Shown here: positions 1 to 64,000 of the stretch, in pieces
How positions within the stretch are numbered: the stretch's first letter is position 1
How the letters are laid out: each line of letters begins with the position of its first letter
Assembly: GCA_018821985.1 (NCBI GenBank)
Contig: JAHJKP010000013.1
Location: 1-64,000, forward strand
Length of the DNA: 64,000 nt
Direction: 5' to 3'
From: Pseudomonadota bacterium
GTDB taxonomy: Bacteria; Desulfobacterota; Desulfobulbia; Desulfobulbales; Desulfocapsaceae
Made by a program: the position numbers and the translations under genes
Notes under the pieces: model-generated
Databases searched by the model: none
The model's input: only the letters and a program-made list of their open reading frames with translations
What the model was told of the DNA's origin: nothing

Positions 1-397
1 CAATCGTCACGGCACACCGGAGATAGTCAACACCGATCAGGGGAGCCAGTTTACCGCTGAAGAATTCGTGAAAGCGGTCAAGGATAGGGGCTCCAAGATC
101 AGTATGGACGGACGAGGAGCTTGGCGGGATAATGTTTTTGTGGAACGGTTATGGAAATCGGTGAAATACGAGCGAGTCTATTTGCATGCCTATGACTCGG
201 TCAACGAAGCTCGCAAGTCGATCATGCAATACCTGGACTGGTACAACCGATCCAGGCCACATTCAAAATTAGGTAAAAGAACACCGGACGAGGCGTATAC
301 CGTGATGCTGCCGACGGTTGAACAGGCAGCATAGAATCAAGCAGCAATTTCACTTAAAAAACGTGTAATACTGTTCAAACGATCGGAGCCACTTCTA
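1..397 (+). mobile_element. IS3-family insertion sequence, right end only
   Basis: The window opens inside an insertion sequence. It contains the end of the DDE transposase (to 334) and a 3' non-coding tail. About 371-397 (ctgttcaaac gatcggagcc act) resembles the right terminal inverted repeat of IS3-group elements. The left end is outside the window, so neither the repeat nor a target duplication can be confirmed. Beyond about 398 the sequence reads as the broken target gene. Confidence 0.7.
2..334 (+). CDS. IS3-family transposase OrfB, C-terminal part (5' truncated by window edge)
   Basis: This is the catalytic C-terminal part of an rve/DDE integrase-fold transposase. Read from base 2, it has the second catalytic Asp in NTDQGSQFT, then RGAWRDNVFVERLWKSVKYE, which holds the conserved Glu, and the IS3-typical tail YLDWYNRSRPHSKLG...TPDEAY. 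The first catalytic Asp and the N-terminus lie before the window. No frameshift is visible in the part present, so the copy may be intact. An internal ATG at 68 is not the true start. Confidence 0.9.
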   Translation, partial: NRHGTPEIVNTDQGSQFTAEEFVKAVKDRGSKISMDGRGAWRDNVFVERLWKSVKYERVYLHAYDSVNEARKSIMQYLDWYNRSRPHSKLGKRTPDEAYTVMLPTVEQAA

Positions 398-399
398 CT

Positions 400-639
400 T
401 CACATCTATGTAACACTCTTTACTTGGTAGCAGCTTGTCCCTCTGGTTACAAGGTAACGGGGGGCTCAATAGATTGTGGTGCCGATGGAGTTCTTTTTTC
501 TAGCAATAATCGTGCAGTCAAATATAGCACCAAAGCCTGGGGGAGTGAAAGTTGGGGTGGGAGTTGTACTGATCTAGTTGATAGAACAAAAGAATGTTCC
601 CCTGCCTTTGTGGAAGCTATTTGTCTCAAAGTTCAATAA
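400..639 (+). pseudogene. C-terminal remnant of a Cys-rich protein cut by the IS element
   Basis: The reading frame runs out of the IS end into a stretch of about 70 residues with no start of its own; the only candidate is a TTG at 424 without a ribosome site. The residues follow an ordered pattern: AACPSGYKVTGGSIDC, then WGSESWGGSC, and the end PAFVEAICLKVQ. Evenly spaced Cys, Gly and Trp suggest a small disulfide-stabilised extracellular domain. This looks like the 3' end of a gene disrupted by the insertion. I cannot name the family. Confidence 0.5.
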
Positions 640-749
640 CGAGATGGTGCGTTCCAGAAACAGCCCTCGCGCCATTAAGATAATTGGGGACATAAGATTA
701 ATTCAAAATGGTATTATGTTCACTGATTTCTATGTGGTTTATTGGCTGG

Positions 750-1655
750 TTATGCATGTTTTTCCTGACATGCTTCAATAAACATTTCTCCTAATTCAGT
801 AAGTATTGTTGATGTATTAGTGTCTATTTCTACATCAAAATCAACGGATATTTCAGAATCCTGATCTCTAGCGGGTATATCGATACTATGCGTTCCTGCA
901 CTAGCTTTATAGACAACCTTAGCTATTCCTAAGCGGATAATATTTGCCATTTCAAATTCTTTTATATTCTGCTCCGGTATGTTTTCAGGTGCAACTATCT
1001 TTCTTTTTAGCATGAGCTCCTTGTATTCAAGTGAGTTGAGCTCCATTTTCGTTGAACGAATAGACGACCGTAGTTCCATAGCTTCCTTTGAAAAAATATA
1101 TTTTCCATCAGGTGACAGACTATCTAGTTTTTGGTTGAGCTTAATCAACCTAGATTTGAGGTCATTCTCAATGTTCGATCTGTTAGTCAAGAAGTCGGCA
1201 AGCTCATTTTCAAGCTCGGATACGCGCCTTTTTTTTTCGATCAGCACAGATTCCAATAAATTAAATTCGTCCTTTGACAACTGGCTTAGAATATACGGAA
1301 ATACATGGTTCTGAATGTTTTGTTGAGAGTCAACCATGTTTACCAACAGAATAGCCCACTTATCCTGAAGCTCGTCATCATCTTCCAAAGACGCATTCTC
1401 TAGATATGGGAAAAGTAATTTTGGTGGTATTGCCTTTACACTTATTTTATTTTTTTCACATATTGATTTTGCTTTGTTTAGTATCTTGATTTGATTGTTA
1501 AAACGCCAAAAAGATATTTGATCCTTTATTAAAAGACCAAGCTCTTCAATCGGTGGCAAAACCAATTTATCAACAAAACTTTTCGCAATATCTATTCCTT
1601 TCTCTACAGCTGTAGATGAAACATCGACTTTCGAAGTTTTTTTATCGTCGCTCAT
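750..1655 (-). CDS. Abi-alpha / DUF4393 family protein
   Basis: This 301-residue protein matches the Abi-alpha (DUF4393) family, named after lactococcal abortive-infection proteins that stop phage multiplication. The diagnostic part is near residues 50-120: KILNKAKSICEKN, IPPKLLFPYLENASLEDDDE, LQDKWAILLVNM, then FPYILSQLSKDEFNLLE. After it comes a charged, probably coiled-coil stretch (about 130-200), then a C-terminal region of unknown role. The ATG at 1655 is preferred over an upstream GTG at 1718 because only the ATG has a purine-rich ribosome site (GGATC). The gene is A/T-richer than the Bat operon to its right and lies beside an IS element, which suggests an acquired gene. Family assignment is good; a defence role is inference. 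Confidence 0.75.
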   Translation of the reverse strand: MSDDKKTSKVDVSSTAVEKGIDIAKSFVDKLVLPPIEELGLLIKDQISFWRFNNQIKILNKAKSICEKNKISVKAIPPKLLFPYLENASLEDDDELQDKWAILLVNMVDSQQNIQNHVFPYILSQLSKDEFNLLESVLIEKKRRVSELENELADFLTNRSNIENDLKSRLIKLNQKLDSLSPDGKYIFSKEAMELRSSIRSTKMELNSLEYKELMLKRKIVAPENIPEQNIKEFEMANIIRLGIAKVVYKASAGTHSIDIPARDQDSEISVDFDVEIDTNTSTILTELGEMFIEACQEKHA

Positions 1656-1718
1656 GTTTAGATCCAATTTTATGCATAACAGTGTAATAGACAAAAAATA
1701 GGGGGCGGAGATTTTCAC

Positions 1719-2152
1719 ACCACTATCAAAAAATATTATTCGACCTTAAACCCGTCAGCTGCTGCCAGTAGTAATGATACCAGTCTTCCGTTTCATGCGA
1801 CGAAACACTGATGGGATAGTGTGGGATTCGCGTATTTGACGACCTCTGTCCTTGAAATTCTCAGCAGTTATCAATGGTTAAAACCGTAGCACAGTGTTCA
1901 TGGCAAAGTCAAAAGAATACCCTCTCCATGGCCGGAGCTTGAAAACAAGTTCCGGCTATGAGACAAGAACAGATTGCAGCAATCCTCCGCTTAAAAATGA
2001 GTTTTTCCCTTTGTTGTCATTACACCGTCCGTTGTCAGCAGAGAGCAGAATGATTATATACAATCTCGCGGTATGTGCTTGACAACATGCTTTATCTTGA
2101 TAGCTTAGGAGATAAGCTATTGTACTTCCCTTTTCCCAGGACAGGAGTCTTC
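1719..2152. other. Gene-free stretch with two hairpins and a possible promoter
   Basis: No convincing gene lies here. A strong hairpin is at 1931-1956: an 11-bp stem with one G-T wobble and an AAAA loop. A second hairpin, ATAGCTT / AAGCTAT, is at 2100-2120, shortly before the moxR ribosome site. TTGACA at 2079-2084 could be the -35 box of the Bat operon promoter, but no good -10 box follows at the right distance. Confidence 0.4.
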
Positions 2153-3214
2153 ATGATCACTCAGACGAACTCTGCAATCGTTCCTCCGCTGCCGGGATCT
2201 TCCCCGGGTCAACAGAGCGAGGATACCTTTATTTCCATACAGGCCATCAACGAACAGGTCAGGCACAGTTCAGCCTGGCTGGGGCTCCTGCGCCAGGAGA
2301 TGGCCAAGGTTATCATTGGCCAGGAACATCTGGTTGAACGTCTGCTGGTGGGGCTGCTCACCGGCGGCCATATTCTGCTGGAAGGACTTCCCGGTTTAGC
2401 CAAGACCCTGGCGGTCAAAACCCTGGCCATGGGTGTGCACAGTGACTTCCAGCGGATTCAGTTTACCCCGGACATGCTGCCGGCCGACATCCTCGGCACC
2501 CAGATCTATAACCCGAAAGACACTGCCTTTGAGATCAAGAAGGGGCCGATCTTCTCTTCGCTGATCCTGGCCGATGAGATCAACCGGGCCCCGGCCAAGG
2601 TGCAGTCCGCGCTCCTTGAGGCCATGCAGGAGAAACAGGTGACTATTGGCGATACCACCTTCAAGTTGCCGGAACTCTTTTTGGTCCTGGCCACCCAGAA
2701 CCCCATTGAACAGGAAGGCACCTATCCTCTGCCCGAGGCCCAGATCGACCGTTTCATGCTCAAGGTGGTGGTGGATTACCCCAGCAGGGGTGAGGAGCGG
2801 AGAATCCTGGATGCGGTCAATCATACGGACGCTGGGGCGAAGGTTAATCCGATTGTCGGCCCCGAGGATATTCTGGCCTCCCGGCAGGTGGTGGATTCCA
2901 TCTACATGGATGACAAGATCAAGGACTATATCATCTCCCTGGTTTTTGCCACCCGCGATCCGAAAAGCTTTCATCTTGACCTGCATGACTATATCGAGAC
3001 CGGCGTCTCGCCCCGGGCCACCATCAACCTGAAGGCCGTCTCCCGGGCCCTGGCCTTTCTGGCCGGTCGCGGCTATGTGACCCCCGATGATGTGAAATCG
3101 GCGGCCATGGACGTGATGCGGCATCGGCTGCGGATCAGCTACGAGGCTGAGGCCGAGGGGATTAGCAGTGAAGAGATTATAAGAAAGATACTGGATACCG
3201 TCCCAGTCCCCTGA
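2153..3214 (+). CDS. moxR: MoxR family AAA+ ATPase of the Bat operon
   Basis: MoxR AAA+ ATPases act as chaperones that mature von Willebrand factor A (VWA) proteins, usually those encoded beside them. The protein (353 residues) has Walker A GLPGLAKT at about 78-85 and Walker B ILADEINRAP followed by KVQSALLEAMQEKQVTIGD. The sensor region LATQNPIEQEGTYPLPEAQ is typical of the MoxR core. The ATG at 2153 is chosen because AGGAG sits 5 bases upstream; an upstream TTG at 2075 has no such signal. It is first in a seven-gene operon with two VWA proteins, the expected clients. Its stop codon overlaps the left tip of a palindromic repeat. Confidence 0.93.
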   Translation: MITQTNSAIVPPLPGSSPGQQSEDTFISIQAINEQVRHSSAWLGLLRQEMAKVIIGQEHLVERLLVGLLTGGHILLEGLPGLAKTLAVKTLAMGVHSDFQRIQFTPDMLPADILGTQIYNPKDTAFEIKKGPIFSSLILADEINRAPAKVQSALLEAMQEKQVTIGDTTFKLPELFLVLATQNPIEQEGTYPLPEAQIDRFMLKVVVDYPSRGEERRILDAVNHTDAGAKVNPIVGPEDILASRQVVDSIYMDDKIKDYIISLVFATRDPKSFHLDLHDYIETGVSPRATINLKAVSRALAFLAGRGYVTPDDVKSAAMDVMRHRLRISYEAEAEGISSEEIIRKILDTVPVP

Positions 3215-3341
3215 ATGGCGTCGCGCAAAGGCCCAAATACTGCGTTGCGCTCCCTCATACGTCACTGCGGCGTACCCAAAAGTACGCCTTGTTCCTCAGG
3301 ATGGGCGCGCCTTGTCTTTGGACCTTTTCGCTTGGCCATTC
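3213..3341. repeat. 129-bp imperfect palindromic intergenic element
   Basis: The ends are inverted copies: GAATGGC at 3213-3219 and GCCATTC at 3335-3341. The pairing continues inward with few breaks (GCGcAAAGGcCCAAA against TTTGGaCCTTTtCGC). The centre is a perfect GGCGTAC/GTACGCC stem around 3272-3291. The left tip overlaps the moxR stop codon and the element fills most of the moxR-DUF58 gap. It looks like a REP- or MITE-type element. It could fold in the mRNA and alter moxR-to-bat expression. Confidence 0.7.
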
Positions 3342-3384
3342 CCGTTTCATTGATGAATGAAAATTAATTCGTAATTGTCTTCTC

Positions 3385-4296
3385 ATGGAAACTCAGATCA
3401 CCAAAGAAATTCTGAAGAAAGTCCGACAGGTGGAGGTACGCACCAGCCGGCTTGTCAACGACACTATGGCCGGAAATTACCACTCGGTCTTCAAGGGTCG
3501 GGGCATGAATTTTGACGAGGTACGCGAGTATGTGCCTGGTGATGATATCCGGGCCATCGATTGGAATGTGACGGCCCGGACTGGTGTCCCTCATATCAAG
3601 AAATTTACGGAAGAGCGCGAGCTGACCATCATGTTGATTATTGATATCAGCGCCTCCGGTGAGTTTGGTTCCGGTGCCGGCTCAAAACGTGAGATGATGG
3701 CGGAACTGGGTTCTGTCCTCGCCTTTTCGGCCCGGCGTAACAATGACCGCGTCGGCTTGATCCTGTTCAGTGACTTTGTCGAGTTGTATATCCCGCCGAA
3801 AAAGGGCCGCTCCCATATCTTGCGGGTTATCCGTGAGATCCTCTTCTTTCAGCCTCAGGGCACCAAGACCGATCTGCTTGTCCCCCTGGATTTCATTAAC
3901 CGGGTGGCAAAGCGCCGCTGTGTCACCTTTCTCCTTTCTGATTATTGTCTGTCCGGTTCCTTTGAAGAGACCTTGAGCCGCCTGCAGCCAAAGCTGCAGA
4001 TTACCAACCGACGTCATGATCTGATCTCCATGATTATCTCCGATCCCCGTGAGCATGAACTCCCCGATGTGGGTTGGCTGACCCTGGAAGATGCCGAGAG
4101 TGGTGAGCAGGTGGAACTGAACACTTCTGATCCGGCTATCCGCCGAGGCTATGCGGCGCTGGCAGCCAGCCGGCAGAAGGATCTGCACCGTGCCATCCGC
4201 TCTGCAGGTCTTGATCTGCTTGATTTGTCCACCGACCAACCCTATCTCCCGGCCTTGTTCAATTTTTTCAAGACCAGGCAAAGGAGGCAGAGATGA
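3385..4296 (+). CDS. DUF58 domain protein of the Bat operon
   Basis: DUF58 proteins (303 residues here) carry a degenerate VWA-like fold and nearly always sit between moxR and batA. Family hallmarks are present: GNYHSVFKGRGMNFDEVREY, PGDDIRAIDWNVTARTG and IKKFTEERELTIMLIIDIS, the last including a DISAS metal-site-like loop. The protein has no signal peptide and should be cytoplasmic. No clear ribosome site precedes the ATG at 3385. It overlaps the next gene by 4 bases, which implies translational coupling. The exact function is unknown; a role in envelope-stress or aerotolerance assembly is inferred from the operon. Confidence 0.88.
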   Translation: METQITKEILKKVRQVEVRTSRLVNDTMAGNYHSVFKGRGMNFDEVREYVPGDDIRAIDWNVTARTGVPHIKKFTEERELTIMLIIDISASGEFGSGAGSKREMMAELGSVLAFSARRNNDRVGLILFSDFVELYIPPKKGRSHILRVIREILFFQPQGTKTDLLVPLDFINRVAKRRCVTFLLSDYCLSGSFEETLSRLQPKLQITNRRHDLISMIISDPREHELPDVGWLTLEDAESGEQVELNTSDPAIRRGYAALAASRQKDLHRAIRSAGLDLLDLSTDQPYLPALFNFFKTRQRRQR

Positions 4297-4979
4297 GAGG
4301 GCGAATCCTTTGTCTGGTCTTGGCTTTCTTCCTTGGTTTCGGGGGGATGGCCAGCAATGCTCTCTGTGCCGAGGGCAATCCACCTCTGCAGCTGGTCGCT
4401 CCCGCCAGCCCTCCTGGTCCGCAGCAGGGACAATCTGCTCCCGTGACCCAGGGGCAGCCGCAAGGGGCCGTCACCCTCCATGATATCCGGGGTCCGGTTG
4501 AACTCCCTGATTCTTCGATAATGCTGCTCTGGTTGCTGATCGGTCTTGCGCTTCTGGTGATTGTCGGCCTGTTTATTTATTTCTGGAAACGGCGGGAAAA
4601 AGGCGAAAAGCCGCCCTCTGCCCATGATGTCGCCCTGATAGAGCTTGGCCGTTTACGATCGATGATGAATCCGGAACAGGCCTTGCTCTATGCCGCCCAG
4701 CTTGCTGAGGTTCTGCGTCGCTACGTTGAGGTCAGGTTTCACATTCATTCCACCCGCCAGACCACCCGGGAATTTTTTCTCGGTCTTGCCGGTAATCTTC
4801 AGGCGGGAAACAGTTTGGACGAACATCACGACCGGCTGAAGGAGTGTCTGGAACAGTGTGATATGGCCAAGTTTGCCCATTGCATTCCCGAGCAGTCGGA
4901 AATGGAGGCCATGGAAGGGGCAGTGGAGAGTTTTATCAAGTCTACCGCCCAGGTCGTAGATGAAAAAGGAAAAAGATAA
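4293..4979 (+). CDS. DUF4381-type membrane protein of the Bat operon
   Basis: This 228-residue protein has an N-terminal signal peptide (about 1-26, ending NALCAEG), a Pro/Gln-rich linker and one membrane helix near residues 70-93 (LLWLLIGLALLVIVGLF). A basic stop-transfer KRREKGEKPP follows, then a cytoplasmic helical domain with LLYAAQLAEVLRRYVEVRF. This layout is the DUF4381 family, usually encoded between the DUF58 gene and batA. It overlaps the preceding gene by 4 bases and shares one base with batA. It is probably a scaffold for the VWA complex; its function is not established. Confidence 0.78.
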   Translation: MRGRILCLVLAFFLGFGGMASNALCAEGNPPLQLVAPASPPGPQQGQSAPVTQGQPQGAVTLHDIRGPVELPDSSIMLLWLLIGLALLVIVGLFIYFWKRREKGEKPPSAHDVALIELGRLRSMMNPEQALLYAAQLAEVLRRYVEVRFHIHSTRQTTREFFLGLAGNLQAGNSLDEHHDRLKECLEQCDMAKFAHCIPEQSEMEAMEGAVESFIKSTAQVVDEKGKR

Positions 4980-5968
4980 TGCGTTTTCTCTATCCGCAAC
5001 TCTTATGGCTGCTGGCCCTGCTGCCGCTGCTGGCGCTCATCAGAGGTAAACGCGGCGCGGCTCCGGCTCTGGTCTTTTCGACAACATCCCTGGTTGCTTT
5101 TCTGGCCGAAGGACGCAAGGCCCGGCCCGGTCGTCTGCTGGTCGCCCTCAGGCTCCTGTCCCTTCTCTTGCTGATCCTGGCATTAGCCCGGCCGCAACTG
5201 GGAAATACCACCACCGAGATCAAGGCCAGTGGTATTGATATCCTGCTGGCAGTCGATGTCTCTGGCTCCATGGAGGCCCTTGATTTTACCCTGCAGGGGC
5301 AACCTGCCAACCGGCTGGATGTGGTCAAGTCCGTGATCCGGCAGTTTGTCGAACAGCGCCCCAATGACCGTATCGGTCTCCTGGCCTTCAGCGGACGGCC
5401 CTATATGGTCAGCCCCCTGACCCTTGATCATGACTGGCTGCTGCAGCGTCTTGCTGCGCTCTCTATCGGCATGGTGGAGGAAGATGGAACGGCCATCGGT
5501 TCGGCCATTGGTATCGGGGTTAACCGCTTGCAGGATCGGGAGGCAAAATCGCGTATCCTTATCCTCCTCACCGACGGCATGAGTAATACCGGTGCCGTAC
5601 CGCCGCTGGTGGCAGCTGAGGCCGCGCAGGCATTGAAAATCAAGGTCTATACCATCGGTGCCGGTACCAAGGGCGAGGCCCCGATGCCGGTGGTGGATAG
5701 CTTTGGCCGCAAACGAATGATGCGGGTAAAAGTGGATATTGATGACGAGACCCTGGGCAAGGTGGCAGAAATGACCGGGGCCAGGTATTTCCGGGCAACC
5801 GATACCGAGTCTCTTGAAAAAGTCTATGCTGAGATTAATAGTATGGAGACCACCACCCGGAGCATTAAAAAATTTGAGCACTACCGGGAGCTGTTTCCCT
5901 GGTTGGTGGGGGTGGCCCTGATCTTTATAGGGCTGGAGCTTTTGGGCAGTCACAAGCGGCTGCCGTAA
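4979..5968 (+). CDS. batA: BatA, membrane-anchored VWA protein
   Basis: Bat (Bacteroides aerotolerance) VWA protein of 329 residues. Two N-terminal membrane segments (about 6-20 and 53-70) flank a basic loop, and a C-terminal helix lies near 302-320. Between them is a periplasm- or cytoplasm-facing VWA domain with an intact metal-ion site: DVSGSM, the Thr in EDGTAIGSA and the Asp in LLTDG. The ARPQLG motif before the VWA domain is typical of BatA/BatB. VWA domains bind partner proteins through the bound metal, and the neighbouring MoxR is the presumed activator. Confidence 0.9.
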   Translation: MRFLYPQLLWLLALLPLLALIRGKRGAAPALVFSTTSLVAFLAEGRKARPGRLLVALRLLSLLLLILALARPQLGNTTTEIKASGIDILLAVDVSGSMEALDFTLQGQPANRLDVVKSVIRQFVEQRPNDRIGLLAFSGRPYMVSPLTLDHDWLLQRLAALSIGMVEEDGTAIGSAIGIGVNRLQDREAKSRILILLTDGMSNTGAVPPLVAAEAAQALKIKVYTIGAGTKGEAPMPVVDSFGRKRMMRVKVDIDDETLGKVAEMTGARYFRATDTESLEKVYAEINSMETTTRSIKKFEHYRELFPWLVGVALIFIGLELLGSHKRLP

Positions 5969-6017
5969 ACAGCAAGCCACTAATGTACCTGATATTTTTC
6001 AACATATAATGGACTAA

Positions 6018-8048
6018 GTGATACATTTTTCCCAACCATTGTGGATTCTGACAGGCCTGCTGCTCTGTCTGGGAATCATTTTGTTCTTGCGCAGGATTGA
6101 GCGGAGACGGCAGGTGCAGATGGAGAATTTTGCCACTGCCCACCTGCTGGGCCGTCTGACCAGGAATGTCTCGTCCCGCCGCCGGCTGCTGAAAAAAGGG
6201 CTGTGGCTGCTGGCCCTCTTTTTCTGCTTTCTGGCCCTGGCCCGTCCGCAATATGGATTCAAGTGGGTTGAGGTCAAACGTAAGGGTATTGACATCCTCT
6301 TTGCCTTGGACACCTCCAAAAGCATGTTGACTGAGGATATCCGCCCCAACCGGCTGGAGCGGGCCAAGCTGGCGATCATGGATTTTGTAGGCCAGCTGGA
6401 AGGAGACCGGGTGGGCTTGCTGCCTTTTTCCGGATCAGCCTTTCTCATGTGCCCCTTGACCATTGATTACAATGCCTTTGAGGCCTCACTGACAAGCGTT
6501 AACACCACCACCATCCCCCGGGGAGGAACGGATCTGGCCAGGGCTATCGATCTGGCGGAATCCTCTCTTGTCAACAATGCGAACCATAAGATTCTTGTTC
6601 TCCTCACGGATGGAGAGAATCTGGAAGGGGACGCGCTTGCTGCCGCCACCAAGGCCGCACAGAATGGCATGACCATTTTCACAGTGGGCGTTGGTACCAC
6701 TCAGGGGGAGTTGATTCCGTTGTCGTCCGGTGGCCAGGGCAATTTTGTGAAGGATGAGTCCGGAAAATTTATCACTTCAAAGCTGGATGAGAGGGCGCTT
6801 ACCGCCATCGCCGAGGCTGCAGGCGGGCTCTATGTGCCCTTGGGTAAAAATGGCGAAGGGCTGCAACGTATCTACCAGCAGAAACTCTCCCTCATCCCCA
6901 AAAAGGAATTGGCGGAAAAACAGCACAAGGAACCGATGGAACGCTTCAGCTGGCCGCTTGGCGCAGCTATTCTCCTGCTCATGGTGGAATTCATGATCAG
7001 TGGCCGGAAGTCAGAACGCTCTTTTCGGCTGCCTTTTATCAAGACGGCGGGGCGCAGGATTCGTAAAAATCTAACCCGGAAAAGCGTGGCCCTGTTATTA
7101 TTGATCCCTTTGGCAGGGCTTGATCAGGCCCATGCCTCACCAGGGGAAAAGGCATGGGCCGATGGTGACTATATTACAGCTTCGGAATTTTATAGCCAGG
7201 CCCTGAAAAAAAATCCTGATGATCCCCGGCTGCACTATAATGCCGGGACAGCGGCCTATAAAAATAATCTCTATGATGATGCCATCAGCTCGTTTCAGGA
7301 GGCCCTCAAGAGTGAGGACCTTGGCCTGCAGGAACAGACCTATTACAATCTGGGGAACAGCCTGTTCAAAAAGGGGGAAGAGCTTGTCCAGAGTGATCCC
7401 GGGCAGACGGTCAAAGTGTGGCAGCAGGCGCTTGATGCCTATGAAGGCAGCCTCAAGTTGAATCCACAGGACAAAGATAGCAGAGCAAATCGGGATCTGG
7501 TGAACAGAAAATTGGAGGAGCTGAAAAAACAGCAGGCAGAACAGAAAAAAGAGCAACAGGAAAAGCAGGATCAGCAGCAACAGGATCAAGACCAAAAGCA
7601 AGACCAGAAGCAGGATCAAAAACAGGATGGCGATCAGCAAAGCCGGAAGGGTGAGCAGGGCCAGCCGGAAAAGCAGAATGAGAAAGGGCAGCAGCAAAAG
7701 AATGATTCCGCTGCCGGTCAAAAAGAATCACCCAAGCCGGAAAAGGATTCCGGGGATAAGGCTGGTGATGCTAAAAAACAGGCAGAGAAGGCTGCCGGAC
7801 AGGAGCAGAAGCCAAAGCAGGACGAGGCTGCTCATGCCGCTGAGGCCGGTAAAGAGGATGGGCAGCAGAAAAACACTGCTGCCGCTCAACAAGCTCAGGA
7901 TGATAAGCGAGGTCAGGCGGGTAGAATGACAAGTGAGGAAGCAAGGCAGCTTCTGAGTCGCCTCAAGGATGAGGAGGGCAAGCTGAATTTTGTTCCTCGA
8001 TCGGAAAATGGAGAGGCAGAAAAACAAGGAACATGGAAAGACTGGTAA
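6018..8048 (+). CDS. batB: BatB-BatC fusion: VWA membrane protein with TPR and Gln/Lys-rich tail
   Basis: A 676-residue protein that joins two usually separate Bat proteins. Residues about 1-325 are BatB: two membrane segments, the ARPQYGFKW motif, a VWA domain with metal site DTSKSM and LLTDGE, and a membrane helix near 312-330. A second hydrophobic segment (about 355-375, ending DQAHASPG) then leads into TPR repeats: GDYITASEFYSQALKKNPDD and YDDAISSFQEALK. These match BatC. The tail (about 495-640) is low-complexity Gln/Lys/Glu/Asp. The start is GTG, 49 bases after batA. The last 16 bases overlap batD. In many genomes batB and batC are separate genes, so the fusion is notable but not unique. 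Confidence 0.88.
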   Translation: MIHFSQPLWILTGLLLCLGIILFLRRIERRRQVQMENFATAHLLGRLTRNVSSRRRLLKKGLWLLALFFCFLALARPQYGFKWVEVKRKGIDILFALDTSKSMLTEDIRPNRLERAKLAIMDFVGQLEGDRVGLLPFSGSAFLMCPLTIDYNAFEASLTSVNTTTIPRGGTDLARAIDLAESSLVNNANHKILVLLTDGENLEGDALAAATKAAQNGMTIFTVGVGTTQGELIPLSSGGQGNFVKDESGKFITSKLDERALTAIAEAAGGLYVPLGKNGEGLQRIYQQKLSLIPKKELAEKQHKEPMERFSWPLGAAILLLMVEFMISGRKSERSFRLPFIKTAGRRIRKNLTRKSVALLLLIPLAGLDQAHASPGEKAWADGDYITASEFYSQALKKNPDDPRLHYNAGTAAYKNNLYDDAISSFQEALKSEDLGLQEQTYYNLGNSLFKKGEELVQSDPGQTVKVWQQALDAYEGSLKLNPQDKDSRANRDLVNRKLEELKKQQAEQKKEQQEKQDQQQQDQDQKQDQKQDQKQDGDQQSRKGEQGQPEKQNEKGQQQKNDSAAGQKESPKPEKDSGDKAGDAKKQAEKAAGQEQKPKQDEAAHAAEAGKEDGQQKNTAAAQQAQDDKRGQAGRMTSEEARQLLSRLKDEEGKLNFVPRSENGEAEKQGTWKDW

Positions 8049-10000
8049 AAATTATACGATATATCAGACCTCACGGACAATGCAGGGGGATGGCTCTTTG
8101 TCTGCTTCTGGCCATTCTGGGGGCAGCCACTGTCTCCCATGCTGCCCCTATGGTTTCGGCGTCGCTTGACCCCAGGAGCTTTTCCGTAGATCAGGCAGCG
8201 ACCCTTACCATTACTGTCAATGACGGAGACGGCACCATTGGTGAGCTGCCGCAGGTGGAAGGTCTTGACTTCCTGTATCAGGGGCAGAGCAAAATGCAGC
8301 AGATTGTCATTGGCTCTTCTTCATCTTCTGAATCTTCTGTTTCCACTAGTTATCAGGTCCAGGCCTTAAGGCCAGGAAGTTATACCATCCCGACCATTTC
8401 CGTAACCGTTGACGGCAAGCAGCTCCAGACGGAGGCGATTGCTTTTGAGGTGACGCCTGCTGCTGCCGTGGTGCCGCAGCAGGGCGGAGGGGTGGCTCCG
8501 TTGCCTCTGGCCGGAGATGAAGCGGGCCAGTTGGCTTTTCTGCGGGTCACTCCGGTCAAGCGAAAAAGTTATACCGGTGAGGTCCTGCCCGTTGAGATCA
8601 AGGCCTATTTCCGCCGGGGACTCAGGGCCAGTCTTAACAGCCATCCCCGGCTGAACGGGGACGGTTTTGTTCTCACTCAGCCCAATAAGGAACCGGCGCA
8701 GACTGAAGAGGTGGTCGACAATGTCCCCTATGCCGTTCTCACCTGGCCCGGAACCCTGTCCGGGATTAAGGAGGGCAGGCAGAATGTCAGTATTGCCATT
8801 GAGGCGACACTGCTCATCCCCGATAAGCGCCGCCCGAGTACTCCTCTGGGAGGAGATCCGTTTTTTGGCAATGATCTCTTTGCTGATTTTTTTAATCAGC
8901 AGCAGCTTCAGGAAAAAAAGATCCAGATTGTCAGCAAGGATATGGAACTTCAGGTACTGCCCTTGCCGATAGAAGGAAAACCGGCTGATTTCAGCGGGGC
9001 CATCGGCAAATTTGATCTCCAGATCAAGGCGCAGCCGACGGAGGTGGGGCCTGGCGATCCTATTACCCTGACCATGACTGTTCAGGGTAAAGGGAATTTT
9101 GACCGGGTCGAGGCCCCTGTTCTCAGCCAAGCTGAGGGCTGGAAGAGCTATTCGCCTTCCTCGAAAATGACACCGGGAGCGCGTGTGGGGCAGGGAAGCA
9201 AGGTCTTTGAACAGGCCATTGTGGCCAAAGATCTGGACAAAACAACGATCCCCCCCCTTTCTTTCAGCTTCTTTGACCCAGAGGCCAGGAAGTATCAAAC
9301 CCTGCGGAGTGATCCCATTCCTCTGCGTGTGACTAAGGATGAGAATGCAGGGAAAAATGAGCAATTGAGTGGTGGGAATAACGTACAGGCGCCTCCTAAT
9401 GGTGCGGGTACCAAAGATGACGGCAGCGGTGACGGACAGGGACGTCCTAATGGTGTGGGAGCGAGCGATGGCGGGAACGGTGACGGACAATCGGGACATC
9501 CTGATGCTGCGGGAATCAATCTGGCCCCACTTCATTCGCAATTGGGTTCTCTGCAAGAGGGCTTGATTCCGCTTGTAAGCCGGACTAGCTTTCAGATAGT
9601 TGTTTTGATCTCGTTCCTGCTTCTTGTTGCGGTTATTTTTCTTAAGATCCGGGCCAGAAGACTGGCCAACAATCCTGCCCTTTGCCGCCACCGGGAGATG
9701 ATGCAGCTCCTGGATCACAGCTTAGGTCAGATTGAAAAGAGTCGCGAGCAGGGCAACACGCAGGAATTTCTGGCCGCCTGCCGCAAGGCCATGCAGGAAC
9801 AGCTGGGATTTATCTGGCAGACAGAGCCGGGGGCCATTACCCTTGCTGATCTGCGTCAGCGGCTGGCCGCTGATGCCGAATTGATTGCGCTCTTTGCCAC
9901 GGCGGAAAGCGGTGCCTATGTGGTTGAGTCTCATCTCAGCCAGCAGGAGATGGTCGAATATGCCGGGAAGTTGGAGCAGGAACTGAGGAAGCTTCGATGA
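8033..10000 (+). CDS. batD: BatD, oxygen-tolerance protein
   Basis: BatD family protein, 655 residues. The signal peptide is near residues 19-38 (ending AATVSHA). Repeated beta-sandwich domains follow: ASLDPRSFSVDQAATLTITV, and later KRKSYTGEVLPVEIKAYFRR. A membrane helix is near 522-540 (VVLISFLLLVAVIFLK), with a helical cytoplasmic C-terminus. Between the last beta domain and the helix is a Gly/Asn/Asp-rich linker (9366-9520) built from related short units such as GDGQGRPNGVGASDGG. The gene overlaps batB by 16 bases and batE by 4. The protein probably displays its large domain in the periplasm as part of the Bat complex. Confidence 0.88.
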   Translation: MERLVKIIRYIRPHGQCRGMALCLLLAILGAATVSHAAPMVSASLDPRSFSVDQAATLTITVNDGDGTIGELPQVEGLDFLYQGQSKMQQIVIGSSSSSESSVSTSYQVQALRPGSYTIPTISVTVDGKQLQTEAIAFEVTPAAAVVPQQGGGVAPLPLAGDEAGQLAFLRVTPVKRKSYTGEVLPVEIKAYFRRGLRASLNSHPRLNGDGFVLTQPNKEPAQTEEVVDNVPYAVLTWPGTLSGIKEGRQNVSIAIEATLLIPDKRRPSTPLGGDPFFGNDLFADFFNQQQLQEKKIQIVSKDMELQVLPLPIEGKPADFSGAIGKFDLQIKAQPTEVGPGDPITLTMTVQGKGNFDRVEAPVLSQAEGWKSYSPSSKMTPGARVGQGSKVFEQAIVAKDLDKTTIPPLSFSFFDPEARKYQTLRSDPIPLRVTKDENAGKNEQLSGGNNVQAPPNGAGTKDDGSGDGQGRPNGVGASDGGNGDGQSGHPDAAGINLAPLHSQLGSLQEGLIPLVSRTSFQIVVLISFLLLVAVIFLKIRARRLANNPALCRHREMMQLLDHSLGQIEKSREQGNTQEFLAACRKAMQEQLGFIWQTEPGAITLADLRQRLAADAELIALFATAESGAYVVESHLSQQEMVEYAGKLEQELRKLR

Positions 10001-10779
10001 AACTGAAAAAATCAGCCCTGCTTTTTCTCTGTTTTGTCATAACCTTCTGTATCTTCCTCGGCACGTGTCTGGCGGGAGACCTGGAGAACAGTCAGAATTT
10101 TCTTGAGGCCAACAGGGCCTATGAGGCCGGTGATTTGACCAAGGCCATCCGGATCTACGAGGATCTGGTGGCCCATGCGGGTGTGTCGGCTTCATTGTGC
10201 TATAACCTGGCCAACAGTTATGCCCGCAATGGCCAGACCGGCAAGGCCGTTCTCGAATATGAACGGGCCCTGCTGCTGGCCCCTGGTGATGCAGATATCC
10301 GCACCAACCTGGAACGGCTGCGCCGGGAAAAGGGGCTTTTTCAGAAGGAAATCCCCTGGTGGCAAAAGATGGGCGGACTCCTGGGGCTCAATCAGTGGGC
10401 AGTGCCGGCCGCAATCATCCTGCTGGCCTTGGCCTTGCTGCATCTTGCGACCCTGCGTTTTATGGTTTCACGCAGACTATCTTCTTCCCTGACCGCCGCC
10501 TGCCTGGTGCTGCTTTGTCTCTGTTCCGCCGGGGCGGCAATACAGTACCGGAACTGGCAGCAGGCGGTCATTATTGCCCCGGATGCCCGCCTGTTGATCT
10601 CTCCTTTTGAGGGTGCGGGAAGTACGGGTGTCATTGAAGAAGGCCGCCTGATCCGCATTATCAAACGCCATGACAGCTACGCTCTGATCAATGATGAAAA
10701 CGGTCGTAGCGGCTGGGTTCCAGATTCATCATTTGCATTCATTGCCATGATTATGGCAGATAACAAGAAGCCGTTGTAA
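9997..10779 (+). CDS. batE: BatE, TPR protein with SH3-like C-terminus
   Basis: 260 residues: a signal peptide (about 1-26), TPR repeats (RAYEAGDLTKAIRIYEDL, GKAVLEYERALLLAPGDADI), two membrane helices (about 133-150 and 161-183), and a C-terminal SH3-like domain (about 190-250) with LLISPFEGAGSTGVIEEG and GRSGWVPDSSF. This arrangement is the BatE family. It is last in the Bat operon, which ends about 40 bases before a stem-loop at 10822. Confidence 0.85.
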   Translation: MKLKKSALLFLCFVITFCIFLGTCLAGDLENSQNFLEANRAYEAGDLTKAIRIYEDLVAHAGVSASLCYNLANSYARNGQTGKAVLEYERALLLAPGDADIRTNLERLRREKGLFQKEIPWWQKMGGLLGLNQWAVPAAIILLALALLHLATLRFMVSRRLSSSLTAACLVLLCLCSAGAAIQYRNWQQAVIIAPDARLLISPFEGAGSTGVIEEGRLIRIIKRHDSYALINDENGRSGWVPDSSFAFIAMIMADNKKPL

Positions 10780-10821
10780 CTAAATAACTATATATAACAT
10801 GCTTATATCGTAAGCGGCATA

Positions 10822-10874
10822 AGGGGCCGTAACGAAATAGATTATAATGTAATGGTTGTTTCGTAACGGCCCCT
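10822..10874. terminator. Stem-loop between batE and degP
   Basis: Arms AGGGGCCGTAACGAAA (10822-10837) and TTTCGTAACGGCCCCT (10859-10874) pair over 16 positions with one internal mismatch and a 21-base loop. There is no long T-run. It separates the Bat operon from degP and could end the first transcript or lie in the degP leader. Confidence 0.5.
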
Positions 10875-10903
10875 AATCTTTAATAGAAGGAGGTTTCAAG
10901 ATC

Positions 10904-12373
10904 ATGAAAAGAAAAACACGACTACTGATTGCACCCTTGCCTATTCTGCTTCTTTTAATCTTTATGCTTGGCCTCTCCTGGCTCCCGGCAAACGGCATGG
11001 CGGCCGAGGATGAAAATATCCAGCTTTTGGACAAATCGGCCAAGGCCTTTTCCTCGGTGGTCAAAAAGGCAGAACCGGCAGTTGTGCATGTGCGGGTAGA
11101 AAAGAAAGGAGAGATGGCTCATGGGAATCAGTTTAATCCCTTTGATGATCCATTTTTTCAGCATTTTTTTGGACCATCCTTCAGGCCTCCAGCCACTCCT
11201 CAACAACCTGAGCAATTTAAGACCCAGGCTTCGGGCTCAGGCTTTCTCATCTCTGAGGACGGATATATCCTGACCAATAATCATGTTATTGAGAACGCCG
11301 ACAAGATCACCGTGCGCCTGCAAGGTGAGCAGGAGCTGGAGGGTAAGGTTATCGGTACTGATCCGCAGTCCGATGTGGCCCTGATCAAGATCAGTGACGG
11401 CCGTAAATTCCCCTATCTGCCCCTTGGAGATTCCGATCAACTGGAGGTTGGGGAGTGGGTTATTGCCATCGGCAGTCCTTTTGGTCTGGACAGTACGGTG
11501 ACGGTCGGCGTGGTGAGTGCCAAGGGCAGGAACCGCATGGGCATCAATGAGTATGAAAATTTTATCCAGACCGATGCTGCCATCAATCCCGGCAATTCCG
11601 GGGGACCCCTTCTCAATATCCATGGCGAGGTTATCGGCATCAATACTGCGATCTTTTCCCGCAGCGGCGGTTATATGGGTATCGGTTTTGCCATTCCGGT
11701 CAATATGGCCAAAACGGTGAAGGGGCAGCTGCTGACAAAGGGCAAGGTCACTCGGAGCTGGCTGGGAGTGGCGATTCAGGATATGACCGCTGACCTTGCC
11801 CGCTCCTTTAAGCTGAAAGAGCAAGCTGGTGCTCTGGTAAGCGAGGTGAGTAAGGACTCTCCGGCAGAAAAGGGTGGGATCAAACAGGGCGATCTGATTA
11901 TCAGCTTTGACGGCAAGCCGGTGGTCGATGTGACGGATCTGCGCAACCGGGTGGCCATGACCCCTCCCGGTACCAGGGTTGATCTTGTTCTTATTCGCCA
12001 GGGAAAACAGCAGGAGCTGACGGTCCAGGTTGCGGAGCAGCCATCTGACATGAAAACCCTGTCTGGAGCTCCCGAGCAACAGCAGCTTTTTCAGAAGATG
12101 GGGATGTCGCTTCAGGATCTGACCCCTGAACTGGCCCGTCAGTTTGGTTATGCCAAGGGACAGGGTGTCCTTATTGCCGGAGTGACCCCTGGCAGTCCCG
12201 CGGCGTTGGCCGGTATCCAGGCGGGTAACCTGATCGAAGAGGTCAACCGGCAACCGGTGCAGAGCCTCAAGGAGCTGCAACAGGTGCTGCAGAAAAGCGG
12301 CGACACCCAGGACGTTCTGCTGCTGATCAGCAGCGGTAACCGTAGTTACTATGTGGTCCTGGGAGTGAAATAG
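10904..12373 (+). CDS. degP: DegP/HtrA-type periplasmic serine protease
   Basis: Do-family protease and chaperone of the periplasm, 489 residues, which degrades misfolded envelope proteins. It has a signal peptide (about 1-33), a trypsin-like domain with the complete triad His127 (LTNNHVIEN), Asp157 (QSDVALIKI) and Ser232 (NPGNSGGPLL), and two PDZ domains (about 280-370 and 395-485). A Phe/Pro-rich loop near 77-100 (FNPFDDPFFQHFFG) matches the regulatory LA-loop region of DegP/DegQ. A strong AGGAGG ribosome site lies upstream. It follows the Bat operon and may share an envelope-stress role, but has its own leader. Confidence 0.95.
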   Translation: MKRKTRLLIAPLPILLLLIFMLGLSWLPANGMAAEDENIQLLDKSAKAFSSVVKKAEPAVVHVRVEKKGEMAHGNQFNPFDDPFFQHFFGPSFRPPATPQQPEQFKTQASGSGFLISEDGYILTNNHVIENADKITVRLQGEQELEGKVIGTDPQSDVALIKISDGRKFPYLPLGDSDQLEVGEWVIAIGSPFGLDSTVTVGVVSAKGRNRMGINEYENFIQTDAAINPGNSGGPLLNIHGEVIGINTAIFSRSGGYMGIGFAIPVNMAKTVKGQLLTKGKVTRSWLGVAIQDMTADLARSFKLKEQAGALVSEVSKDSPAEKGGIKQGDLIISFDGKPVVDVTDLRNRVAMTPPGTRVDLVLIRQGKQQELTVQVAEQPSDMKTLSGAPEQQQLFQKMGMSLQDLTPELARQFGYAKGQGVLIAGVTPGSPAALAGIQAGNLIEEVNRQPVQSLKELQQVLQKSGDTQDVLLLISSGNRSYYVVLGVK

Positions 12374-12391
12374 GAGAAGCCAGGATGGCAT

Positions 12392-12423
12392 CCATGGCCA
12401 CACGCTTTAGGGAGTGGCCATGG
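12392..12423. terminator. Perfect 10-bp stem-loop between convergent genes
   Basis: CCATGGCCAC (12392-12401) pairs perfectly with GTGGCCATGG (12414-12423) around a 12-base loop. It lies between the ends of degP (plus) and the ATPase gene (minus), as expected for a shared stop signal. No T-tract follows on either strand. Confidence 0.5.
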
Positions 12424-12431
12424 ACCTATGT

Positions 12432-13061
12432 TCAGATTCTAGAGTTACTCATGATTGCTGTGTCCTCAAAGTAGCTGATGTTGCGGCTACAGATCTTGGC
12501 GATCAGGGTCGTATCATGACTGATGACCAAGAGTCCCAGCCTCCGGCTTTGGGCAATGTTCAGGATAATCCGCCAGATATGGGCCTGGGTCAGGGCGTCG
12601 AGCATCGAGGTCATCTCATCACAGAGCAGGTATCGGGTACCCGAGCTGAGTGCCCGGGCCAGGCAGACCCGTTGCAGTTCCCCCCCGGAGAGTTCGTGGG
12701 GATAGCGGTCAAGCCATGCCGGTTCAATACCGAGATCCTGGCGGAGCTCTGCACTGGGTTCCTCCCCCTCCTGCAGGATTTTAGCCACTTTCCAGCGTGG
12801 GTTGACGGCCAGTTCCGGGTGTTGAAACAGGAGCTGGACCGGGCAGTGGCCTGAGCTGGGCAGGGGCAGTCCGTCTACCATTACACTTCCTTTAGCGGGG
12901 GGCAGATAGCCTGCCAGTACCTTTGCCAGGGTGGATTTTCCCCGGCCGCTTGGAGCGGACATCCCGACAATCTCCCCCGCTGTTATCTGCAGATCAAGAT
13001 CGTCAAAGAGCCAGGAATGCTGCTTGCCATATCGGTACGCAAGGGTTCTGGCTTCAAGCAT
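12432..13061 (-). CDS. ABC transporter ATPase, nickel/peptide type (second ATPase)
   Basis: Second ATPase (209 residues) of a nickel/peptide-type (NikE/DppF-like) importer. Walker A is APSGRGKST, where the usual first Gly is replaced. The signature is HELSGGELQR and Walker B is YLLCDEMTS. It is shorter than typical DppF/NikE (about 260-330) because it lacks the C-terminal oligopeptide-binding extension. It overlaps the upstream ATPase gene by 8 bases and is the last gene of the operon. It energises uptake together with the partner ATPase. Confidence 0.88.
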   Translation of the reverse strand: MLEARTLAYRYGKQHSWLFDDLDLQITAGEIVGMSAPSGRGKSTLAKVLAGYLPPAKGSVMVDGLPLPSSGHCPVQLLFQHPELAVNPRWKVAKILQEGEEPSAELRQDLGIEPAWLDRYPHELSGGELQRVCLARALSSGTRYLLCDEMTSMLDALTQAHIWRIILNIAQSRRLGLLVISHDTTLIAKICSRNISYFEDTAIMSNSRI

Positions 13062-13977
13062 GATGACACCTCACCCGGCCTTCGCCTGAGTCCTTAAGTT
13101 CGGGAGTGCTTTGGCCACAGACGGTATTCTGGTCATTACAGCAGGGCTGGAAAGGACAGCCGGCAGCATCGGAGGTCCTTTCGATGGGTTTCATAGTGCC
13201 GATAAAACTATTGGCCGGCAGGGCATCCCAGAGAGCCCTGGTATAGGGATGGCGGAGTTGGTCAAGGCCTTTGAAATCATCGGCTCTGGCCACTTCCACG
13301 GTGGTACCGGCACAGAATACCGTCACCATGTCGGCGACCTGCAGGGCTGCCGCAATATCGTGGGTGATCAGCAGCACGGCCTTGCCGGTGTCTGCCAGTT
13401 CGCGCAGATGGGTGAGGGCTTCTCTGGCTGTAATCGGATCAAGACCGCTGGTGGGTTCGTCCGCCAGGATCAGGTCAGCCATACCCACTGTGGCGGTGGC
13501 GGTGAGCACCCGGCGGGCCATGCCCCCTGAGAGTTGAAAGGGAAAGCAGTGTGCAACCTCTTTCCGGAGAAGATACCGGCTAAAAGCGCGGCGGACCGTG
13601 GTTGGCACATCCTTTTTGCTGATCCCGCTCAGCCGCGCAGCCCTGGCCACCTGTACCCCTACCCGCAGGAGCGGGTTCAGGGCGGTTATCGATTGGGGGA
13701 TCAGCGCAATCTCCCGTCCCCTTAAGGCTGAGAGCCGTTCAGGGGTCAAAGGTTTTCCTTTGAAGAGTATCCTTCCTTCCACCTTAGCATTGCGCGGCAG
13801 GATACCTAGCAAGGCGTGGGCAAGCAGGCTCTTCCCGGCCCCCGATTGGCCAATTACAGCCATCACTTGGCCCGGCGCAATCGACAGGTCAAAATCCCGG
13901 ACGACGCAGACCTCTTTTTTCTTAAGACCAAAGGTGTAACGGGTGAACCGTATGGAAAGATTTTGTATGTCAAGCAT
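13054..13977 (-). CDS. ABC transporter ATPase, nickel/peptide type (first ATPase)
   Basis: NikD/DppD-like ATPase, 307 residues from the ATG at 13977, which has AGGAAG upstream. Walker A is GQSGAGKS, the Q-loop region IPQSITALNP, the signature FQLSGGMARR and Walker B LILADEPTSGLD. The C-terminal extension (HPYTRALWDALP, then a Cys-containing tail CPFQPCC...CGQ) is the oligo_HPY region of this subfamily. A longer frame to 14046 would overlap the permease by about 60 bases and is less likely. It pairs with the following ATPase. Confidence 0.9.
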   Translation of the reverse strand: MLDIQNLSIRFTRYTFGLKKKEVCVVRDFDLSIAPGQVMAVIGQSGAGKSLLAHALLGILPRNAKVEGRILFKGKPLTPERLSALRGREIALIPQSITALNPLLRVGVQVARAARLSGISKKDVPTTVRRAFSRYLLRKEVAHCFPFQLSGGMARRVLTATATVGMADLILADEPTSGLDPITAREALTHLRELADTGKAVLLITHDIAAALQVADMVTVFCAGTTVEVARADDFKGLDQLRHPYTRALWDALPANSFIGTMKPIERTSDAAGCPFQPCCNDQNTVCGQSTPELKDSGEGRVRCHHA

Positions 13978-13987
13978 CAGGGGCTTC

Positions 13988-14824
13988 CTATTCGCGTAAG
14001 GTTTTGGGGTCCAGCAGCGCCCTGACATTATTGCCGAGGACGTCAAAGGTCATGGCCGAGAGAATAAGGGCCAGCCCCGGAGCTACGGCCAGCCACCACA
14101 TTCCCGTTGTGAGATAACGCATGGATTCCGCCAGCAATATCCCGATTTCCGGGGTGTGCGGTGACATGCCGAAACCCAGGAATGTCAGACCGGCCGCATG
14201 CAGGATGGCATGTGGGAAAAGGAGCAGCAGGCCCACCAGGAACTGGGGTACTACATGGGGCAGTAGATGGTGCCGCGCAATCCAGGCAGGACTTTTGCCA
14301 AGCCGGCTGGATAGCTTGATGTAATCGGAAGTTCGGAGCTGCATGACTTCGGCCCGGATAACCCTGGTGAGCGCGGGCCAATGCGAGGCGGCCACCGCAA
14401 TAATGACCCCTTTGGCACCGCCGCCGCAGGCAAAGGAGATCAGGATCAGTAAGACCAGATGCGGGGTGGCCATTCCTACATCGCATAACCAGGTAACGGC
14501 AACATCAATGATCCTGCCCATAGTGGCGGCCGCCAGACCCAGCAGCAGGGCAATGATCGCCGAACAGCTAGCGGCAGCCAGCCCGATTTCCAGGCTGATG
14601 CGGAGTCCCTTGATGGTCCTGGCGAACATGTCCCTGCCCAGCCAGTCTGTCCCGAATGGCTGATTCCAGCCGGGAGGGAGCTTCCGCAGGGCCAGATTGG
14701 TCACCTGCCCCTGTTCGCCATAGAGCCAGGCAGCGATAAAAATCGCGGAGAAGAGAACGAGGCAACCGAAGATAACCATCATGGTGCGTGTTCGGCGGTC
14801 CAGGGCCAAAGGATTGGTCATCAT
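13988..14824 (-). CDS. ABC transporter permease, NikC/DppC type
   Basis: Inner-membrane permease of 278 residues. It has an N-terminal helix (about 14-33), then the conserved family start PFGTDWLGRDMFARTIKGLR, further helices, and the EAA-type loop YIKLSSRLGKSPAWIARHHLLP that docks the ATPase. It overlaps the upstream permease gene by 4 bases, so the two are translationally coupled and probably form the heterodimeric channel. Confidence 0.9.
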   Translation of the reverse strand: MMTNPLALDRRTRTMMVIFGCLVLFSAIFIAAWLYGEQGQVTNLALRKLPPGWNQPFGTDWLGRDMFARTIKGLRISLEIGLAAASCSAIIALLLGLAAATMGRIIDVAVTWLCDVGMATPHLVLLILISFACGGGAKGVIIAVAASHWPALTRVIRAEVMQLRTSDYIKLSSRLGKSPAWIARHHLLPHVVPQFLVGLLLLFPHAILHAAGLTFLGFGMSPHTPEIGILLAESMRYLTTGMWWLAVAPGLALILSAMTFDVLGNNVRALLDPKTLRE

Positions 14825-15816
14825 GATATGGCCCCCGCTGTTTTTCGTAGTCGCGGGTCCACCAGATGATAGATGAGATCGGCCATGAAGTTGCCGGTAA
14901 AGACAAATATCGTGCTGAAGAGGACAATCCCCAGCAGAAGGGGGATGTCGCCCCGGATACCTGCCTCGACAGTGGTTCGCCCCAGGCCCGGATAGGCGAA
15001 GACCTGCTCTGCCAGTACGGCACCGCCGAACAGTTCCCCCAGGGAGGCGAACTGGAGGGTGACCGCGGGTAAGGCCACATTGCGCAGGGCGCGCACAAAG
15101 ACGATCCCGATGATTGATTCCCCCTGGGCCCGGGCAAAGACGGCGTAATCACTCCGCAAGGCCTCGATGGTCTTTTCACGGGTGTGGAGCGTGATCTGGG
15201 CGATCCCGATCAGGGACAAGGTTACAGCCGGCAGCAGCAGATGATGCAGCCGTTGCCAGAGAGTTGCCTGTTCGGCGCTCAGTCCCGGGGGCCAGGCGCA
15301 GCAGACCGGCGTCCATCCCAGGGAGACGGAGAAGACCATCAGCAAGATCATCCCGACCCAGAAGGTTGGAGTGGAGGCCATGGTATAGGCATACAATCTG
15401 ATCCCCCGGTCCAGAAGCGTATCTTCCCTTGCCCCGGCAATGAGTCCCAGCCCGAACCCCAGGGCTCCGGAAAGGCTCCAGGCAAGAGCCATCAACCAGA
15501 ACGACGTGACAAAGCGCTTGCCGATGACTGAAAGGACCGGTTCGTTGAAAATGGTCGAGACTCCCAAGTTACCTGTTGCCATTTGCCCGGCCCATCTACC
15601 AAAACGTTCAACAGGTGGTTTGTCCAGTCCCCAGCGTTTGGCAATGATCTCTCGCTGATCTTGGGAGATTCTGAGCATGGCGGTCCCGACATAGGCATCG
15701 ACCGGATTGACAGGTGAACTGCTGACCAGGAGGAACGACAGGGTAGCAACTGCGGCGATAAGCAAAATGAGCCGAAATATCTTTACCAGTAAAAACTGAG
15801 TGATCATTGAGTGCAT
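14821..15816 (-). CDS. ABC transporter permease, NikB/DppB type
   Basis: Inner-membrane permease, about 331 residues. The family hallmarks are RLILLIAAVATLSFLLVSSS at the N-terminus, RWGLDKPPVERFGRW, and a C-terminal ATPase-docking region DYAVFARAQGESIIGIVF. The ATG at 15816 is favoured because GGAAGAG lies just upstream; another ATG (15807) and a TTG (15828) are possible. It follows the binding-protein gene by about 70 bases. Confidence 0.9.
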   Translation of the reverse strand: MHSMITQFLLVKIFRLILLIAAVATLSFLLVSSSPVNPVDAYVGTAMLRISQDQREIIAKRWGLDKPPVERFGRWAGQMATGNLGVSTIFNEPVLSVIGKRFVTSFWLMALAWSLSGALGFGLGLIAGAREDTLLDRGIRLYAYTMASTPTFWVGMILLMVFSVSLGWTPVCCAWPPGLSAEQATLWQRLHHLLLPAVTLSLIGIAQITLHTREKTIEALRSDYAVFARAQGESIIGIVFVRALRNVALPAVTLQFASLGELFGGAVLAEQVFAYPGLGRTTVEAGIRGDIPLLLGIVLFSTIFVFTGNFMADLIYHLVDPRLRKTAGAIS

Positions 15817-15888
15817 TCTCTTCCACAAGATAACCGACCAATGCCATAGAGGAGCATCGGTCGGTGAAAGTCCTTTCCCGTCAACTTT

Positions 15889-17487
15889 CTATTTACAGGT
15901 CCATTGCCACTGGTTGATATTGGCCGTGATCGGCCAGCCATGCCCATGAGGCTCCATTTGAGATCTACCCACATCTAGACACCGGTTGATAAAGTAGGTA
16001 TGATCAAGGTTGACCAGCCATGCCCAGGTGGCATCGCCGGGCGTAGAAAAACCTGCCTTACCATCCCATTGTGCTTTTTTCCACAGCGGCATAGCCTCCT
16101 CGAATGAGGGTGCCAGCAGAGCCTGATCCAGATAATCATCCACCACCGGATTGGCATAGAATCCAGCGTTCCAGTACATCGGCTCGGGGCCGTTGCTGTG
16201 GTACAGTTTGTACATCTCCAAAGGGCTGTGTCCCCCGAAGCCATAGATAATGACAAAGGCGTGGGTCAGCTCGTTCTTGATCCGGTCCCAGTTTTCACCC
16301 CGGGGAATGACCTTGATACCGACCGGTCTGAGCATGTCGGAGACGGCCAGGGCCAGGCCCTGACGCAGGCTGTCCTTGGTGTTGTAGAGGATTTCGAACT
16401 CGGCCTTCCTGCCATCTTTTTCCCGAATGCCATCGCCATTGCTATCGCGCCAGCCGGCCTCCTCCAGGATGGCCTTGGCCTTCTCCGGGTCATTGTCCCT
16501 GAAACGGATTTCCGGATTATCCCAGGGCAGATCATCTACAGCCCCAAAGGCCGGCCGCCCATGTCCGTCCAGCACACCGTCGACCAGTGCCTGCCGGTTG
16601 ATGGCGTAGTTGACTGCCTTGCGGATGGCGATATCCGAGGTCACATTATTGCCGATAGCCAGACCGCGGGGGGTCTTCTGGCCGGTGTCCGGGACCATCG
16701 GAAACATCAGCCCCCGGTTGTCGACGCTTTTCACCACATGCAGTGTCATGCCGGGAATTTTTTGGCCGGCAAGGTTGGAAGAAACGCCCAGGATATCGAC
16801 TTTCCCGGCCATGGCCGCCGCCATGGCCGCATTTTCACTTGCAAAGAGGAAGACCAGTCGTTTGATGGAGGGCTTGATCCCATAGTAGTGATCGTTGGCC
16901 TCGACGATCATCTGCTGTCCTTCATCCCAGCGTACAAGTCTGTAAGGGCCTGAACCGATTGGCTTACGTCCGTAACCGGGACCATAGATCTTTGCCGGAA
17001 CGATACCAAGAGTGATGAGGTGCTGGATAAAGGTTATATCCGGATGCCTGAGTCGCAGGATCACCGTGCTCTCATCGATAGCCTCTGCCTGTTGCAGGTT
17101 AGAGAGATCGACAACCCCTCCGGCCTTGGCCGCCCTATTGAATGTATAGGCGACATCTTCGGCTGTTAAAGGAGAGCCGTCGGAAAAAATGACTCCGGTC
17201 TGGATCTTAACGGTCCAGGTCAGCTGTCCATCACCCAGCTTCCACTCGGTGGCCAGATCCGGAACAATCTTCAGGTCGGCATCGCGTTTGAGCAGCGTAC
17301 TATGGAACAGCGGATTACCGTAACTTCCCCAACCAAGCGTCGGATCAAAACCTTCGGTATTTTCCTCCCCCAGAATCAGGGTCAGGGTCTTGGGCGTATC
17401 GGCAGAGACCTTTTGCTGCTGATCGCATGAGGCCACGACCAGCAGCAAGGGAAGCACCACGCCGATCAGAAAATGGCGTACGTTCAT
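15889..17487 (-). CDS. Substrate-binding lipoprotein, SBP_bac_5 family (nickel/peptide type)
   Basis: A 532-residue periplasmic binding lipoprotein with lipobox VVASC (Cys21). Family 5 landmarks include LKIVPDLATEWKLGD, TGVIFSDGSPLTAEDVAYTF, GSGPYRLVRWDEGQQMIVEA and IRKAVNYAINRQALV. Several residues could contact a metal or its ligand, including the His-rich end EPHGHGWPI. It starts 7 bases after the TonB-receptor gene, so receptor and binding protein are made together. The ligand is not readable from sequence. Nickel or a nickel chelate is favoured because of the neighbouring CooT-like gene and the NikABCDE-like layout; peptides or opines are alternatives. Confidence 0.88.
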   Translation of the reverse strand: MNVRHFLIGVVLPLLLVVASCDQQQKVSADTPKTLTLILGEENTEGFDPTLGWGSYGNPLFHSTLLKRDADLKIVPDLATEWKLGDGQLTWTVKIQTGVIFSDGSPLTAEDVAYTFNRAAKAGGVVDLSNLQQAEAIDESTVILRLRHPDITFIQHLITLGIVPAKIYGPGYGRKPIGSGPYRLVRWDEGQQMIVEANDHYYGIKPSIKRLVFLFASENAAMAAAMAGKVDILGVSSNLAGQKIPGMTLHVVKSVDNRGLMFPMVPDTGQKTPRGLAIGNNVTSDIAIRKAVNYAINRQALVDGVLDGHGRPAFGAVDDLPWDNPEIRFRDNDPEKAKAILEEAGWRDSNGDGIREKDGRKAEFEILYNTKDSLRQGLALAVSDMLRPVGIKVIPRGENWDRIKNELTHAFVIIYGFGGHSPLEMYKLYHSNGPEPMYWNAGFYANPVVDDYLDQALLAPSFEEAMPLWKKAQWDGKAGFSTPGDATWAWLVNLDHTYFINRCLDVGRSQMEPHGHGWPITANINQWQWTCK

Positions 17488-17494
17488 GATTCAC

Positions 17495-19534
17495 CTATAT
17501 TTCAATGCCGAGTCGCAGCCAGAAGGTTCTGGGCGGACTTACTGCATAGAGATTGGTGGGGCTCAAACTGCTATAGAATATGACGGCCTCGCTGTAGTGT
17601 TTGTCAAAGAGGTTGTCGATATCAACCCCGGCCCGCCATTTTGTGCCATTCTCGGTCTTGTTGCCATAGCTGATGGAGAAATCGGTTACATCGTACCCAG
17701 CATAACTGTGGAAATTTTGGCTGTCGGTATAGTCGCTGTCCACATGTTGCCATTTAATCTGGGTGTTGATCCCTGATTGAGCCAGATAACGAACTCCCAG
17801 GTTAGAGGTGTAGTCCGCCACTCCTTTTACCTCTTTCCCCACCAGTGTCGGGTCAACATTCTCTATGACTTCCGTATTATTAACCGTAAGATCAGCGAAT
17901 ACCTCAAAACCGGCAAGCCAGGGCCTAACCACTGCGGAGAGCTCCAGACCTTCACGCCGGGTCTCGCCAAGTGCCTCATAGATGCCGGAACCAGAATAAG
18001 TCTCCTGGATTTCATTTAGGTTATCAATGCGGAAGACCGCTAGGTCAGCGGTAAACATCTTGGAGGGTGTAAAGTTGAGACCGACTTCATACTGATTGAT
18101 GGTCTGGGGCTTACTGCCGATCTCGCTATTATATTTGTCCGCATCTCCCGGAAGGGCAAAGCCCTGGGTAAAGCTTGTTCGGAAGTCCAGGGTGTTATGC
18201 AGTTCACTATGAAAACCGACTTTCGGACTCAGGTGAGAATAGTCGTTCATGCCCTCAGAAAAGGGCGAGGAACCGGGATCTCTGTTGGTATAGTCACCAC
18301 CAAATGAGTCATAACGAAGCCCAAGCCAGGGCTTGAAAAGAGGATGGAGGGCATAATCCACCTGGCCGAAAAGAGACAAGGTGTCGATCACGAAATTGCG
18401 ATCAGTAAGCTGCGAAGTACGGACCCGATTTGAGGTGCTATAGTCAAGGGTGTCGGTATCTTCATAAAGATATTCGATACCGGCAACGCCGTTCATATCC
18501 TTGCCTGCATATTTCCCTTCATAGTTGTAACTTGTCCCGGCACCATAAACAGAACGGTCATTATGTTTTTCCTTCTGGCCACCGGCAGCAATACCCATCT
18601 TTTGAAAGCGGGTGAAATCCTGTTCTGTCGCATAGGTCCAGGCAAGGAGTTTGCTGTCAGTCGTCAGACTGTAGCCTGCCTCAAGTTTCTGGGTGGTAAA
18701 GAGTTTATCACCGCCATCATCCTCGGCATTGACCGCCTGGTGGAAGGACGCTTCTTCGTCTCTGAATTGAGCCTCGGGAATGTACCCTGGTGCATCCCAG
18801 ATGGATTTGTTCAAGCGAAACGAGAGGGCGAGATCGAGGTTGGGAGTGGCCTGCCAGCCGAAGCGGGTGCTGAAGTTGCCGCGTTGCCATGAGGAGTGAT
18901 CCTGGTAGCCATCGGTTGTCGCAAACTGCAGGGCGGTATTGTTATGGACAGTATCGGTTAGGGAACGGCCCATGGCATACTGGGTATCGTAGGTGTCATA
19001 GGAGCCGATTGAGGTCCTTAACATGCTGTACTCACCATCTTTTTTTGTGTTAAAGGAGACAGCTCCACCCCTGGCGAAATTACCAAACAACGGGGAAGAG
19101 GGGCCTTTAAAGACATCAACATGATCAATTTCCAATGGGATGATGACATTCATGTCCGCGTAACCATCGGCATGGGACTGGCCTTCATTCAGGGAAATAC
19201 CATCGATGGCGATGGCGGCATCCGAACCATGACCGCAGTTATTATACCCACGCATCGTAAATTCATTGGCCACGCCACCCTGGTTGTAGTTATGGATCTC
19301 GACGCCAGGCACCTGTTCCAGCAATTGTTCCGGCCGCAGCAGCTTGAGTCCGTCAATATCCTCAGAACTTATGGTATTGACGGTGATAGGTTCGGTGGCT
19401 GAGGTTATTGCCTCACCCTTGACCGTGATGTTATCCAGGACCACAGGTTCTTCCGCCTGAACAGCCAGAGGCATGGTTATGGTGGCGGTGAGTGCTGCCA
19501 GAAGCAGACTTTTTTTTCTGGTTAAAAAATTCAT
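17495..19534 (-). CDS. TonB-dependent outer-membrane receptor
   Basis: A 679-residue outer-membrane ligand-gated channel. Signal peptide about 1-27 (ending AVQAEEP). The plug domain follows with LLRPEQLLEQVPGVEIHNYN, MRGYNN and FKGPSSPLFG. The barrel region contains the characteristic NLGVRYLAQ and ends in aromatic-rich strands with a terminal hydrophobic residue (FWLRLGIEI). The receptor lies in one transcription unit between tonB and a periplasmic binding protein, so it should bring in the same ligand that the ABC importer then moves across the inner membrane. Confidence 0.93.
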   Translation of the reverse strand: MNFLTRKKSLLLAALTATITMPLAVQAEEPVVLDNITVKGEAITSATEPITVNTISSEDIDGLKLLRPEQLLEQVPGVEIHNYNQGGVANEFTMRGYNNCGHGSDAAIAIDGISLNEGQSHADGYADMNVIIPLEIDHVDVFKGPSSPLFGNFARGGAVSFNTKKDGEYSMLRTSIGSYDTYDTQYAMGRSLTDTVHNNTALQFATTDGYQDHSSWQRGNFSTRFGWQATPNLDLALSFRLNKSIWDAPGYIPEAQFRDEEASFHQAVNAEDDGGDKLFTTQKLEAGYSLTTDSKLLAWTYATEQDFTRFQKMGIAAGGQKEKHNDRSVYGAGTSYNYEGKYAGKDMNGVAGIEYLYEDTDTLDYSTSNRVRTSQLTDRNFVIDTLSLFGQVDYALHPLFKPWLGLRYDSFGGDYTNRDPGSSPFSEGMNDYSHLSPKVGFHSELHNTLDFRTSFTQGFALPGDADKYNSEIGSKPQTINQYEVGLNFTPSKMFTADLAVFRIDNLNEIQETYSGSGIYEALGETRREGLELSAVVRPWLAGFEVFADLTVNNTEVIENVDPTLVGKEVKGVADYTSNLGVRYLAQSGINTQIKWQHVDSDYTDSQNFHSYAGYDVTDFSISYGNKTENGTKWRAGVDIDNLFDKHYSEAVIFYSSLSPTNLYAVSPPRTFWLRLGIEI

Positions 19535-19758
19535 TCCTTCTATCCCTTCAAAATTTTGATGTTTGTTGATCGAACGATAAATAATCTTTTTTTCTTGATC
19601 TGAGTCCGGCTCGTTATGAGCTTTGTCTTGACTGTTTCTTCCTCCTTTGCCGAAAGTCCGCTGTGTGTTTTTATTGAAATATTTCTCATCGGATCGTTTG
19701 CAGAGAAACGTATGTCTGGGAAATGTTGTTTGTCACCAATACCCTCTCTGCTTGCCCC

Positions 19759-20481
19759 TTAGTTGAGCTGGAAGTTGACCGGCATGACCAGGATTGCGGC
19801 TATGGGTGGTGGCGGCGTAAAAGGGGCCGAATGGCGGATTGCGGCCAGGGCCTGGTCATCAAGCACGGAGAAACCGCTGCTGACCATGATTCGTAATTCA
19901 CTGACACTGCCATCCGGGGTGATTTTGAAGGCGATCTTCACCTGACCGCTCCAGCCCCGGCGACGGGCAAGCATGGGATAGCGCAGATTGGCAAGGATTG
20001 AGTCGCGGATGGCGCCAAAATTGAGACAGCGATATTCTTCATCGGCTGGAATGCCAGGGGTATCGGTTGCTGACGCACTTGCGGTTGTACCGATGTGCTC
20101 TGCCACGACCGGGGCAGGTGCGGGGTTTTCGGCAACTTCCGGACTGCTTTGCTCCTGAGAGTGTTGTGGCACCGGTATGGCCGGCTGCGGAGCGTGCCTG
20201 ATCTTAGTGGCGACCGGCGCCAGTTTTTGCGGGAGCGCCACGGGCTCCGGTTGCGGTGCTGGGGGTGTTGGCGTTGTCTCCGGAGGAGTTGGCGCTGCCA
20301 CCGCTGCCGGTGCCTGCCGTGTTTCTTTTGGTGCCGGGGAGAGAGCTGGTTGCAGCATGGAGAAATCAAGTCGTATTGGCGGTGGCGGTGGAGTTAATGC
20401 CCCGGCCATGATGATTATGGCCCCTGTCAGCAGGCCATGCAGTACAAACGATTCGGAGAGCGCCCGTGCCTCAAGTTTCAC
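19759..20481 (-). CDS. tonB: TonB energy-transducing protein
   Basis: 240 residues with one N-terminal membrane helix (about 13-29), a long Pro/Ala/Gln-rich periplasmic spanner (about 30-140), and a C-terminal TonB domain (about 165-240). The domain carries YPMLARRRGWSGQVKIAF, PDGSVSELRIMVSSGF and LDDQALAAIRHSAPF. TonB transmits proton-motive force from ExbB/ExbD to receptors; this copy is probably dedicated to the receptor downstream. It overlaps exbD by 4 bases. A 224-base gap separates it from the receptor gene, so an extra promoter there is possible. Confidence 0.9.
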   Translation of the reverse strand: MKLEARALSESFVLHGLLTGAIIIMAGALTPPPPPIRLDFSMLQPALSPAPKETRQAPAAVAAPTPPETTPTPPAPQPEPVALPQKLAPVATKIRHAPQPAIPVPQHSQEQSSPEVAENPAPAPVVAEHIGTTASASATDTPGIPADEEYRCLNFGAIRDSILANLRYPMLARRRGWSGQVKIAFKITPDGSVSELRIMVSSGFSVLDDQALAAIRHSAPFTPPPPIAAILVMPVNFQLN

Positions 20482-20855
20482 TTTGTCGCCTCCGTTTGCA
20501 GGCTCATCTTTGTAAAGCCCAGTTCCCTGACCAGTCCCATGACATCGACAAAAGATTGCAGCGCCACCGCCCGGTCGGCCCGGATCAGGAATGGTGTTTG
20601 CCGATCTTCGGCAGACAGGGCAGCGTGAAGGGATGCCAGGTCGTATTCAGCTCCCCGAAAATAGATCTTTCCCGCCTGGTTGATCTCCACGGTCACCCCC
20701 CGTCCGTCGGTGGTACTGCTTTCGGCCTTGGGCAGGTTGACCGGGATGGTGCCGCCCGCGATGAAGGTCGCCGTGGTCAGAACGATCGTGAGGAGTACCA
20801 GCATGATGTCGATAAAGGGGATGACGTTGATGCCGTCAAAGCCTTTCTCATCCAT
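20478..20855 (-). CDS. exbD: ExbD-type biopolymer transport protein
   Basis: 125 residues with the ExbD/TolR layout. A short cytoplasmic start (KGFDGINVIPFIDIMLVLLT) leads into one membrane helix bearing the conserved proton-carrying Asp (FIDIML, about residue 16). A periplasmic domain follows with DGRGVTVEINQAGKIYFRG and PFLIRADRAVALQSFVDVMG. It works with ExbB to energise TonB. It overlaps exbB by 8 bases and tonB by 4. Confidence 0.92.
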   Translation of the reverse strand: MDEKGFDGINVIPFIDIMLVLLTIVLTTATFIAGGTIPVNLPKAESSTTDGRGVTVEINQAGKIYFRGAEYDLASLHAALSAEDRQTPFLIRADRAVALQSFVDVMGLVRELGFTKMSLQTEATK

Positions 20856-21270
20856 GATGCGCCTCCCAGGTGAGCAGCAATTCCTTGGCCCGTCGCAGCA
20901 GCAGGTTGTAGAGTACTACCGCCGGGATGGCCACCAGGAGGCCGGCGGCAGTGGCCTTCAACGATAAGGCGAGCCCGGTCATGATCCGGGCGGAATCCAC
21001 CATCCCCTCCTGCCCCATACTGTAAAAAATCAGCATGATGCCGAGCACGGTGCCGAGCAGCCCAACATAGGGGGCATTACTGCCGATGGTGGCGATCAGG
21101 TGCAAGCGGCGGGTAAGTGCCAGTTCCAGAAGTCGCCGATTGGTAAATTCGTCAAGACTGAGGCCGCGGAAGAAGCGGAAGCGCTCGATGGCAATTGCCA
21201 CTGCGATTACGCTTAAACAGCCCAGAAGGCCAATGACGCCGTATTCAATAATAGATTTAAGCCAATCCAC
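20848..21270 (-). CDS. exbB: ExbB-type proton channel protein (MotA/TolQ/ExbB family)
   Basis: 140 residues with three membrane helices (about 7-27, 62-82 and 95-120). It has GSNAPYVGLLGTVLGIM and ALSLKATAAGLLVAIPAVVLYN, the two strongest MotA_ExbB signatures. It is shorter than enterobacterial ExbB (about 240) because it lacks the N-terminal extension, as in many compact TonB operons. It is first in the nine-gene metal-uptake operon. Confidence 0.92.
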   Translation of the reverse strand: MDWLKSIIEYGVIGLLGCLSVIAVAIAIERFRFFRGLSLDEFTNRRLLELALTRRLHLIATIGSNAPYVGLLGTVLGIMLIFYSMGQEGMVDSARIMTGLALSLKATAAGLLVAIPAVVLYNLLLRRAKELLLTWEAHHG

Positions 21271-21616
21271 TTTTTCCTCCTATGCGGCCATGGCCGGTAA
21301 CAATTCACTGTTTATGAGTCTGCTTTTGGGATATCCATGGTAGTGTGCTGGATTTTTGGTAAAAAAAAAGCCACGAAGGTTTTTGGTCCCTGGAATCGGG
21401 AACAAAAGCCTTCGTGGCTTGGATATTCTTTTCATATTGGCGGAGCAGGTTGCTGCTGCCTGATCTGCCATGTCTGTGTCTGCCCCGCGTCACCATTGGG
21501 TGGTGAGGGCACTCTGATTACTTCTGTAATCAGAGTTTATGTACTCCTGCTACCTTGATCCGGAAGTCAAATCAAGTTTCTACAAGAGGATTATGATGGG
21601 GGTAAAGCAATCCCAC
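21271..21616. promoter_or_regulatory. Control region upstream of the exbB-nik operon
   Basis: A 346-base gene-free stretch between the CooT-like gene and exbB, which read in the same direction. It holds a strong terminator (21361-21420, see separate entry) and two adjacent perfect hairpins: TCACCA/TGGTGA (21490-21506) and CTCTGATTAC/GTAATCAGAG (21512-21535, 4-base loop). The operon promoter should lie between the terminator and 21270. The two hairpins could be metal-regulator operators or RNA structure. I do not recognise a known riboswitch. Confidence 0.45.
21361..21420 (-). terminator. Rho-independent terminator after the CooT-like gene (repeat-family copy a)
   Basis: Arms 21368-21390 and 21398-21420 pair at 21 of 23 positions around a 7-base loop. 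On the minus strand the hairpin is followed directly by nine T. It ends the 22238-21617 transcript and insulates the exbB operon. Its right arm contains AAGCCTTCGTGGC, shared with two other terminators in this window. Confidence 0.9.
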
Positions 21617-21805
21617 TTATTCTTCAAAGATGATCCGGTGATCCACCAGATTCATCAGCTTGATCCGGGCATGGATGATCTTCTGATCACCAAAGATCCC
21701 GACCAGACGGAAGATGTTCTCGCCCTGCGGTTCAATAATGTCCACTGATTCCATGATCAGTTGCTCTTCACCGTCTTTACTCAGGTATGCGCTTGCTTCA
21801 CACAT
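21617..21805 (-). CDS. CooT-family nickel-binding protein
   Basis: A 62-residue protein that matches the CooT family: MCEASAYL, then EEQLIMESVDIIEPQGE, IFRLVGIFGDQK and the end LMNLVDHRIIFEE. CooT of carbon-monoxide-oxidising bacteria is a homodimer that binds nickel through Cys2, which is present here. It overlaps the DUF3842 gene by 8 bases and lies upstream of the TonB/ABC uptake operon, so nickel handling is the most coherent reading. No CO dehydrogenase is in the window. Confidence 0.8.
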   Translation of the reverse strand: MCEASAYLSKDGEEQLIMESVDIIEPQGENIFRLVGIFGDQKIIHARIKLMNLVDHRIIFEE

Positions 21806-22238
21806 GATTGACCACCTCTTTCAGTTTTCCTGCTATCACGGCCTGCACCAGATGGGGCAAGGGTTCTTTGCTGACACCCACTAGCTCGATTCTTTCCTGG
21901 GAGAGCGGTAGCAGAATTTTCAGGGCTGGACAGGAGGTTATTGCCTCGGCAATTTTCGGGGTCACCTCACCCAGCATGGAATTGGCCCAGGAGATGGTGA
22001 TGGGGCCAATAATACAGTCAACCTCATACACCGTCCGGCAGATGGCGTTTTCACCGGATGCCCCCTTGTTGGCGCCGGATTTGAGCATTTGGGCTGTGGC
22101 AATGGCGTTGGTGCCCAGGCCGATCAGCTCCACCGATTCGCCGTAGGCCTCTTTGATATATTTGATCAGGGTGGCACCGATACCCCCGCCCTGACCGTCA
22201 ATGATGCAAATTTTTTTTGGCAAACTCTTGCTCTCCAT
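21798..22238 (-). CDS. DUF3842 family protein
   Basis: 147 residues, Rossmann-like start KKICIIDGQGGGIGATLIKYI with a glycine-rich loop (DGQGGGIG), then ELIGLGTNAIATAQMLKSGA and IGPITISWANSMLGEVTP. This is DUF3842, an uncharacterised family often next to CooT-like genes in anaerobes. The ATG at 22238 is chosen; an upstream GTG at 22280 would run into the terminator of the previous transcript. It is cytoplasmic. Function unknown; nucleotide or metal-cofactor binding is a guess from the loop. Confidence 0.75.
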   Translation of the reverse strand: MESKSLPKKICIIDGQGGGIGATLIKYIKEAYGESVELIGLGTNAIATAQMLKSGANKGASGENAICRTVYEVDCIIGPITISWANSMLGEVTPKIAEAITSCPALKILLPLSQERIELVGVSKEPLPHLVQAVIAGKLKEVVNHV

Positions 22239-22267
22239 TCTCTGTGAAGATCTTCTTAACTCCAGGC

Positions 22268-22319
22268 AAAAAAAAACCACAAAACTCAGGCGAATGTGCC
22301 CAAGCCTTCGTGGCCTGAA
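22268..22319 (-). terminator. Terminator after the hybrid-kinase gene (repeat-family copy b)
   Basis: On the minus strand a TTCAGGC...GCCTGA stem-loop (22286-22318) is followed within about 10 bases by nine T (22268-22276). Bases 22286-22324 match 26461-26499 at 36 of 39 positions. It ends the yeeE-tusA-kinase transcript and lies just upstream of the DUF3842 start. Confidence 0.75.
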
Positions 22320-22550
22320 TGAATAGCGTTATTTTTTTCGAAGAAAGAATGCCTTCATAGCATACAATACGTTACTCATTACCGTACACTTGTTTTAGTG
22401 TCAACAAATTAGTGGATGCCTTGAGAAATTGTCTTTTCTCCCCATTGCTGTATGGTACATCACCTTTTATCCTTGGAAGATACACGATATACTTGTAGTA
22501 AAAGTTTTCGGGACCATCGTGAGTGGCTTTGGCCAAATTTTACAAAAGGC

Positions 22551-24791
22551 TCAGGAATCGCTCTCGGTTAATACTTTTTTCAGAGTGTTACTGGCTTCTT
22601 CCATGTTGAAAGGCTTGGGCATGACACCTTGAAATCCATAATCTTTGAAATTAGCCATTATTGGATCATTGGCATACCCGCTGGAGACAATAGCCTTAAT
22701 TTCAGGGTCAATTCGAAGAAGATGTTCTATTGCTTCTTTGCCTCCCATCCCCTCTGGGATGGTTAGATCCATAATCACGGCATCAAAAGGTGCTCCTTGG
22801 TCAAAAGCCTGGCGGTACTTTTGTAAAGCCTCCTCCCCATCGGCTGCGAGTTCAACACTGTAGCCAAGATACGTGAGCATCTGTGAGGCTACTTCTCTGA
22901 TAATTTGTTCATCATCCATGATAAGCAGTTTGCCCTGTCCCGATAATATCTTTGCTGTTGTTTCAGTCGCTGCGTTTTGCTGTGCTTGTTCAAGCAGTTG
23001 CTGATCTGCTGCAGGCAGGTAGAGAGAAAAAGTTGAACCTACTCCTTGTTCTGAGGCAACGGTGATAAGGCCGCTATGTTTTTTGATGATTGAGTAACAG
23101 ATTGATAAGCCAAGCCCATGCCCTGTTTCTTTTGTCGTAAAATAGGGGTCAAAAATTTTGTCGAGATATTGACTCGCAATTCCCTCACCTTTATCTTTGA
23201 CGTATATTTTTATATAGTTACCAGGCGTGAGTGAAATATCATCATTTTGGTCAATGATGATATTCTCGGCACCGATGTCCACCGCTCCTCCTTGTTTCAT
23301 GGTTTGGTCGGCATTGATAACAAGATTCTGGATAACCTGGCCGATTTGCCCTTCATCAATTTCGACCTGCCATAAATCATCGGCAATGTCAAAATGGCAT
23401 TTAATGTTTGAACCGCTGGAGGAGAATCTTGCTGATTCCTCGATGAGCTTTCGTGTTGAAGTGAGAGTCGTCACAGGGGCTCCGCCTTTGGCAAAAGTCA
23501 GCAGTTGATGGGTCAGGTTCTTGGCCCGGGAAGAGGCTTTTTCAGTCTCAGCAAGAAGGTTGGAAATTGCATCATTGTCCTTTGCCATTCTTCTTGCCAG
23601 AGAGATATTTCCCAGAATTGCAGTCAGCAGGTTGTTAAAGTCATGGGCAATTCCCCCCGCCACAATGCCCAGGGATTCTATTCTTTGGGAGCGGATACAT
23701 TCCATTTCCATATTTTTTTCATGGGTAATGTCCCGAAAAACAAGAATAGAGCCGGTTGGTGAAGATCGCTCTTCCCTTCTTATGGGAGCTGCGCTGAGAA
23801 ATATCAATCTTTTTTTACCACTTCTTGAAATCAGTTCGGTCTGGCTTACTCGTTTGAACGTGGGATCACTACTGAGGATATCGTTAAAAATGTTTGTACA
23901 TGAATCGGTCTCGCTACTTTCTTGAATATTAAGGATTTGACAGGCAGATTTGCCCAGAGCATCATCAAGAGACCAGCCCGTCAGTTCCTCTGCAACTTCG
24001 TTCATGAGGGTTATTGAACCTTGCGCGTCAGTTGCCACCACTCCTTCAGCAATACTTTTCAGGGTTAATGAAAGGCGTTCTTTTTCATTGGCAACAGCTT
24101 CTTTGGCTTCCATCAGTTCGGTTATATCGATATAAAGTATGACCGCACGGACAATTTGGTCATTTCTGTCTTTAATCGGGGTGGTGAGGACATTGTAGTA
24201 TCTTAAGTTTCGTAGACACCCGGAAGACAACGAAAACGTCTTTCCTCTTTTAAGCATCTCTTCAAAAGGACATATCTCGGGTCTTTGTCCCTGACAGATG
24301 ATGTCGGAGCATGACAATCCATCCGACTGATTTTTGTCAATGTCGAACATCTGCTCGAGTGTCTGGTTATAGGAAATGATTTTTTTGTTGCTGTCCAGTA
24401 CAAGAATTCCACCGCCAATAGATTCAAAAATTGCTTGGATCTCATCCTTGGCCAGCTCGAGTTGGTCATTTGTCTGGCGTTGATGATCAAGTATCTGCCT
24501 GAAAGATTCTGCTATTATGCCGATGGGGTCAAGATGAATAAGAGTTGCATTGTCGAGCTCTTCAGCACGCAGCGGAATTGTGCCGATGACCTGAAGAAGC
24601 TGATCAATTTTCTGACGAATATAGCCAACTGATGTCTCGTCGTTGTGGCGAAGAGATCTGTTTTCTTCCAGTAACTCATTTAAAAAGTCTGTGACAGGTG
24701 CGAACTCATCGTCAGGACGAATTTGAAGCAAGGAAGAGGATGGATTTTCTTTGATGTGTCTGGCTGATTGAAGAATTTTGTCTAAATTCAT
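22551..24791 (-). CDS. Hybrid sensor histidine kinase with PAS domains and C-terminal receiver
   Basis: A 746-residue soluble hybrid kinase. Order: an N-terminal helical region (1-115), a PAS domain (about 120-235, FESIGGGILVLDSNKKIISYN) containing a Cys pattern SCSDIICQGQRPEICPF, a second PAS (about 245-370), and a dimerisation domain with the phospho-acceptor His in VAGGIAHDFNNLLTAILGN. The ATPase domain follows with DKGEGI and GHGLGLSI. The receiver is at about 622-740 with acidic DDE and the probable acceptor Asp in AVIMDLTIPEGMGG. There is no membrane helix, so it senses an internal signal. It starts 6 bases after tusA and is co-transcribed with yeeE-tusA. The output partner is unknown. 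Confidence 0.9.
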   Translation of the reverse strand: MNLDKILQSARHIKENPSSSLLQIRPDDEFAPVTDFLNELLEENRSLRHNDETSVGYIRQKIDQLLQVIGTIPLRAEELDNATLIHLDPIGIIAESFRQILDHQRQTNDQLELAKDEIQAIFESIGGGILVLDSNKKIISYNQTLEQMFDIDKNQSDGLSCSDIICQGQRPEICPFEEMLKRGKTFSLSSGCLRNLRYYNVLTTPIKDRNDQIVRAVILYIDITELMEAKEAVANEKERLSLTLKSIAEGVVATDAQGSITLMNEVAEELTGWSLDDALGKSACQILNIQESSETDSCTNIFNDILSSDPTFKRVSQTELISRSGKKRLIFLSAAPIRREERSSPTGSILVFRDITHEKNMEMECIRSQRIESLGIVAGGIAHDFNNLLTAILGNISLARRMAKDNDAISNLLAETEKASSRAKNLTHQLLTFAKGGAPVTTLTSTRKLIEESARFSSSGSNIKCHFDIADDLWQVEIDEGQIGQVIQNLVINADQTMKQGGAVDIGAENIIIDQNDDISLTPGNYIKIYVKDKGEGIASQYLDKIFDPYFTTKETGHGLGLSICYSIIKKHSGLITVASEQGVGSTFSLYLPAADQQLLEQAQQNAATETTAKILSGQGKLLIMDDEQIIREVASQMLTYLGYSVELAADGEEALQKYRQAFDQGAPFDAVIMDLTIPEGMGGKEAIEHLLRIDPEIKAIVSSGYANDPIMANFKDYGFQGVMPKPFNMEEASNTLKKVLTESDS

Positions 24792-24797
24792 TGTTTT

Positions 24798-25064
24798 TTA
24801 CTTATCCGGGGTAAAACGGCCGACACAGATCTGGTAAAAAGAATCTATTTTGGTGACAGTGACAGAGTATCCCATATTCCTGGCCGTTGTGGGGATAGTG
24901 GTAGTTGCTTCTCGATTATCAGTTATAATGCACAATTTCTCCAACCCTTTTGTGAGAGCCTCCCTGTGTTTGTTCAACGTATCCATTGCCACAAGAAGAC
25001 AGGCTGGACAAATCTGCCCTCGCATGTCGATAGCAATGGTTTCTTGTATTTTCTGGTCACTCAT
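24798..25064 (-). CDS. tusA: TusA-family sulfur carrier protein
   Basis: 88 residues. The hallmark is the strand-loop IDMRGQICPACLLVAMDTL; the Cys of the CPxx motif carries the persulfide in TusA proteins. Here it is CPAC, with a second Cys two residues on. It overlaps the yeeE stop codon by one base and ends 6 bases before the kinase. TusA proteins paired with YeeE/YedE accept sulfur from imported thiosulfate or similar species; that role is inferred here from the pairing. Confidence 0.88.
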   Translation of the reverse strand: MSDQKIQETIAIDMRGQICPACLLVAMDTLNKHREALTKGLEKLCIITDNREATTTIPTTARNMGYSVTVTKIDSFYQICVGRFTPDK

Positions 25065-26206
25065 CAGTTATTTCCTGTTGGTTGCATTGATTGTTTTAAA
25101 ATGATGTGTGCAAGAATTTTACTGCCTACCCATGTCCCAGGAATAAGTCCAAAGAGAAATAGAAGGCTTTGTAATGCCAGGATAGGGAGTCCGCCCATCA
25201 GATGCCATACATTACATCCAGGAGACATCCTGGCAGAAATGCCAAGCAGAATGCCACCGACTAAACCCATGATGAGTTGTCTTCGGGGAACCTTGTATGT
25301 GATGGAAAATTCACCTAAAAGCATTGCGGAGAAAGTACTCCCGAGAACAATGCCTGCAATAAGGGGAAACTGGATTGCCCAGAGAGAATCAATCTGTGGC
25401 CCTGCTCCTCCCTGGAGTAATGCCCCGGTGGATGGGTGCGTAATATTTAGAGGGGTGAGCTGAAAAAAAGTGACGGTGCTGAAGTGCTCGGGAATCAACA
25501 AGCTTTCAATCATTGCTGCAATTTTTGCATAGGCGATCGTTATGCCAAGAGGCATACCGATAAGAACATAGGAAACAAGAGCGAACAGAGCAAGAGCTAC
25601 TGCTGTCTTCCAAGGCTGAATATATCCTTTTACTTCGCTCTGCCTGACAATTTTATTTTCTTTGTGCCATTTTATAAAAATTAGTGCTGAAATGGATGCT
25701 GTGGGGAGGAAAAGCAGTGCGGGGTTTACCCCGAAAAGCTCGGGCAGGGTTTTAGCTGAGGGGAAAAAAATTGTCGCTTTTGCAAAAGAGGCCCACCAGG
25801 GATGAAATTCTGCATAAAGAGCGCTACCGGCAATTAATCCGATAAAGGCAACAGCGCTGATAACGCTGCCGGCACCCATTTTATAGAGTGTTCCCACCAC
25901 ACAACCGCCGGCCATTACCATGCCGATACCAAAAATAAATCCGCCTATTATATTGGCTGCGGAGGCAAATCCAAGGAGCGGAAAGGGGTAAAGAGGAAGC
26001 AGGCCTAACATTCTGAAAAATTCGAAAAAAAACATCGTTACAATGAGTTGTATGCATAGAAACCGCAACCTGAAGCTGTCTCTGAATAAAAAAGTATCAC
26101 GGAACATGCCGGCAACACAGTAATCCGACCGATGCATGAGGAATCCGGCTAAAAGTCCAATAAGACCTCCAACTGCATATATAAGGAATGTTGAAGCAGT
26201 TAACAT
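25064..26206 (-). CDS. YeeE/YedE family sulfur-compound transporter
   Basis: A 380-residue inner-membrane protein with about ten hydrophobic segments and two YeeE/YedE repeats. Each repeat carries the family's conserved Cys region: GIGMVMAGGCVVGTLYKMGA and GISARMSPGCNVWHLMGGLP. Bacterial YeeE carries thiosulfate using conserved Cys residues in such repeats. The start ATG at 26206 has only a weak ribosome site. It forms an operon with tusA and a hybrid kinase. Confidence 0.9.
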   Translation of the reverse strand: MLTASTFLIYAVGGLIGLLAGFLMHRSDYCVAGMFRDTFLFRDSFRLRFLCIQLIVTMFFFEFFRMLGLLPLYPFPLLGFASAANIIGGFIFGIGMVMAGGCVVGTLYKMGAGSVISAVAFIGLIAGSALYAEFHPWWASFAKATIFFPSAKTLPELFGVNPALLFLPTASISALIFIKWHKENKIVRQSEVKGYIQPWKTAVALALFALVSYVLIGMPLGITIAYAKIAAMIESLLIPEHFSTVTFFQLTPLNITHPSTGALLQGGAGPQIDSLWAIQFPLIAGIVLGSTFSAMLLGEFSITYKVPRRQLIMGLVGGILLGISARMSPGCNVWHLMGGLPILALQSLLFLFGLIPGTWVGSKILAHIILKQSMQPTGNN

Positions 26207-26459
26207 GAGCGGAATTTGCCTTTTAAGATTTTATCACCTGAGTTTAGCAGAGAGATGACAAGAAAATATACTATTATTATATATATCTTAAAGTGTTAAG
26301 AGCTAAGAAGTCAACTTTTTAAAAGCAGCTTTTAGTATGAAAGAGACGAGGGAGGGATGGGCAAGCCCTTCTATCTTGCCAAAATGAGCCGGTGATCAAA
26401 TATCAATAAGCATCAATGTTGTCCGGGCAGTAATGAAAATCTCCGGGGAAAACCAGAAT

Positions 26460-26494
26460 TTCAGGCGAACGTGGCCAAGCCTTCGTGGCCTGAA
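26460..26494 (-). terminator. Stem-loop after the CCG iron-sulfur gene (repeat-family copy c)
   Basis: TTCAGGC (26460-26466) pairs with GCCTGAA (26488-26494), and the loop holds GGCcaaGCC. It starts 9 bases beyond the stop of the minus-strand gene. It is nearly identical to copy b near 22286-22324. The T-tract is short, so termination is probable but not certain. Confidence 0.65.
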
Positions 26495-26502
26495 GGAATA
26501 TC

Positions 26503-27723
26503 TTATGTTTTTTGCCGGTGCCCGATACCTTTATTGTATATTGGTATCGCTTTTTGCAGTCTTTTTTTTAACCTGATCCGGTTAAGATAGGTCCTGGGCG
26601 CCCTGGCCACCTCTGCCTTCCCGGTCAGAGCTTTCTCAGGGCTGACCAGCAGGTCGGCCAGATGAATTACCTTCATTCCGGCCCTGGCCAGAAAGGCCGT
26701 GCATCCGGCGCAGTAGGTAATAATCAGATCGTCATCAGCTTCTATCCTGCGCATCTCGACCCAGTTCCGGACCATGTCAGGGTTGATAGCTCCCACTGAA
26801 CCTCCTTCCCCGCAACAGATGGCACGATTTTTGGCATGTCGCATCTCCCTTATCTTCAGGCCAAGGCGGGACAAGATCGACCGCACTGCTTGGTGCACAT
26901 CCTTGTGATCACGCAAAGGGCATGGGTCGTGTATGGTGGTAATACGACCACGCTGAATGGCAGGATGGGTGGGTTCTTTTTTTGTTTCTGCAAAGATCTC
27001 CCAGGCAGTACGGACGGTTAATTTCTGACCATAGCCATGAAAAATTTTGTAGCAGTTGGGGCAGGCCACAATAATATGGCGGACGCCATGCCTGATTAAC
27101 CAGTCTCGCATATCTTCGAACCAGGTCAGGAAGGATTGCTGCCGTCCAAGATCATGGGAGGGTTTATGGCAGCAATCCAGGACCACACCAAGATGCGGAA
27201 TCTGTTCTTTAAGATCTTGATAGATCGACCATGTGGCTTCGGGTCTGGTGCCGGGCAGGGTGCAGCCCGGGAAAAAGACAGTATCGCAGCCAGTCGGCAG
27301 ACCGTACCAGGAAAAGAGCCCGGAACTGCCGCGGCGTTCATATTTGAGGATGGAGGTATAAGGTCTGGATGGAAGCTTGTCGTGGATCACGACTTGCCGG
27401 CGCATCTCCAGAAAAAAATTCCCCGGCGCAATTTTGACTGGACAGACCGCTGCGCATAGATTGCACAGGCTGCATTCAAAGGGATTGATGGCGGAATTAT
27501 CTGTCAGCAAAGACGCGGCAATGTCACCTGGTGCGCCGTTTTTTTGCAGAAATGCACACTGGCTGACACAGGCCTGACAGCGGGTACACTCCTGATGCAC
27601 GGCCTGTGCCTGGTGATGGATGTCGACGGCCAAGGATGGCCTAGTGTCGCGGGTGCCATGGACGGCGCAAGAGCGACCGACGGCCAGGGATGGCTTAGTG
27701 TCTTTGTGCGCAGGTATTTTCAT
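26503..27723 (-). CDS. CCG-domain iron-sulfur oxidoreductase (HdrD/GlpC-like)
   Basis: 406 residues. Two [4Fe-4S] motifs, CTRCQACVSQC (about 47-57) and CSLCNLCAAVCPV (about 80-92), are followed by two CCG domains: FFPGCTLPG...LDCCHKPSHDLG...ACPNCYK and IHDPCPLRD...AICCGEGGSVG...TYCAGCT. This is the HdrD/GlpC/glycolate-oxidase-subunit design that passes electrons to or from a quinone or disulfide. No membrane helix is seen. The N-terminal residues 7-33 (DTKPSLAVGRSC...TRPSLAVD) are encoded by a repeated DNA element and are not part of the family. It is co-transcribed with a rhodanese 18 bases upstream, which suggests a sulfur-linked redox role. Substrate unknown. Confidence 0.82.
   Translation of the reverse strand: MKIPAHKDTKPSLAVGRSCAVHGTRDTRPSLAVDIHHQAQAVHQECTRCQACVSQCAFLQKNGAPGDIAASLLTDNSAINPFECSLCNLCAAVCPVKIAPGNFFLEMRRQVVIHDKLPSRPYTSILKYERRGSSGLFSWYGLPTGCDTVFFPGCTLPGTRPEATWSIYQDLKEQIPHLGVVLDCCHKPSHDLGRQQSFLTWFEDMRDWLIRHGVRHIIVACPNCYKIFHGYGQKLTVRTAWEIFAETKKEPTHPAIQRGRITTIHDPCPLRDHKDVHQAVRSILSRLGLKIREMRHAKNRAICCGEGGSVGAINPDMVRNWVEMRRIEADDDLIITYCAGCTAFLARAGMKVIHLADLLVSPEKALTGKAEVARAPRTYLNRIRLKKRLQKAIPIYNKGIGHRQKT
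27624..27702. repeat. Small dispersed element in a coding sequence, copy 1
   Basis: The 79-bp element starts and ends with a 25-bp direct repeat (27624-27648 and 27678-27702, 23 of 25 identical). It lies in frame at the N-terminus of the iron-sulfur gene. Its central part matches 52471-52529 inside tatD. It reads open on both strands, as expected for an element tolerated within proteins. Confidence 0.75.
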
Positions 27724-27741
27724 GGAAGAGAAAATTTGTTT

Positions 27742-28164
27742 TTAGCGGCTCACCAGCATCTCTTTGTGAGGCCATTTCCCAATACCGCCTTCAAGAATAA
27801 AGAGTTTTTCCTCAGGAATTCCCTGGGCCTTGAGATAACTGTAACATCTTTTTGCGCCCCCGCCACCCCGTGGACAGATCACTACTACATCGGTGCCTGC
27901 TTTTTTGGCGGCGGCAACTGCCGGGTCAATCATCCTCTGCTGTTCTTCTGTCTCTACTGGAAAGGCGTTGGTTTCGATGGAATCTTTAAAATGATGGAGC
28001 GAGAATTCATCCTTGACCTGGATATCGACCAGAACCATGGCCTTGCCGGAATCAAGCCACTGCTTGAAATCTTCAGCCTTGACGTAGTTGAATGTTTCAA
28101 ACAGGGCCGCCATATTGAGCAGCCCGATTACCAGTACAACCAGGACTGCAATTCGTTTCTTCAT
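27742..28164 (-). CDS. Exported or membrane-anchored rhodanese-like sulfurtransferase
   Basis: 140 residues with an N-terminal hydrophobic segment (about 5-22, RIAVLVVLVIGLLNMAALF), which is either an uncleaved anchor or a signal peptide, and one rhodanese domain. Features are MVLVDIQVKDEFSLHHF, the active-site loop VVICPRGGGGAKRCYSYLK (catalytic Cys near 98) and LEGGIGKWP. The loop is longer and Gly-rich compared with the usual C-X4-R. It precedes the CCG iron-sulfur gene by 18 bases. It probably handles persulfide sulfur in the periplasm. Confidence 0.85.
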   Translation of the reverse strand: MKKRIAVLVVLVIGLLNMAALFETFNYVKAEDFKQWLDSGKAMVLVDIQVKDEFSLHHFKDSIETNAFPVETEEQQRMIDPAVAAAKKAGTDVVVICPRGGGGAKRCYSYLKAQGIPEEKLFILEGGIGKWPHKEMLVSR

Positions 28165-28384
28165 GCTCTTTTCTCCTTGTTCATTTTGTTTATTGGCAAA
28201 TAACCAGATATAATAGTGGAGACTAAATAATAGAAAGATCCTAATATGTAAAATAGGAAATTTCTATGAAGTCTGGTCGTGGTATCGGCTGCGGTTGCCT
28301 TCTAGGCTTTAGTAAAATGGTAGTGTCGCGGTGATCTATATGATACCATCAAGGAAGGTGTTAAGAGGAAAATGAATAATTAAA

Positions 28385-29069
28385 TTGGCAGAGGGAAATT
28401 TTTTTCCTGCCGCTCGAGATGAGAGAGCTATGGTTATTATGACTTTTGCAGGAAGCGTAGCGGATTATCGAGCCATTGAAAAGACCTTGCACGCCTTTGA
28501 TGAGATGATACGGAAGGTCTCAGCAGTGGATGCTTCCGAGGAAGTCTCTTTGGGCCGTGAGATTGCGCCAAGGTGGGTTTAAGCAGGGAGGATCTGGATA
28601 ACCTCTTTGCACGTTGGGCGGGTGTCCCCCTGACCCGGTTCCTGCACTGTCTGAGCTTGAGTCAAATCAGGAAGAGGTTAGTGGAGACCAGAAGCCTGCT
28701 GGCGGCTTCTCTAGTGCCAGAACCTTCCGAGACTGGCAGTTTTATGGTGGAGCGGATATTCGCGCCCGCCGGGGTTTTCTCCCCGGAACCTTTGCCTCTA
28801 CTCCTCAAAGGAACAGGATATTCAGCTCAGGGTCTGGCAGACACTGCTTTTTCTCCCCGGAGGTGCCATTAATCAGTTATCAGGATCTGGCCGTACGCCT
28901 GGGACATCCCACCGCCTGCCGGGCCGTGGCCGGTGCGGTTGCCGCTAATCCTATAAGCTATTTGATCCCCTGTCACCGGGTGATCCGGAAATCGGGGGAG
29001 ATTCATAACTATCGCTGGGGGCACATTCGGAAAAAGGCCATGCTGGGCAGGGAGTCCTCTCGTCCTTGA
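28385..29069 (+). pseudogene. ada: Degraded Ada-type methylated-DNA repair gene
   Basis: Fragments of one gene lie in different frames. An N-terminal piece (VADYRAIEKTLHAFDEMIRK, near 28460-28560) resembles the region ahead of the Ada AraC-type helix-turn-helix. From about 28573 another frame continues GLSREDLDNLFARWAGVPLTRFLHC, the helix-turn-helix. From about 28860 a third frame gives the methyltransferase end LISYQDLAVRLGHPTACRAV with the active site IPCHRVIRKSGE. The middle (about 28700-28860) is too short for the normal methyltransferase start, so there is a deletion as well as frameshifts. It would not make a working protein. Confidence 0.75.
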
Positions 29070-29119
29070 GATTCTATTTTGCTTATGGTTACCAGTTTGT
29101 ATGAGAAAATGATCCGCTG

Positions 29120-31231
29120 TCAGCGGGGAAAGGCGCCGGCAACACCGCCGTCAACGGGCAGGGTGGCGCCGGTGGTAGGGGTAAGGCCTGAGGCAAAAAA
29201 GACCACCCCGTTGCCCACATGGTCGGCCAGGACCTCGGTCTTAAGGAGATTGCGGTTCCGGTAGTACTCTTTCAGCCCCTCCGGGTCGAGATTGCGGGAT
29301 CGCATCCGGTCAGGGCCGACCACATCCCAGAGTCCGGAGGAGATACCGTGATCGTCGAAGATCCCGTCGGCGTTGATCATGTTGACCCGGGTGCCGATCT
29401 CGGCCAGTTCCAAGGCCGCAATCTTGCCCAGCTGGTGAGCCCCGGCCTTGGAGGCCGAATAGGCACCAAAGGCGGCACCGGGGGCAAAGACGTTTTTGGA
29501 ACTGTTGATGATGATCTGAGCGGGAATGTGTCCGGTTCGTGCCTGTCGTTTAAAGATGGGGATGGCAGCCTTGATCACCTGGAAAACTCCCAGCAGGTTG
29601 ACATCAAGTACCTTTCTAAAGGTTGATTCGTCAAGATCGGCCAGAGTGGCTACATGGGCCAGGCCGGCATTGGGCACCAGGATATCCAGTCCGCCGCAGC
29701 AGAGGATGATCTGCTCCAGGCCCTGGCGTACGGAGGCGCTGTCGGTTACATCCATGGTGATCCCGCTTATCCGAGCTGGATCAAACTCCAGGGCCAGCAG
29801 CTCACAGACCTTGTCCAGGCGCTTGCGGTCAATGTCTGTGAGAAAAACACTGGCCCCGGCAGCCAGGAGTTTACGGCCAATACCGCAGGCAATAGCCCCC
29901 CCTCCTCCCGTCACCAGGGCGCTGCGCCCGGCCAGAGGCAAGGGGCGTCCTTTCTGCAGTTTGGCCTGTTCCAGACTCCAGTACTCCATGTCAAAGATAT
30001 GTTCTTCGGCCAGCTCCTGATAGGGGGCAATGGCGGCACCGAGCGTCTTGGCCAGCAGGGTGTGTTCCGCAATATCGGCGGCGATGGCGGCAGCTTTTTC
30101 AGTGACTCCGGCAGTGATAATGCCCAGGCCCGGAATCAGGATGACCCTGGGTTTCGGATCAAGAAGGGTTCGTGTCACTTGTCTGGCTGTGACCTGGGAA
30201 TGAAAATTATGAATATAGTTCTGTTCATAGGCAGCCATGGCCTCAGAAATGGCCTGGGCCGCCTGATCTTCATCATGGCCTTGCAGATCAAGCCAGAGCG
30301 GATAATTTTTGGTCCGGATTACATGATCCGGGGTGAGAACGCCGGTGGTGGTAAAAATTGTCTGACCATCGTTTCTGTTGAGACAGCACTGGATAACTTC
30401 ACTGTCGCGTACGTGCAGGAGAAAGGGAGGGGTATTGCCAGGGCTAACGGGATCAATGGTCAGCGCGCCACGCAGCAGGGGCAGGATTATTGTGGGGTCG
30501 AGCCGTGAATGGATGCTGCTTGCCGGTTTCGCTTTTTTTACGACTTGATTGGCCTGAAGATACTCTTCCGCCAGGGTGACGTAGTGGATCATACGACCGT
30601 AGGCAAGCTCGGCGTCATCAGCAAAGGTGAAGATCCCGTGGTTGCGCAGGATGATGGCTTCAATGTCAGGTCGACTCTCGAAGCACTCGGCAATCACCTG
30701 TGCCAGCGGGAAACCCGGCATAGTCCAGGGGAGAATGGCAATCTTCTCCCCCAGGATACTTTTCAGGAGTGGCTCCGGGTCTGCCATATTGGTCAGGGTG
30801 ACGATGGCATCGGCATGGGTATGGTCGATAAAACGGTGGGGAAGAAAGGCATGTACCAGGGTCTCAATCGATGGGTTGGGGGCACTGCTGTCCAGCATGT
30901 GGGTCTTGAACTGATTGACCATCTCTTCATCAGAGAGTGTTGTGAGTGTCCGCAGGCGACGCAGATAATTCAGGTCAAGAGCCGGAAAGCCCTGGGGCTC
31001 AATGGTTGCCAGATCCCAGCCGCTGCCTTTGATGAAGAGCATGTCTGTCTGGTCACCAAGCAACGTTGTCACCGTGGCCTTGACCGAGGTGTTACCGCCA
31101 CCATGCAGGACCAGGGATGTCTCCCGGCCGATCAGGCGGGAGGTGTAAACGCGTAATGCCAGGTCTGAATGACAATGGGGATGTGTGGAGATAAAGTTCC
31201 GGGCATCATTGCTGTTGTATTGGTTGTTCAT
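29120..31231 (-). CDS. Bifunctional class II aldolase / short-chain dehydrogenase (RhaD-like)
   Basis: 703 residues with two enzymes in one chain. Residues about 20-260 form a class II aldolase/adducin domain with metal-binding histidines (SIETLVHAFLPHRFIDHTHA) and LVLHGGGNTSVK. Residues about 435-700 form a short-chain dehydrogenase with the nucleotide loop LVTGGGGAIACGIGRKLL, the catalytic Ser region IINSSKNV and YSASKAGAHQLGK. This is the rhamnulose-phosphate aldolase/alcohol dehydrogenase type, which splits a sugar phosphate and reduces the aldehyde. No rhamnose genes are nearby, so the true substrate is uncertain. Confidence 0.87.
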   Translation of the reverse strand: MNNQYNSNDARNFISTHPHCHSDLALRVYTSRLIGRETSLVLHGGGNTSVKATVTTLLGDQTDMLFIKGSGWDLATIEPQGFPALDLNYLRRLRTLTTLSDEEMVNQFKTHMLDSSAPNPSIETLVHAFLPHRFIDHTHADAIVTLTNMADPEPLLKSILGEKIAILPWTMPGFPLAQVIAECFESRPDIEAIILRNHGIFTFADDAELAYGRMIHYVTLAEEYLQANQVVKKAKPASSIHSRLDPTIILPLLRGALTIDPVSPGNTPPFLLHVRDSEVIQCCLNRNDGQTIFTTTGVLTPDHVIRTKNYPLWLDLQGHDEDQAAQAISEAMAAYEQNYIHNFHSQVTARQVTRTLLDPKPRVILIPGLGIITAGVTEKAAAIAADIAEHTLLAKTLGAAIAPYQELAEEHIFDMEYWSLEQAKLQKGRPLPLAGRSALVTGGGGAIACGIGRKLLAAGASVFLTDIDRKRLDKVCELLALEFDPARISGITMDVTDSASVRQGLEQIILCCGGLDILVPNAGLAHVATLADLDESTFRKVLDVNLLGVFQVIKAAIPIFKRQARTGHIPAQIIINSSKNVFAPGAAFGAYSASKAGAHQLGKIAALELAEIGTRVNMINADGIFDDHGISSGLWDVVGPDRMRSRNLDPEGLKEYYRNRNLLKTEVLADHVGNGVVFFASGLTPTTGATLPVDGGVAGAFPR

Positions 31232-31261
31232 TTGTCTACTGATCCTCTTGGCCTTCGTAAG

Positions 31262-31969
31262 TTATCGGCCAAGAGTGTGCATCTCCTGCATGATTGCTCC
31301 GAACATTGATTCGTATTGAGGGATGGCCTTGCGGAGGATGAGGGCGAGTTGTGCCAGATCCTGGTCATTGACCACAAGATTAGCAGAACAGGCAAGGGCC
31401 TGCAGGTCATACAGGGTATGAAATTCAGGACCGATGAGCATGTAAAAAATATAACGGCGCTTGTTCATATTCATGGCGCGCATGAACTGATGAAAGGGAC
31501 CGTTTTCCAGAGAGTCACCTTCATAGTGAGAGTGGAGAATAACTGCGGCGTAGGTAGCGAACTGCATTTTTTCCATGGCTTCTTCTGCAGAATAAACAAA
31601 AGAGGGTTGGTAGCCCAAGGCCTCCATGGCCTCAGTTACCAGGTGGAAATTGGGAGAGTCGGGCATCAGAATGAGCGCCTTGGGGACATCTTCGACAACT
31701 CCTTTTGCCTCAAATGAACTGGTGTCCAGGCCCGATAGATCAGGCGGCGCGGGTGGTGTAACCTGCTGACTTTTGCTCTGTGGCCGTGGAGAAGCAGCTG
31801 TTCCTGAGGGTGTTTCAGAGGCCAGCATTCCGCTATCAAGCAGAATCGCCCCCCCGCATTGAGGACAGTTGATACGGATGGATTTACCCGGGCTGAGCAG
31901 TCTGAGGCTGTCTTCAATCTTGGGGCTGAGTTTGAGCTTTTTCCGGCAATGGGGGCAGTCTGTTATCAT
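31262..31969 (-). CDS. Zinc-ribbon protein with degenerate receiver-like domain
   Basis: 235 residues from the ATG at 31969, which has GGAAAAGAGA upstream. The N-terminus has two CxxC pairs, DCPHCRKKLKLSP and INCPQCGGAILL, typical of a zinc ribbon. A Pro/Ser/Gln-rich linker follows (about 55-90). The C-terminal half (PKALILMPDSPNFHLVTEAM, QFATYAAVILHSH) looks like a CheY-type fold in which the usual acidic pocket and acceptor Asp are absent. It sits 102 bases downstream of a PilT-type ATPase on the same strand. Function unknown; a link to type IV pili or gliding is only suggested by context. Confidence 0.65.
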   Translation of the reverse strand: MITDCPHCRKKLKLSPKIEDSLRLLSPGKSIRINCPQCGGAILLDSGMLASETPSGTAASPRPQSKSQQVTPPAPPDLSGLDTSSFEAKGVVEDVPKALILMPDSPNFHLVTEAMEALGYQPSFVYSAEEAMEKMQFATYAAVILHSHYEGDSLENGPFHQFMRAMNMNKRRYIFYMLIGPEFHTLYDLQALACSANLVVNDQDLAQLALILRKAIPQYESMFGAIMQEMHTLGR

Positions 31970-32071
31970 GGGTGTCGTCTCTTTTCCGGTTGTTGATTGG
32001 TAACCGTTCAGATTGATCAATCTGCAGGTGTTTAGTGTCTGCAGTTTAAATACTCTGCGCAGTCCAGGTCT

Positions 32072-33244
32072 TTACCAGCGTCGATCTTGTTCTTCCTCTT
32101 CCATGGCAAGTCCGGAGAGGGTGGAGGTTGCCTCGCCGCGTGCAGCCTTTATGGTGTCCACTTTTCTTGCGATCTCGGTACGTTGGGTGCAGTAGTACAT
32201 GGCTGTCTTTTCGGTGATAATGCCCTGTTCATAAAGTTCAATAATATGTTGATCAAAGGTGCGCATACCGACGGAGGAGCCGGCTTCAATGACCTTGTAA
32301 AACGTTTTTTCATCTCCTCGTTCGCCATGGAGAATCAGATCCTTGACCCGCAGACTGGTGCAGAGGACCTCGATAGCGGCTATTCGTCCTCCTGTGACCC
32401 TTGGCACTAAGCGTTGCCCGACCACCCAGCGTAAGGTGTCAATCAATCGATTACGGATCTGTGGCTGTTCTTCCAGATCATAAAAACCGAGGATACGATT
32501 AATGGCCTGACCGGCGTCAATGGTGTGCAGAGTCGAGAAGACAAGATGGCCGGTTTCTGCGGCGGCAATAGCAGTTTCCAGGGTCTCCCGGTCACGCATC
32601 TCGCCCACCAGAATAACCTTGGGGGCCTGGCGCAGGGCGGCGCGTACGCCTGAGGCAAAGGAATCGAAGTCTTTGCCTAGCTCGCGTTGATTGAAGGTGG
32701 CCTTCTCTTGCGGATGGACATATTCAATGGGGTCCTCCAGAGTGACCACATGTACCTGCCGTTCATGATTGATCTTGTGCAACAGGGCGGCAAGGGAGGT
32801 GGTTTTACCGCTGCCGGTGGCTCCGGTAAAGAGGACTAGCCCGTTTGCCTCACTGGCGATTTTATGGAAGATCTCAGGAAATTCCATGCCTTCGATGGTG
32901 GGGATAGTGGTTTCAAGTTTTCGCAGGACAATGGAGTAGCAGCCTTTCTGGGAGAAGATATTGACCCGGAAACGGGCCTCATCCCCAAGGGAGTAGGAAA
33001 GGTCACAGGAACCGGTGTGCAGCAGGTCTGCCAGGAGTCGTTTATCATTCCCAATCAGATTCAGGGCGAAGACCTCGGTCTGAAAAGGAGTGAGATTGAG
33101 TACTTGCGGCTGCACCTGTACAGGCATGAGTATGCCGGCGGCCTCCACCTGTAAGGGCTTGCCAACTGTCAGGTTCAGGTCCGAAATATTCGGATAGGAT
33201 CTGAGCATTGCTGTGATCCAGTAATCGATCTCTGATTGTTTCAT
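32072..33244 (-). CDS. PilT/PilU-type twitching-motility ATPase
   Basis: 390 residues from the ATG at 33244, with AGGAGA upstream. It belongs to the type IV pilus retraction ATPase family. Motifs: Walker A GATGSGKTTS, Asp box HVVTLEDPIEYVH, Walker B VILVGEMRDRET, His box HLVFSTLHTIDA. The N-terminal PAS-like domain carries LTVGKPLQVEAAG. The length and acidic C-terminal tail (AMEEEEQDRRW) are closer to PilU-like paralogues than to minimal PilT. No other pilus genes lie here. Confidence 0.88.
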   Translation of the reverse strand: MKQSEIDYWITAMLRSYPNISDLNLTVGKPLQVEAAGILMPVQVQPQVLNLTPFQTEVFALNLIGNDKRLLADLLHTGSCDLSYSLGDEARFRVNIFSQKGCYSIVLRKLETTIPTIEGMEFPEIFHKIASEANGLVLFTGATGSGKTTSLAALLHKINHERQVHVVTLEDPIEYVHPQEKATFNQRELGKDFDSFASGVRAALRQAPKVILVGEMRDRETLETAIAAAETGHLVFSTLHTIDAGQAINRILGFYDLEEQPQIRNRLIDTLRWVVGQRLVPRVTGGRIAAIEVLCTSLRVKDLILHGERGDEKTFYKVIEAGSSVGMRTFDQHIIELYEQGIITEKTAMYYCTQRTEIARKVDTIKAARGEATSTLSGLAMEEEEQDRRW

Positions 33245-33460
33245 GGGTGTTCTCCTGAAAAAAGGTGCAAACGAACTTATTTTCATAGTATATTGGCATA
33301 AAAGTAACAAGAGATTCAAATGTTTTTTGGGTGTCGGGGTAAAATAACTTTTCCCCTTCCGATTCTTTCGCAATGACTCCTGATACCGTTTTTGTCATGC
33401 AGATGACTAGGTCCTGTCGGTTTGATGGTGTATTGATTCTTCTCTACCAGGTGAAATACG

Positions 33461-35308
33461 ATGGCAATTCCATTACGCAGTGCGACAACAACCGTTGGTC
33501 GCCGGATGGCCGGAGCCCGCAGTCTCTGGCGGGCCAATGGCATGACCGAAGAACAGTTTGGCCGGCCGATCATCGGTATCGTTAATTCTTTTACCCAGTT
33601 TGTTCCCGGGCATGTGCATCTCCATGAGATTGGCCAGAAAATCAAAAAACAGATCGCCGAATTAGGATGTTTTGCGGCTGAGTTCAATACTATTGCCATA
33701 GATGACGGGATCGCCATGGGCCATGCCGGGATGCTCTATTCCCTGCCTTCGCGGGAGCTGATTGCCGACAGCGTTGAGTATATGTGCAACGCCCACACGG
33801 TGGATGCTATTATCTGTATCAGCAACTGTGACAAGATCACTCCCGGGATGCTTATGGCTGCCATGCGGCTCAATATCCCCGCCATTTTTGTCTCAGGCGG
33901 ACCCATGGAGGCGGGTGTTGATGGTGACAAACGCTATGACCTGGTTGATGCCATGGTCATGGCGGCAGACCAGGCGGTCTCGGATGCGGAGGTGGATGTG
34001 GTTGAACGCTGCGCCTGTCCCACCTGCGGATCGTGCTCCGGGATGTTTACGGCCAACTCCATGAATTGTCTCAATGAGGCGTTAGGTCTGGCCTTGCCCG
34101 GTAACGGCACCGTGGTGGCCACTCATGACAGTCGTACCGGGCTCTTTGTCCGGGCGGCAGAGCGGATTGTGGAGATGGCCTCTGCCTGGTATGAGCGGGA
34201 GGACGCCACTGTCCTGCCCCGGACCATTGCCAGCCGTGCTTCCTTTTTGAATGCCATGACCCTTGATATTGCCATGGGCGGATCCACCAATACGGTGCTC
34301 CATCTGCTGGCTATTGCCCATGCTGCTGAGGTGGATTTCAGCATGAAGGACATTGATGCCCTGTCGCGTAAGGTGCCTAATCTGTGCAAGGTGGCCCCGT
34401 CCTCCCATTATCATATGGAGGATGTGAACCGGGCCGGCGGGATCATGGGAATTCTGGGTGAGTTGGCCCGAGCCGGACTGATTGACGCCTCAGTCTGCAG
34501 GGTTGATGCGCCGACACTTGCGGAAACAATGCAGCTCTGGGATATTGGAGGCGGCACCGCAGGTGAGGCGGCAAAACAGCTCTATCTGAGCGCCCCCGCC
34601 TCTGCCGGTCGTAATCTGGTAATGGGCTCCCAGAAAACCATGTACGCGGAGCCGGATCTTGACCGGACCAAGGGTTGTATCCGCGGTGTGGCCCATTGTT
34701 ACAGTAAGGAGGGGGGATTAGCGGTCCTCTATGGCAACATTGCCGACAAGGGATGTATCGTCAAGACTGCCGGGGTTGATCCCTCCATCTTTCATTTTAC
34801 CGGTACCGCCAGGGTCTTCTCCTCGCAGGAGACGGCCTGTGATGCCATTCTGGATGGGGTGATCAAGGCGGGGGACGTGGTGATCATTCGCTATGAAGGG
34901 CCGAAAGGAGGGCCGGGGATGCAGGAAATGTTGTACCCCACCTCCTACCTTAAATCAGTCCATCTGGGCAAGGAATGCGCTCTGGTCACTGATGGTCGTT
35001 TCTCCGGCGGTACTTCAGGGCTGTCGATCGGTCATGTCTCACCCGAGGCTGCAGCCGGCGGGGCAATCGGTCTGGTTGTTGATGGGGATATCATCGATAT
35101 TAATATTCCGGAGCGGAGCATCAAGGTCATGGTCTCTGAGCAGGAACTTGCCGAGAGAAGAGAGCAGGAAGAACAGAAGGGACGTCGGGCCTTTCAGCCG
35201 ACAGACCGCGACCGGAAAGTGTCGACAGCACTGCGAGCCTATGCCCTGTTTGCGGCCTCGGCAGATAAAGGAGCAGTGCGGATCTTACCCGAAGAAGAGA
35301 GTGTGTAG
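33461..35308 (+). CDS. ilvD: Dihydroxy-acid dehydratase
   Basis: A 615-residue enzyme of valine, leucine and isoleucine synthesis that dehydrates 2,3-dihydroxy acids with an iron-sulfur cluster. Conserved features: [15 protein letters not shown], Cys123 in [11 protein letters not shown], the cluster and metal region [17 protein letters not shown], and near the end [17 protein letters not shown] and [18 protein letters not shown]. The sequence is very close to the classical E. coli-type enzyme and full length. It is monocistronic, preceded by AGGTG and followed by a convergent LysR gene. Confidence 0.97.
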
Positions 35309-35319
35309 GCAGCTCTTTT

Positions 35320-36228
35320 TTACGTCTCTGCGTTTTGGTCTCCGGCCCCGGTCAGAGTCTTGATAAAGGCCGTGCACAGAGGTGACAGGGTCTGGTTTTT
35401 TCGGGTGACCATATAAAAAGGACGGATCATCTTGACTCCCTCAATGGCGACTTCCACCAGGCTGCCATGGGCAATATCATCCTTGACGGCCTGGGAGGAG
35501 AGGATGGAGACGCCGATAGAGGCCTTAATCGATTGCCGTATCGCCTCGGTGGTGCCCATCTCCGCCACCACATTCAGGTGGGCCGGATTCAGGCCATGCT
35601 GCTCCAGAATTCGACCTAGAGCGCGCCTCGTCCCTGAGGAGTGATCACGCATGAGGAAAGGTTCTTCGGTCAGTTGCTGCAGAGTAATCTGCGGTTGTTT
35701 GGCCCAGGGATGATCGGCGGCCACGGTCAGGATGAGTTCATCGCTGAAGATCTCCTGCCAGATGAGACCATTTTCCCGCCATTGTGCCCCCAGGATTCCC
35801 ATTTCAAGTTCACCGGACAGGATTTCATTGGCAACAGTTCTGGAGCCGGCGATGCGAAGGGTTATGGTGATATCTGGATAGATCTTCTTGAAGGCACCAA
35901 TCTTTTTCGGCAGGATGTAGGCGCCGGGAATGGTGCCGGCGCCTATGGCCATTCGTCCGGCCAGATTTCCCGAATAGTGTCCCAGGGCCTCTAATGCCTC
36001 CTGTTGCAGGCGGAGCATCTTTCTGGCGTACCCATAGAGAATATTGCCGGCCCCAGAGGCTCTGATCTCGCGGCCAAGCCGGTTTATCAGCCGTTGTCCA
36101 ATTTCCTGTTCCAAGGCCCGGATATGTTCACTGATTGTCGGCTGGGACAGAAACATAGCCTCCGCAGCCCTGGTGAAACTTTTTAATTCAATGACCTTGC
36201 AATAGACGGCGAGTTTATGGAGATCCAT
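35320..36228 (-). CDS. LysR-family transcriptional regulator
   Basis: 302 residues: an N-terminal helix-turn-helix (about 1-60, LKSFTRAAEAMFLSQPTISEHIRALE) and a LysR effector domain (about 90-295) with AIGAGTIPGAYILPKKIGAF, ELEMGILGA and IKASIGVSILSS. The effector domain resembles the CysB/CbbR side of the family. It is divergent from yedF with a 172-base gap containing an ATAGA-N5-TCTAT dyad. It may control yedF and itself. The effector is unknown; a sulfur or selenium compound is a guess from the neighbour. Confidence 0.9.
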   Translation of the reverse strand: MDLHKLAVYCKVIELKSFTRAAEAMFLSQPTISEHIRALEQEIGQRLINRLGREIRASGAGNILYGYARKMLRLQQEALEALGHYSGNLAGRMAIGAGTIPGAYILPKKIGAFKKIYPDITITLRIAGSRTVANEILSGELEMGILGAQWRENGLIWQEIFSDELILTVAADHPWAKQPQITLQQLTEEPFLMRDHSSGTRRALGRILEQHGLNPAHLNVVAEMGTTEAIRQSIKASIGVSILSSQAVKDDIAHGSLVEVAIEGVKMIRPFYMVTRKNQTLSPLCTAFIKTLTGAGDQNAET

Positions 36229-36311
36229 GCTCTTTATCTCTGATTTTCAGGTTAAGGGACTATCTTTTGAGTATGCTTATATTTATTTTTACCATAAACG
36301 CTGCCCGCTGG

Positions 36312-36326
36312 ATAGAGATTATCTAT
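36312..36326. promoter_or_regulatory. Candidate LysR operator between lysR-type gene and yedF
   Basis: ATAGA-GATTA-TCTAT is a 15-bp dyad with the T-N11-A style spacing LysR proteins bind. It lies 75 bases before the yedF start and 84 bases before the regulator start. It is seen in the sequence; binding is inferred. Confidence 0.4.
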
Positions 36327-36400
36327 TTGACCAATAGTATGGAAGGGGGTATTTTTTTGAAAAAAAATAGCATTGAATCCTATAAGGGAGCGAGGTGGGT

Positions 36401-37030
36401 ATGGCGCAGATAGACTGTAGAGGCTTGGCGTGTCCGGAGCCGGTGTTAAGGGCCAAGGCTGCGCTGGAAGAGGGCGCGGGATCGTTTGAGATTCTTGTGG
36501 ACAATGAGGCCTCAAGGGATAATGTCTTGCGTTTTGGTCACAGCCGGAATTGCCGGGTGGAGTTGACAACGCTTAAAGATGGCTCCTTTCTCCTGAAATT
36601 TCTGGTAGAGAAGAAGGAAGGGGGGGAGTCGTCTGTGCCTTTTGATCAGGATGATTACAGCTGTGCCATTCCAGGCGGAGTCTCAACTGGCTGCAATCTG
36701 GTCTATGTCATTGCCTCCGACTCCATGGGGCGGGGCAGCGATGAGTTGGGATGGGCCTTGTTGCAGACCTATATTGCCACCATCAAGGAGATCTCGCCAC
36801 AACCCAGCCGGATTCTTTTTTATAATGGTGGGGTCAAGCTGGTGGCGACTGCGGGTAAGGCCCTGGAGGCCCTGCAGGCCTTGGAGAAAAAGGGGGTGAA
36901 GATCTTGTCCTGCGGCACCTGCCTTGAGTTTTTCAAACTGGAAACGAAGCTGCAGGTGGGTACGATCACCAATATGTATGAGATTCTGGACAGCATGGCT
37001 AGCGCTGACAAGGTGGTCAGTCCGTTTTGA
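36401..37030 (+). CDS. yedF: YedF-family protein (TusA domain plus DsrE-like domain)
   Basis: About 209 residues in two parts. The N-terminal TusA-like domain (about 1-72) has the IDCRGLACPEPVLRAKAAL signature with the carrier Cys in CPEP. The C-terminal DsrE/DsrF-like domain (about 95-205) has SDSMGRGSDELGWALLQTYI, ILFYNGGVKL and GVKILSCGTCLEFF. This two-domain protein is YedF, linked in other genomes to selenium metabolism. No selD or selA is nearby. The ATG at 36401 is chosen because GAGG is 5 bases upstream; a GTG at 36395 is the alternative. Confidence 0.9.
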   Translation: MAQIDCRGLACPEPVLRAKAALEEGAGSFEILVDNEASRDNVLRFGHSRNCRVELTTLKDGSFLLKFLVEKKEGGESSVPFDQDDYSCAIPGGVSTGCNLVYVIASDSMGRGSDELGWALLQTYIATIKEISPQPSRILFYNGGVKLVATAGKALEALQALEKKGVKILSCGTCLEFFKLETKLQVGTITNMYEILDSMASADKVVSPF

Positions 37031-37089
37031 ATGGTCTGATGCGAAAGCTGACGAGAACGCCAGTCACGCTTTTTTTAAGTTTCAGCCAT

Positions 37090-37728
37090 TCATTCTTCAT
37101 CAAATCGCATGATCCTGTTGATCTGACAGCCCGATTCCCAGAAGGCATCAATCAAGCCATCCAACTCTTCGCCATCCAGGCGGACGGTGAGTAAGTCATG
37201 TTCCGGGCTGAAATTCTGGTAGATGGAAATGGCGGTGATTGCAATATCGAATTGTTTGCAGAGCTTGACGACCTGGAAGAGCTCTTTGGAGCTATGACCT
37301 ATCTTCATCTCAACGCGCGCTCCATTCTTGCCGGCACCCAGAATCTCTGTCAGTGCCCGGAAAATATCGGATTCGGTGATAATACCGACCAGACTGCCAT
37401 CCTCAAGAACCGGTATTCCACCAATCTTGTTTTTACGCATCGAGAGGGCAATATCTTCAAGGGGATCCATGGGGTCTGCGGTGATGGGATTGTGAGTCAT
37501 GTATGCCTCCACCTTGCTCTGGGACGCAATCAGTTTGGTGCTTTCATCGCCCCCGGCAGGGATTCCCTTCTGGATATCGCGTTGACTGATGATGCCGACC
37601 AAGGTTGGACCATTTGCTACAAGGAGGCGTCTGATCCTGTTTTGTTGCATTAATGCTTCTGCTTCAGCAAGGGTCTGGTCGGGGGCAATGGTAATGACAT
37701 CTTTTTTCATCCACAGTTTGACGAACAT
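37090..37728 (-). CDS. CBS-domain pair protein with C-terminal ACT-like domain
   Basis: About 212 residues: two CBS domains (about 5-60, MKKDVITIAPDQTLAEAEAL; and about 76-130, MTHNPITADPMDPLEDIALS) followed by an ACT-like region (about 137-210). CBS pairs bind adenosyl nucleotides and ACT domains bind amino acids, so this is probably a small cytoplasmic sensor. The start at 37728 is favoured because GGAG lies 6 bases upstream; the ATG at 37740 lacks a site. Partner unknown. Confidence 0.82.
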   Translation of the reverse strand: MFVKLWMKKDVITIAPDQTLAEAEALMQQNRIRRLLVANGPTLVGIISQRDIQKGIPAGGDESTKLIASQSKVEAYMTHNPITADPMDPLEDIALSMRKNKIGGIPVLEDGSLVGIITESDIFRALTEILGAGKNGARVEMKIGHSSKELFQVVKLCKQFDIAITAISIYQNFSPEHDLLTVRLDGEELDGLIDAFWESGCQINRIMRFDEE

Positions 37729-37778
37729 GACGTGCTCCATTTTAATGATATGCTAGCAAGAAAGGGCAGTTACCCATC

Positions 37779-37815
37779 GGGTGAATCAGCTCAAATGTTA
37801 ATCCTAAAAGAGTAA
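37779..37815. repeat. Repeat block B, copy 1 (37 bp)
   Basis: Aligns without gaps to 48798-48834 at 31 of 37 positions, ending in CTAAAAGAGTAA. Both copies are on the same strand. Confidence 0.65.
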
Positions 37816-38045
37816 AAATACCAGAAATGATTGTCAATGATGAGTAATCTTACAGGCCTTGCGGATTTCTCCACTGCTATGGCGAAAGTGTATCCAAAAA
37901 AGCTGAGAGGTCGATCCACGTGTGTCCCACATAAACAGGATGTCCATTATGAGTTGATTGACGACGGCTGGCCAGGTTATGAAGAACCGGATATGCAATG
38001 TGATGGATTGAATGTTGTCTTTTAACTTAGCGTATTGTAAGATGA

Positions 38046-38204
38046 ATTTAGGCCGTATGCTTATTGGCGTGATTGGGGGTGACCGTGTGTGGCGGTACTG
38101 TTTTCTTCTGGGAGGAGTAACAAAGATAGTTGGTCGGGCCTGATTGCGGTACGGGACATCTGCTGAAATCATATTTTTCGCTTTCTGCTGGCTGGCCGGA
38201 GAAA
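38046..38204. repeat. Repeat block A, copy 1 (about 159 bp)
   Basis: Aligns with 48613-48776 in the same orientation. Shared runs include GACCGTGTGTGG, CCTGATTGCGGT and TATTTTTCGCTT, with CTGCTGGCT towards the end; I estimate 70-80 percent identity. No open frame is shared by the copies, so it is more likely structural or a remnant than coding. Confidence 0.7.
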
Positions 38205-38305
38205 GCGATTTCTTATCACTACAATGACATCTCCCTTAGCAACCAACACAGCCAGGGACGGTGTTTTTTTCACCAACTACGCATGGAAACAATTTTCATT
38301 ACGAT

Positions 38306-40291
38306 ATGTTACCTCTTCTCAGATTGATACAAGGTCGGGCGTTCCTCAGTCTTTTTCTCCTGGTTTCCATATACTCAATTGCCAACTATTTCATTATTAA
38401 GCTGATTGTCTCCCCGCGCCATCTTCACGTTGAACATCACCTGGCGCAACAAGAAGTGGAACGTCTTACTGAAGCACTACTGCGGGAAGAAGAGGCCTTG
38501 GGAACCATCGCCCATGACTGGTCGGCCTGGGATGACACCTATAAATTTGTACAAAACGCAAACCCGGAATATATCTCCTCCAATCTGCAAGATACCACCT
38601 TTGCAAATATCGAATTAAATCTGCTGTACATCTTTCGCCTCGACGGCTCGCGGGTATGGAGCCGACTGCTCAACTTTGAAAGAGAAGATGATCTGGGCCT
38701 CCCTGTATACCCGGTAACCGGTCTGGCCAGTAGTCATCCCCTGTTGCGCCATTCCGGAGTGAACAGTTCAATCAGCGGACTCCTCAAAACAGCTCACGGC
38801 CCACTATTAATCGTATCCCACCCCATCATCACCAGTGAGAATGCCGGGCCCATAATCGGAACTCTGATGCTTGGTCGCTTGCTCACCAAGGAATTCTTGG
38901 CAAAGTTAAAAAAACAAACCAAGGTCAAATTCAGACTCCTTGATCTCGATGAACAAGAGCTCCTTGCCAAAATTCCTGCCGATATATCTTCACTTGGCTC
39001 GGAGACACCCTTTGTCTTTTATGATACAGAAGATGGAATCACTGTATACAGCCTCCTTCGCGATTATCTGGGAAGCCCCCAGTGGCTTCTCGAGGTGCAG
39101 GCCGATCGCCCGATCACTGAACAATCCAGAGAGATCCTCCGTTATGTCCTGTTCTCAAACATTGGTATAGGCCTTATTACCCTCCTTCTTCTCCTCATCT
39201 TTTACAGAAATCAGCTTAGGACTGCGACCTCGACATTCCGAAGCCTTATCGATCAAGCCTTACCGTCTCGGACAAAGGCGCAACCAGAAAGTCCACTGTT
39301 GATAGATTTCAACACCGATGAATTCTCCAGATTAAGCGATGACCTCCGTTCCATGATCGCCGACTTTGAACAAACCAGCGAACAACAAAAACATATCATT
39401 AGTGAATATACGACTTCACGCCGTCAACTGAATGTTCAGATGGTCAAAGAGATCAAGGAGAGGCTGCAGATTGAAGAAGATCTGTACAAGACGCAGAAGA
39501 ATCTTGAAAAACAGATCGAAGAACGAACCAGAGAGCTCCGTCAGACTAATACCGTACTGCAGAACGAAATCGTGACCCGCAAAGAGAAGGAAGACGAATT
39601 GATAAACCACCGGAAGCGACTTCGCGCCCTCTCGTCGGAACTCATGCAAATAGAAGACAAGGAACGACGTCAGCTTGCCACCGACCTTCATGACCAGGTA
39701 GGGCAGTCCCTTTCGGTTGTAAAAATGTATGTGGATGGACTCATCGCCTCCACATCGGACGATGCCAGCCAGGAGAGGCTTCAGCTCATAGGAGGTATTG
39801 TTGAGCAGACAGTGCAGGATGTCCGGACACTCACCTTTGAACTCAGTCCGCCCATTTTGTATGAGCTTGGTCTTAAGGCCGCACTTGAATGGCTCTCTGA
39901 AGATTTTCAAAAAAAATATTCTCTCAGGATTAAGTCCGCATGTGATGCGTGTCCCAAATGTACCACTCCCGCCTTCCTGGCCCTTATTTACCGCACAATT
40001 CGTGAATTACTGATCAATGTCGTCCGTCATGCCCATGCTAATAGTGCTGGGGTAGAAGTTCGATGTACAGGCAAAGGCGTCCGTATAACCGTAATGGATA
40101 ACGGTTGTGGTATGGAAGACTGGGATCAAAAAAACGGAGAAAGCACAAACGGAGGCTTTGGTCTGTTCAGCGTCCGTGAGCGGGTAATCAACATCGGGGG
40201 CACAGTGGTGATTGATTCACAAAAAGGTCAAGGAACAACCATAACCATAACAATTCCAATTAAAGAGGCCTGCGCGGAATCCGGCAGTTAA
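38306..40291 (+). CDS. CHASE4 sensor histidine kinase (NarL-type partner)
   Basis: About 661 residues from the ATG at 38306; a GTG at 38261 is also possible. Two membrane helices (about 12-35 and near 285-305) bracket an extracellular CHASE4 domain with HDWSAWDDTYKFVQ and a ligand-pocket-like LNLLYIFRLDGSRVWSR. A linker and coiled coil (about 350-455) lead to a HisKA_3 domain with the phospho-acceptor in RRQLATDLHDQVGQSL, then an ATPase domain with DNGCGM and GGFGLFSVRERV. The response-regulator gene starts 6 bases later. It senses a periplasmic signal and probably controls the cytochrome genes that follow. Confidence 0.9.
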   Translation: MLPLLRLIQGRAFLSLFLLVSIYSIANYFIIKLIVSPRHLHVEHHLAQQEVERLTEALLREEEALGTIAHDWSAWDDTYKFVQNANPEYISSNLQDTTFANIELNLLYIFRLDGSRVWSRLLNFEREDDLGLPVYPVTGLASSHPLLRHSGVNSSISGLLKTAHGPLLIVSHPIITSENAGPIIGTLMLGRLLTKEFLAKLKKQTKVKFRLLDLDEQELLAKIPADISSLGSETPFVFYDTEDGITVYSLLRDYLGSPQWLLEVQADRPITEQSREILRYVLFSNIGIGLITLLLLLIFYRNQLRTATSTFRSLIDQALPSRTKAQPESPLLIDFNTDEFSRLSDDLRSMIADFEQTSEQQKHIISEYTTSRRQLNVQMVKEIKERLQIEEDLYKTQKNLEKQIEERTRELRQTNTVLQNEIVTRKEKEDELINHRKRLRALSSELMQIEDKERRQLATDLHDQVGQSLSVVKMYVDGLIASTSDDASQERLQLIGGIVEQTVQDVRTLTFELSPPILYELGLKAALEWLSEDFQKKYSLRIKSACDACPKCTTPAFLALIYRTIRELLINVVRHAHANSAGVEVRCTGKGVRITVMDNGCGMEDWDQKNGESTNGGFGLFSVRERVINIGGTVVIDSQKGQGTTITITIPIKEACAESGS

Positions 40292-40296
40292 CGAAG

Positions 40297-40938
40297 ATGA
40301 TACTCAAAATTATTGTGGTTGATGACCATAAAATTGTCAGGGACGGACTCTGTTCACTTATCGACGGACTCTCCGGTTATACCATCGTCGGCCGGGCGGA
40401 AAACGGCAGGCAGGCCATCGAGGTGGCGCGTCGGGAAAAACCTGATATCATCATCATGGATGTGAGCATGCCGGAGATGAACGGTATTGATGCCACCAGC
40501 TCGATCATGGAAGAGATGCCATCTTGTAAGATCATTGTCCTGTCCATGCATTCTGATAAACGCTTCATTACCGGAGCTCTCCAGGCCGGAGCCGCAGGCT
40601 TCTTGCTCAAGGAGTGCGCTTTCCAGGAACTCAATCAGGCCCTTGACGCAGTCCGTAGCGGCCAGACCTATCTCAGCCCCAAAATTGCCGGAACGGTTGT
40701 CCACGATTACCGACGTCGCCTGCTTTCCGAGGCCAAGGAAGAAAATCTTACAACCAAAGAACGTGAAGTGCTGCAGCTGATTGCCGAGGGCCGTTCGACC
40801 AAAGAAATTGCCGACAGACTCTTTGTCAGCGTCAAGGCCATTGAAGGACGGCGACGGCGGCTCATGGAAAAACTGCAGATTGACACTGTAGCCGGACTGG
40901 TCAAATATGCCATCCGGGAAGGGCTGACAGATTTGTAA
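40297..40938 (+). CDS. NarL/FixJ-family response regulator
   Basis: 213 residues. The receiver has the acidic pair VVDDHK, acceptor Asp55 (IIIMDVSMPEMNG), Ser/Thr switch (VLSMHSD) and Lys105 (GFLLKECAF). The LuxR-type helix-turn-helix is near 148-205 (LTTKEREVLQLIAEGRSTKE, then SVKAIEGRRRRLMEKL). It is co-transcribed with the CHASE4 kinase. The 452-base gap to the first cytochrome gene is the natural place for its binding sites. Confidence 0.93.
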   Translation: MILKIIVVDDHKIVRDGLCSLIDGLSGYTIVGRAENGRQAIEVARREKPDIIIMDVSMPEMNGIDATSSIMEEMPSCKIIVLSMHSDKRFITGALQAGAAGFLLKECAFQELNQALDAVRSGQTYLSPKIAGTVVHDYRRRLLSEAKEENLTTKEREVLQLIAEGRSTKEIADRLFVSVKAIEGRRRRLMEKLQIDTVAGLVKYAIREGLTDL

Positions 40939-41390
40939 CCCCAATAGTTTTGCCTGCAGAGTGCCCTCAAAAATAAACTGTATGCAATCAAACAGAGAAG
41001 GTGGGGACTCCGGGAAGTGTCGAATTTCGCCTAGTTCCTTGTCGTTCTACTGATCGAAAGTGCCTGTCCGATAGTCGACCTTCCCTTGCAAAGAGATTAA
41101 TGGATTCCCGGCAACGACATTGATCTTTTGGTAGTAATTTCCCACGGTATCGAGAAAAAACCATCTTCTCCACCATTCATTTCCCTCTCTCCCAGACCCC
41201 TGGCCTCCCCCTCTACCCCTCATCAGCACATCACCAAAAAAACACAACAAGGTATTTCGAGGCCTACAAGTAGGGAAACTCCCCTTTTCAACTATCCTAC
41301 ATGGTGATACCATCAGATTATCGTACAAAGATTCCTCTTTTCATGATGATAACCATATTAATTAAATAGGAAAATTGACTCAGGGGGACA
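40939..41390. promoter_or_regulatory. Upstream control region of the cytochrome operon
   Basis: A 452-base gene-free stretch. A 13-bp perfect palindrome ATGGTGATACCAT is at 41301-41313, about 80 bases before the first cytochrome start, and is a candidate regulator site. The segment 41160-41240 is pyrimidine-rich on the plus strand. I could not identify a confident promoter; a sigma-54 GG/GC pair is not evident. Confidence 0.4.
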
Positions 41391-42311
41391 ATGAAAAAAA
41401 CAGTATGTATCTCCTTGTTCCTCCTCTCTGCCAGCAGTCTAGCACTGGTAACAAATGCCAGTCAACAGGAGCTGCTTTTTATCAACCCCGATGTGACAAC
41501 AGAAACCAATATCCACTTCAACGAACACTACTGCACCGAGTGTCATCTGCAGCGACCAAGCAAGGGTGATGGCGCTCAGTTAAGATATGACAACTATACA
41601 CAGACCTGCAGGTGTCATGGATATACTCCTGACACTTACACCCATCCTGTTGATATAACACTTTCCGCAGAGGTAAAGGCCACTATCCCGGCCGAGTTTC
41701 CCCTCACAGATGACAAAATCACCTGTTACACCTGTCACAATATGGTGTTGCAATGCGAACCGAAATACAAATTTAAAAGCTACAATAAGGCATTTTTACG
41801 AACAGACTCCTCCCTCGGACGTACCTTCCTTTGCTTTCAATGCCACAAAGAAGATCAGTACAAGATGTTGGACCCCCACAAGCAACTGGACGCCTCGGGA
41901 ACGATAAATCCAGAGTCATGCCTCTATTGCCACGAAACCAAGCCAGACGAGCAACACGCAACACTTTCATCCCGGAAAATCGGAGAAGATACTGTCCATC
42001 TTGTCGGTGATCTTGAAGTACTCTGCCTGCGATGTCATAATAACAAAGCTGGAAACCACCCCCTCAACAAAAACCATCGCGTCAAACCATCGGAAAAGGT
42101 GTCCTCAAGAATGGCCTGGTCAGAGACAAATATCTGGATCGTGCTGCCGCTGAACGACGAGGGGAAAATTACCTGCATTACCTGCCACAACCCCCATGAA
42201 CGGGGGGTTATTCCCACTGACAAAGCAGCCTCTGCCGGTGCAAGCGACAGAGGCCGGCTGAGAAAAGCATGGGGAGGGGGCAGTATTTGTGTGGCATGCC
42301 ATGACATGTAA
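41391..42311 (+). CDS. Periplasmic multihaem cytochrome c (7-8 haems)
   Basis: 306 residues with a signal peptide (about 1-24, ending LVTNASQ). Seven CxxCH haem sites are visible: CTECH, CYTCH, CFQCH, CLYCH, CLRCH, CITCH and CVACH, the last at the C-terminus. An eighth, shortened CRCH (QTCRCHGY) may be a non-standard haem site or a lost one. Several extra His residues (HPVDITL, NHPLNKNH) could be distal ligands. It is first in the cytochrome operon. I do not recognise a named family; it is probably a periplasmic electron carrier or oxidoreductase. Confidence 0.88.
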   Translation: MKKTVCISLFLLSASSLALVTNASQQELLFINPDVTTETNIHFNEHYCTECHLQRPSKGDGAQLRYDNYTQTCRCHGYTPDTYTHPVDITLSAEVKATIPAEFPLTDDKITCYTCHNMVLQCEPKYKFKSYNKAFLRTDSSLGRTFLCFQCHKEDQYKMLDPHKQLDASGTINPESCLYCHETKPDEQHATLSSRKIGEDTVHLVGDLEVLCLRCHNNKAGNHPLNKNHRVKPSEKVSSRMAWSETNIWIVLPLNDEGKITCITCHNPHERGVIPTDKAASAGASDRGRLRKAWGGGSICVACHDM

Positions 42312-42409
42312 AAAGTGAACAATCCCTTTGCGCCACTGCGCAACCCATACAGTACAGTTGTTTACAGAATGTTGCATCCTATGAAACTGTTCCAAAAAAA
42401 GGAGAGGAG

Positions 42410-43471
42410 ATGAGCTTGAAATCACGTTCTGCACCATTTGGTTACATTGGGGTCTTTGTACTGCTTACCATCTACTTCATGCCCGCAAGCGTGCTTGGGG
42501 CAGATGTCGGCAACTGTCTGTTATGTCACAAGTACCCGGGATTAAGCAGGGTCGACGAGAATGCACAGATGCGGCTTCTCTATGTCAATGAAGACATTTT
42601 TAGCAAGAGCGTCCATGGCAAGGTAAAATGTGAGGGATGCCATACAGATATAACCAAAATCCCCCATGATCCAGCCAAACCGGTCGATTGTCTTGCGCTT
42701 TGCCATATCATAGAACCGACTTCGGAACAGAAGTTCACCCACAAGAGTGTTGCAACCTCTTTGGAAGACAGTGTTCACAGCAAGACGGACAAGGACGGCA
42801 AGGAAAAACCTTTCAGCGAGGATATGCCCACTTGCAAGGACTGTCATGACAATCCAATGTTCAGACCCCTTTCTTTTGTTAAAATAGTCAGACCCGGTGT
42901 CGCTGAGGATGCTCTGGGGCGCTGTCGTGTCTGTCACACACAAGAAGAATTTATCAACAGGTTTTACAATCACATCACCACCAGGCTGCACAAGAGCAGA
43001 AGTCCTCTTAATATTGCAGAGTCGTGCGCTCGATGCCATGATGACCCGGAACTGGTTGCCAGGCATAATCTTGCCACTACAGCAGGAGGTTCCTATGGAC
43101 AGACATTTCACGGGAAGGCAGCCAACCTTCTCGACGAATCGGTTCCAGATTGCCTGGACTGCCATGTGCCCAAGGGGAAATCTGTACATCAGATGTATAA
43201 AAACAAAGATCCCCGTGCGACAACCAATAAAGAGAACAGAGGAAAAATCTGTAATTCCGTGGACTGCCATCCGGGAGCCTCTGCACAATTTGCTAATTAC
43301 AAGGTCCATGCCGAATTCGATAAGAAAAGCAACCCTGTAATATATTGGTTTACTACCTTTTTCATCATTCTCACCGGTGGCACCCTGCTGCCTCTGATGG
43401 CGATCCTGTTTCTTGACCTGCTTCGCCGCCTGTTTCCCAATGCATCTTTTAGTCGGAGGAAAGAGAAATAA
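42410..43471 (+). CDS. Membrane-anchored multihaem cytochrome c (up to 8 haems)
   Basis: 353 residues: signal peptide (about 1-30), a periplasmic haem domain, and a C-terminal membrane helix (about 318-342, WFTTFFIILTGGTLLPLMA) with a basic cytoplasmic tail. Canonical sites are CLLCH, CEGCH, CKDCH, CRVCH, CARCH and CLDCH. Two more have wider spacing: CLALCH (CX3CH) and CNSVDCH (CX4CH). The conserved SVHGKVKCEGCH pattern is typical of quinol-linked multihaem cytochromes. A strong GGAGAGGAG site precedes it. It shares one base with the cytochrome b gene, which implies a membrane complex. Confidence 0.9.
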   Translation: MSLKSRSAPFGYIGVFVLLTIYFMPASVLGADVGNCLLCHKYPGLSRVDENAQMRLLYVNEDIFSKSVHGKVKCEGCHTDITKIPHDPAKPVDCLALCHIIEPTSEQKFTHKSVATSLEDSVHSKTDKDGKEKPFSEDMPTCKDCHDNPMFRPLSFVKIVRPGVAEDALGRCRVCHTQEEFINRFYNHITTRLHKSRSPLNIAESCARCHDDPELVARHNLATTAGGSYGQTFHGKAANLLDESVPDCLDCHVPKGKSVHQMYKNKDPRATTNKENRGKICNSVDCHPGASAQFANYKVHAEFDKKSNPVIYWFTTFFIILTGGTLLPLMAILFLDLLRRLFPNASFSRRKEK

Positions 43472-44373
43472 TGAAACGATATCCAGCCATAAAAATACAA
43501 GACGGAAAGAAATATTTTTTCAGATTCGATCTGGACCAAAGGATCCAGCACATCATTCTGGCGGCGACGGTCATTATTCTGGTGCTGACAGGGATGCCTC
43601 TCAAGTTCAGCGATACAAGCTGGGCCCCGTATCTCTATACTATCTTCGGTGGAAGTAAGATGGCGCCGACAATACATAAAATAACCGGTGCCATTATGCT
43701 CATCCTCTTTGTTTACCATGTCATCCGTGTTGTCGGCCAAATCCTGACTAAACAGATTTTACCCCTTAAAAAAGAGAAAAAGATGAGTGTTGGCCGAGTC
43801 TCCATGATACTGCTTAAGCAGCCTATGATCCCCAACCTGAAGGATGCCAAGGACATCGTAGGGCTGATGAAATATCTCCTCTATTTTACCACTGTACGAC
43901 CTGATGGAGATGAATTCACCTGGAAGGAAAAATTTGATTACTGGGCACCGTTCTGGGGTATGTTTGTCATCGGTCTAACCGGCCTCGTTATCTGGAATAA
44001 GGTACTTGCCACCCAGATCATACCAGGCGATCTCATCAATCTCTGCCTGATCGCCCACAGCGACGAGGCGCTGCTGGCCGCCCTCTTTCTCTTCATATGG
44101 CACTGGTACAATGTCCATTTCTCCACATCGGTCTTCCCCATGGGCACAGTCTTTTTGACTGGTTATCTCCCTGAGGAGTTGATGGTTGAAGAACACTATG
44201 AACATTATGTCAGGGTAATGACAAGAGAGGGGCTGGAGGATGAAATCCTCCCACCCCATGGTGGACACAAGCCCTTCTGTGGTAAACCGTTAGCTGACGA
44301 AGACAGTCCGTCAACCACTACAGCCGCCGAACAGCCCAATGATACCATGCAGCCGGGAGGGCTCAGCTCATGA
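43471..44373 (+). CDS. Cytochrome b561-like membrane subunit
   Basis: 300 residues with four or five membrane helices (about 27-45, 66-88, 160-180 and 200-222). His residues suited to haem b are in RIQHIILAATVII, PTIHKITGAIM, FVYHVIR, AHSDEALLAALFLFIWHWYN and VHFSTSVFP. This is the di-haem cytochrome b design of formate dehydrogenase/thiosulfate reductase gamma subunits, the usual quinol-oxidising partner of multihaem cytochromes. The C-terminus is a soluble Thr/Pro-rich tail. Gene overlaps on both sides point to a stoichiometric complex with its neighbours. Confidence 0.87.
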   Translation: MKRYPAIKIQDGKKYFFRFDLDQRIQHIILAATVIILVLTGMPLKFSDTSWAPYLYTIFGGSKMAPTIHKITGAIMLILFVYHVIRVVGQILTKQILPLKKEKKMSVGRVSMILLKQPMIPNLKDAKDIVGLMKYLLYFTTVRPDGDEFTWKEKFDYWAPFWGMFVIGLTGLVIWNKVLATQIIPGDLINLCLIAHSDEALLAALFLFIWHWYNVHFSTSVFPMGTVFLTGYLPEELMVEEHYEHYVRVMTREGLEDEILPPHGGHKPFCGKPLADEDSPSTTTAAEQPNDTMQPGGLSS

Positions 44374-45293
44374 AATGTTTTTTTACCAAATTATACGTCC
44401 TTGCCTTTATGGGGCTGGTTGTTTTTTTTAGTGTGCTCATCTGGAAATTGACCTTTGCCCATCTTATCCATGAATACCATGCAAGAAAAGGAGATGTATC
44501 CGTCCAGCATACCGAAGAAGCAAGGCAGAAAAAGGAAAAAGGAAAACAGACATTTGATAAGATGATCCTTGAAAGCGAGGATCGGGTTAAACACTATCTC
44601 GGCTACCGTGTGCTGGAAGAGCAGCGAATAAAGGGCCATTTCCACCATATCGGTGTTGATATAGGTCCGGACAACAGATCCTATTGCCGATCCTGCCACG
44701 GTGATATGCCGCACGACTCAGTTAAGGATATTCGTGCCTTTTTGAATATGCATGCCTTCTTTGTCGCCTGTCAGACCTGCCATGTCAAACTCGGAGAAGA
44801 TGAAAAGACAAATGTCTATAAATGGTATGACCGCAAAACCGGGGAAATTGTTGCCAGCCCGGTTAATGGGTCTGCGCCAGGAACCTATCAGGCAAAAATC
44901 ATCCCTTTTGTTCGTGAGAACGGCAAACTCGTCCGCATTGACAGTGAAGAAATGATGCAATTTGCTACTGACTACAAGGAAAATGAAAAGGTCCTGAGCG
45001 AAGGCCAAAAATCCAAGGCCAAGAAAGTAATCCATAAGATTATCAGTAAGATCCCGGTGAAATGTGAAGAATGCCATACAAAGAACAACCCTATCCTTCC
45101 CCTTGCAGAGCTGGGCTATCCCAAGACGCGGATTGACTCAATCACCAGCACAGAGGTGGTAGGAATGATAAAAAACTATACCGAATTTCATATGCCGAAG
45201 ATGTTGAGCCCCGGCGAGAAATCGGTCACGCCGCAACTGCAGGCGGAACCACTGCTGAAACAGCAGTCGGAAGCACCGCCGAAAGAACACTAA
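44370..45293 (+). CDS. Membrane-anchored tri-haem cytochrome c
   Basis: 307 residues with one N-terminal membrane anchor (about 7-27, LYVLAFMGLVVFFSVLIWKL). A periplasmic domain carries three CxxCH sites: CRSCH (near 109), CQTCH (near 137) and CEECH (near 238). The long spacer before the third site, and SEDRVKHYLGYRVLEEQR, are not typical of NapC/NirT. The end is a Pro/Gln-rich tail. It overlaps the cytochrome b gene by 4 bases and probably shuttles electrons from it to soluble cytochromes. Confidence 0.85.
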   Translation: MKCFFTKLYVLAFMGLVVFFSVLIWKLTFAHLIHEYHARKGDVSVQHTEEARQKKEKGKQTFDKMILESEDRVKHYLGYRVLEEQRIKGHFHHIGVDIGPDNRSYCRSCHGDMPHDSVKDIRAFLNMHAFFVACQTCHVKLGEDEKTNVYKWYDRKTGEIVASPVNGSAPGTYQAKIIPFVRENGKLVRIDSEEMMQFATDYKENEKVLSEGQKSKAKKVIHKIISKIPVKCEECHTKNNPILPLAELGYPKTRIDSITSTEVVGMIKNYTEFHMPKMLSPGEKSVTPQLQAEPLLKQQSEAPPKEH

Positions 45294-45306
45294 CCGTCTA
45301 GGATAA

Positions 45307-46290
45307 ATGGATAAAGATATTATGTTTGTATGGCATGCACCCCTCTTGGGGTGCAGCAGATGGCAACGGAGCATATCCTTCGTTGCCATCTGCCTCTGGC
45401 TTATTGCCTCTACCTCGACTGCCCATGGAGTCGAACTGACCATGGCAAGACATCTCTTTGATATAAAGGATACCTTTAACCAGCCAAGTGATGTGGCCGT
45501 TGCCAAAAATGGTACCATCTATGTGGTTGACGGGGTTAAGGGCAGGGTCCAGGCATTTTCTTCATCCGGAAGCTATCTTTTTACCATTGGACGCCCGGGA
45601 ACCGGGCCCGGCGAATTTGCCTTCCCTCTGGGTATGGATATTGACGAATCAGGCAGGGTCTATGTTGCCGATTCCAGAAACCACAGGGTCCAGATATTCA
45701 CAGCCAAGGGGGATTTCATCTCTGAGATCCCGGTTCCGGATAATAACGGTAACAAGGCAGACCCAACGGATGTGGCAGTGGATGATTCCGGCAAGTGGTT
45801 CTTTGTGGCAGACAACAATAATCACCGTATTCTCAAATTTGATATTGGTTCAAAAAAGCTTGTCAACAGCTATGGAAAACCAGGGGCTGAGAAGTGGGAG
45901 TTTCGTTATCCCTTTCTCATGCATCTGTATCATAACAAGGATCTCTATATCGTCGATGTGATCAACACCAGGGTACAGGTGGTGAACACAGATGGAAAAT
46001 TTGTTACCTTAATCGGGGGCTGGGGCGTGGAAAAGGGACAATTTTTCAGGCCCAAAGGAGTCACTGTTGATAAAAACGGTCTCGCCTATGTCAGCGATAG
46101 TTACATGGGAGTGGTTCAGCTTTTTAATATTACAGGAACATTTAATTCTGTCATTGGTGATCCTGTAAGCGGTGGGGTGAGAAAATTCACCACCCCGGTG
46201 GGACTCTTTGTTGACGATTCAATGCGCCTCTATGTTGTGGAAATGCTTCCAGGGCGGCTCAGTGTTTTTAGCCTGGACAAGGCGCAATAA
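45307..46290 (+). CDS. Exported NHL-repeat beta-propeller protein
   Basis: 327 residues. The signal peptide is near 20-41 (ISFVAICLWLIASTSTAHG). Six NHL-type blades follow, each with a pattern like FNQPSDVAVAKNGTIYVVDG, FAFPLGMDIDESGRVYVADS and RPKGVTVDKNGLAYVSDS. NHL propellers are often encoded with multihaem cytochromes and may hold a cytochrome complex together; a catalytic role is not evident. It starts 13 bases after the tri-haem gene with AGGA upstream. Two strong hairpins lie inside the first 30 codons, which is unusual. Confidence 0.88.
   Translation: MDKDIMFVWHAPLLGCSRWQRSISFVAICLWLIASTSTAHGVELTMARHLFDIKDTFNQPSDVAVAKNGTIYVVDGVKGRVQAFSSSGSYLFTIGRPGTGPGEFAFPLGMDIDESGRVYVADSRNHRVQIFTAKGDFISEIPVPDNNGNKADPTDVAVDDSGKWFFVADNNNHRILKFDIGSKKLVNSYGKPGAEKWEFRYPFLMHLYHNKDLYIVDVINTRVQVVNTDGKFVTLIGGWGVEKGQFFRPKGVTVDKNGLAYVSDSYMGVVQLFNITGTFNSVIGDPVSGGVRKFTTPVGLFVDDSMRLYVVEMLPGRLSVFSLDKAQ
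45337..45393. other. Two strong hairpins within the start of the NHL gene
   Basis: GCACCCC/GGGGTGC (45337-45354, 4-base loop) is followed by a perfect 13-bp stem, GCAGATGGCAACG / CGTTGCCATCTGC (45356-45393, 12-base loop). They lie 30-87 bases inside the coding region and could pause or attenuate the operon. Confidence 0.6.
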
Positions 46291-46317
46291 CAGTGCATCG
46301 CCGACAAATAGTTTGCT

Positions 46318-48546
46318 ATGAATAGATCCTCAGTCTGCATTCTTTCCCTCATCTTCAGCACCATACTCTTGTACCATACGTCCACTCTTGCCGATCAGGC
46401 ACCGCCCCGCAACCCGAATTCGGCCAAAGAGTGTGCGATCTGTCACTATCGATGGATCGACACCTTCTTCATCGATGGCAAGGGAACTGACCTGGTTCCC
46501 TATCAAGCGACAAGGGTTGTCGCCGAACCTGAAATGTGTTTTTCCTGCCATGACGGCAGTGTGGTTGACTCAAGAGGAAAGGTCTATAACGACCATCGTC
46601 ATCCAATCAATAAACCTCCGCCCCCGGGTATGGAAATCCCGGCCATCTTCCCTCTGGACGATAAGGGAAACATGCAGTGTTTCACCTGCCATACCGCCCA
46701 CGGTGTATCCAGCGAGATGGGGATAGAGAGGGCGGTCTTTATCCGCGCTTCAAATAATAACTCTTCCATGTGCATGATGTGTCACAAGGGCAAGGACGGT
46801 GGCCCAGCTGCCGGTAACCATCCCATTGGCACAATAAAACGGACAATCCCCGAGAAGATGCTTGGCCGTGGCAGTGTCGAGGGAACTGACAAGAAGCAAC
46901 TCATCTGCCAGACCTGTCATACCGTCCATGGCTCACCGTATGACAATTTCCTCGTGGACAACAACCGCGATTCGGCCCAACTCTGCCTCGACTGTCATGG
47001 AGAGAAGGGTGGCCTGATGAACACCGGACATGATCTGCGGCGCACAGCAGCTGGTGCAAAAAACAGCAAGGGACAGACCCCGGAACAGTCAGGGGTCTGC
47101 GGCGCTTGTCACCTGGTGCACGGGGCAAAGAAAGCGGCTCTCTGGGCAAGAGATCTTCCCGCCAATAGCAAAAACATGAGCCAGGACATCTGTATAAGTT
47201 GTCATAACAGGCAGGGACTGGCCCCTGAAAAGCTTCTCAATGGGTACGCACATCCCGTCAATATCTCACTCAAAGACAAGGGGATGAAGCCTGATTTACC
47301 AGTCTATGATCTTAAGGGCAAACGGGTCCCCTTCCAGTCAAAGGAGGCCCTCTTCACCTGCCTCACCTGCCATGACCCGCATCAGGGAGGAACAGGCGGA
47401 CAGGCGAAGATGACGCCTCCCCGTTCCAGTTTTCTTCGGGTAGAGGGTGGTCAGCCGGAGAGGCTGTGCAGACAGTGCCATGTCCAACAGGCCCGCATTG
47501 CCGGGAGCGATCATGATCTGCGGAGCACCGGACCCACAACAAAAAATGATAAGGGCCAGTCGCCGCTGGAGTCTGACGTGTGCGGCGTCTGCCATCTGGT
47601 GCATGGAGCGCAGACAGAGAATTTGTGGGCCAGAAAGGTCCCTGGCAAGAGCGTCTATACGGCCCAGGAACTCTGCCTCACCTGTCATAAGAGCAAAGGG
47701 GAGGCCGCTAAAAAGGTGATCGGGGGGCATTCCCATCCCCTTGATATTGATCCTGCCAAAAAGGGGATCAGCACCAAGCTTCCCCTCTATAACAAGCAGG
47801 GGAAAAAGGCTGGTAACGGAGTGATCGCCTGTCTGACCTGCCACGATCCCCATCAATGGAATCCTCAAAAGCCAGGAGATCATGGCGGCAATACAGAAGG
47901 CAACGCCGAAAATAGTTTTCTCCGTCTTGAGGTTGCACCAAGGCCGGTGTTGTGTGGTAATTGCCATGGGACTAAGGCATATGTGGAAAAGACAGACCAC
48001 GATCTTAGCATAACCGCTCCGACGGCAAAAAACATCCTGGGCCAGACGCCAGCAGAGTCCGGAGTCTGCGGGGTCTGCCATATCATCCATAATGGGAAAA
48101 ACAAGGTGCGCCTCTGGGGTCGTGACTACGGCATCGGTAAAGGCGTTATGGACAGGATGTGTAACAGCTGTCATAGTGAGGCAGGGTCGGGAGGCAGTAA
48201 GGTGCCAAAGGTATCCACTCACCCGGAAAAACAACTGATTGCCAATCCGGGTAGAAACATCAAGGGCAAGCCAAACTACTTCCCATTGTTTAACAATGCC
48301 ACCGGGGCTTACGTAACCGTTGGTGATATAGCCTGTGCCTCATGCCATGATGTACATCAATGGGACCCGAAGAAGGCATTAAAGGGCCCAGGCACAAATT
48401 CCGAAGGCAGGGTTGTCAACAGCTTTTTACGGATGCAGACCTACAACATGATATGCAAGGATTGTCATGGCCTCGATTCGCTGTTCCGATTTAAATACTA
48501 CCATGACAGCAAACAAAGAAAATCCCAACCCGCAACTATAAAATAG
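46318..48546 (+). CDS. 18-haem periplasmic or secreted cytochrome c
   Basis: 742 residues with a signal peptide (about 1-25, ending STLADQ). I count 18 CxxCH sites, from CAICH (about 39) to CKDCH near the C-terminus, with no variant motifs. Three modules repeat about every 161 residues: a DHDLR/GHDLR start, KGQTPEQSGVCGACHLVHG-type core, then LWAR. They lie near 47030, 47510 and 47996. Many extra His residues can act as axial ligands. There is no membrane helix or lipobox. This is probably the terminal carrier or storage cytochrome of the operon. The electron acceptor is unknown. Confidence 0.92.
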   Translation: MNRSSVCILSLIFSTILLYHTSTLADQAPPRNPNSAKECAICHYRWIDTFFIDGKGTDLVPYQATRVVAEPEMCFSCHDGSVVDSRGKVYNDHRHPINKPPPPGMEIPAIFPLDDKGNMQCFTCHTAHGVSSEMGIERAVFIRASNNNSSMCMMCHKGKDGGPAAGNHPIGTIKRTIPEKMLGRGSVEGTDKKQLICQTCHTVHGSPYDNFLVDNNRDSAQLCLDCHGEKGGLMNTGHDLRRTAAGAKNSKGQTPEQSGVCGACHLVHGAKKAALWARDLPANSKNMSQDICISCHNRQGLAPEKLLNGYAHPVNISLKDKGMKPDLPVYDLKGKRVPFQSKEALFTCLTCHDPHQGGTGGQAKMTPPRSSFLRVEGGQPERLCRQCHVQQARIAGSDHDLRSTGPTTKNDKGQSPLESDVCGVCHLVHGAQTENLWARKVPGKSVYTAQELCLTCHKSKGEAAKKVIGGHSHPLDIDPAKKGISTKLPLYNKQGKKAGNGVIACLTCHDPHQWNPQKPGDHGGNTEGNAENSFLRLEVAPRPVLCGNCHGTKAYVEKTDHDLSITAPTAKNILGQTPAESGVCGVCHIIHNGKNKVRLWGRDYGIGKGVMDRMCNSCHSEAGSGGSKVPKVSTHPEKQLIANPGRNIKGKPNYFPLFNNATGAYVTVGDIACASCHDVHQWDPKKALKGPGTNSEGRVVNSFLRMQTYNMICKDCHGLDSLFRFKYYHDSKQRKSQPATIK

Positions 48547-48612
48547 GCAGGAAGGTTTCGTAGATGTACAGAGAGAACCGCGAGACAATGCTCTAACATG
48601 TGGAAATTTATT

Positions 48613-48776
48613 AATTTATTAGGTCGTAGGGGGTTCTGCAGGTGTGATGGGGGATGACCGTGTGTGGAGGTACAGTTTTTTTGTGATGAGTAATAAAGAG
48701 GCTTGGTCGACCCTGATTGCGGTGCAGAAAATCTGTCGGAATTGTATTTTTCGCTTCCTGCTGGCTTGCCAGAGAT
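48613..48776. repeat. Repeat block A, copy 2
   Basis: Counterpart of 38046-38204 in the same orientation, about 10.4 kb downstream and 66 bases after the last cytochrome gene. The 48547-48845 gap contains this block and block B, with no gene. Confidence 0.7.
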
Positions 48777-48797
48777 GCGAGTTCTGGTTGCTCAGAG

Positions 48798-48834
48798 GGG
48801 TGAATAAACTCTGATGTTTATCTTAAAAGAGTAA
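48798..48834. repeat. Repeat block B, copy 2
   Basis: Counterpart of 37779-37815, 31 of 37 identical and gap-free. It ends 11 bases before the stop of the minus-strand FapA gene. Confidence 0.65.
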
Positions 48835-48845
48835 CATTGCCAATT

Positions 48846-50531
48846 TTACAGAGGGAGAGGAATGATCTCTTGCAGATCTGCGGAGAGGGTAAATTTCTTA
48901 GAGCTCATGTTGGTTTCCAACAGTTTGGTCACGTTGCCGATACGCAGCAGGGTACCAGCGAAGATCTGGCCATGGACGGTGATGGTTCTGCTCCTCAGCC
49001 GTGTGGCCAGCTCTTCGGGTGTGTCGTTCTTGTTCCTTGTGGCCAGATTTATTTTGTGAAGGTCGCTATTCATCTCTTCCAGTTCCTCGGACATGCTCAG
49101 GTGAAAGGGCAACTGGCTGTTATGGCCGTGCAGTTGCAAGCAACGCTCCAATTCATCTTCTTTTTCCCTGATTTCTTGCAGCAGTGCTTCATATCTGAGA
49201 TACTGCTTTCCATCCGTTCCTGCCGCGAGCAAGGCGGGGACGGCATTGTCTGATCCCACATTGCCCAGGCTGAGATTACCGCCTGCCATGGTAATACCAC
49301 CAATGACCTTACTTTCTTCCTGGCAATGGATATCGCCTCCGGCAAAGATTCGGCCGTAATAGGCCTGCCTGCGGATAATGATGGTTCCCCCGGCGGTAAT
49401 GGTGGCCTGTTCGACAAAAGGGATGTCAACGTCACCTGTGACCCGCATGACGGTCTGTTTGCCACTGACTCCTTCCTGGATCAGAACATTGCCTTGCGAG
49501 ATGACGGTTGCCGACCTGACCCCCCCGCCAATTTTCAAGTCTCCATGAGCGTTTACCTGAAATCCTGGCAGGACCGAACCTCCTATGTTCACTGCGTCAT
49601 TGGCCTCGATATTGCCGGTGCTGAAATTGATGTCGCCGGGGATAGTTAATTGGGAGCTGACCTTGATCGTGTTTTTTACCACTGAGAGGACGCCTGGTTT
49701 TATGGCGCGAATCTCACCGCTTTCCTCGTCATAGCCGGCATTGTCGACTGCGCTGACTGTGAAGTCCTGTCCCTGCGGCTGCGGAATGGGATATCCCAGG
49801 ATATTGGTGCCTGGTGTCCCCGTGGTGGCCGGGACCTTTGTGGCGATGAGCTGTCCCTTATGCACACTGATAAACATCTTCCGTTCATGGAAATCAATCT
49901 TGCCGTTTCCCAATACTTTTCCGGGGATGGAGCCAATCTCTATTTCAAAACGGAGCTGGGCGTCAAGCCCGGCAATGGGCTGTGAACCCTTGGCAATCAA
50001 GGCTTCAGTGATAATCTTCTGCTCTGCCGTGCTCTGTTCCAGGCAGCCCTGCAGAATCTCTTTGTTCAGGCCGTAACGAATCCCTGCCTGCTTGAGGAGT
50101 TCTGTCAGTGCGTCAACCTGGAGTGGCGATGTCCCTGGCAGGGGTGGATAGAGGGTCAGGCTGGCCTCCATCTGGTCAGGGCTGATGGTAACTAGAGGCG
50201 TGACCGCGATGATCACTGTCTCTCCTTCGTTGCCGCTCTGTTTTCTTGTGATCTGGGGGTAGCCAGCGATTGTAGCCAGCAGGGAATCTCCTGTGGCAGA
50301 AAATTGGGTGTTGGGGCCGGGGATTAATACGGCATTATGGATCGACTGTGTGGCCGTGGTTGGGCTGTTTTCAGAGGTAAGGGTGGCAATGATCTGCCCG
50401 GGTCTGACTAGTTCGATGGTTTCTACCGCTTCCACGGATTCTTCTTTTTCAAGGAAGAGTGTTTTGGTGGCGAAGCAGATAGTGATGCTGCTTGCGGTAA
50501 ATGTCGGTGTTTGTTCTGTGGCTTTCAGCAT
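48846..50531 (-). CDS. FapA-family protein (DUF342)
   Basis: 561 residues. After a variable N-terminal domain (1-160), the DUF342/FapA core has GQLIATKVPATTGTPGTNIL and GYDEESGEIRAIKPGVLSVV. A right-handed parallel beta-helix of Gly-rich repeats follows (about 290-440: INFSTGNIEANDAVNIGGSV, GDLKIGGGVRSATVISQGNV), then a coiled coil (about 455-500, LLQEIREKEDELERCLQLHG). FapA proteins are polymerising, cytoskeleton-like or surface-signalling proteins. It follows the prolyl-isomerase gene by 12 bases. Confidence 0.87.
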   Translation of the reverse strand: MLKATEQTPTFTASSITICFATKTLFLEKEESVEAVETIELVRPGQIIATLTSENSPTTATQSIHNAVLIPGPNTQFSATGDSLLATIAGYPQITRKQSGNEGETVIIAVTPLVTISPDQMEASLTLYPPLPGTSPLQVDALTELLKQAGIRYGLNKEILQGCLEQSTAEQKIITEALIAKGSQPIAGLDAQLRFEIEIGSIPGKVLGNGKIDFHERKMFISVHKGQLIATKVPATTGTPGTNILGYPIPQPQGQDFTVSAVDNAGYDEESGEIRAIKPGVLSVVKNTIKVSSQLTIPGDINFSTGNIEANDAVNIGGSVLPGFQVNAHGDLKIGGGVRSATVISQGNVLIQEGVSGKQTVMRVTGDVDIPFVEQATITAGGTIIIRRQAYYGRIFAGGDIHCQEESKVIGGITMAGGNLSLGNVGSDNAVPALLAAGTDGKQYLRYEALLQEIREKEDELERCLQLHGHNSQLPFHLSMSEELEEMNSDLHKINLATRNKNDTPEELATRLRSRTITVHGQIFAGTLLRIGNVTKLLETNMSSKKFTLSADLQEIIPLPL

Positions 50532-50543
50532 GGTCGGATTTCT

Positions 50544-51407
50544 CTATTTGCAGTTATGAAATAATGATTTGATCCAGTTCCTGCAAACAGTGATCCTCTT
50601 TTCTCTGGCCAGAATATGATGAATCCGTTGAGAGTTTTGCTGGAAGGTTAATCGCTGTCCGGGATGGATTGCCTCGCAGAAGAGGATGTGAAACCCCTGT
50701 GCCGTCTGGATGATTGGACTGATCTCGCCTGGACCAAGTTGGAAAAGGGCATGGTCCAGGGTGGCGCAGAGATCTCCGGGACTGATCCGTCCCAAATCTC
50801 CGCCGTCGATAGCTGTGATGCAGTCAGAATGAAGCTGGGCCTCAAGGCTGAAGCTCTGCGGATCACGCTGCAGTCGGGAGTGAAGATCTCGTATTCGCCG
50901 CCGGAGCGAATCTTTCGGCAGCTGCGAGGGAGTGTTCTCAGTGCTGATAAAGATGTGACGGGTGCTGCGTTGTTCCGGAAAACAAAATGAATCCGGATGG
51001 TTGTTGTAATAATCTTCTAGTTCTTGATGGCATACGGGCTCGGCATGAAAGGCAACTCTGGCCAAAATGGTCTCAACTTTCAGGTCATTGTGCAGGGCGG
51101 TGAGGTAGTCAGTGAGTTGCAGGTTGTTTCTTTGCAGGTGGTGAAAGAAATTTTCATCACCGCCATGTTCTGCCTTCAGGCGGTCGAAGGTTGCTTGAAT
51201 CGTATTGTTCGGAATTATTACCCCGCAGGCTGCCTCAGACAGAAGGATCTTTTCCTGCAGGGAAATCTCGTGGCAGGCCTGCAGGTATGCCTCTGCATAC
51301 TCTTCCATTGTCAGCTCCACGACCTTTTTTTCAAAGACCTGCAGGGCAAACTTCATGAGCGTAAAGGTCAGAGTCGGTTCAATTTGTCTGGGGATTCTGG
51401 ATTGCAT
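50544..51407 (-). CDS. NifM-like peptidyl-prolyl cis-trans isomerase
   Basis: 287 residues without a signal peptide. The N-terminal helical half (LSEAACGVIIPNNTIQATFD, LHNDLKVETILARVAFHAEP) matches NifM, the cytoplasmic helper of nitrogenase iron-protein maturation. The C-terminal parvulin domain (about 140-260) has STRHIFIST, SDCITAIDGGDLGRIS and PIIQTAQGFHILFCEAI. The ATG at 51407 has AGGAAGAGG upstream. No nif structural genes are in the window, and the partner here is a FapA gene. It could be a true NifM or a paralogue with another client. Confidence 0.78.
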   Translation of the reverse strand: MQSRIPRQIEPTLTFTLMKFALQVFEKKVVELTMEEYAEAYLQACHEISLQEKILLSEAACGVIIPNNTIQATFDRLKAEHGGDENFFHHLQRNNLQLTDYLTALHNDLKVETILARVAFHAEPVCHQELEDYYNNHPDSFCFPEQRSTRHIFISTENTPSQLPKDSLRRRIRDLHSRLQRDPQSFSLEAQLHSDCITAIDGGDLGRISPGDLCATLDHALFQLGPGEISPIIQTAQGFHILFCEAIHPGQRLTFQQNSQRIHHILAREKRITVCRNWIKSLFHNCK

Positions 51408-51599
51408 GGTGACCTCTTCCTGCTTGTATGGATATGATAACCATTTTTTTTATTGTAGCGCATCAGCGACAGGAAATAAAATTTTAAGTTCAGATAGGGT
51501 GTAAAATTTCTAAATGAGTACTGGGCAGGGGAATGTGGAAATAAATGTTTGATGGAAAACAAGTGAGAAAAGAATGGCTCAGGTTGGAGTCCGTTTGAG

Positions 51600-52340
51600 C
51601 TATCTGCCGGTCAGTCTCATGATAACTTCATTGGCGATGATAAGACCGAAAATACCGGTCAGGGTGGGCAGACTGCCAAGGCTGCGACGCTGGCGTCCCC
51701 GATCTGCCATGGGGTCGTCATGGTCAGCTGTTTCTTTTGGTTCATCATAATGGTAAGTAATTGCTTCCGTGGAAAAGACACAGGAGATGCCTCGTTCGAT
51801 GCCGCCGCGTCTGAGCCGTTGCCGCAGACGTTTGGCCAGGGGGCAGTTTTTGGTGTCCATAATATCGGCGATGCGGATCTGGGTGGGATCGCTACGCAGG
51901 GCAGCCCCCATTGAGGAGATGATGGGGATGCGGCGCAAATGGGCGGCAGTCAGCAGTTGCACCTTAGGGTTCATGGAGTCGATGGCATCAATCAGGATGT
52001 CTGGGGCTGGCGACAGGATCTGTTCAAGGCTTTCATCGCCGGCAAAGAGTTGCAGGGCCTCCACTTGGCAGGCGGGGTTGATGGCCGTAATCCGTTCTTT
52101 TGCCACCTCGACCTTGGGGCGTCCCAGGGTGGTGTCAAGGGCCATGATCTGACGGTTGATGTTGGATGGCTGGATGGTATCAAAATCGACCAGGCGCAGC
52201 CTGTTGATCCCGGACCGGGCCAATGCCTCGGCTACATGACCGCCCACCGCGCCGATCCCGACGATGGTGATGAAGCTCTGTTGCAATTGTTTGAACCCTT
52301 CCTCACCGAGGAAGGATTGTATCCGTGAAAATCTCTCCAT
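51600..52340 (-). CDS. tcdA: tRNA threonylcarbamoyladenosine dehydratase (TcdA/CsdL)
   Basis: A 246-residue E1-like enzyme that cyclises the t6A modification at tRNA position 37. It has the nucleotide loop VGIGAVGGHVAEALARSGIN, DFDTIQPSNINRQIMA, DAIDSMNPKVQLLTAA and GAALRSDPTQIRIADIMDT with KNCPLAKRLRQRLR. These follow TcdA rather than ThiF or MoeB, which carry extra Cys pairs. The first 38 bases overlap the end of tatD, an unusually long overlap. Confidence 0.88.
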   Translation of the reverse strand: MERFSRIQSFLGEEGFKQLQQSFITIVGIGAVGGHVAEALARSGINRLRLVDFDTIQPSNINRQIMALDTTLGRPKVEVAKERITAINPACQVEALQLFAGDESLEQILSPAPDILIDAIDSMNPKVQLLTAAHLRRIPIISSMGAALRSDPTQIRIADIMDTKNCPLAKRLRQRLRRGGIERGISCVFSTEAITYHYDEPKETADHDDPMADRGRQRRSLGSLPTLTGIFGLIIANEVIMRLTGR

Positions 52341-53139
52341 TTCTCCATATCTCTTGGCAAAATTCTTCCAGAACCATTCCTCGCATTCTCGCTGCTAACT
52401 GGTACAGATGACTGATAGCAGCAGGCTCATCAGAGAATAGTGTTTGCGGGTCGGGCAGCTGACCCGACGCGTCGGTCGCTCTCTTTCCATTCATGGCGCG
52501 AGCGACACCAGGCCGTCCTTGGCTGTCGGTCTCCAAGAGCAGGTTGGCAAGTGGGGTTGCCAGAAAACAGGGGTGGAGTTTACTGTCTGCAGCCAGTCTG
52601 CCCGAAAAGGAGATGAAGCAGCCAATCCGGAGCAAGCGCTGCAGGGTCTCCCGTGAGCCGGCAAAAGAATGGATCATCATTGGCGGCAGTGGGCTTGCGT
52701 ATCCCTCCAGTATCTCCAGGAGTTTACCCCAGGCCTTGACGCAGTGGATGACCAGAGGCCGCTTCAGTTCCGAGGCCATTTGCAACTGGGTCTCAAAAAT
52801 GTGTTGTTGTCTTGAGAAGTCAGCCCGGCAGCATCTATCAAGGCCGGTCTCGCCAATGCCGGCCGGGATCTGTGCCAGCAGGCCTTGAAGCCGTTTTTCC
52901 CATCCCGTCCCGGCATTTTCAGCAAACCAGGGATGGATACCCAGGAAGGGGATGACCTCCTGTCTGCTTGCTGCCAGATCGACCACAGCCTGCCAATCGG
53001 CTTCACAAGTGGCGTTGCACAGCATCCTGGTAATTCCAACGTTTCTGGCCCTCTCCATAATTCCATCCGTGACCTGGGACAGTCCTTTCTCCTGCAGGTG
53101 GCAGTGGCTGTCAAGGTATCTGGCTGGCGACACCATCAT
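52303..53139 (-). CDS. tatD: TatD-family metal-dependent hydrolase with an in-frame insert
   Basis: 278 residues, a TatD DNase/deacylase-type metal hydrolase. Metal ligands: YLDSHCHL at the N-terminus, the Glu in IGETGLD, His in RPLVIHCVKAWG, His in MMIHSFAG and Asp in LLLETDS. Right after LLLETD, about 20 residues (SQGRPGVARAMNGKRATDAS) are encoded by a repeat shared with 27624-27702 and replace the normal short loop. The catalytic residues are kept, so the enzyme may still fold. It overlaps tcdA and shares one base with the permease gene. Confidence 0.88.
   Translation of the reverse strand: MMVSPARYLDSHCHLQEKGLSQVTDGIMERARNVGITRMLCNATCEADWQAVVDLAASRQEVIPFLGIHPWFAENAGTGWEKRLQGLLAQIPAGIGETGLDRCCRADFSRQQHIFETQLQMASELKRPLVIHCVKAWGKLLEILEGYASPLPPMMIHSFAGSRETLQRLLRIGCFISFSGRLAADSKLHPCFLATPLANLLLETDSQGRPGVARAMNGKRATDASGQLPDPQTLFSDEPAAISHLYQLAARMRGMVLEEFCQEIWRNGEIFTDTILPR
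52471..52529. repeat. Small dispersed element in a coding sequence, copy 2
   Basis: A 59-bp segment matching the central and left part of the element at 27624-27702 (shared runs GTCGGTCGCTCT, CATGGC and CCTTGGC). It is in frame within tatD. Relative to the host gene, its orientation is opposite to copy 1. An adjoining GGGTC/GACCC mini-hairpin (52448-52467) may belong to the insert. Confidence 0.7.
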
Positions 53140-54182
53140 TATTCATTCCAGGAGAAGAGTCTGGCGGCAATAGTGAGGCAGATAAGGGTGGTGGCTATGA
53201 GTACAAGGCATTCGCTCTGGACATCGGCTAGAGAGGCTCCGTCATTCATGATCTTGCGTGCCCCGGTCAACAGGTGGGTCAGGGGAAAGATTTTGGCGAT
53301 CCCTTGAATCCAGACGGGAGAGCCTTCGAGGGAAAACCAGACCTCTGAGAGAAACATCATGGGCCAGGAGATGAAGTTGAGGATACCACTGGTGAACTCT
53401 TCACTGGTGCCGCGGGCGGCAAGAACCAAGCCCATGGAGCAGAGACTGAGGCCACCGAGAAAAAAGATCAGGGCCAGGGCGCCATAGCTGCCGTGGACCT
53501 GGAAATGAAAGATCAGGTTGGAGCCGATCCAGACCACGACAATGGTGAACATGATGAGAAAAATGCGGGAGAGCATCTGGGCGCTCAGGTATTCCAGGGG
53601 GCTGAGAGGTGTGGCCTTGAGCCGTTTTAGAGCTCCATTTTTTCGATAGCGCACCACCACATAACCGACCCCCCAGAGGGCAGAAAACATCATGTTCATG
53701 CCCAGGATTCCGGGGAAGAGCCAGTCGATATAGCGGATCTGCACCCCCCTGACAATCTGTTTCTTGGCCAGTCCCTCACTGTTTTTTACCAGGGAGGCGA
53801 GGAATATCTGTTCCGTAATGTAGCCGTTGGGGGAAGAATCATTGATCCAGTAGTGGTGTTCCGTCGACTGGCTGTCGAGCAGCAGATCAATCTTGTGATG
53901 CTTTAGTTTCTGTTCGCCCTCTGCCTGACTGGGAAAATCAATGAACTGAAGATACTTACCTTGTTGAAAAACAAGGGGTACCGTGCTTTCCGTTCCCTGT
54001 ATTTGGGGCGTATTCGTAAAGAGGCCAACTTTGAACTGTTGATGCTCCTTGCCTCCAAAGATGAGGCCAAAGCCGACAATGATCAGGAAGGGAAAGGCAA
54101 AGTTCCAGCCAAATGCGGCCCGGTCTCGGAAAAATTCGTGATTTCTGGCCGTAAACATGGCCCACATGCGTTTAAAGTTCAT
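53139..54182 (-). CDS. ABC-2 type permease
   Basis: 347 residues from the ATG at 54182; longer frames start upstream without a ribosome site. An N-terminal helix (FGWNFAFPFLIIVGFGLIF, about 22-42) is followed by a periplasmic loop (about 43-160), then five helices in the C-terminal half (VVWIGSNLIFHFQ, LALIFFLGGLSLCSMGLVLA). RKNGALKRLKATPLSPLEYL is the ABC-2 signature region. It pairs with the ATPase encoded 83 bases upstream, forming an exporter of unknown substrate. Confidence 0.85.
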   Translation of the reverse strand: MNFKRMWAMFTARNHEFFRDRAAFGWNFAFPFLIIVGFGLIFGGKEHQQFKVGLFTNTPQIQGTESTVPLVFQQGKYLQFIDFPSQAEGEQKLKHHKIDLLLDSQSTEHHYWINDSSPNGYITEQIFLASLVKNSEGLAKKQIVRGVQIRYIDWLFPGILGMNMMFSALWGVGYVVVRYRKNGALKRLKATPLSPLEYLSAQMLSRIFLIMFTIVVVWIGSNLIFHFQVHGSYGALALIFFLGGLSLCSMGLVLAARGTSEEFTSGILNFISWPMMFLSEVWFSLEGSPVWIQGIAKIFPLTHLLTGARKIMNDGASLADVQSECLVLIATTLICLTIAARLFSWNE

Positions 54183-54265
54183 GGTGAAAATTTCATAATT
54201 ATTAGGTGTAACTGACCGTTTTATTAGATCTTTACATGTGCGATGAAGAACGAGACAGGTTGCTT

Positions 54266-55150
54266 TTAATCCCTCAGTCCTTTGCCGGTCAGGCATAAAA
54301 AAACATCTTCGAGATTGGATGAGTGGATAGCCATGTCGGTCAGGTCGATATCGAGCTGCAGTAATTTGTTCAGTCCTTCATGGATATGAGCGGTTTCTAG
54401 GACAATAGTCTTGTCTCGCCGCTTCCAGGTAAAGGGCAGGGTGGCCAGCTTCATTTTAAAAGCTGACTCGGGCAGGAGAATGGAGTTGCCCTGGCAATGG
54501 GTCTGAATCAGTCGGGTCGGGGTGTCCCAGGCAATGATGCTGCCCATATCCATGATCGCCACTTCGTCGCAGAGGTATTCCGCCTCTTCCATGGAGTGGG
54601 TGGTCATGATGATGGTCTTTCCTTCTTCTTTAATCTGGCGGACAATATCCCATAGATTCCGGCGTGATTGTGGATCAAGTCCGGTCGAAGGCTCATCGAG
54701 GAAGACCAGACGCGGCCTGTTGACAAGAGCTAAGGCCAGCATCAGTCGTTGCAGCTGGCCTCCGGAGAGTTGATCGTTCCGTCTCTTTAAAATGGGAGAG
54801 AGATCGCAGCGCTCGATCAGGATTTGCAGGTCTTCCGGCTCCTGATACAGTTTGTGAAACGAGAGCAGGGTTTCTGCCACCGTCAGAAAGTTGAGCAGCG
54901 AGGTGTGTTGGAACTGGATTCCGATCTCTTCACGGAATGACGCACTTCTGGGTTGCCCTTTGTAGAGGATTTCACCACTGCTGGGGGCGATAATATCCTC
55001 CACGATCTCCATGGTGGTGGTTTTGCCGGCGCCATTGGGGCCAAGCAGGCCAAAGCAGATACCCTCTTTGACGGTAAAGGAGGCATCTGCAACTGCTGTA
55101 TTCTCTCCAAAAACTTTTCTGAGATCTATGACTTCAATGATTGTCTTCAT
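54266..55150 (-). CDS. ABC exporter ATPase
   Basis: About 294 residues from the ATG at 55150. Walker A is GPNGAGKTTT, signature NDQLSGGQLQR, Walker B LVFLDEPSTGLDPQS and the switch His in IIMTTHSMEEAEYL. A C-terminal extension (about 215-294) is typical of DrrA/CcmA-like export ATPases. It serves the ABC-2 permease downstream. An upstream start at 55201 is possible but has no clear ribosome site. Confidence 0.9.
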   Translation of the reverse strand: MKTIIEVIDLRKVFGENTAVADASFTVKEGICFGLLGPNGAGKTTTMEIVEDIIAPSSGEILYKGQPRSASFREEIGIQFQHTSLLNFLTVAETLLSFHKLYQEPEDLQILIERCDLSPILKRRNDQLSGGQLQRLMLALALVNRPRLVFLDEPSTGLDPQSRRNLWDIVRQIKEEGKTIIMTTHSMEEAEYLCDEVAIMDMGSIIAWDTPTRLIQTHCQGNSILLPESAFKMKLATLPFTWKRRDKTIVLETAHIHEGLNKLLQLDIDLTDMAIHSSNLEDVFLCLTGKGLRD

Positions 55151-55335
55151 ATAAGTGTAACGTTTCTGGTTGATCGAAGGCTGTAATATACCATAATGCA
55201 ATGAGTTTATCTTTGGAATATTAATTCTCTATTCCTAAAATGCATCTCCTTCGGTTACCTGCGATAAAATTTGTCAGTAGGTCTTGAGCCTAAACGAACA
55301 CCCTGATTTTTCAAGGTGTCTTGTAATAATTAGCC

Positions 55336-55379
55336 TTGACTTGATAATCATTACTAGTTATATGTGATTATCATTACTG
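55336..55379 (+). promoter_or_regulatory. Promoter and Fur/PerR-type operators of perR
   Basis: TTGACT (55336-55341) and TATATG (55359-55364), 17 bases apart, make a good promoter. Two copies of GATwATCATTACT (from 55343 and from 55366) overlap the spacer and the region just past the -10 box. They resemble Fur/PerR boxes and sit where binding would block the polymerase, so self-control is likely. Confidence 0.7.
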
Positions 55380-55392
55380 ACAAGGAGGCGAT

Positions 55393-55785
55393 ATGCCAAT
55401 ACGAATGACCAGCCAGCGTCAAATAATTCTTAAGGAATTACAGAAAAGTAGGCAGCATATGACGGCTGATGAGCTGTACTGGATTGTAAAGGAAAAAATG
55501 CCAAGGATCAGTCTGGCAACGGTTTACAGGAATCTTGAGTTTCTCTCTGAGGCCGGGATGATTGCGAAGCTGGAGGTGGGTGGTCGTCAGAAGTGTTTTG
55601 ACAGTGATGTGCTTGGTCATGATCATGTCATTTGTGTGCAATGTCACAGAGTAGATAATGTGATTTTAAAGAGCGAAAAGGAAGATTATCCTTCACATGG
55701 GGTGATGGATGGGTATATTATAACAGGACGCAGGTTAGAATTTGTTGGACTGTGTCCCAAATGTCAGAAAAAAACAGAGCGATAG
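55393..55785 (+). CDS. perR: Fur-family peroxide-type repressor (PerR-like)
   Basis: 130 residues: winged helix (about 1-75, TSQRQIILKELQ, ISLATVYRNLEFLSEAG) and a dimerisation/metal domain. The structural zinc Cys pairs CVQC and CPKC are present, and the regulatory metal site includes HDHVIC. AAGGAGG lies upstream. Heading a cluster of peroxiredoxin, superoxide reductase and flavodiiron genes, and being short with both Cys pairs, it fits PerR better than Fur. Metal specificity is inferred. Confidence 0.87.
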   Translation: MPIRMTSQRQIILKELQKSRQHMTADELYWIVKEKMPRISLATVYRNLEFLSEAGMIAKLEVGGRQKCFDSDVLGHDHVICVQCHRVDNVILKSEKEDYPSHGVMDGYIITGRRLEFVGLCPKCQKKTER

Positions 55786-55799
55786 AAGGAGACGAGACG

Positions 55800-56039
55800 A
55801 TGGGATGTGGATGTGGATGTGCGAAAAAAGATCTCAGCGATGAGCAGAAAACGGTTTTACAGGCGATGGCTGATTGTGATGGACCTTGTGCTGCCAAGGA
55901 CGTTGCGGCAGCCACTGGTCTTGATGCCAAGATTGTCAGTTCCAAAATTACTGATCTCAAGAAAAAAGGCTATGTCGACAGTCCGGTGCGCTGCAAGTAT
56001 GGAATCACTGCAGAAGGCCGGGCGGCCATGAATGGTTGA
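55800..56039 (+). CDS. Small winged-helix protein with N-terminal Cys cluster
   Basis: 79 residues from the ATG at 55800 (AGGAG upstream), starting MGCGCGCAKKDLSDEQKTVL. Three Cys in CGCGC plus two more in ADCDGPCAAKD could bind a metal or iron-sulfur cluster. The rest is a winged-helix-like fold with DVAAATGLDAKIVSSKITDL and KGYVDSPVRCKYGITAEGRA. It starts 14 bases after perR, so they are co-transcribed. It may be a redox-responsive regulator. I know of no named family with certainty. Confidence 0.7.
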   Translation: MGCGCGCAKKDLSDEQKTVLQAMADCDGPCAAKDVAAATGLDAKIVSSKITDLKKKGYVDSPVRCKYGITAEGRAAMNG

Positions 56040-56061
56040 GCAGGATCTTGTTGAAATGTTC

Positions 56062-56088
56062 GGAGCACTGGCCTGAAGTGTTCTTTTT
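56062..56088 (+). terminator. Rho-independent terminator after the winged-helix gene
   Basis: GAGCACT (56063-56069) pairs with AGTGTTC (56077-56083), one wobble, followed by five T. It separates the regulator pair from the peroxiredoxin gene. Confidence 0.6.
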
Positions 56089-56130
56089 AATGATGATGAA
56101 TCAATTAACTGAAGAAGGAAAAAGAATAAA

Positions 56131-56727
56131 ATGAACCTGCTTGTAACTAACGAAGCTCCTGATTTTACAGCTATTGCAGTAATGCCTGATAACTCTTTTA
56201 ATGATGCGTTTACTCTTTCCGGTCTGCGCAATCAATATGTTGTCCTCTTTTTTTATCCCTTGGATTTTACCTTTGTCTGTCCTTCCGAGATCCTGGCCTT
56301 TAACAAGGCGCTTGAGCAGTTCAAAGAGCGGAACTGTCAGGTGGTTGGGGTCTCGATTGACTCTCACTTTACCCATCTTGCCTGGAAAAATACGGCGGTG
56401 AATAATGGTGGTATCGGCAATATTCAGTTCCCTCTCGTGGCTGATCTGGATAAGAGCATTTCTCAGAATTATGGGGTGTTACTGCCCATGGGGATTGCCC
56501 TGCGCGGTCTGTTTATTCTCGACAAGGAGGGTGTTGTCCGCAGCCAGGTGGTCAATGACCTGCCGCTGGGAAGGAGTGTTGACGAGGCCTTGCGTGTCCT
56601 TGATGCCTTACAGTTTACCGAGCAGTGTGGAGATGTGTGTCCGGCCAACTGGAAAAAGGGTGATGATGCTATGACCCCGACGGCTGAGGGTGTGGCTCGT
56701 TATCTTGCTGATCATGCCAATGATTGA
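56131..56727 (+). CDS. 2-Cys peroxiredoxin (AhpC/TSA family)
   Basis: A 198-residue thiol peroxidase that reduces peroxides. The peroxidatic Cys is in DFTFVCPSEI and the resolving Cys in GDVCPANWKKG near 170, the typical 2-Cys arrangement. GVSIDSHFTHLAWKNT and NYGVLLPMGIALRGLFILD match the Prx1/AhpC class. It is full length. Its electron donor is not encoded alongside; a rubredoxin or thioredoxin is possible. Confidence 0.95.
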   Translation: MNLLVTNEAPDFTAIAVMPDNSFNDAFTLSGLRNQYVVLFFYPLDFTFVCPSEILAFNKALEQFKERNCQVVGVSIDSHFTHLAWKNTAVNNGGIGNIQFPLVADLDKSISQNYGVLLPMGIALRGLFILDKEGVVRSQVVNDLPLGRSVDEALRVLDALQFTEQCGDVCPANWKKGDDAMTPTAEGVARYLADHAND

Positions 56728-56741
56728 TTCTGGCAGCTGTG

Positions 56742-56770
56742 GGCAGCACTGGTAATGACCAGGGGCTGCC
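56742..56770 (+). terminator. Strong stem-loop between peroxiredoxin and desulfoferrodoxin genes
   Basis: GGCAGC-a-CTGGT and ACCAG-gg-GCTGCC pair around AATG (56742-56770). A run of T follows about 12 bases later. It could end the first transcript partly or protect the mRNA 3' end. Confidence 0.6.
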
Positions 56771-56803
56771 TGATGAAAGAAACTTTTTTATGGAGATGTG
56801 ATT

Positions 56804-57178
56804 ATGGCTGATAAACTGGGTATCTACAAATGCAATATTTGCGGCAATGTTGTTGAAGTCCTTCATGCGGGAGGCGGAGATCTGAGTTGTTGTGGCGCCC
56901 CCATGGTCCTCCTGGCTGAAAACACAGTGGATGCGGCTAAAGAAAAACATGTGCCGGTGATTACCAAGGTGGAAGGCGGGTATAAAGTCAGTGTCGGCAG
57001 TGTTGCCCACCCTATGGAAGAAAAACATTATATTGAATGGATTGAGCTTATAGCCGGAGATTTCTGTTATCGTCAGTTTTTAAATCCCGGCGATGCCCCT
57101 GAGGCTTTTTTTGCCATAACCGCAGATAAGGTCGTGGCCCGTGAACATTGTAATGTGCACGGAGTCTGGAAGGCCTGA
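56804..57178 (+). CDS. dfx: Desulfoferrodoxin (superoxide reductase)
   Basis: 124 residues. The N-terminal desulforedoxin-like centre has four Cys (YKCNICGN and LSCCGAPM). The C-terminal superoxide reductase centre has His ligands in [18 protein letters not shown] and the Cys/His motif [10 protein letters not shown]. Both centres are complete, so this is the two-iron class. It reduces superoxide to peroxide without releasing oxygen. The ATG at 56804 has GGAG 8 bases upstream; a GTG at 56798 is less likely. Confidence 0.96.
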
Positions 57179-57237
57179 TTTCTCGCTAACCATATTTAAT
57201 CGAACTAACCTTAATTACATGGAATAAGGAGTTTTTT

Positions 57238-57648
57238 ATGGCATCGCCGGAGGAAATGTATCAGTGCCAGACTGTTAATTGTGGGTATGTCTATGATCCG
57301 GACAGGGGTGATCGCAAGGGTAAGATTGCCAAAGGCACTCAGTTTAAGGACCTCCCTGATGACTGGCGTTGTCCGGTCTGCGGGGCAACGAAAAAGGCGT
57401 TCAGACCCCTGGCAGGACCGGGTTCTGTTCATGCGGAAAATGCAAAGGCTCAAGAGGCCTTCGAGCAATCTCCAGGGAGTAAGAGCAAGATGCAGAAATA
57501 TCGATGTAATATTTGTGGCTATGTGTATGATCCGGAAGTGGGTGAGCCCGCCGCCGGCATTGCTCCAGGAACATCTTACGAAGATCTTCCAGATTCCTAT
57601 GAATGTCCGGTCTGTGGGGCAGCAAAGGATGATTTTACCGCCATATAA
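57238..57648 (+). CDS. Tandem rubredoxin
   Basis: 136 residues with two rubredoxin domains. The first (about 5-60) has [14 protein letters not shown] and [13 protein letters not shown], with four residues between the first Cys pair instead of two. The second (about 85-136) is standard: [12 protein letters not shown] and [13 protein letters not shown]. The linker is a charged, Ala/Glu-rich stretch. Rubredoxins give electrons to flavodiiron proteins and superoxide reductases, both encoded next to it. A terminator follows at 57663. Confidence 0.95.
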
Positions 57649-57662
57649 ATGTTTGGCCAGGG

Positions 57663-57710
57663 GTTGCTCAAAGGAAAATGAAAACTCTTCTGAGCAACTT
57701 CTGTTTTTTT
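57663..57710 (+). terminator. Rho-independent terminator after the tandem rubredoxin gene
   Basis: GTTGCTCA (57663-57670) pairs perfectly with TGAGCAAC (57691-57698), and TTCTGTTTTTTT follows. It is a clear intrinsic terminator. Confidence 0.85.
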
Positions 57711-57757
57711 GTGATCGCCATTATTGGAGATTCTTGGTAACAAGGGGTTGAATTATT

Positions 57758-58108
57758 ATGCCAAAAAAGGTTTTGCTGGTCGCTTTTCAAGGGCAGCCCA
57801 TGTGTTTTATCCATGTTCTGCTTAATGGTTTGGAATTGCAGGCGCAAGGACATCTGTGCAAGATAATTATTGAAGGTGAGGCCACTCGCCTGATTCCCGA
57901 GATCAGCCAGGAAGGACATTTTTTGAACGTCTTATATCGTCAGATGCTGGAAAAGGGACTCCTTGAGGGAGTCTGTCGTGCCTGTTCCTTGAAGATGCAG
58001 GTGCTTGAAAATATTAAAACAGAAGGCCTTTCCCTTCTGGATGACATGTCAGGGCATCCGGGGATGGCGAAATATATTGAACAAGGGTTTGAAATTATAA
58101 ATTTTTGA
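57758..58108 (+). CDS. DsrE-family protein
   Basis: 116 residues: PKKVLLVAFQGQPMCFIHVL, GHLCKIIIEGEATRLIPEI and LEGVCRACSLKMQVLENIKT. The fold and the Cys in the VCRACS loop match small DsrE-like sulfur-relay or persulfide proteins, although the first strand lacks the usual nucleotide-like Gly loop. It is placed directly before the flavodiiron gene (15-base gap), so a redox role is plausible. Function unknown. Confidence 0.7.
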   Translation: MPKKVLLVAFQGQPMCFIHVLLNGLELQAQGHLCKIIIEGEATRLIPEISQEGHFLNVLYRQMLEKGLLEGVCRACSLKMQVLENIKTEGLSLLDDMSGHPGMAKYIEQGFEIINF

Positions 58109-58123
58109 CAGGAGGGCAGGACG

Positions 58124-59317
58124 TTGAATCCAATTAAGCTTGCAGAAAATATTTACTGGGTTGGGGCTGTTGACTGGGATGTCCGTGACTTTCACGGGTA
58201 TTCGACTAACAGGGGGACTACATACAATGCCTACCTGATCATGGATGAGAAGATTACTCTCATTGATACGGTCAAGAGTTCCATGAAGGCTGATCTCATC
58301 GCCCGTATCAGTGAGATTGTTGATCCGGAGAAGATTGACTATATCGTGGTCAACCATGTGGAGATGGATCATTCCGGTGCTCTTCCCGATATGATTGAGC
58401 TGATCAAGCCCGAGAAGATCATCTGCTCCACCATGGGTCAGAAGGCCCTGGTCCAGCATTTTCACCGGGAAGACTGGCCTTACGAGATTGCCACGCCGGG
58501 CAAGGATATCAGCCTGGGTGCTAAAACCCTGTCCTTCCTTGAGACCAGGATGCTTCACTGGCCTGATTCCATGTTCACCTATGTGAAAGAGGATAAGATC
58601 CTCTTTTCCAGTGATGCCTTCGGCATGCATCTGGGTACCAGTGAGCGTTTTGATGATCAGGTTGATCCGGCCATTCTTATGGAGGAATTGACCAAGTATT
58701 ATGCTAATATTTTGACCCTTTATTCACCTCTGGTGAAAAAACTGATCGCCAAGGTCAACGAAATCGGTCTTGAGATCAAGATGATCGCCCCTGATCATGG
58801 TGTCATCTGGCGGAGTAACCCCATGATGGCCATTGAGGCCTATGACCGCTGGAGCCGCAATGAGGGCAAGGGCAATGCCATGATCATCTATGACACCATG
58901 TGGCATTCCACCGAGAAGATGGCCAAAGAGGTGGCTAATGGCCTGCAGGATGAAGGGATCTCCGTGAAACTGTATAACCTGCGCTATAACCATCGCAGTG
59001 ATGTTATGAAGGAGGCACTTGATGCCAGTGCCATTATCCTTGGTTGTCCTACCCTGAATAATGGCCTGTTGCCGAGGATGGCTGGTTTTCTCATGTATAT
59101 GCGCGGCCTGCGGCCCACGAATAAGATTGGCGCCGCCTTTGGATCCTTCGGCTGGTCTGGTGAGTCGGTGAAACTGCTCAATGAGGCCATGACCGATATG
59201 AAGTTTGATCTGGTTGATGACGGCATCAAGGTGAAATATGTCCCGGAATCCGGTGATCTGGCGAACTGTGTTGAGCTGGGTCGTAAGGTCGGGCAGGCAT
59301 TGAAGGCAAAAAAATAA
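58124..59317 (+). CDS. fprA: Flavodiiron protein (rubredoxin:oxygen oxidoreductase type)
   Basis: A 397-residue A-type flavoprotein that reduces oxygen to water (or nitric oxide to nitrous oxide). The di-iron site is complete in the first part: His78, Glu80, Asp82 and His83 in NHVEMDHSG, and later His/Asp in MLHWPDSMFTY, SSDAFGMH and APDHGVIWR. The flavodoxin domain (about 255-395) has IYDTMWHSTEKMAKEV and GCPTLNNG. The start is TTG, with AGGAGGG 8 bases upstream. Its electron donor is probably the tandem rubredoxin. Confidence 0.95.
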   Translation: MNPIKLAENIYWVGAVDWDVRDFHGYSTNRGTTYNAYLIMDEKITLIDTVKSSMKADLIARISEIVDPEKIDYIVVNHVEMDHSGALPDMIELIKPEKIICSTMGQKALVQHFHREDWPYEIATPGKDISLGAKTLSFLETRMLHWPDSMFTYVKEDKILFSSDAFGMHLGTSERFDDQVDPAILMEELTKYYANILTLYSPLVKKLIAKVNEIGLEIKMIAPDHGVIWRSNPMMAIEAYDRWSRNEGKGNAMIIYDTMWHSTEKMAKEVANGLQDEGISVKLYNLRYNHRSDVMKEALDASAIILGCPTLNNGLLPRMAGFLMYMRGLRPTNKIGAAFGSFGWSGESVKLLNEAMTDMKFDLVDDGIKVKYVPESGDLANCVELGRKVGQALKAKK

Positions 59318-59331
59318 GGGCAGCCGTGCTG

Positions 59332-59387
59332 AAACCTGACCTGCAACGGCTCGATTGGACGAATGCAGATGAATGCAGGTCGGGTTT
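59332..59387 (+). terminator. Stem-loop after the flavodiiron gene
   Basis: AAACCTGACCTGCA (59332-59345) pairs with TGCAGGTCGGGTTT (59374-59387) with one wobble. The T-run is short. It lies just before the ribosome site of the next gene. Confidence 0.55.
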
Positions 59388-59419
59388 TATCCTGATGCAA
59401 TATCTTTCAAGGAGGGATT

Positions 59420-59743
59420 ATGAAAATACATATAGACAAGAATGTTGTTGAATTTCTACCGGAAAACGAACAGGAAACCGCATCCCTGGAGACCCTGTGG
59501 CGTGTTGTGGTCGATTGCGCCCATGAAAACAAGCGCCTGACCGCCATTGGCGAATATATCCCGGTGAAGCAGAATCTGGCCAGATTTGTGATTGAGGGAG
59601 TGCCAGGTGAAACGACCTATACCGAGGACAAGGTGGTCGAGGAGTGCACGGTGATCTGTACCACCTGCAATAAATACAAGCGGCTCAAAGGTGGAGATGC
59701 AGTGCCTGTATGCTGCGGACGCCCCATGGATATAGTTGACTGA
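59420..59743 (+). CDS. Small protein with C-terminal desulforedoxin-like Cys4 site
   Basis: 107 residues. The N-terminal part (1-75) has no known motif. The C-terminus has ICTTCNKYKRLKGGDAVPVC followed by a second adjacent Cys and GRPMDIVD. CxxC plus CC is the iron-binding pattern of desulforedoxin and of the first domain of desulfoferrodoxin. It has a good AGGAGG site. Placed after the flavodiiron gene, it is probably an electron carrier or sensor. I cannot name a family. Confidence 0.75.
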   Translation: MKIHIDKNVVEFLPENEQETASLETLWRVVVDCAHENKRLTAIGEYIPVKQNLARFVIEGVPGETTYTEDKVVEECTVICTTCNKYKRLKGGDAVPVCCGRPMDIVD

Positions 59744-59845
59744 ATGAGTGTCAGCAACTCTCAGCTCGTGGCTCAAAATGAAGCATGTTTGTCAAAGAGG
59801 CAGGCGAATGAGAGTTACGGGTTGAGGGGTGACGCCTGAAAAGTT

Positions 59846-60337
59846 ATGTACGCACCAGCCAAAGAAATAGTGCAGATTGTTGATCGGGACAACAGGGAGA
59901 TAGATGCACTGCCCCGTCATCTCATGCGCAGTCGGGGGCTGATCCATCGGGCGAGTTATATCCTGGTCTTCAATGATCAGGAGGAGATCTTTGTCCAGAA
60001 AAGAACTACCACCAAGGATATCTATCCCGGATACTGGGATGTGGCCGCTGGTGGTGTGGTGCTGGCTTCGGAGTCCTATGAGCAATCTGCCTCCCGGGAG
60101 CTGGCTGAAGAGCTCGGCATCTCCGGCATTCCCCTGACCCCGCTTTTTGATCATTATTTTGAAGATGCCACCAATCGGGTCTGGGGGCGTGTTTTTCGCT
60201 GTACCCATGAAGGCCCTTTCACCCTGCAACCGGAAGAGGTGGAATACGGGCGATTCATGCCAATCCCGCAGATCCTGCAATATAGCCGGCAAGAACCCTT
60301 CACCCCTGATGGTATTCTCATCCTGCAGCAAATTTAG
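59846..60337 (+). CDS. NUDIX hydrolase
   Basis: 163 residues with a complete Nudix box, GVVLASESYEQSASRELAEE followed by LGI. The start EIVQIVDRDNREIDALPRHL and IHRASYILVFNDQEEIFVQK resemble the YfcD/isopentenyl-diphosphate-isomerase-like branch. It cleaves nucleoside or other diphosphates, substrate unknown. Start ATG at 59846. No operon partner is obvious. Confidence 0.88.
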   Translation: MYAPAKEIVQIVDRDNREIDALPRHLMRSRGLIHRASYILVFNDQEEIFVQKRTTTKDIYPGYWDVAAGGVVLASESYEQSASRELAEELGISGIPLTPLFDHYFEDATNRVWGRVFRCTHEGPFTLQPEEVEYGRFMPIPQILQYSRQEPFTPDGILILQQI

Positions 60338-60654
60338 GAGTCGTTCCGAAATAACCTTCCCTTGGCAGCGGTAAACTGTCTCTCTGGCTGCAAATCACCA
60401 TTGCACAAAGGCTTGCGGGTGCTCGTAATTCATACCGGGAGCGTGCGGTACAAGAGTACCTTCATCCCCTGTGAGTTCTTATTTTTCCGTAATAATCTGG
60501 AGTTTGCACTCTTAAAATGGTATGGTTTCATCCTCCGGGTGAAAAAGCTGTTCAGGCTGCAGGCTTTTCCCTTGGATATAGAGGCGTTCTGCTTGGTCTT
60601 TTCCAGCGGGAAGCCTGAATGATTTACCAACTTAACGTTATTGTAAGGAATTGA
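60338..60654. other. Gene-free leader region before the helicase, with stem-loop
   Basis: A 317-base stretch. A long-range stem TTCAGGCT (60551-60558) / AGCCTGAA (60612-60619), with AGGCTTttCCC/GGGAAGCCT as an alternative pairing, ends about 35 bases before the helicase start. It could end the NUDIX transcript or be a 5' leader structure; cold-shock helicase mRNAs often have long leaders. The frame at 60362-60622 has no gene-like features. Confidence 0.45.
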
Positions 60655-62217
60655 ATGATAAAAGCATTTCTCAAAAAGGCCGGAAACAAACTCAGAAATA
60701 TTGCCAGGAGCGGCAAAAAAGAGCATGGAAAATCGGCTGTTGCGGCGGTGGTACCCCAATCTGCTGCCCATCAGGAATTGCTACCAGCTCAGGCCCCGTC
60801 AGAGCAGCAGCACATGGAGTCTTCAGCACCAGAAAAGGTGTCAAAATCGCATCGTCCTCGGTCCAAGCGAGAGCGCCTGAAGCCCGAGTGGGATCTTTCC
60901 CAGTTTCAGGTCGAACCGGTGGCAGATAAGACCCGCTTTCATGATCTTGATCTGCCCCTTGCCCTGATGCATGCCATTGCTGATCTGGAATTTCAGTTCT
61001 GCACCCCCATTCAGTCCCAGGCCCTGCCGGATGCCCTTCAAGGCAAGGATCTTATTGCCCGGGCCAGCACCGGCACGGGGAAGAGCGCAGTCTTTCTGAT
61101 TACTATTTTCACCAGATTAATGCAGGAGCAAAAACAGGGCGAGACGACTTCAGTGGGTACGCCGCGGGCCCTGATCATCGCCCCCACCCGGGAACTGGTG
61201 ATCCAGATTGTCAAAGATGCCAAGGCATTGGCCAAATACACCTCCTTACGGATCGTCTCCGTCTATGGCGGCACTGATTATCGTAAACAGGAAAAAAGTC
61301 TGACAGAGCAGCACGTGGATGTGGTCGTGGCCACCCCGGGTCGGCTTCTTGATTTTGAGAGTAAGAAGATCCTCCATCTGAACCGGGCCACCATCATGGT
61401 CCTTGATGAGGCCGACCGGATGCTCGATATGGGTTTTATCCCCGATGTGCGCAAGATTATTTACAAGACGCCTCCCAAGGAACAGCGCCAGACCATGCTC
61501 TTTTCGGCCACCTTTACCCCGGAGGTCAGGCAGCTCTCGGCCCAGTGGTGCAAAGATCCCGTCACTGTTGAGACCGAGGCTGATCAGGTGGCAGTCGACA
61601 CGGTGCAGCAGATTGTCTATCTGACGACTACTGCCGAAAAATTCACGGTGCTCTACAATCTGATCGCCAACACGGAGCATGAACGGATCATGGTCTTCAC
61701 CAATATGAAGAATGAGGCCAGAAGGCTCAGTGAGCGACTGGAGCGTCACGGTATCAAATGCACCCTGCTGTCCGGTGATGTCCCCCAGGAAAAAAGGACG
61801 GCGCGCCTCGAGGCCTTCCGCGAGGGGAGGGTCAAGGTGATGATTGCCACCGATGTGGCCGGCCGCGGCATTCATATTGCCGGCATCAGCCATGTGATCA
61901 ACTACACCCTGCCCTATGAACCGGAAGACTATGTGCACCGGATCGGCCGCACCGGCCGGGCCGGGGTCTCCGGGATCTCCATCAGTTTTGCCTGCGAGGA
62001 GGATGCCTTTGTCCTGCCCGAGATAGAAGAGTATATTGGTGAGACCTTGCGCTGCATCCAGCCCGATGAGTCCCTGCTGGCAGCCGTACCGCCAGGCAAG
62101 CCCCGGCCCGCAGGCACCGGTGGTCGGGAGGGCTCAGGCCATGGCCGCTCCAGCGGCGGCGGCAGCCGGGGTGGATCGGGAGCAAGGAGTGGATCGTACA
62201 AAGGAAGAAGGAAATAA
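60655..62217 (+). CDS. DEAD-box RNA helicase (RhlE/RhlB-like)
   Basis: A 520-residue ATP-dependent RNA-unwinding enzyme. An N-terminal basic extension (1-85) precedes the core: Q motif CTPIQSQALPD, Walker A ASTGTGKS, APTRELVIQI, VATPGRLLDF, DEAD in VLDEADRMLDMGF, LFSATF, and in domain 2 ATDVAGRGIHIAGI and HRIGRTGRAG. The C-terminus is a Gly/Ser/Arg-rich RNA-binding tail (about 480-520). The ABC-F gene starts 6 bases after it, so the two are co-transcribed. Confidence 0.95.
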   Translation: MIKAFLKKAGNKLRNIARSGKKEHGKSAVAAVVPQSAAHQELLPAQAPSEQQHMESSAPEKVSKSHRPRSKRERLKPEWDLSQFQVEPVADKTRFHDLDLPLALMHAIADLEFQFCTPIQSQALPDALQGKDLIARASTGTGKSAVFLITIFTRLMQEQKQGETTSVGTPRALIIAPTRELVIQIVKDAKALAKYTSLRIVSVYGGTDYRKQEKSLTEQHVDVVVATPGRLLDFESKKILHLNRATIMVLDEADRMLDMGFIPDVRKIIYKTPPKEQRQTMLFSATFTPEVRQLSAQWCKDPVTVETEADQVAVDTVQQIVYLTTTAEKFTVLYNLIANTEHERIMVFTNMKNEARRLSERLERHGIKCTLLSGDVPQEKRTARLEAFREGRVKVMIATDVAGRGIHIAGISHVINYTLPYEPEDYVHRIGRTGRAGVSGISISFACEEDAFVLPEIEEYIGETLRCIQPDESLLAAVPPGKPRPAGTGGREGSGHGRSSGGGSRGGSGARSGSYKGRRK

Positions 62218-62223
62218 GGACCG

Positions 62224-63852
62224 ATGATTCATCTGACCAATATTACCAAGCAGCATGGCTCCCAGCTTCTTTTTCAGGACGCCAGCCTGCAGATCCTTGC
62301 CTCCAGTCGCGTCGGGCTTGTTGGTCCCAATGGTGCCGGCAAATCAACGATATTCCGTCTGATTGTCAGAGAGGAAGAACCGGACAAGGGAGATATCTCC
62401 TGTGCCAAAAAGACGGTGATCGGCTATTTTTCCCAGGATGTAGGGGATATGGCCGGCCGTTCGGCACTCGCAGAGGTGATGGCGGCCGCCGGTGAAGTCA
62501 CCGCCCTTGGCGAGCAGATGCGGGAGATGGAAGCGTCCATGTCTCTGCCCATGGATGATGAGGCCATGGCAGCCCTGTTGGAGCAGTATGGCAATGCGGT
62601 GGAGGAGTTCGAGCATCGGGGCGGCTATGATCTTGAGGCCCGCGCCCAGGCCGTGCTGACCGGTCTCGGTATTGGTCCGGAAGCCTATCTGCGTCCGGTG
62701 GAGTCCTTCAGCGGCGGCTGGAAGATGCGCATTGCCCTGGCCCGGATTCTGACCATCAATCCGGATGTCCTGCTCCTGGATGAACCGACCAACCATCTCG
62801 ATGTGGAGTCGATTGTCTGGCTGGAGGAATGGCTGGCCAGTGAGTTTAAAGGGGCGCTGCTCATGACCTGTCATGACCGCGATTTCATGAACCGGATTGT
62901 CACCAGGATCATTGAGGTAGCAGGCCAGACCGTGACCACTTACAGTGGCAATTACGATTTTTATCTGCGGGAACGCGAGATCAGGCGTGAGCAGTTGCTG
63001 GCCAGTTACCGTCGCCAGCAGGAGATGCTGGCCAAGGAAGAGGATTTTATCGCCCGCTTTGCGGCTCGGGTTTCTCATGCAGCCCAGGTACAGTCGCGGA
63101 TCAAGAAGTTGGAGAAGATCGAGCGCATCCAGTTGCCCCCCGAACAGAAGGTTGTCCGTTTTGAGTTTGCTGAGCCGCCTCGCAGCGGTGATGATGTGGT
63201 CCGTATGGAAGATCTGTCCAAGGTCTGGTTCCAGGAGGATGGCCAGGAGAAATCGGTCTTTGGCGGCGTGACCGGGGTGATCCGCAGGCAGGAGAAAATT
63301 GCGGTGGTCGGGGTGAACGGTGCCGGTAAATCTACCTTTCTCAAGGTCTTGGCCGGTCAGGTCGAGCCAACAAACGGCACGGTAAATATCGGTGCCAATA
63401 TCCTGCCTGGCTATTTCAGCCAGCATTCCATGGAACTTCTCAATCCGGACTTCACCGTTTTTGAGACGGTCCAGGCGGTCATCCCTACCGGTAATATCGG
63501 GGTGATCCGTAACCTGTGCGCCGCCTTTCTCTTTCAGGGGGATGATGTGGATAAGCGTATTGCCCATCTCTCCGGCGGGGAGAAGAGCCGGGTGGTGCTT
63601 GCCACGCTTCTGGCCCAGCCCCTTAATTTCCTGATCCTGGATGAACCGACCAACCATCTTGATATCCAGTCCAGAGAGGTGCTCCTTGAGGCCCTGCAGA
63701 AATTTACCGGCACCGTTATTCTGGTAAGTCATGATCGGCATTTCCTGCGCCTGCTGGTGGATCGGGTCTTTGCCATAGATCATGGCGCCATGCAGACCTA
63801 TGAGGGTGATTACGGCTATTATCTGAGAAAATCTGCCCAGATGGAACTCTGA
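62224..63852 (+). CDS. ABC-F family ATPase
   Basis: A 542-residue soluble protein with two ATPase domains in one chain and no membrane helix. Walker A: GPNGAGKST and GVNGAGKST. Signatures: ESFSGGWKMR and HLSGGEKSR. Walker B: VLLLDEPTNHLD and FLILDEPTNHLD. A linker of about 80 charged residues joins them (about 245-330). These are ribosome-acting translation factors. Within the family it resembles the Uup/YdiF/YbiT group rather than EttA. It shares a transcript with an RNA helicase. Confidence 0.93.
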   Translation: MIHLTNITKQHGSQLLFQDASLQILASSRVGLVGPNGAGKSTIFRLIVREEEPDKGDISCAKKTVIGYFSQDVGDMAGRSALAEVMAAAGEVTALGEQMREMEASMSLPMDDEAMAALLEQYGNAVEEFEHRGGYDLEARAQAVLTGLGIGPEAYLRPVESFSGGWKMRIALARILTINPDVLLLDEPTNHLDVESIVWLEEWLASEFKGALLMTCHDRDFMNRIVTRIIEVAGQTVTTYSGNYDFYLREREIRREQLLASYRRQQEMLAKEEDFIARFAARVSHAAQVQSRIKKLEKIERIQLPPEQKVVRFEFAEPPRSGDDVVRMEDLSKVWFQEDGQEKSVFGGVTGVIRRQEKIAVVGVNGAGKSTFLKVLAGQVEPTNGTVNIGANILPGYFSQHSMELLNPDFTVFETVQAVIPTGNIGVIRNLCAAFLFQGDDVDKRIAHLSGGEKSRVVLATLLAQPLNFLILDEPTNHLDIQSREVLLEALQKFTGTVILVSHDRHFLRLLVDRVFAIDHGAMQTYEGDYGYYLRKSAQMEL

Positions 63853-64000
63853 GAGATAGCAATAACTGGAGAGTGGTTGTCAGGGCAGTGATGCTTATTG
63901 GTTGAAAAAATATGCAGAGAAGGATAAATATGGTAGAGAAGAGGTTGGCTTTGTAGTTGAGAAGCCTTCTGACGTCGAGATGTCAGGGACAACAAGAAAA
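63853..64000. other. Right-edge non-coding tail
   Basis: No gene, repeat or strong hairpin is recognised in the last 148 bases. Confidence 0.5.

Follow-up and report, generated by a model that had tools for sequence, protein, structure and literature searches.

The window, the whole 64,000-nucleotide stretch of DNA that we analysed, contains a module of eight genes that would encode a two-component-controlled inner-membrane menaquinol:cytochrome c oxidoreductase together with a periplasmic electron wire, the first half of a route for extracellular electron transfer. We give this reading a probability of roughly 60%. It is built on gene content, conserved gene order, natural gene fusions, haem and ligand residues, a duplicated promoter and co-occurrence within the genus, all of which can be read directly from the DNA. 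The module is laid out as follows.

38306–40291, forward strand: CHASE4 sensor histidine kinase with HisKA_3 and HATPase_c domains (Pfam CHASE4, E 4.9e-39)
40297–40938, forward strand: NarL/FixJ-type response regulator (Response_reg and GerE)
41236–41409, forward strand: cytA leader/promoter element, a second copy of which (contig C36, 295629–295800) precedes the conduit operon
41254–41273, forward strand: predicted operator ATTTCGARGCCTACAARTAG, with the palindrome CCTACAAGTAGG at 41263–41274
41391–42311, forward strand: cytA, secreted c-type cytochrome, heptahaem (7 CXXCH; one further CXCH is invariant)
42410–43471, forward strand: cytB, cytochrome anchored in the membrane by a C-terminal helix, probably octahaem (6 CXXCH, CX3CH and CX4CH)
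43471–44373, forward strand: cytb, FdnI-type di-haem cytochrome b and predicted quinol site (PF01292; profile match to 1kqf_C)
44370–45293, forward strand: cytC, N-terminally anchored trihaem cytochrome (3 CXXCH), fused to cytb in relatives
45307–46290, forward strand: secreted six-bladed NHL propeller (PF01436, E 7e-29)
46318–48546, forward strand: cytD, secreted 18-haem cytochrome (two haems plus four related tetrahaem repeats)

Open reading frames and Pfam domains (CHASE4, HisKA_3 and HATPase_c; Response_reg and GerE; cytochrome b561, PF01292; NHL) confirm the genes and coordinates of an earlier note made from the letters alone, which had placed a CHASE4 kinase and a NarL-type regulator ahead of six genes. 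The kinase start at ATG 38306 agrees with most orthologues better than a longer GTG start at 38261. Only 5 bases separate the HisKA_3 kinase from the adjoining Response_reg–GerE regulator, an arrangement found in NarL/FixJ two-component systems. Rfam and tRNA scans across the window gave no matches, and a generic promoter and terminator scan was uninformative.

The CXXCH counts of the six genes downstream of the regulator (7 + 6 + 0 + 3 + 0 + 18) bear out the 34 canonical haem sites counted previously. For the first cytochrome, which had been called a 7–8 haem protein, seven CXXCH sites stand and the eighth is now narrowed to the CXCH at residues 73–76, invariant in 13 of 13 alignment rows and a possible haem site. 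For cytB, the former "up to 8 haems" can be sharpened to probably eight, as its CX3CH (94–99) and CX4CH (281–287) are invariant in all 43 alignment rows; of its eight sites only the first varies, being kept in 42 of the 43, and the remaining seven are present in every row. The total of haem c is thus 34 canonical sites, likely 36 and possibly 37. The repeats of cytD score 66–361 against shuffle maxima of 40–52, and among 28 listed rows its relatives mostly carry 18 or 20 haems, with 24 in loci L061 and L062.

The heart of the module is a membrane core of octahaem anchored cytB, FdnI-type cytb and trihaem anchored cytC, which recurs in several phyla. The block and its order are conserved in Desulfobacterota, Nitrospirota, a Deferribacteres and Verrucomicrobia records, a recurrence beyond chance. 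We counted 45 loci, setting aside L065 (where the cytb frame is displaced by an overlapping antisense ORF), all copies below 54% identity and loci L001–L024. Among these, cytB directly precedes cytb in 42, the remaining three starting at a contig end; cytb and cytC overlap by 1 or 4 bases in 39, across phyla; and the NHL gene is the next after cytC in 32. The window itself shows overlaps of 1 base (cytB/cytb) and 4 bases (cytb/cytC), as noted before. Some relatives fuse the genes outright: all three in L147, cytB with cytb in L148 (cut by its contig end), and cytb with cytC in L008, L018, L022–L024, L143–L146 and L149. The recurrence of the core, together with the fusions of two or all three subunits in relatives, makes it very probable that cytB, cytb and cytC form one complex, and the membrane complex proposed earlier from the overlaps alone gains strength from the natural fusions and from the conservation of the overlaps. 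The model of the triple fusion L147 (pLDDT 70.1, pTM 0.59), which we rely on for nothing beyond the placing of helices and the fold of the cytochrome b, predicts six long helices after the N-terminal (signal) helix. AlphaFold gave a middling model of cytB alone (pLDDT 72.8, pTM 0.58) that has no match in the PDB (best E 5.9), and sequence matches of cytB to solved cytochromes were at motif level; a fold assignment for cytB was dropped.

The identity of the cytochrome b carries the predicted quinol site. The cytb protein matches the 1kqf_C profile (E 1.5e-12) and falls above the cutoff of the FdnI/Ni-hydrogenase family of four-helix cytochromes b (PF01292), with four histidines at ligand positions. 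Its invariant H27, H69, H196 and H211 align with the haem ligands H18, H57, H155 and H169 of FdnI. In the VIA fold list of a fused relative, for residues 309–620, the only part tested well, 1kqf_C stands first with Z 14.8 over 207/216, the next row reaching 8.9. The homology and conserved ligand histidines support the earlier note's placing of quinol oxidation at this subunit.

We infer complex formation, the direction of electron flow and the role of each cytochrome as follows. Menaquinol would be oxidised at the FdnI-type cytochrome b, whose two haems b would relay the electrons to the adjoining anchored cytochromes, octahaem cytB and trihaem cytC. From there the electrons would reach cytA and the modular 18-haem cytD, a protein that may span much of the periplasm. 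They would leave by a porin–cytochrome conduit encoded elsewhere in the window's genome (contig C36, 295870–302744), and the likely acceptor outside the cell is an oxide of Fe(III) or Mn(IV) or some other sink. The regulator may turn on module and conduit jointly from copies of one promoter element.

The same hardware could be used inward: a partner cell, Fe(0) or an electrode would supply electrons through the conduit, and the menaquinone that they reduce would power sulfate reduction. In FdnI itself, electrons flow towards menaquinone. The host has dsrA, and the available text of PMC10553843 proposes inward flow through CbcBA for Seep-SRB2, a syntrophic sulfate reducer. We consider inward flow unlikely. 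No mark of syntrophy was found in the host, and the only carrier identified with published physiology, Desulfurivibrio alkaliphilus, respires ferrihydrite outward by a direct route reported in 2025, as the available part of that report (PMC12545173) describes. The same text describes induction of a membrane-associated CbcL homologue on ferrihydrite, a protein not tied by locus tag to the cytb relative that we found in genome G040. This genome is D. alkaliphilus, as both published DA_402 primers match it exactly; the relative is its only cytb match at E ≤ 0.001 and adjoins a multihaem cytochrome cluster, with these genes at about 2.447–2.459 Mb.

Outward flow through the conduit, the preferred reading, draws on the link between conduit and module. 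The conduit genes encode a 4-haem cytochrome, an NHL lipoprotein, a 5-haem lipoprotein, a 690-residue barrel, an NHL protein and an 11-haem cytochrome. Searches of Pfam and NCBIfam gave no match to the barrel at E ≤ 0.01, and it is a predicted porin by its size, its C-terminal aromatic residue and its neighbours. In the window's genome the conduit lies away from the module, and a copy of the cytA promoter element stands before it, with 144 of 170 aligned positions identical (81% by BLAST) and an alignment score of 183, where 200 shuffles reached no more than 28. The element is also found upstream of cytA in genomes G002, G009, G012 and G013, with G006 under the search threshold. Operator sites number 11 (one site with a reversed-pattern control) and occur in 6 of 17 genus genomes, exactly the module holders. 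The regulator would bind this element; a regulator 92–97% identical lies upstream of the module in L025–L029.

The second copy might instead be a passive rearrangement scar with no regulatory role. It lacks the cytA start codon and has 2 mismatches in the 20-base operator, and the module-adjacent conduits of L025, L027 and L029 are without it. Comparison of module and conduit upstream elements in L025, L027 and L029 (and L026) gave none clearly above shuffles, so the shared promoter is a claim about the window's genome. A scar nevertheless seems improbable to us: the copy is kept directly upstream of the conduit operon at the identity given above, and the whole genome holds just three operator-like sites, each before a gene of the module/conduit set or a PilZ-like gene.

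Co-occurrence in the genus points the same way as the promoter. Of the 17 genus members, 6 combine kinase, operator, module and conduit barrel, and the other 11 lack them as orthologues, a 6/6 and 0/11 pattern that does not amount to 17 independent trials, given possible shared descent and several incomplete genomes (55–84%). The other five module holders, and no member lacking the module, have the barrel at 67–71% identity, and exactly these five have sensor orthologues at 76–80% identity, against at most 29% elsewhere among the 17 genomes. Three close relatives (L025, L027 and L029) carry the conduit directly downstream of cytD, it lies upstream of cytB in L051 and L058, and conduit and module form a single run in L194. 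Because of this adjacency, the shared promoter and the co-occurrence, the earlier suggestion of a role in sulfur, metal or interspecies electron transfer becomes, for this genus, the more specific one of extracellular electron transfer, with direction and acceptor as inferred above. Beyond the genus the link is patchy. In a search for barrels beside the module run over 80 loci, a conduit-family barrel was found within flanks of at most 10 kb at 5 of the 45 counted loci (L025, L027, L029, L051 and L058) and at none of the Nitrospirota loci with the same flanks; genome G021 has the module (67%) and no barrel match at E ≤ 0.001, and stretches L195–L199 have the conduit without the module. A purely periplasmic respiration, with cytA or cytD passing quinol electrons to a soluble acceptor (tetrathionate, nitrite or sulfur species) and an incidental conduit link, would fit the 40 of 45 loci lacking a nearby barrel of this family, a weak resemblance of cytC to octahaem tetrathionate reductase (TIGR04315, 36 bits where the cutoff is 375) and weak HAO-like matches of cytB, but is very improbable, as the module proteins match no catalytic family above cutoff and the conduit is tied to the module in the genus by adjacency, promoter and co-occurrence.

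In the literature covered, which includes few subscription papers, no paper names this gene order, in agreement with the earlier failure to recognise it among named complexes. The exclusion of Cbc stands as to gene content, although cytb shares a broad family with CbcL-type proteins; the module is an unnamed CbcL/CbcBA-like variant and not a new principle. Geobacter sulfurreducens CbcL, in the available text of PMC9129911, likewise joins a di-haem cytochrome b to periplasmic haems c between the quinone pool and Fe(III), and has six membrane helices in all, the number predicted for L147 after its signal helix. There, nine haems c and the b domain share one polypeptide, whereas the module divides 8 + 3 haems c and the b among three polypeptides from separate genes (6 (+2) and 3 haems) and adds NHL and 18-haem partners. 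In a tree with long branches flagged, the window's cytb falls in a 55-row clade (99/90) apart from a 28-row clade with 9-haem + b fusions, which is named CbcL-like by architecture only and holds no Geobacter CbcL row. Geobacter CbcEDCBA (Cbc5, CbcBA) is also a menaquinol:cytochrome c oxidoreductase with a cytochrome b and several multihaem cytochromes c; compared by description only, it has three cytochromes c, one b and the membrane protein CbcE, with no NHL protein listed in the available text (PMC11434368), whereas the module has four cytochromes c, the b and NHL and no further membrane protein. No Pfam match to an NrfD-type or iron-sulfur subunit (as in Qrc, Tmc, Hmc, Dsr and Cbc3/Cbc6) was found in the eight genes, and the five NrfD matches of the genome are all on other contigs.

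More distant likenesses exist. In menaquinone:cytochrome c oxidoreductase groups 2–3 of Methanoperedenaceae, the available text of PMC7327174 has a cytochrome b adjoining a six-haem cytochrome, and in 27 archaeal loci we found a cytB homologue next to a cytb homologue, but with cytB only 22–29% identical and no labelled cytC, NHL or cytD homologue alongside. A Seep-SRB operon of 16- and 26-haem cytochromes, a six-bladed propeller and a PPIase (PMC5539420) shares the pairing of a large multihaem cytochrome with a propeller; as the available text describes it, its four-gene core has no cytochrome b, and its PPIase is absent from the module. The conduit resembles OetABI and MtrCAB in combining a barrel with inner and outer cytochromes but differs in the NHL lipoproteins flanking the barrel, which on the family searches above is not of the MtrB/PioB family and which was compared with OetI by description only.

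Little is known of how sulfur bacteria other than Geobacter carry quinol electrons out of the cell. The locus offers a conserved, unnamed quinol:cytochrome complex across several phyla, whose natural fusions suggest its stoichiometry and topology, and a compact predicted regulon of three promoters that ties the complex to a specific outer-membrane conduit. Module and conduit, tied by the shared promoter element, suggest that the host may respire external solids, rust for example. Bacteria of the Desulfocapsa type classically require oxides of Fe(III) or Mn(IV). We tentatively propose, as a possible though doubtful extension, that in such sulfur bacteria a dedicated regulon of kinase, regulator and 20-base operator builds a complete wire from the inner membrane to the outside, made of a b–c quinol complex of three subunits, a cytochrome of tetrahaem repeats that spans the periplasm and a porin conduit with an undescribed barrel family. 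If so, the oxide need would be partly respiratory, with extracellular iron reduction drawing on the oxidation of sulfide or sulfur, and not solely one of chemical sulfide scavenging. The locus makes direct Fe/Mn oxide respiration by Desulfocapsaceae testable.

All eight module genes of the earlier note were recovered by gene calling in the window, with 38306 as the best start of the CHASE4 kinase, and Pfam backs their domain reading. The host genome contains dsrA, and the nearest cytb records by name, Desulfocapsa sp. N3_15 and Desulfocapsaceae/Desulfobulbaceae MAGs, are same-genus genomes. The features are as follows (G, genome, with G000 the window's own; C, contig; L, locus compared).

Window 38306–48546: CHASE4 kinase; NarL-type regulator; cytA (7 CXXCH); cytB (6 CXXCH, one CX3CH, one CX4CH); cytb (cytochrome b); cytC (3 CXXCH); NHL propeller; cytD (18 CXXCH)
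Window 41236–41409: cytA leader, 174 bases, including the ribosome-binding site and first codons
G000 C36:295870–302744: conduit, a putative porin–cytochrome operon that runs off the contig end
G000 C40:7192–8328 (L220): PilZ-like gene behind the shared predicted operator element
Window 36395–37030 (+): TusA–DsrE two-domain protein (YedF-like), flanked by LysR-like and CBS-domain genes and lying not far upstream of the module
Window 50544–51407 (−): PpiC-type peptidyl-prolyl isomerase, two genes beyond cytD on the opposite strand
Window 6018–12373 (+): VWA–TPR protein, BatD-like protein and trypsin–PDZ (DegP-type) protease close together, ordinary-looking
G000 C53:37679–43280 (L141): second cytochrome/NHL cluster (5-haem, 846-aa NHL-like protein, 11-haem); the 5-haem product shares 81% identity with one after the module in L026
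G000 C6:131685–134719 (L140): 9-haem cytochrome, then a 667-aa secreted protein, possibly another porin–cytochrome pair

PPIases accompany large cytochromes in Seep-SRB operons; the link in the window is one of proximity only.

The total of 34 CXXCH motifs proved exact on recount. Because the CX3CH and CX4CH motifs of cytB (43/43 alignment rows) and a CXCH motif in cytA (13/13) are invariant, the haems c probably number 36 and may reach 37. CytD is built of two haems plus four related tetrahaem repeats (pairwise scores 66–361; shuffle maxima 40–52) and would be long enough to span the periplasm. Of the 28 cytD rows listed, three shorter ones have 10, 10 and 14 haems, a single row has 19, and all others have 18 or 20; L061 and L062 have 24. 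Elsewhere, a 20-kb stretch (L200, G294:C33) holds a 49-haem, 2090-aa cytochrome as well as a cytB–cytb–cytC block.

A cytb scan kept 80 loci, and block order is conserved among the 45 whose cytb is ≥54% identical. CytC directly follows cytb in all 45 (in 39 the two genes overlap by 1 or 4 bases), and cytB precedes cytb in 42, the other three lying at contig ends. NHL comes after cytC in 32, with cytD next in 28. In the 13 loci where NHL is not in that position, a second b–c pair is next in eight, the contig ends in L048, L055 and L059, NHL lies beyond an antisense frame from gene picking in L046, and cytA takes its place in L054. Carriers include Desulfobacterota, Thermodesulfovibrionia, one Deferribacteres MAG and Verrucomicrobia. 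Eleven loci, mostly Nitrospirota (L035, L036, L038, L041, L047, L050, L052, L057, L066, L067, L068), have a divergent second cytB–cytb–cytC–NHL–cytD block in tandem, its cytochrome b far off in the tree. The cytB–cytb pair alone also occurs in 27 archaeal loci, matching the Methanoperedenaceae clusters of cytochrome b and six-haem cytochrome described in PMC7327174. The close form of cytb is uncommon, since only 4 of 395 genomes in an even phylum sample match at ≥63% identity (G000, G006, G009, G021).

The proposed membrane complex is supported by natural fusions. CytB, b and cytC form a single 921-aa frame in L147; cytB and b are fused in L148 (at least 696 aa), possibly another triple fusion as the contig end cuts its frame; and b and cytC are fused in L008, L143–L146 and L149, and in a paralogue in L018 and L022–L024. 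Since relatives fuse these parts, cytB, cytb and cytC very probably form one complex. The triple-fusion model (pLDDT 70) has long helices in three groups, one at 314–346, four at 390–414, 430–470, 520–544 and 555–585, and one at 635–669, positions that would leave the two haem c domains facing the periplasm. The cytochrome b of this model superposes on FdnI (1kqf_C; Foldseek E 1.1e-4; VIA Z 14.8, rmsd 3.1, 207/216 residues; next row 8.9), the sole match at E ≤ 0.1 in a profile search of solved structures (E 1.5e-12). Invariant H27, H69, H196 and H211 of cytb align with FdnI H18, H57, H155 and H169, which we take to be haem ligands.

In L025, L027 and L029 a conduit operon of 4-haem cytochrome, NHL lipoprotein, 5-haem lipoprotein and barrel (the putative porin) begins 0.4–0.9 kb past cytD. 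The barrel is 686–690 aa long, or 639 in L025, where the locus end cuts it, and matches no Pfam or NCBIfam model. L051 and L058 have a matching set upstream of cytB, and in L194 5-haem, barrel, NHL and 11-haem genes lead into a 268-aa gene, cytB, fused b–cytC, NHL, cytD and cytA. For the window's genome, C35 seemingly holds the remainder of the 11-haem gene; G009 has the conduit genes in the same order on a single contig (L192). Barrel orthologues (67–71% identity) occur in exactly the other module-bearing genus members, G002, G006, G009, G012 and G013 (cytb identity 89–92%), and among the 11 members lacking the module three have remote barrels (22–27%), and a partial cytb match (29%) occurs in one. 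Neither these counts nor those for operator and kinase below are independent, as the six module genomes could represent a single lineage and not all of the 17 are complete. Against the link, within flanks of up to 10 kb the barrel adjoins only 5 of 45 module loci and no Nitrospirota one; G021 has the module and no barrel match, and L195–L199 are conduits in stretches without it. In the module's own genus, the genetic link of module to conduit is unusually clear.

In the window's genome, the cytA leader recurs before the conduit (C36:295629–295800); the two copies agree at 144/170 aligned positions (score 183, against ≤28 in 200 shuffles). About 73 bases of it also precede the PilZ-like gene in G000, G002, G012 and G013; that gene (PF07238 E 0.032, below cutoff), next to which L220 has, downstream, a conserved 91-aa protein outside any Pfam family, is the predicted third regulon member. 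Searching the 17 genus genomes for the core pattern ATTTCGARGCCTACAARTAG with ≤2 mismatches gave 11 sites, three in the window's genome, all within the six module genomes and none in the other 11 (reversed-pattern control, 1 site). As the pattern was drawn from the module genomes' own sites, finding it in them is to some extent built in; what is informative is that the other genomes lack it and that the window's genome has three sites. Kinase sensor orthologues (76–80%) occur only in the other five module-bearing members, and we infer that the regulator may bind the palindrome CCTACAAGTAGG.

Pfam finds neither NrfD nor an iron–sulfur subunit among the eight genes. The window's cytochrome b falls in a 55-row clade (99/90; long branches flagged), apart from that with 9-haem + b fusions. 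The module would work like the Geobacter systems CbcL or CbcBA, but its gene content falls outside both definitions, in keeping with the earlier note, which did not recognise this gene order from Cbc.

Desulfurivibrio alkaliphilus is the sole carrier identified with published physiology. We take G040 to be this organism because both published DA_402 primers match it exactly, spanning 84 bases. Its sole cytb-family match (E ≤ 0.001) is a b–cytC fusion. Next to it lie cytB, cytA-like and 20-haem cytD-like genes, and upstream are a 9-haem and a 7-haem gene flanking a 440-aa protein with no Pfam match. PMC12545173 describes growth on sulfide and ferrihydrite and induction of 13/46 multihaem genes, among them a membrane-associated CbcL homologue, which may be the G040 b–cytC gene. 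The main rival is electron flow in the reverse direction, as proposed for CbcBA in Seep-SRB2 (PMC10553843). Most likely, electrons would pass from menaquinol through cytochrome b and the anchored cytochromes to cytA/cytD, the conduit and an extracellular acceptor. The module is a real, conserved, unnamed variant of the known CbcL/CbcBA-like kind.
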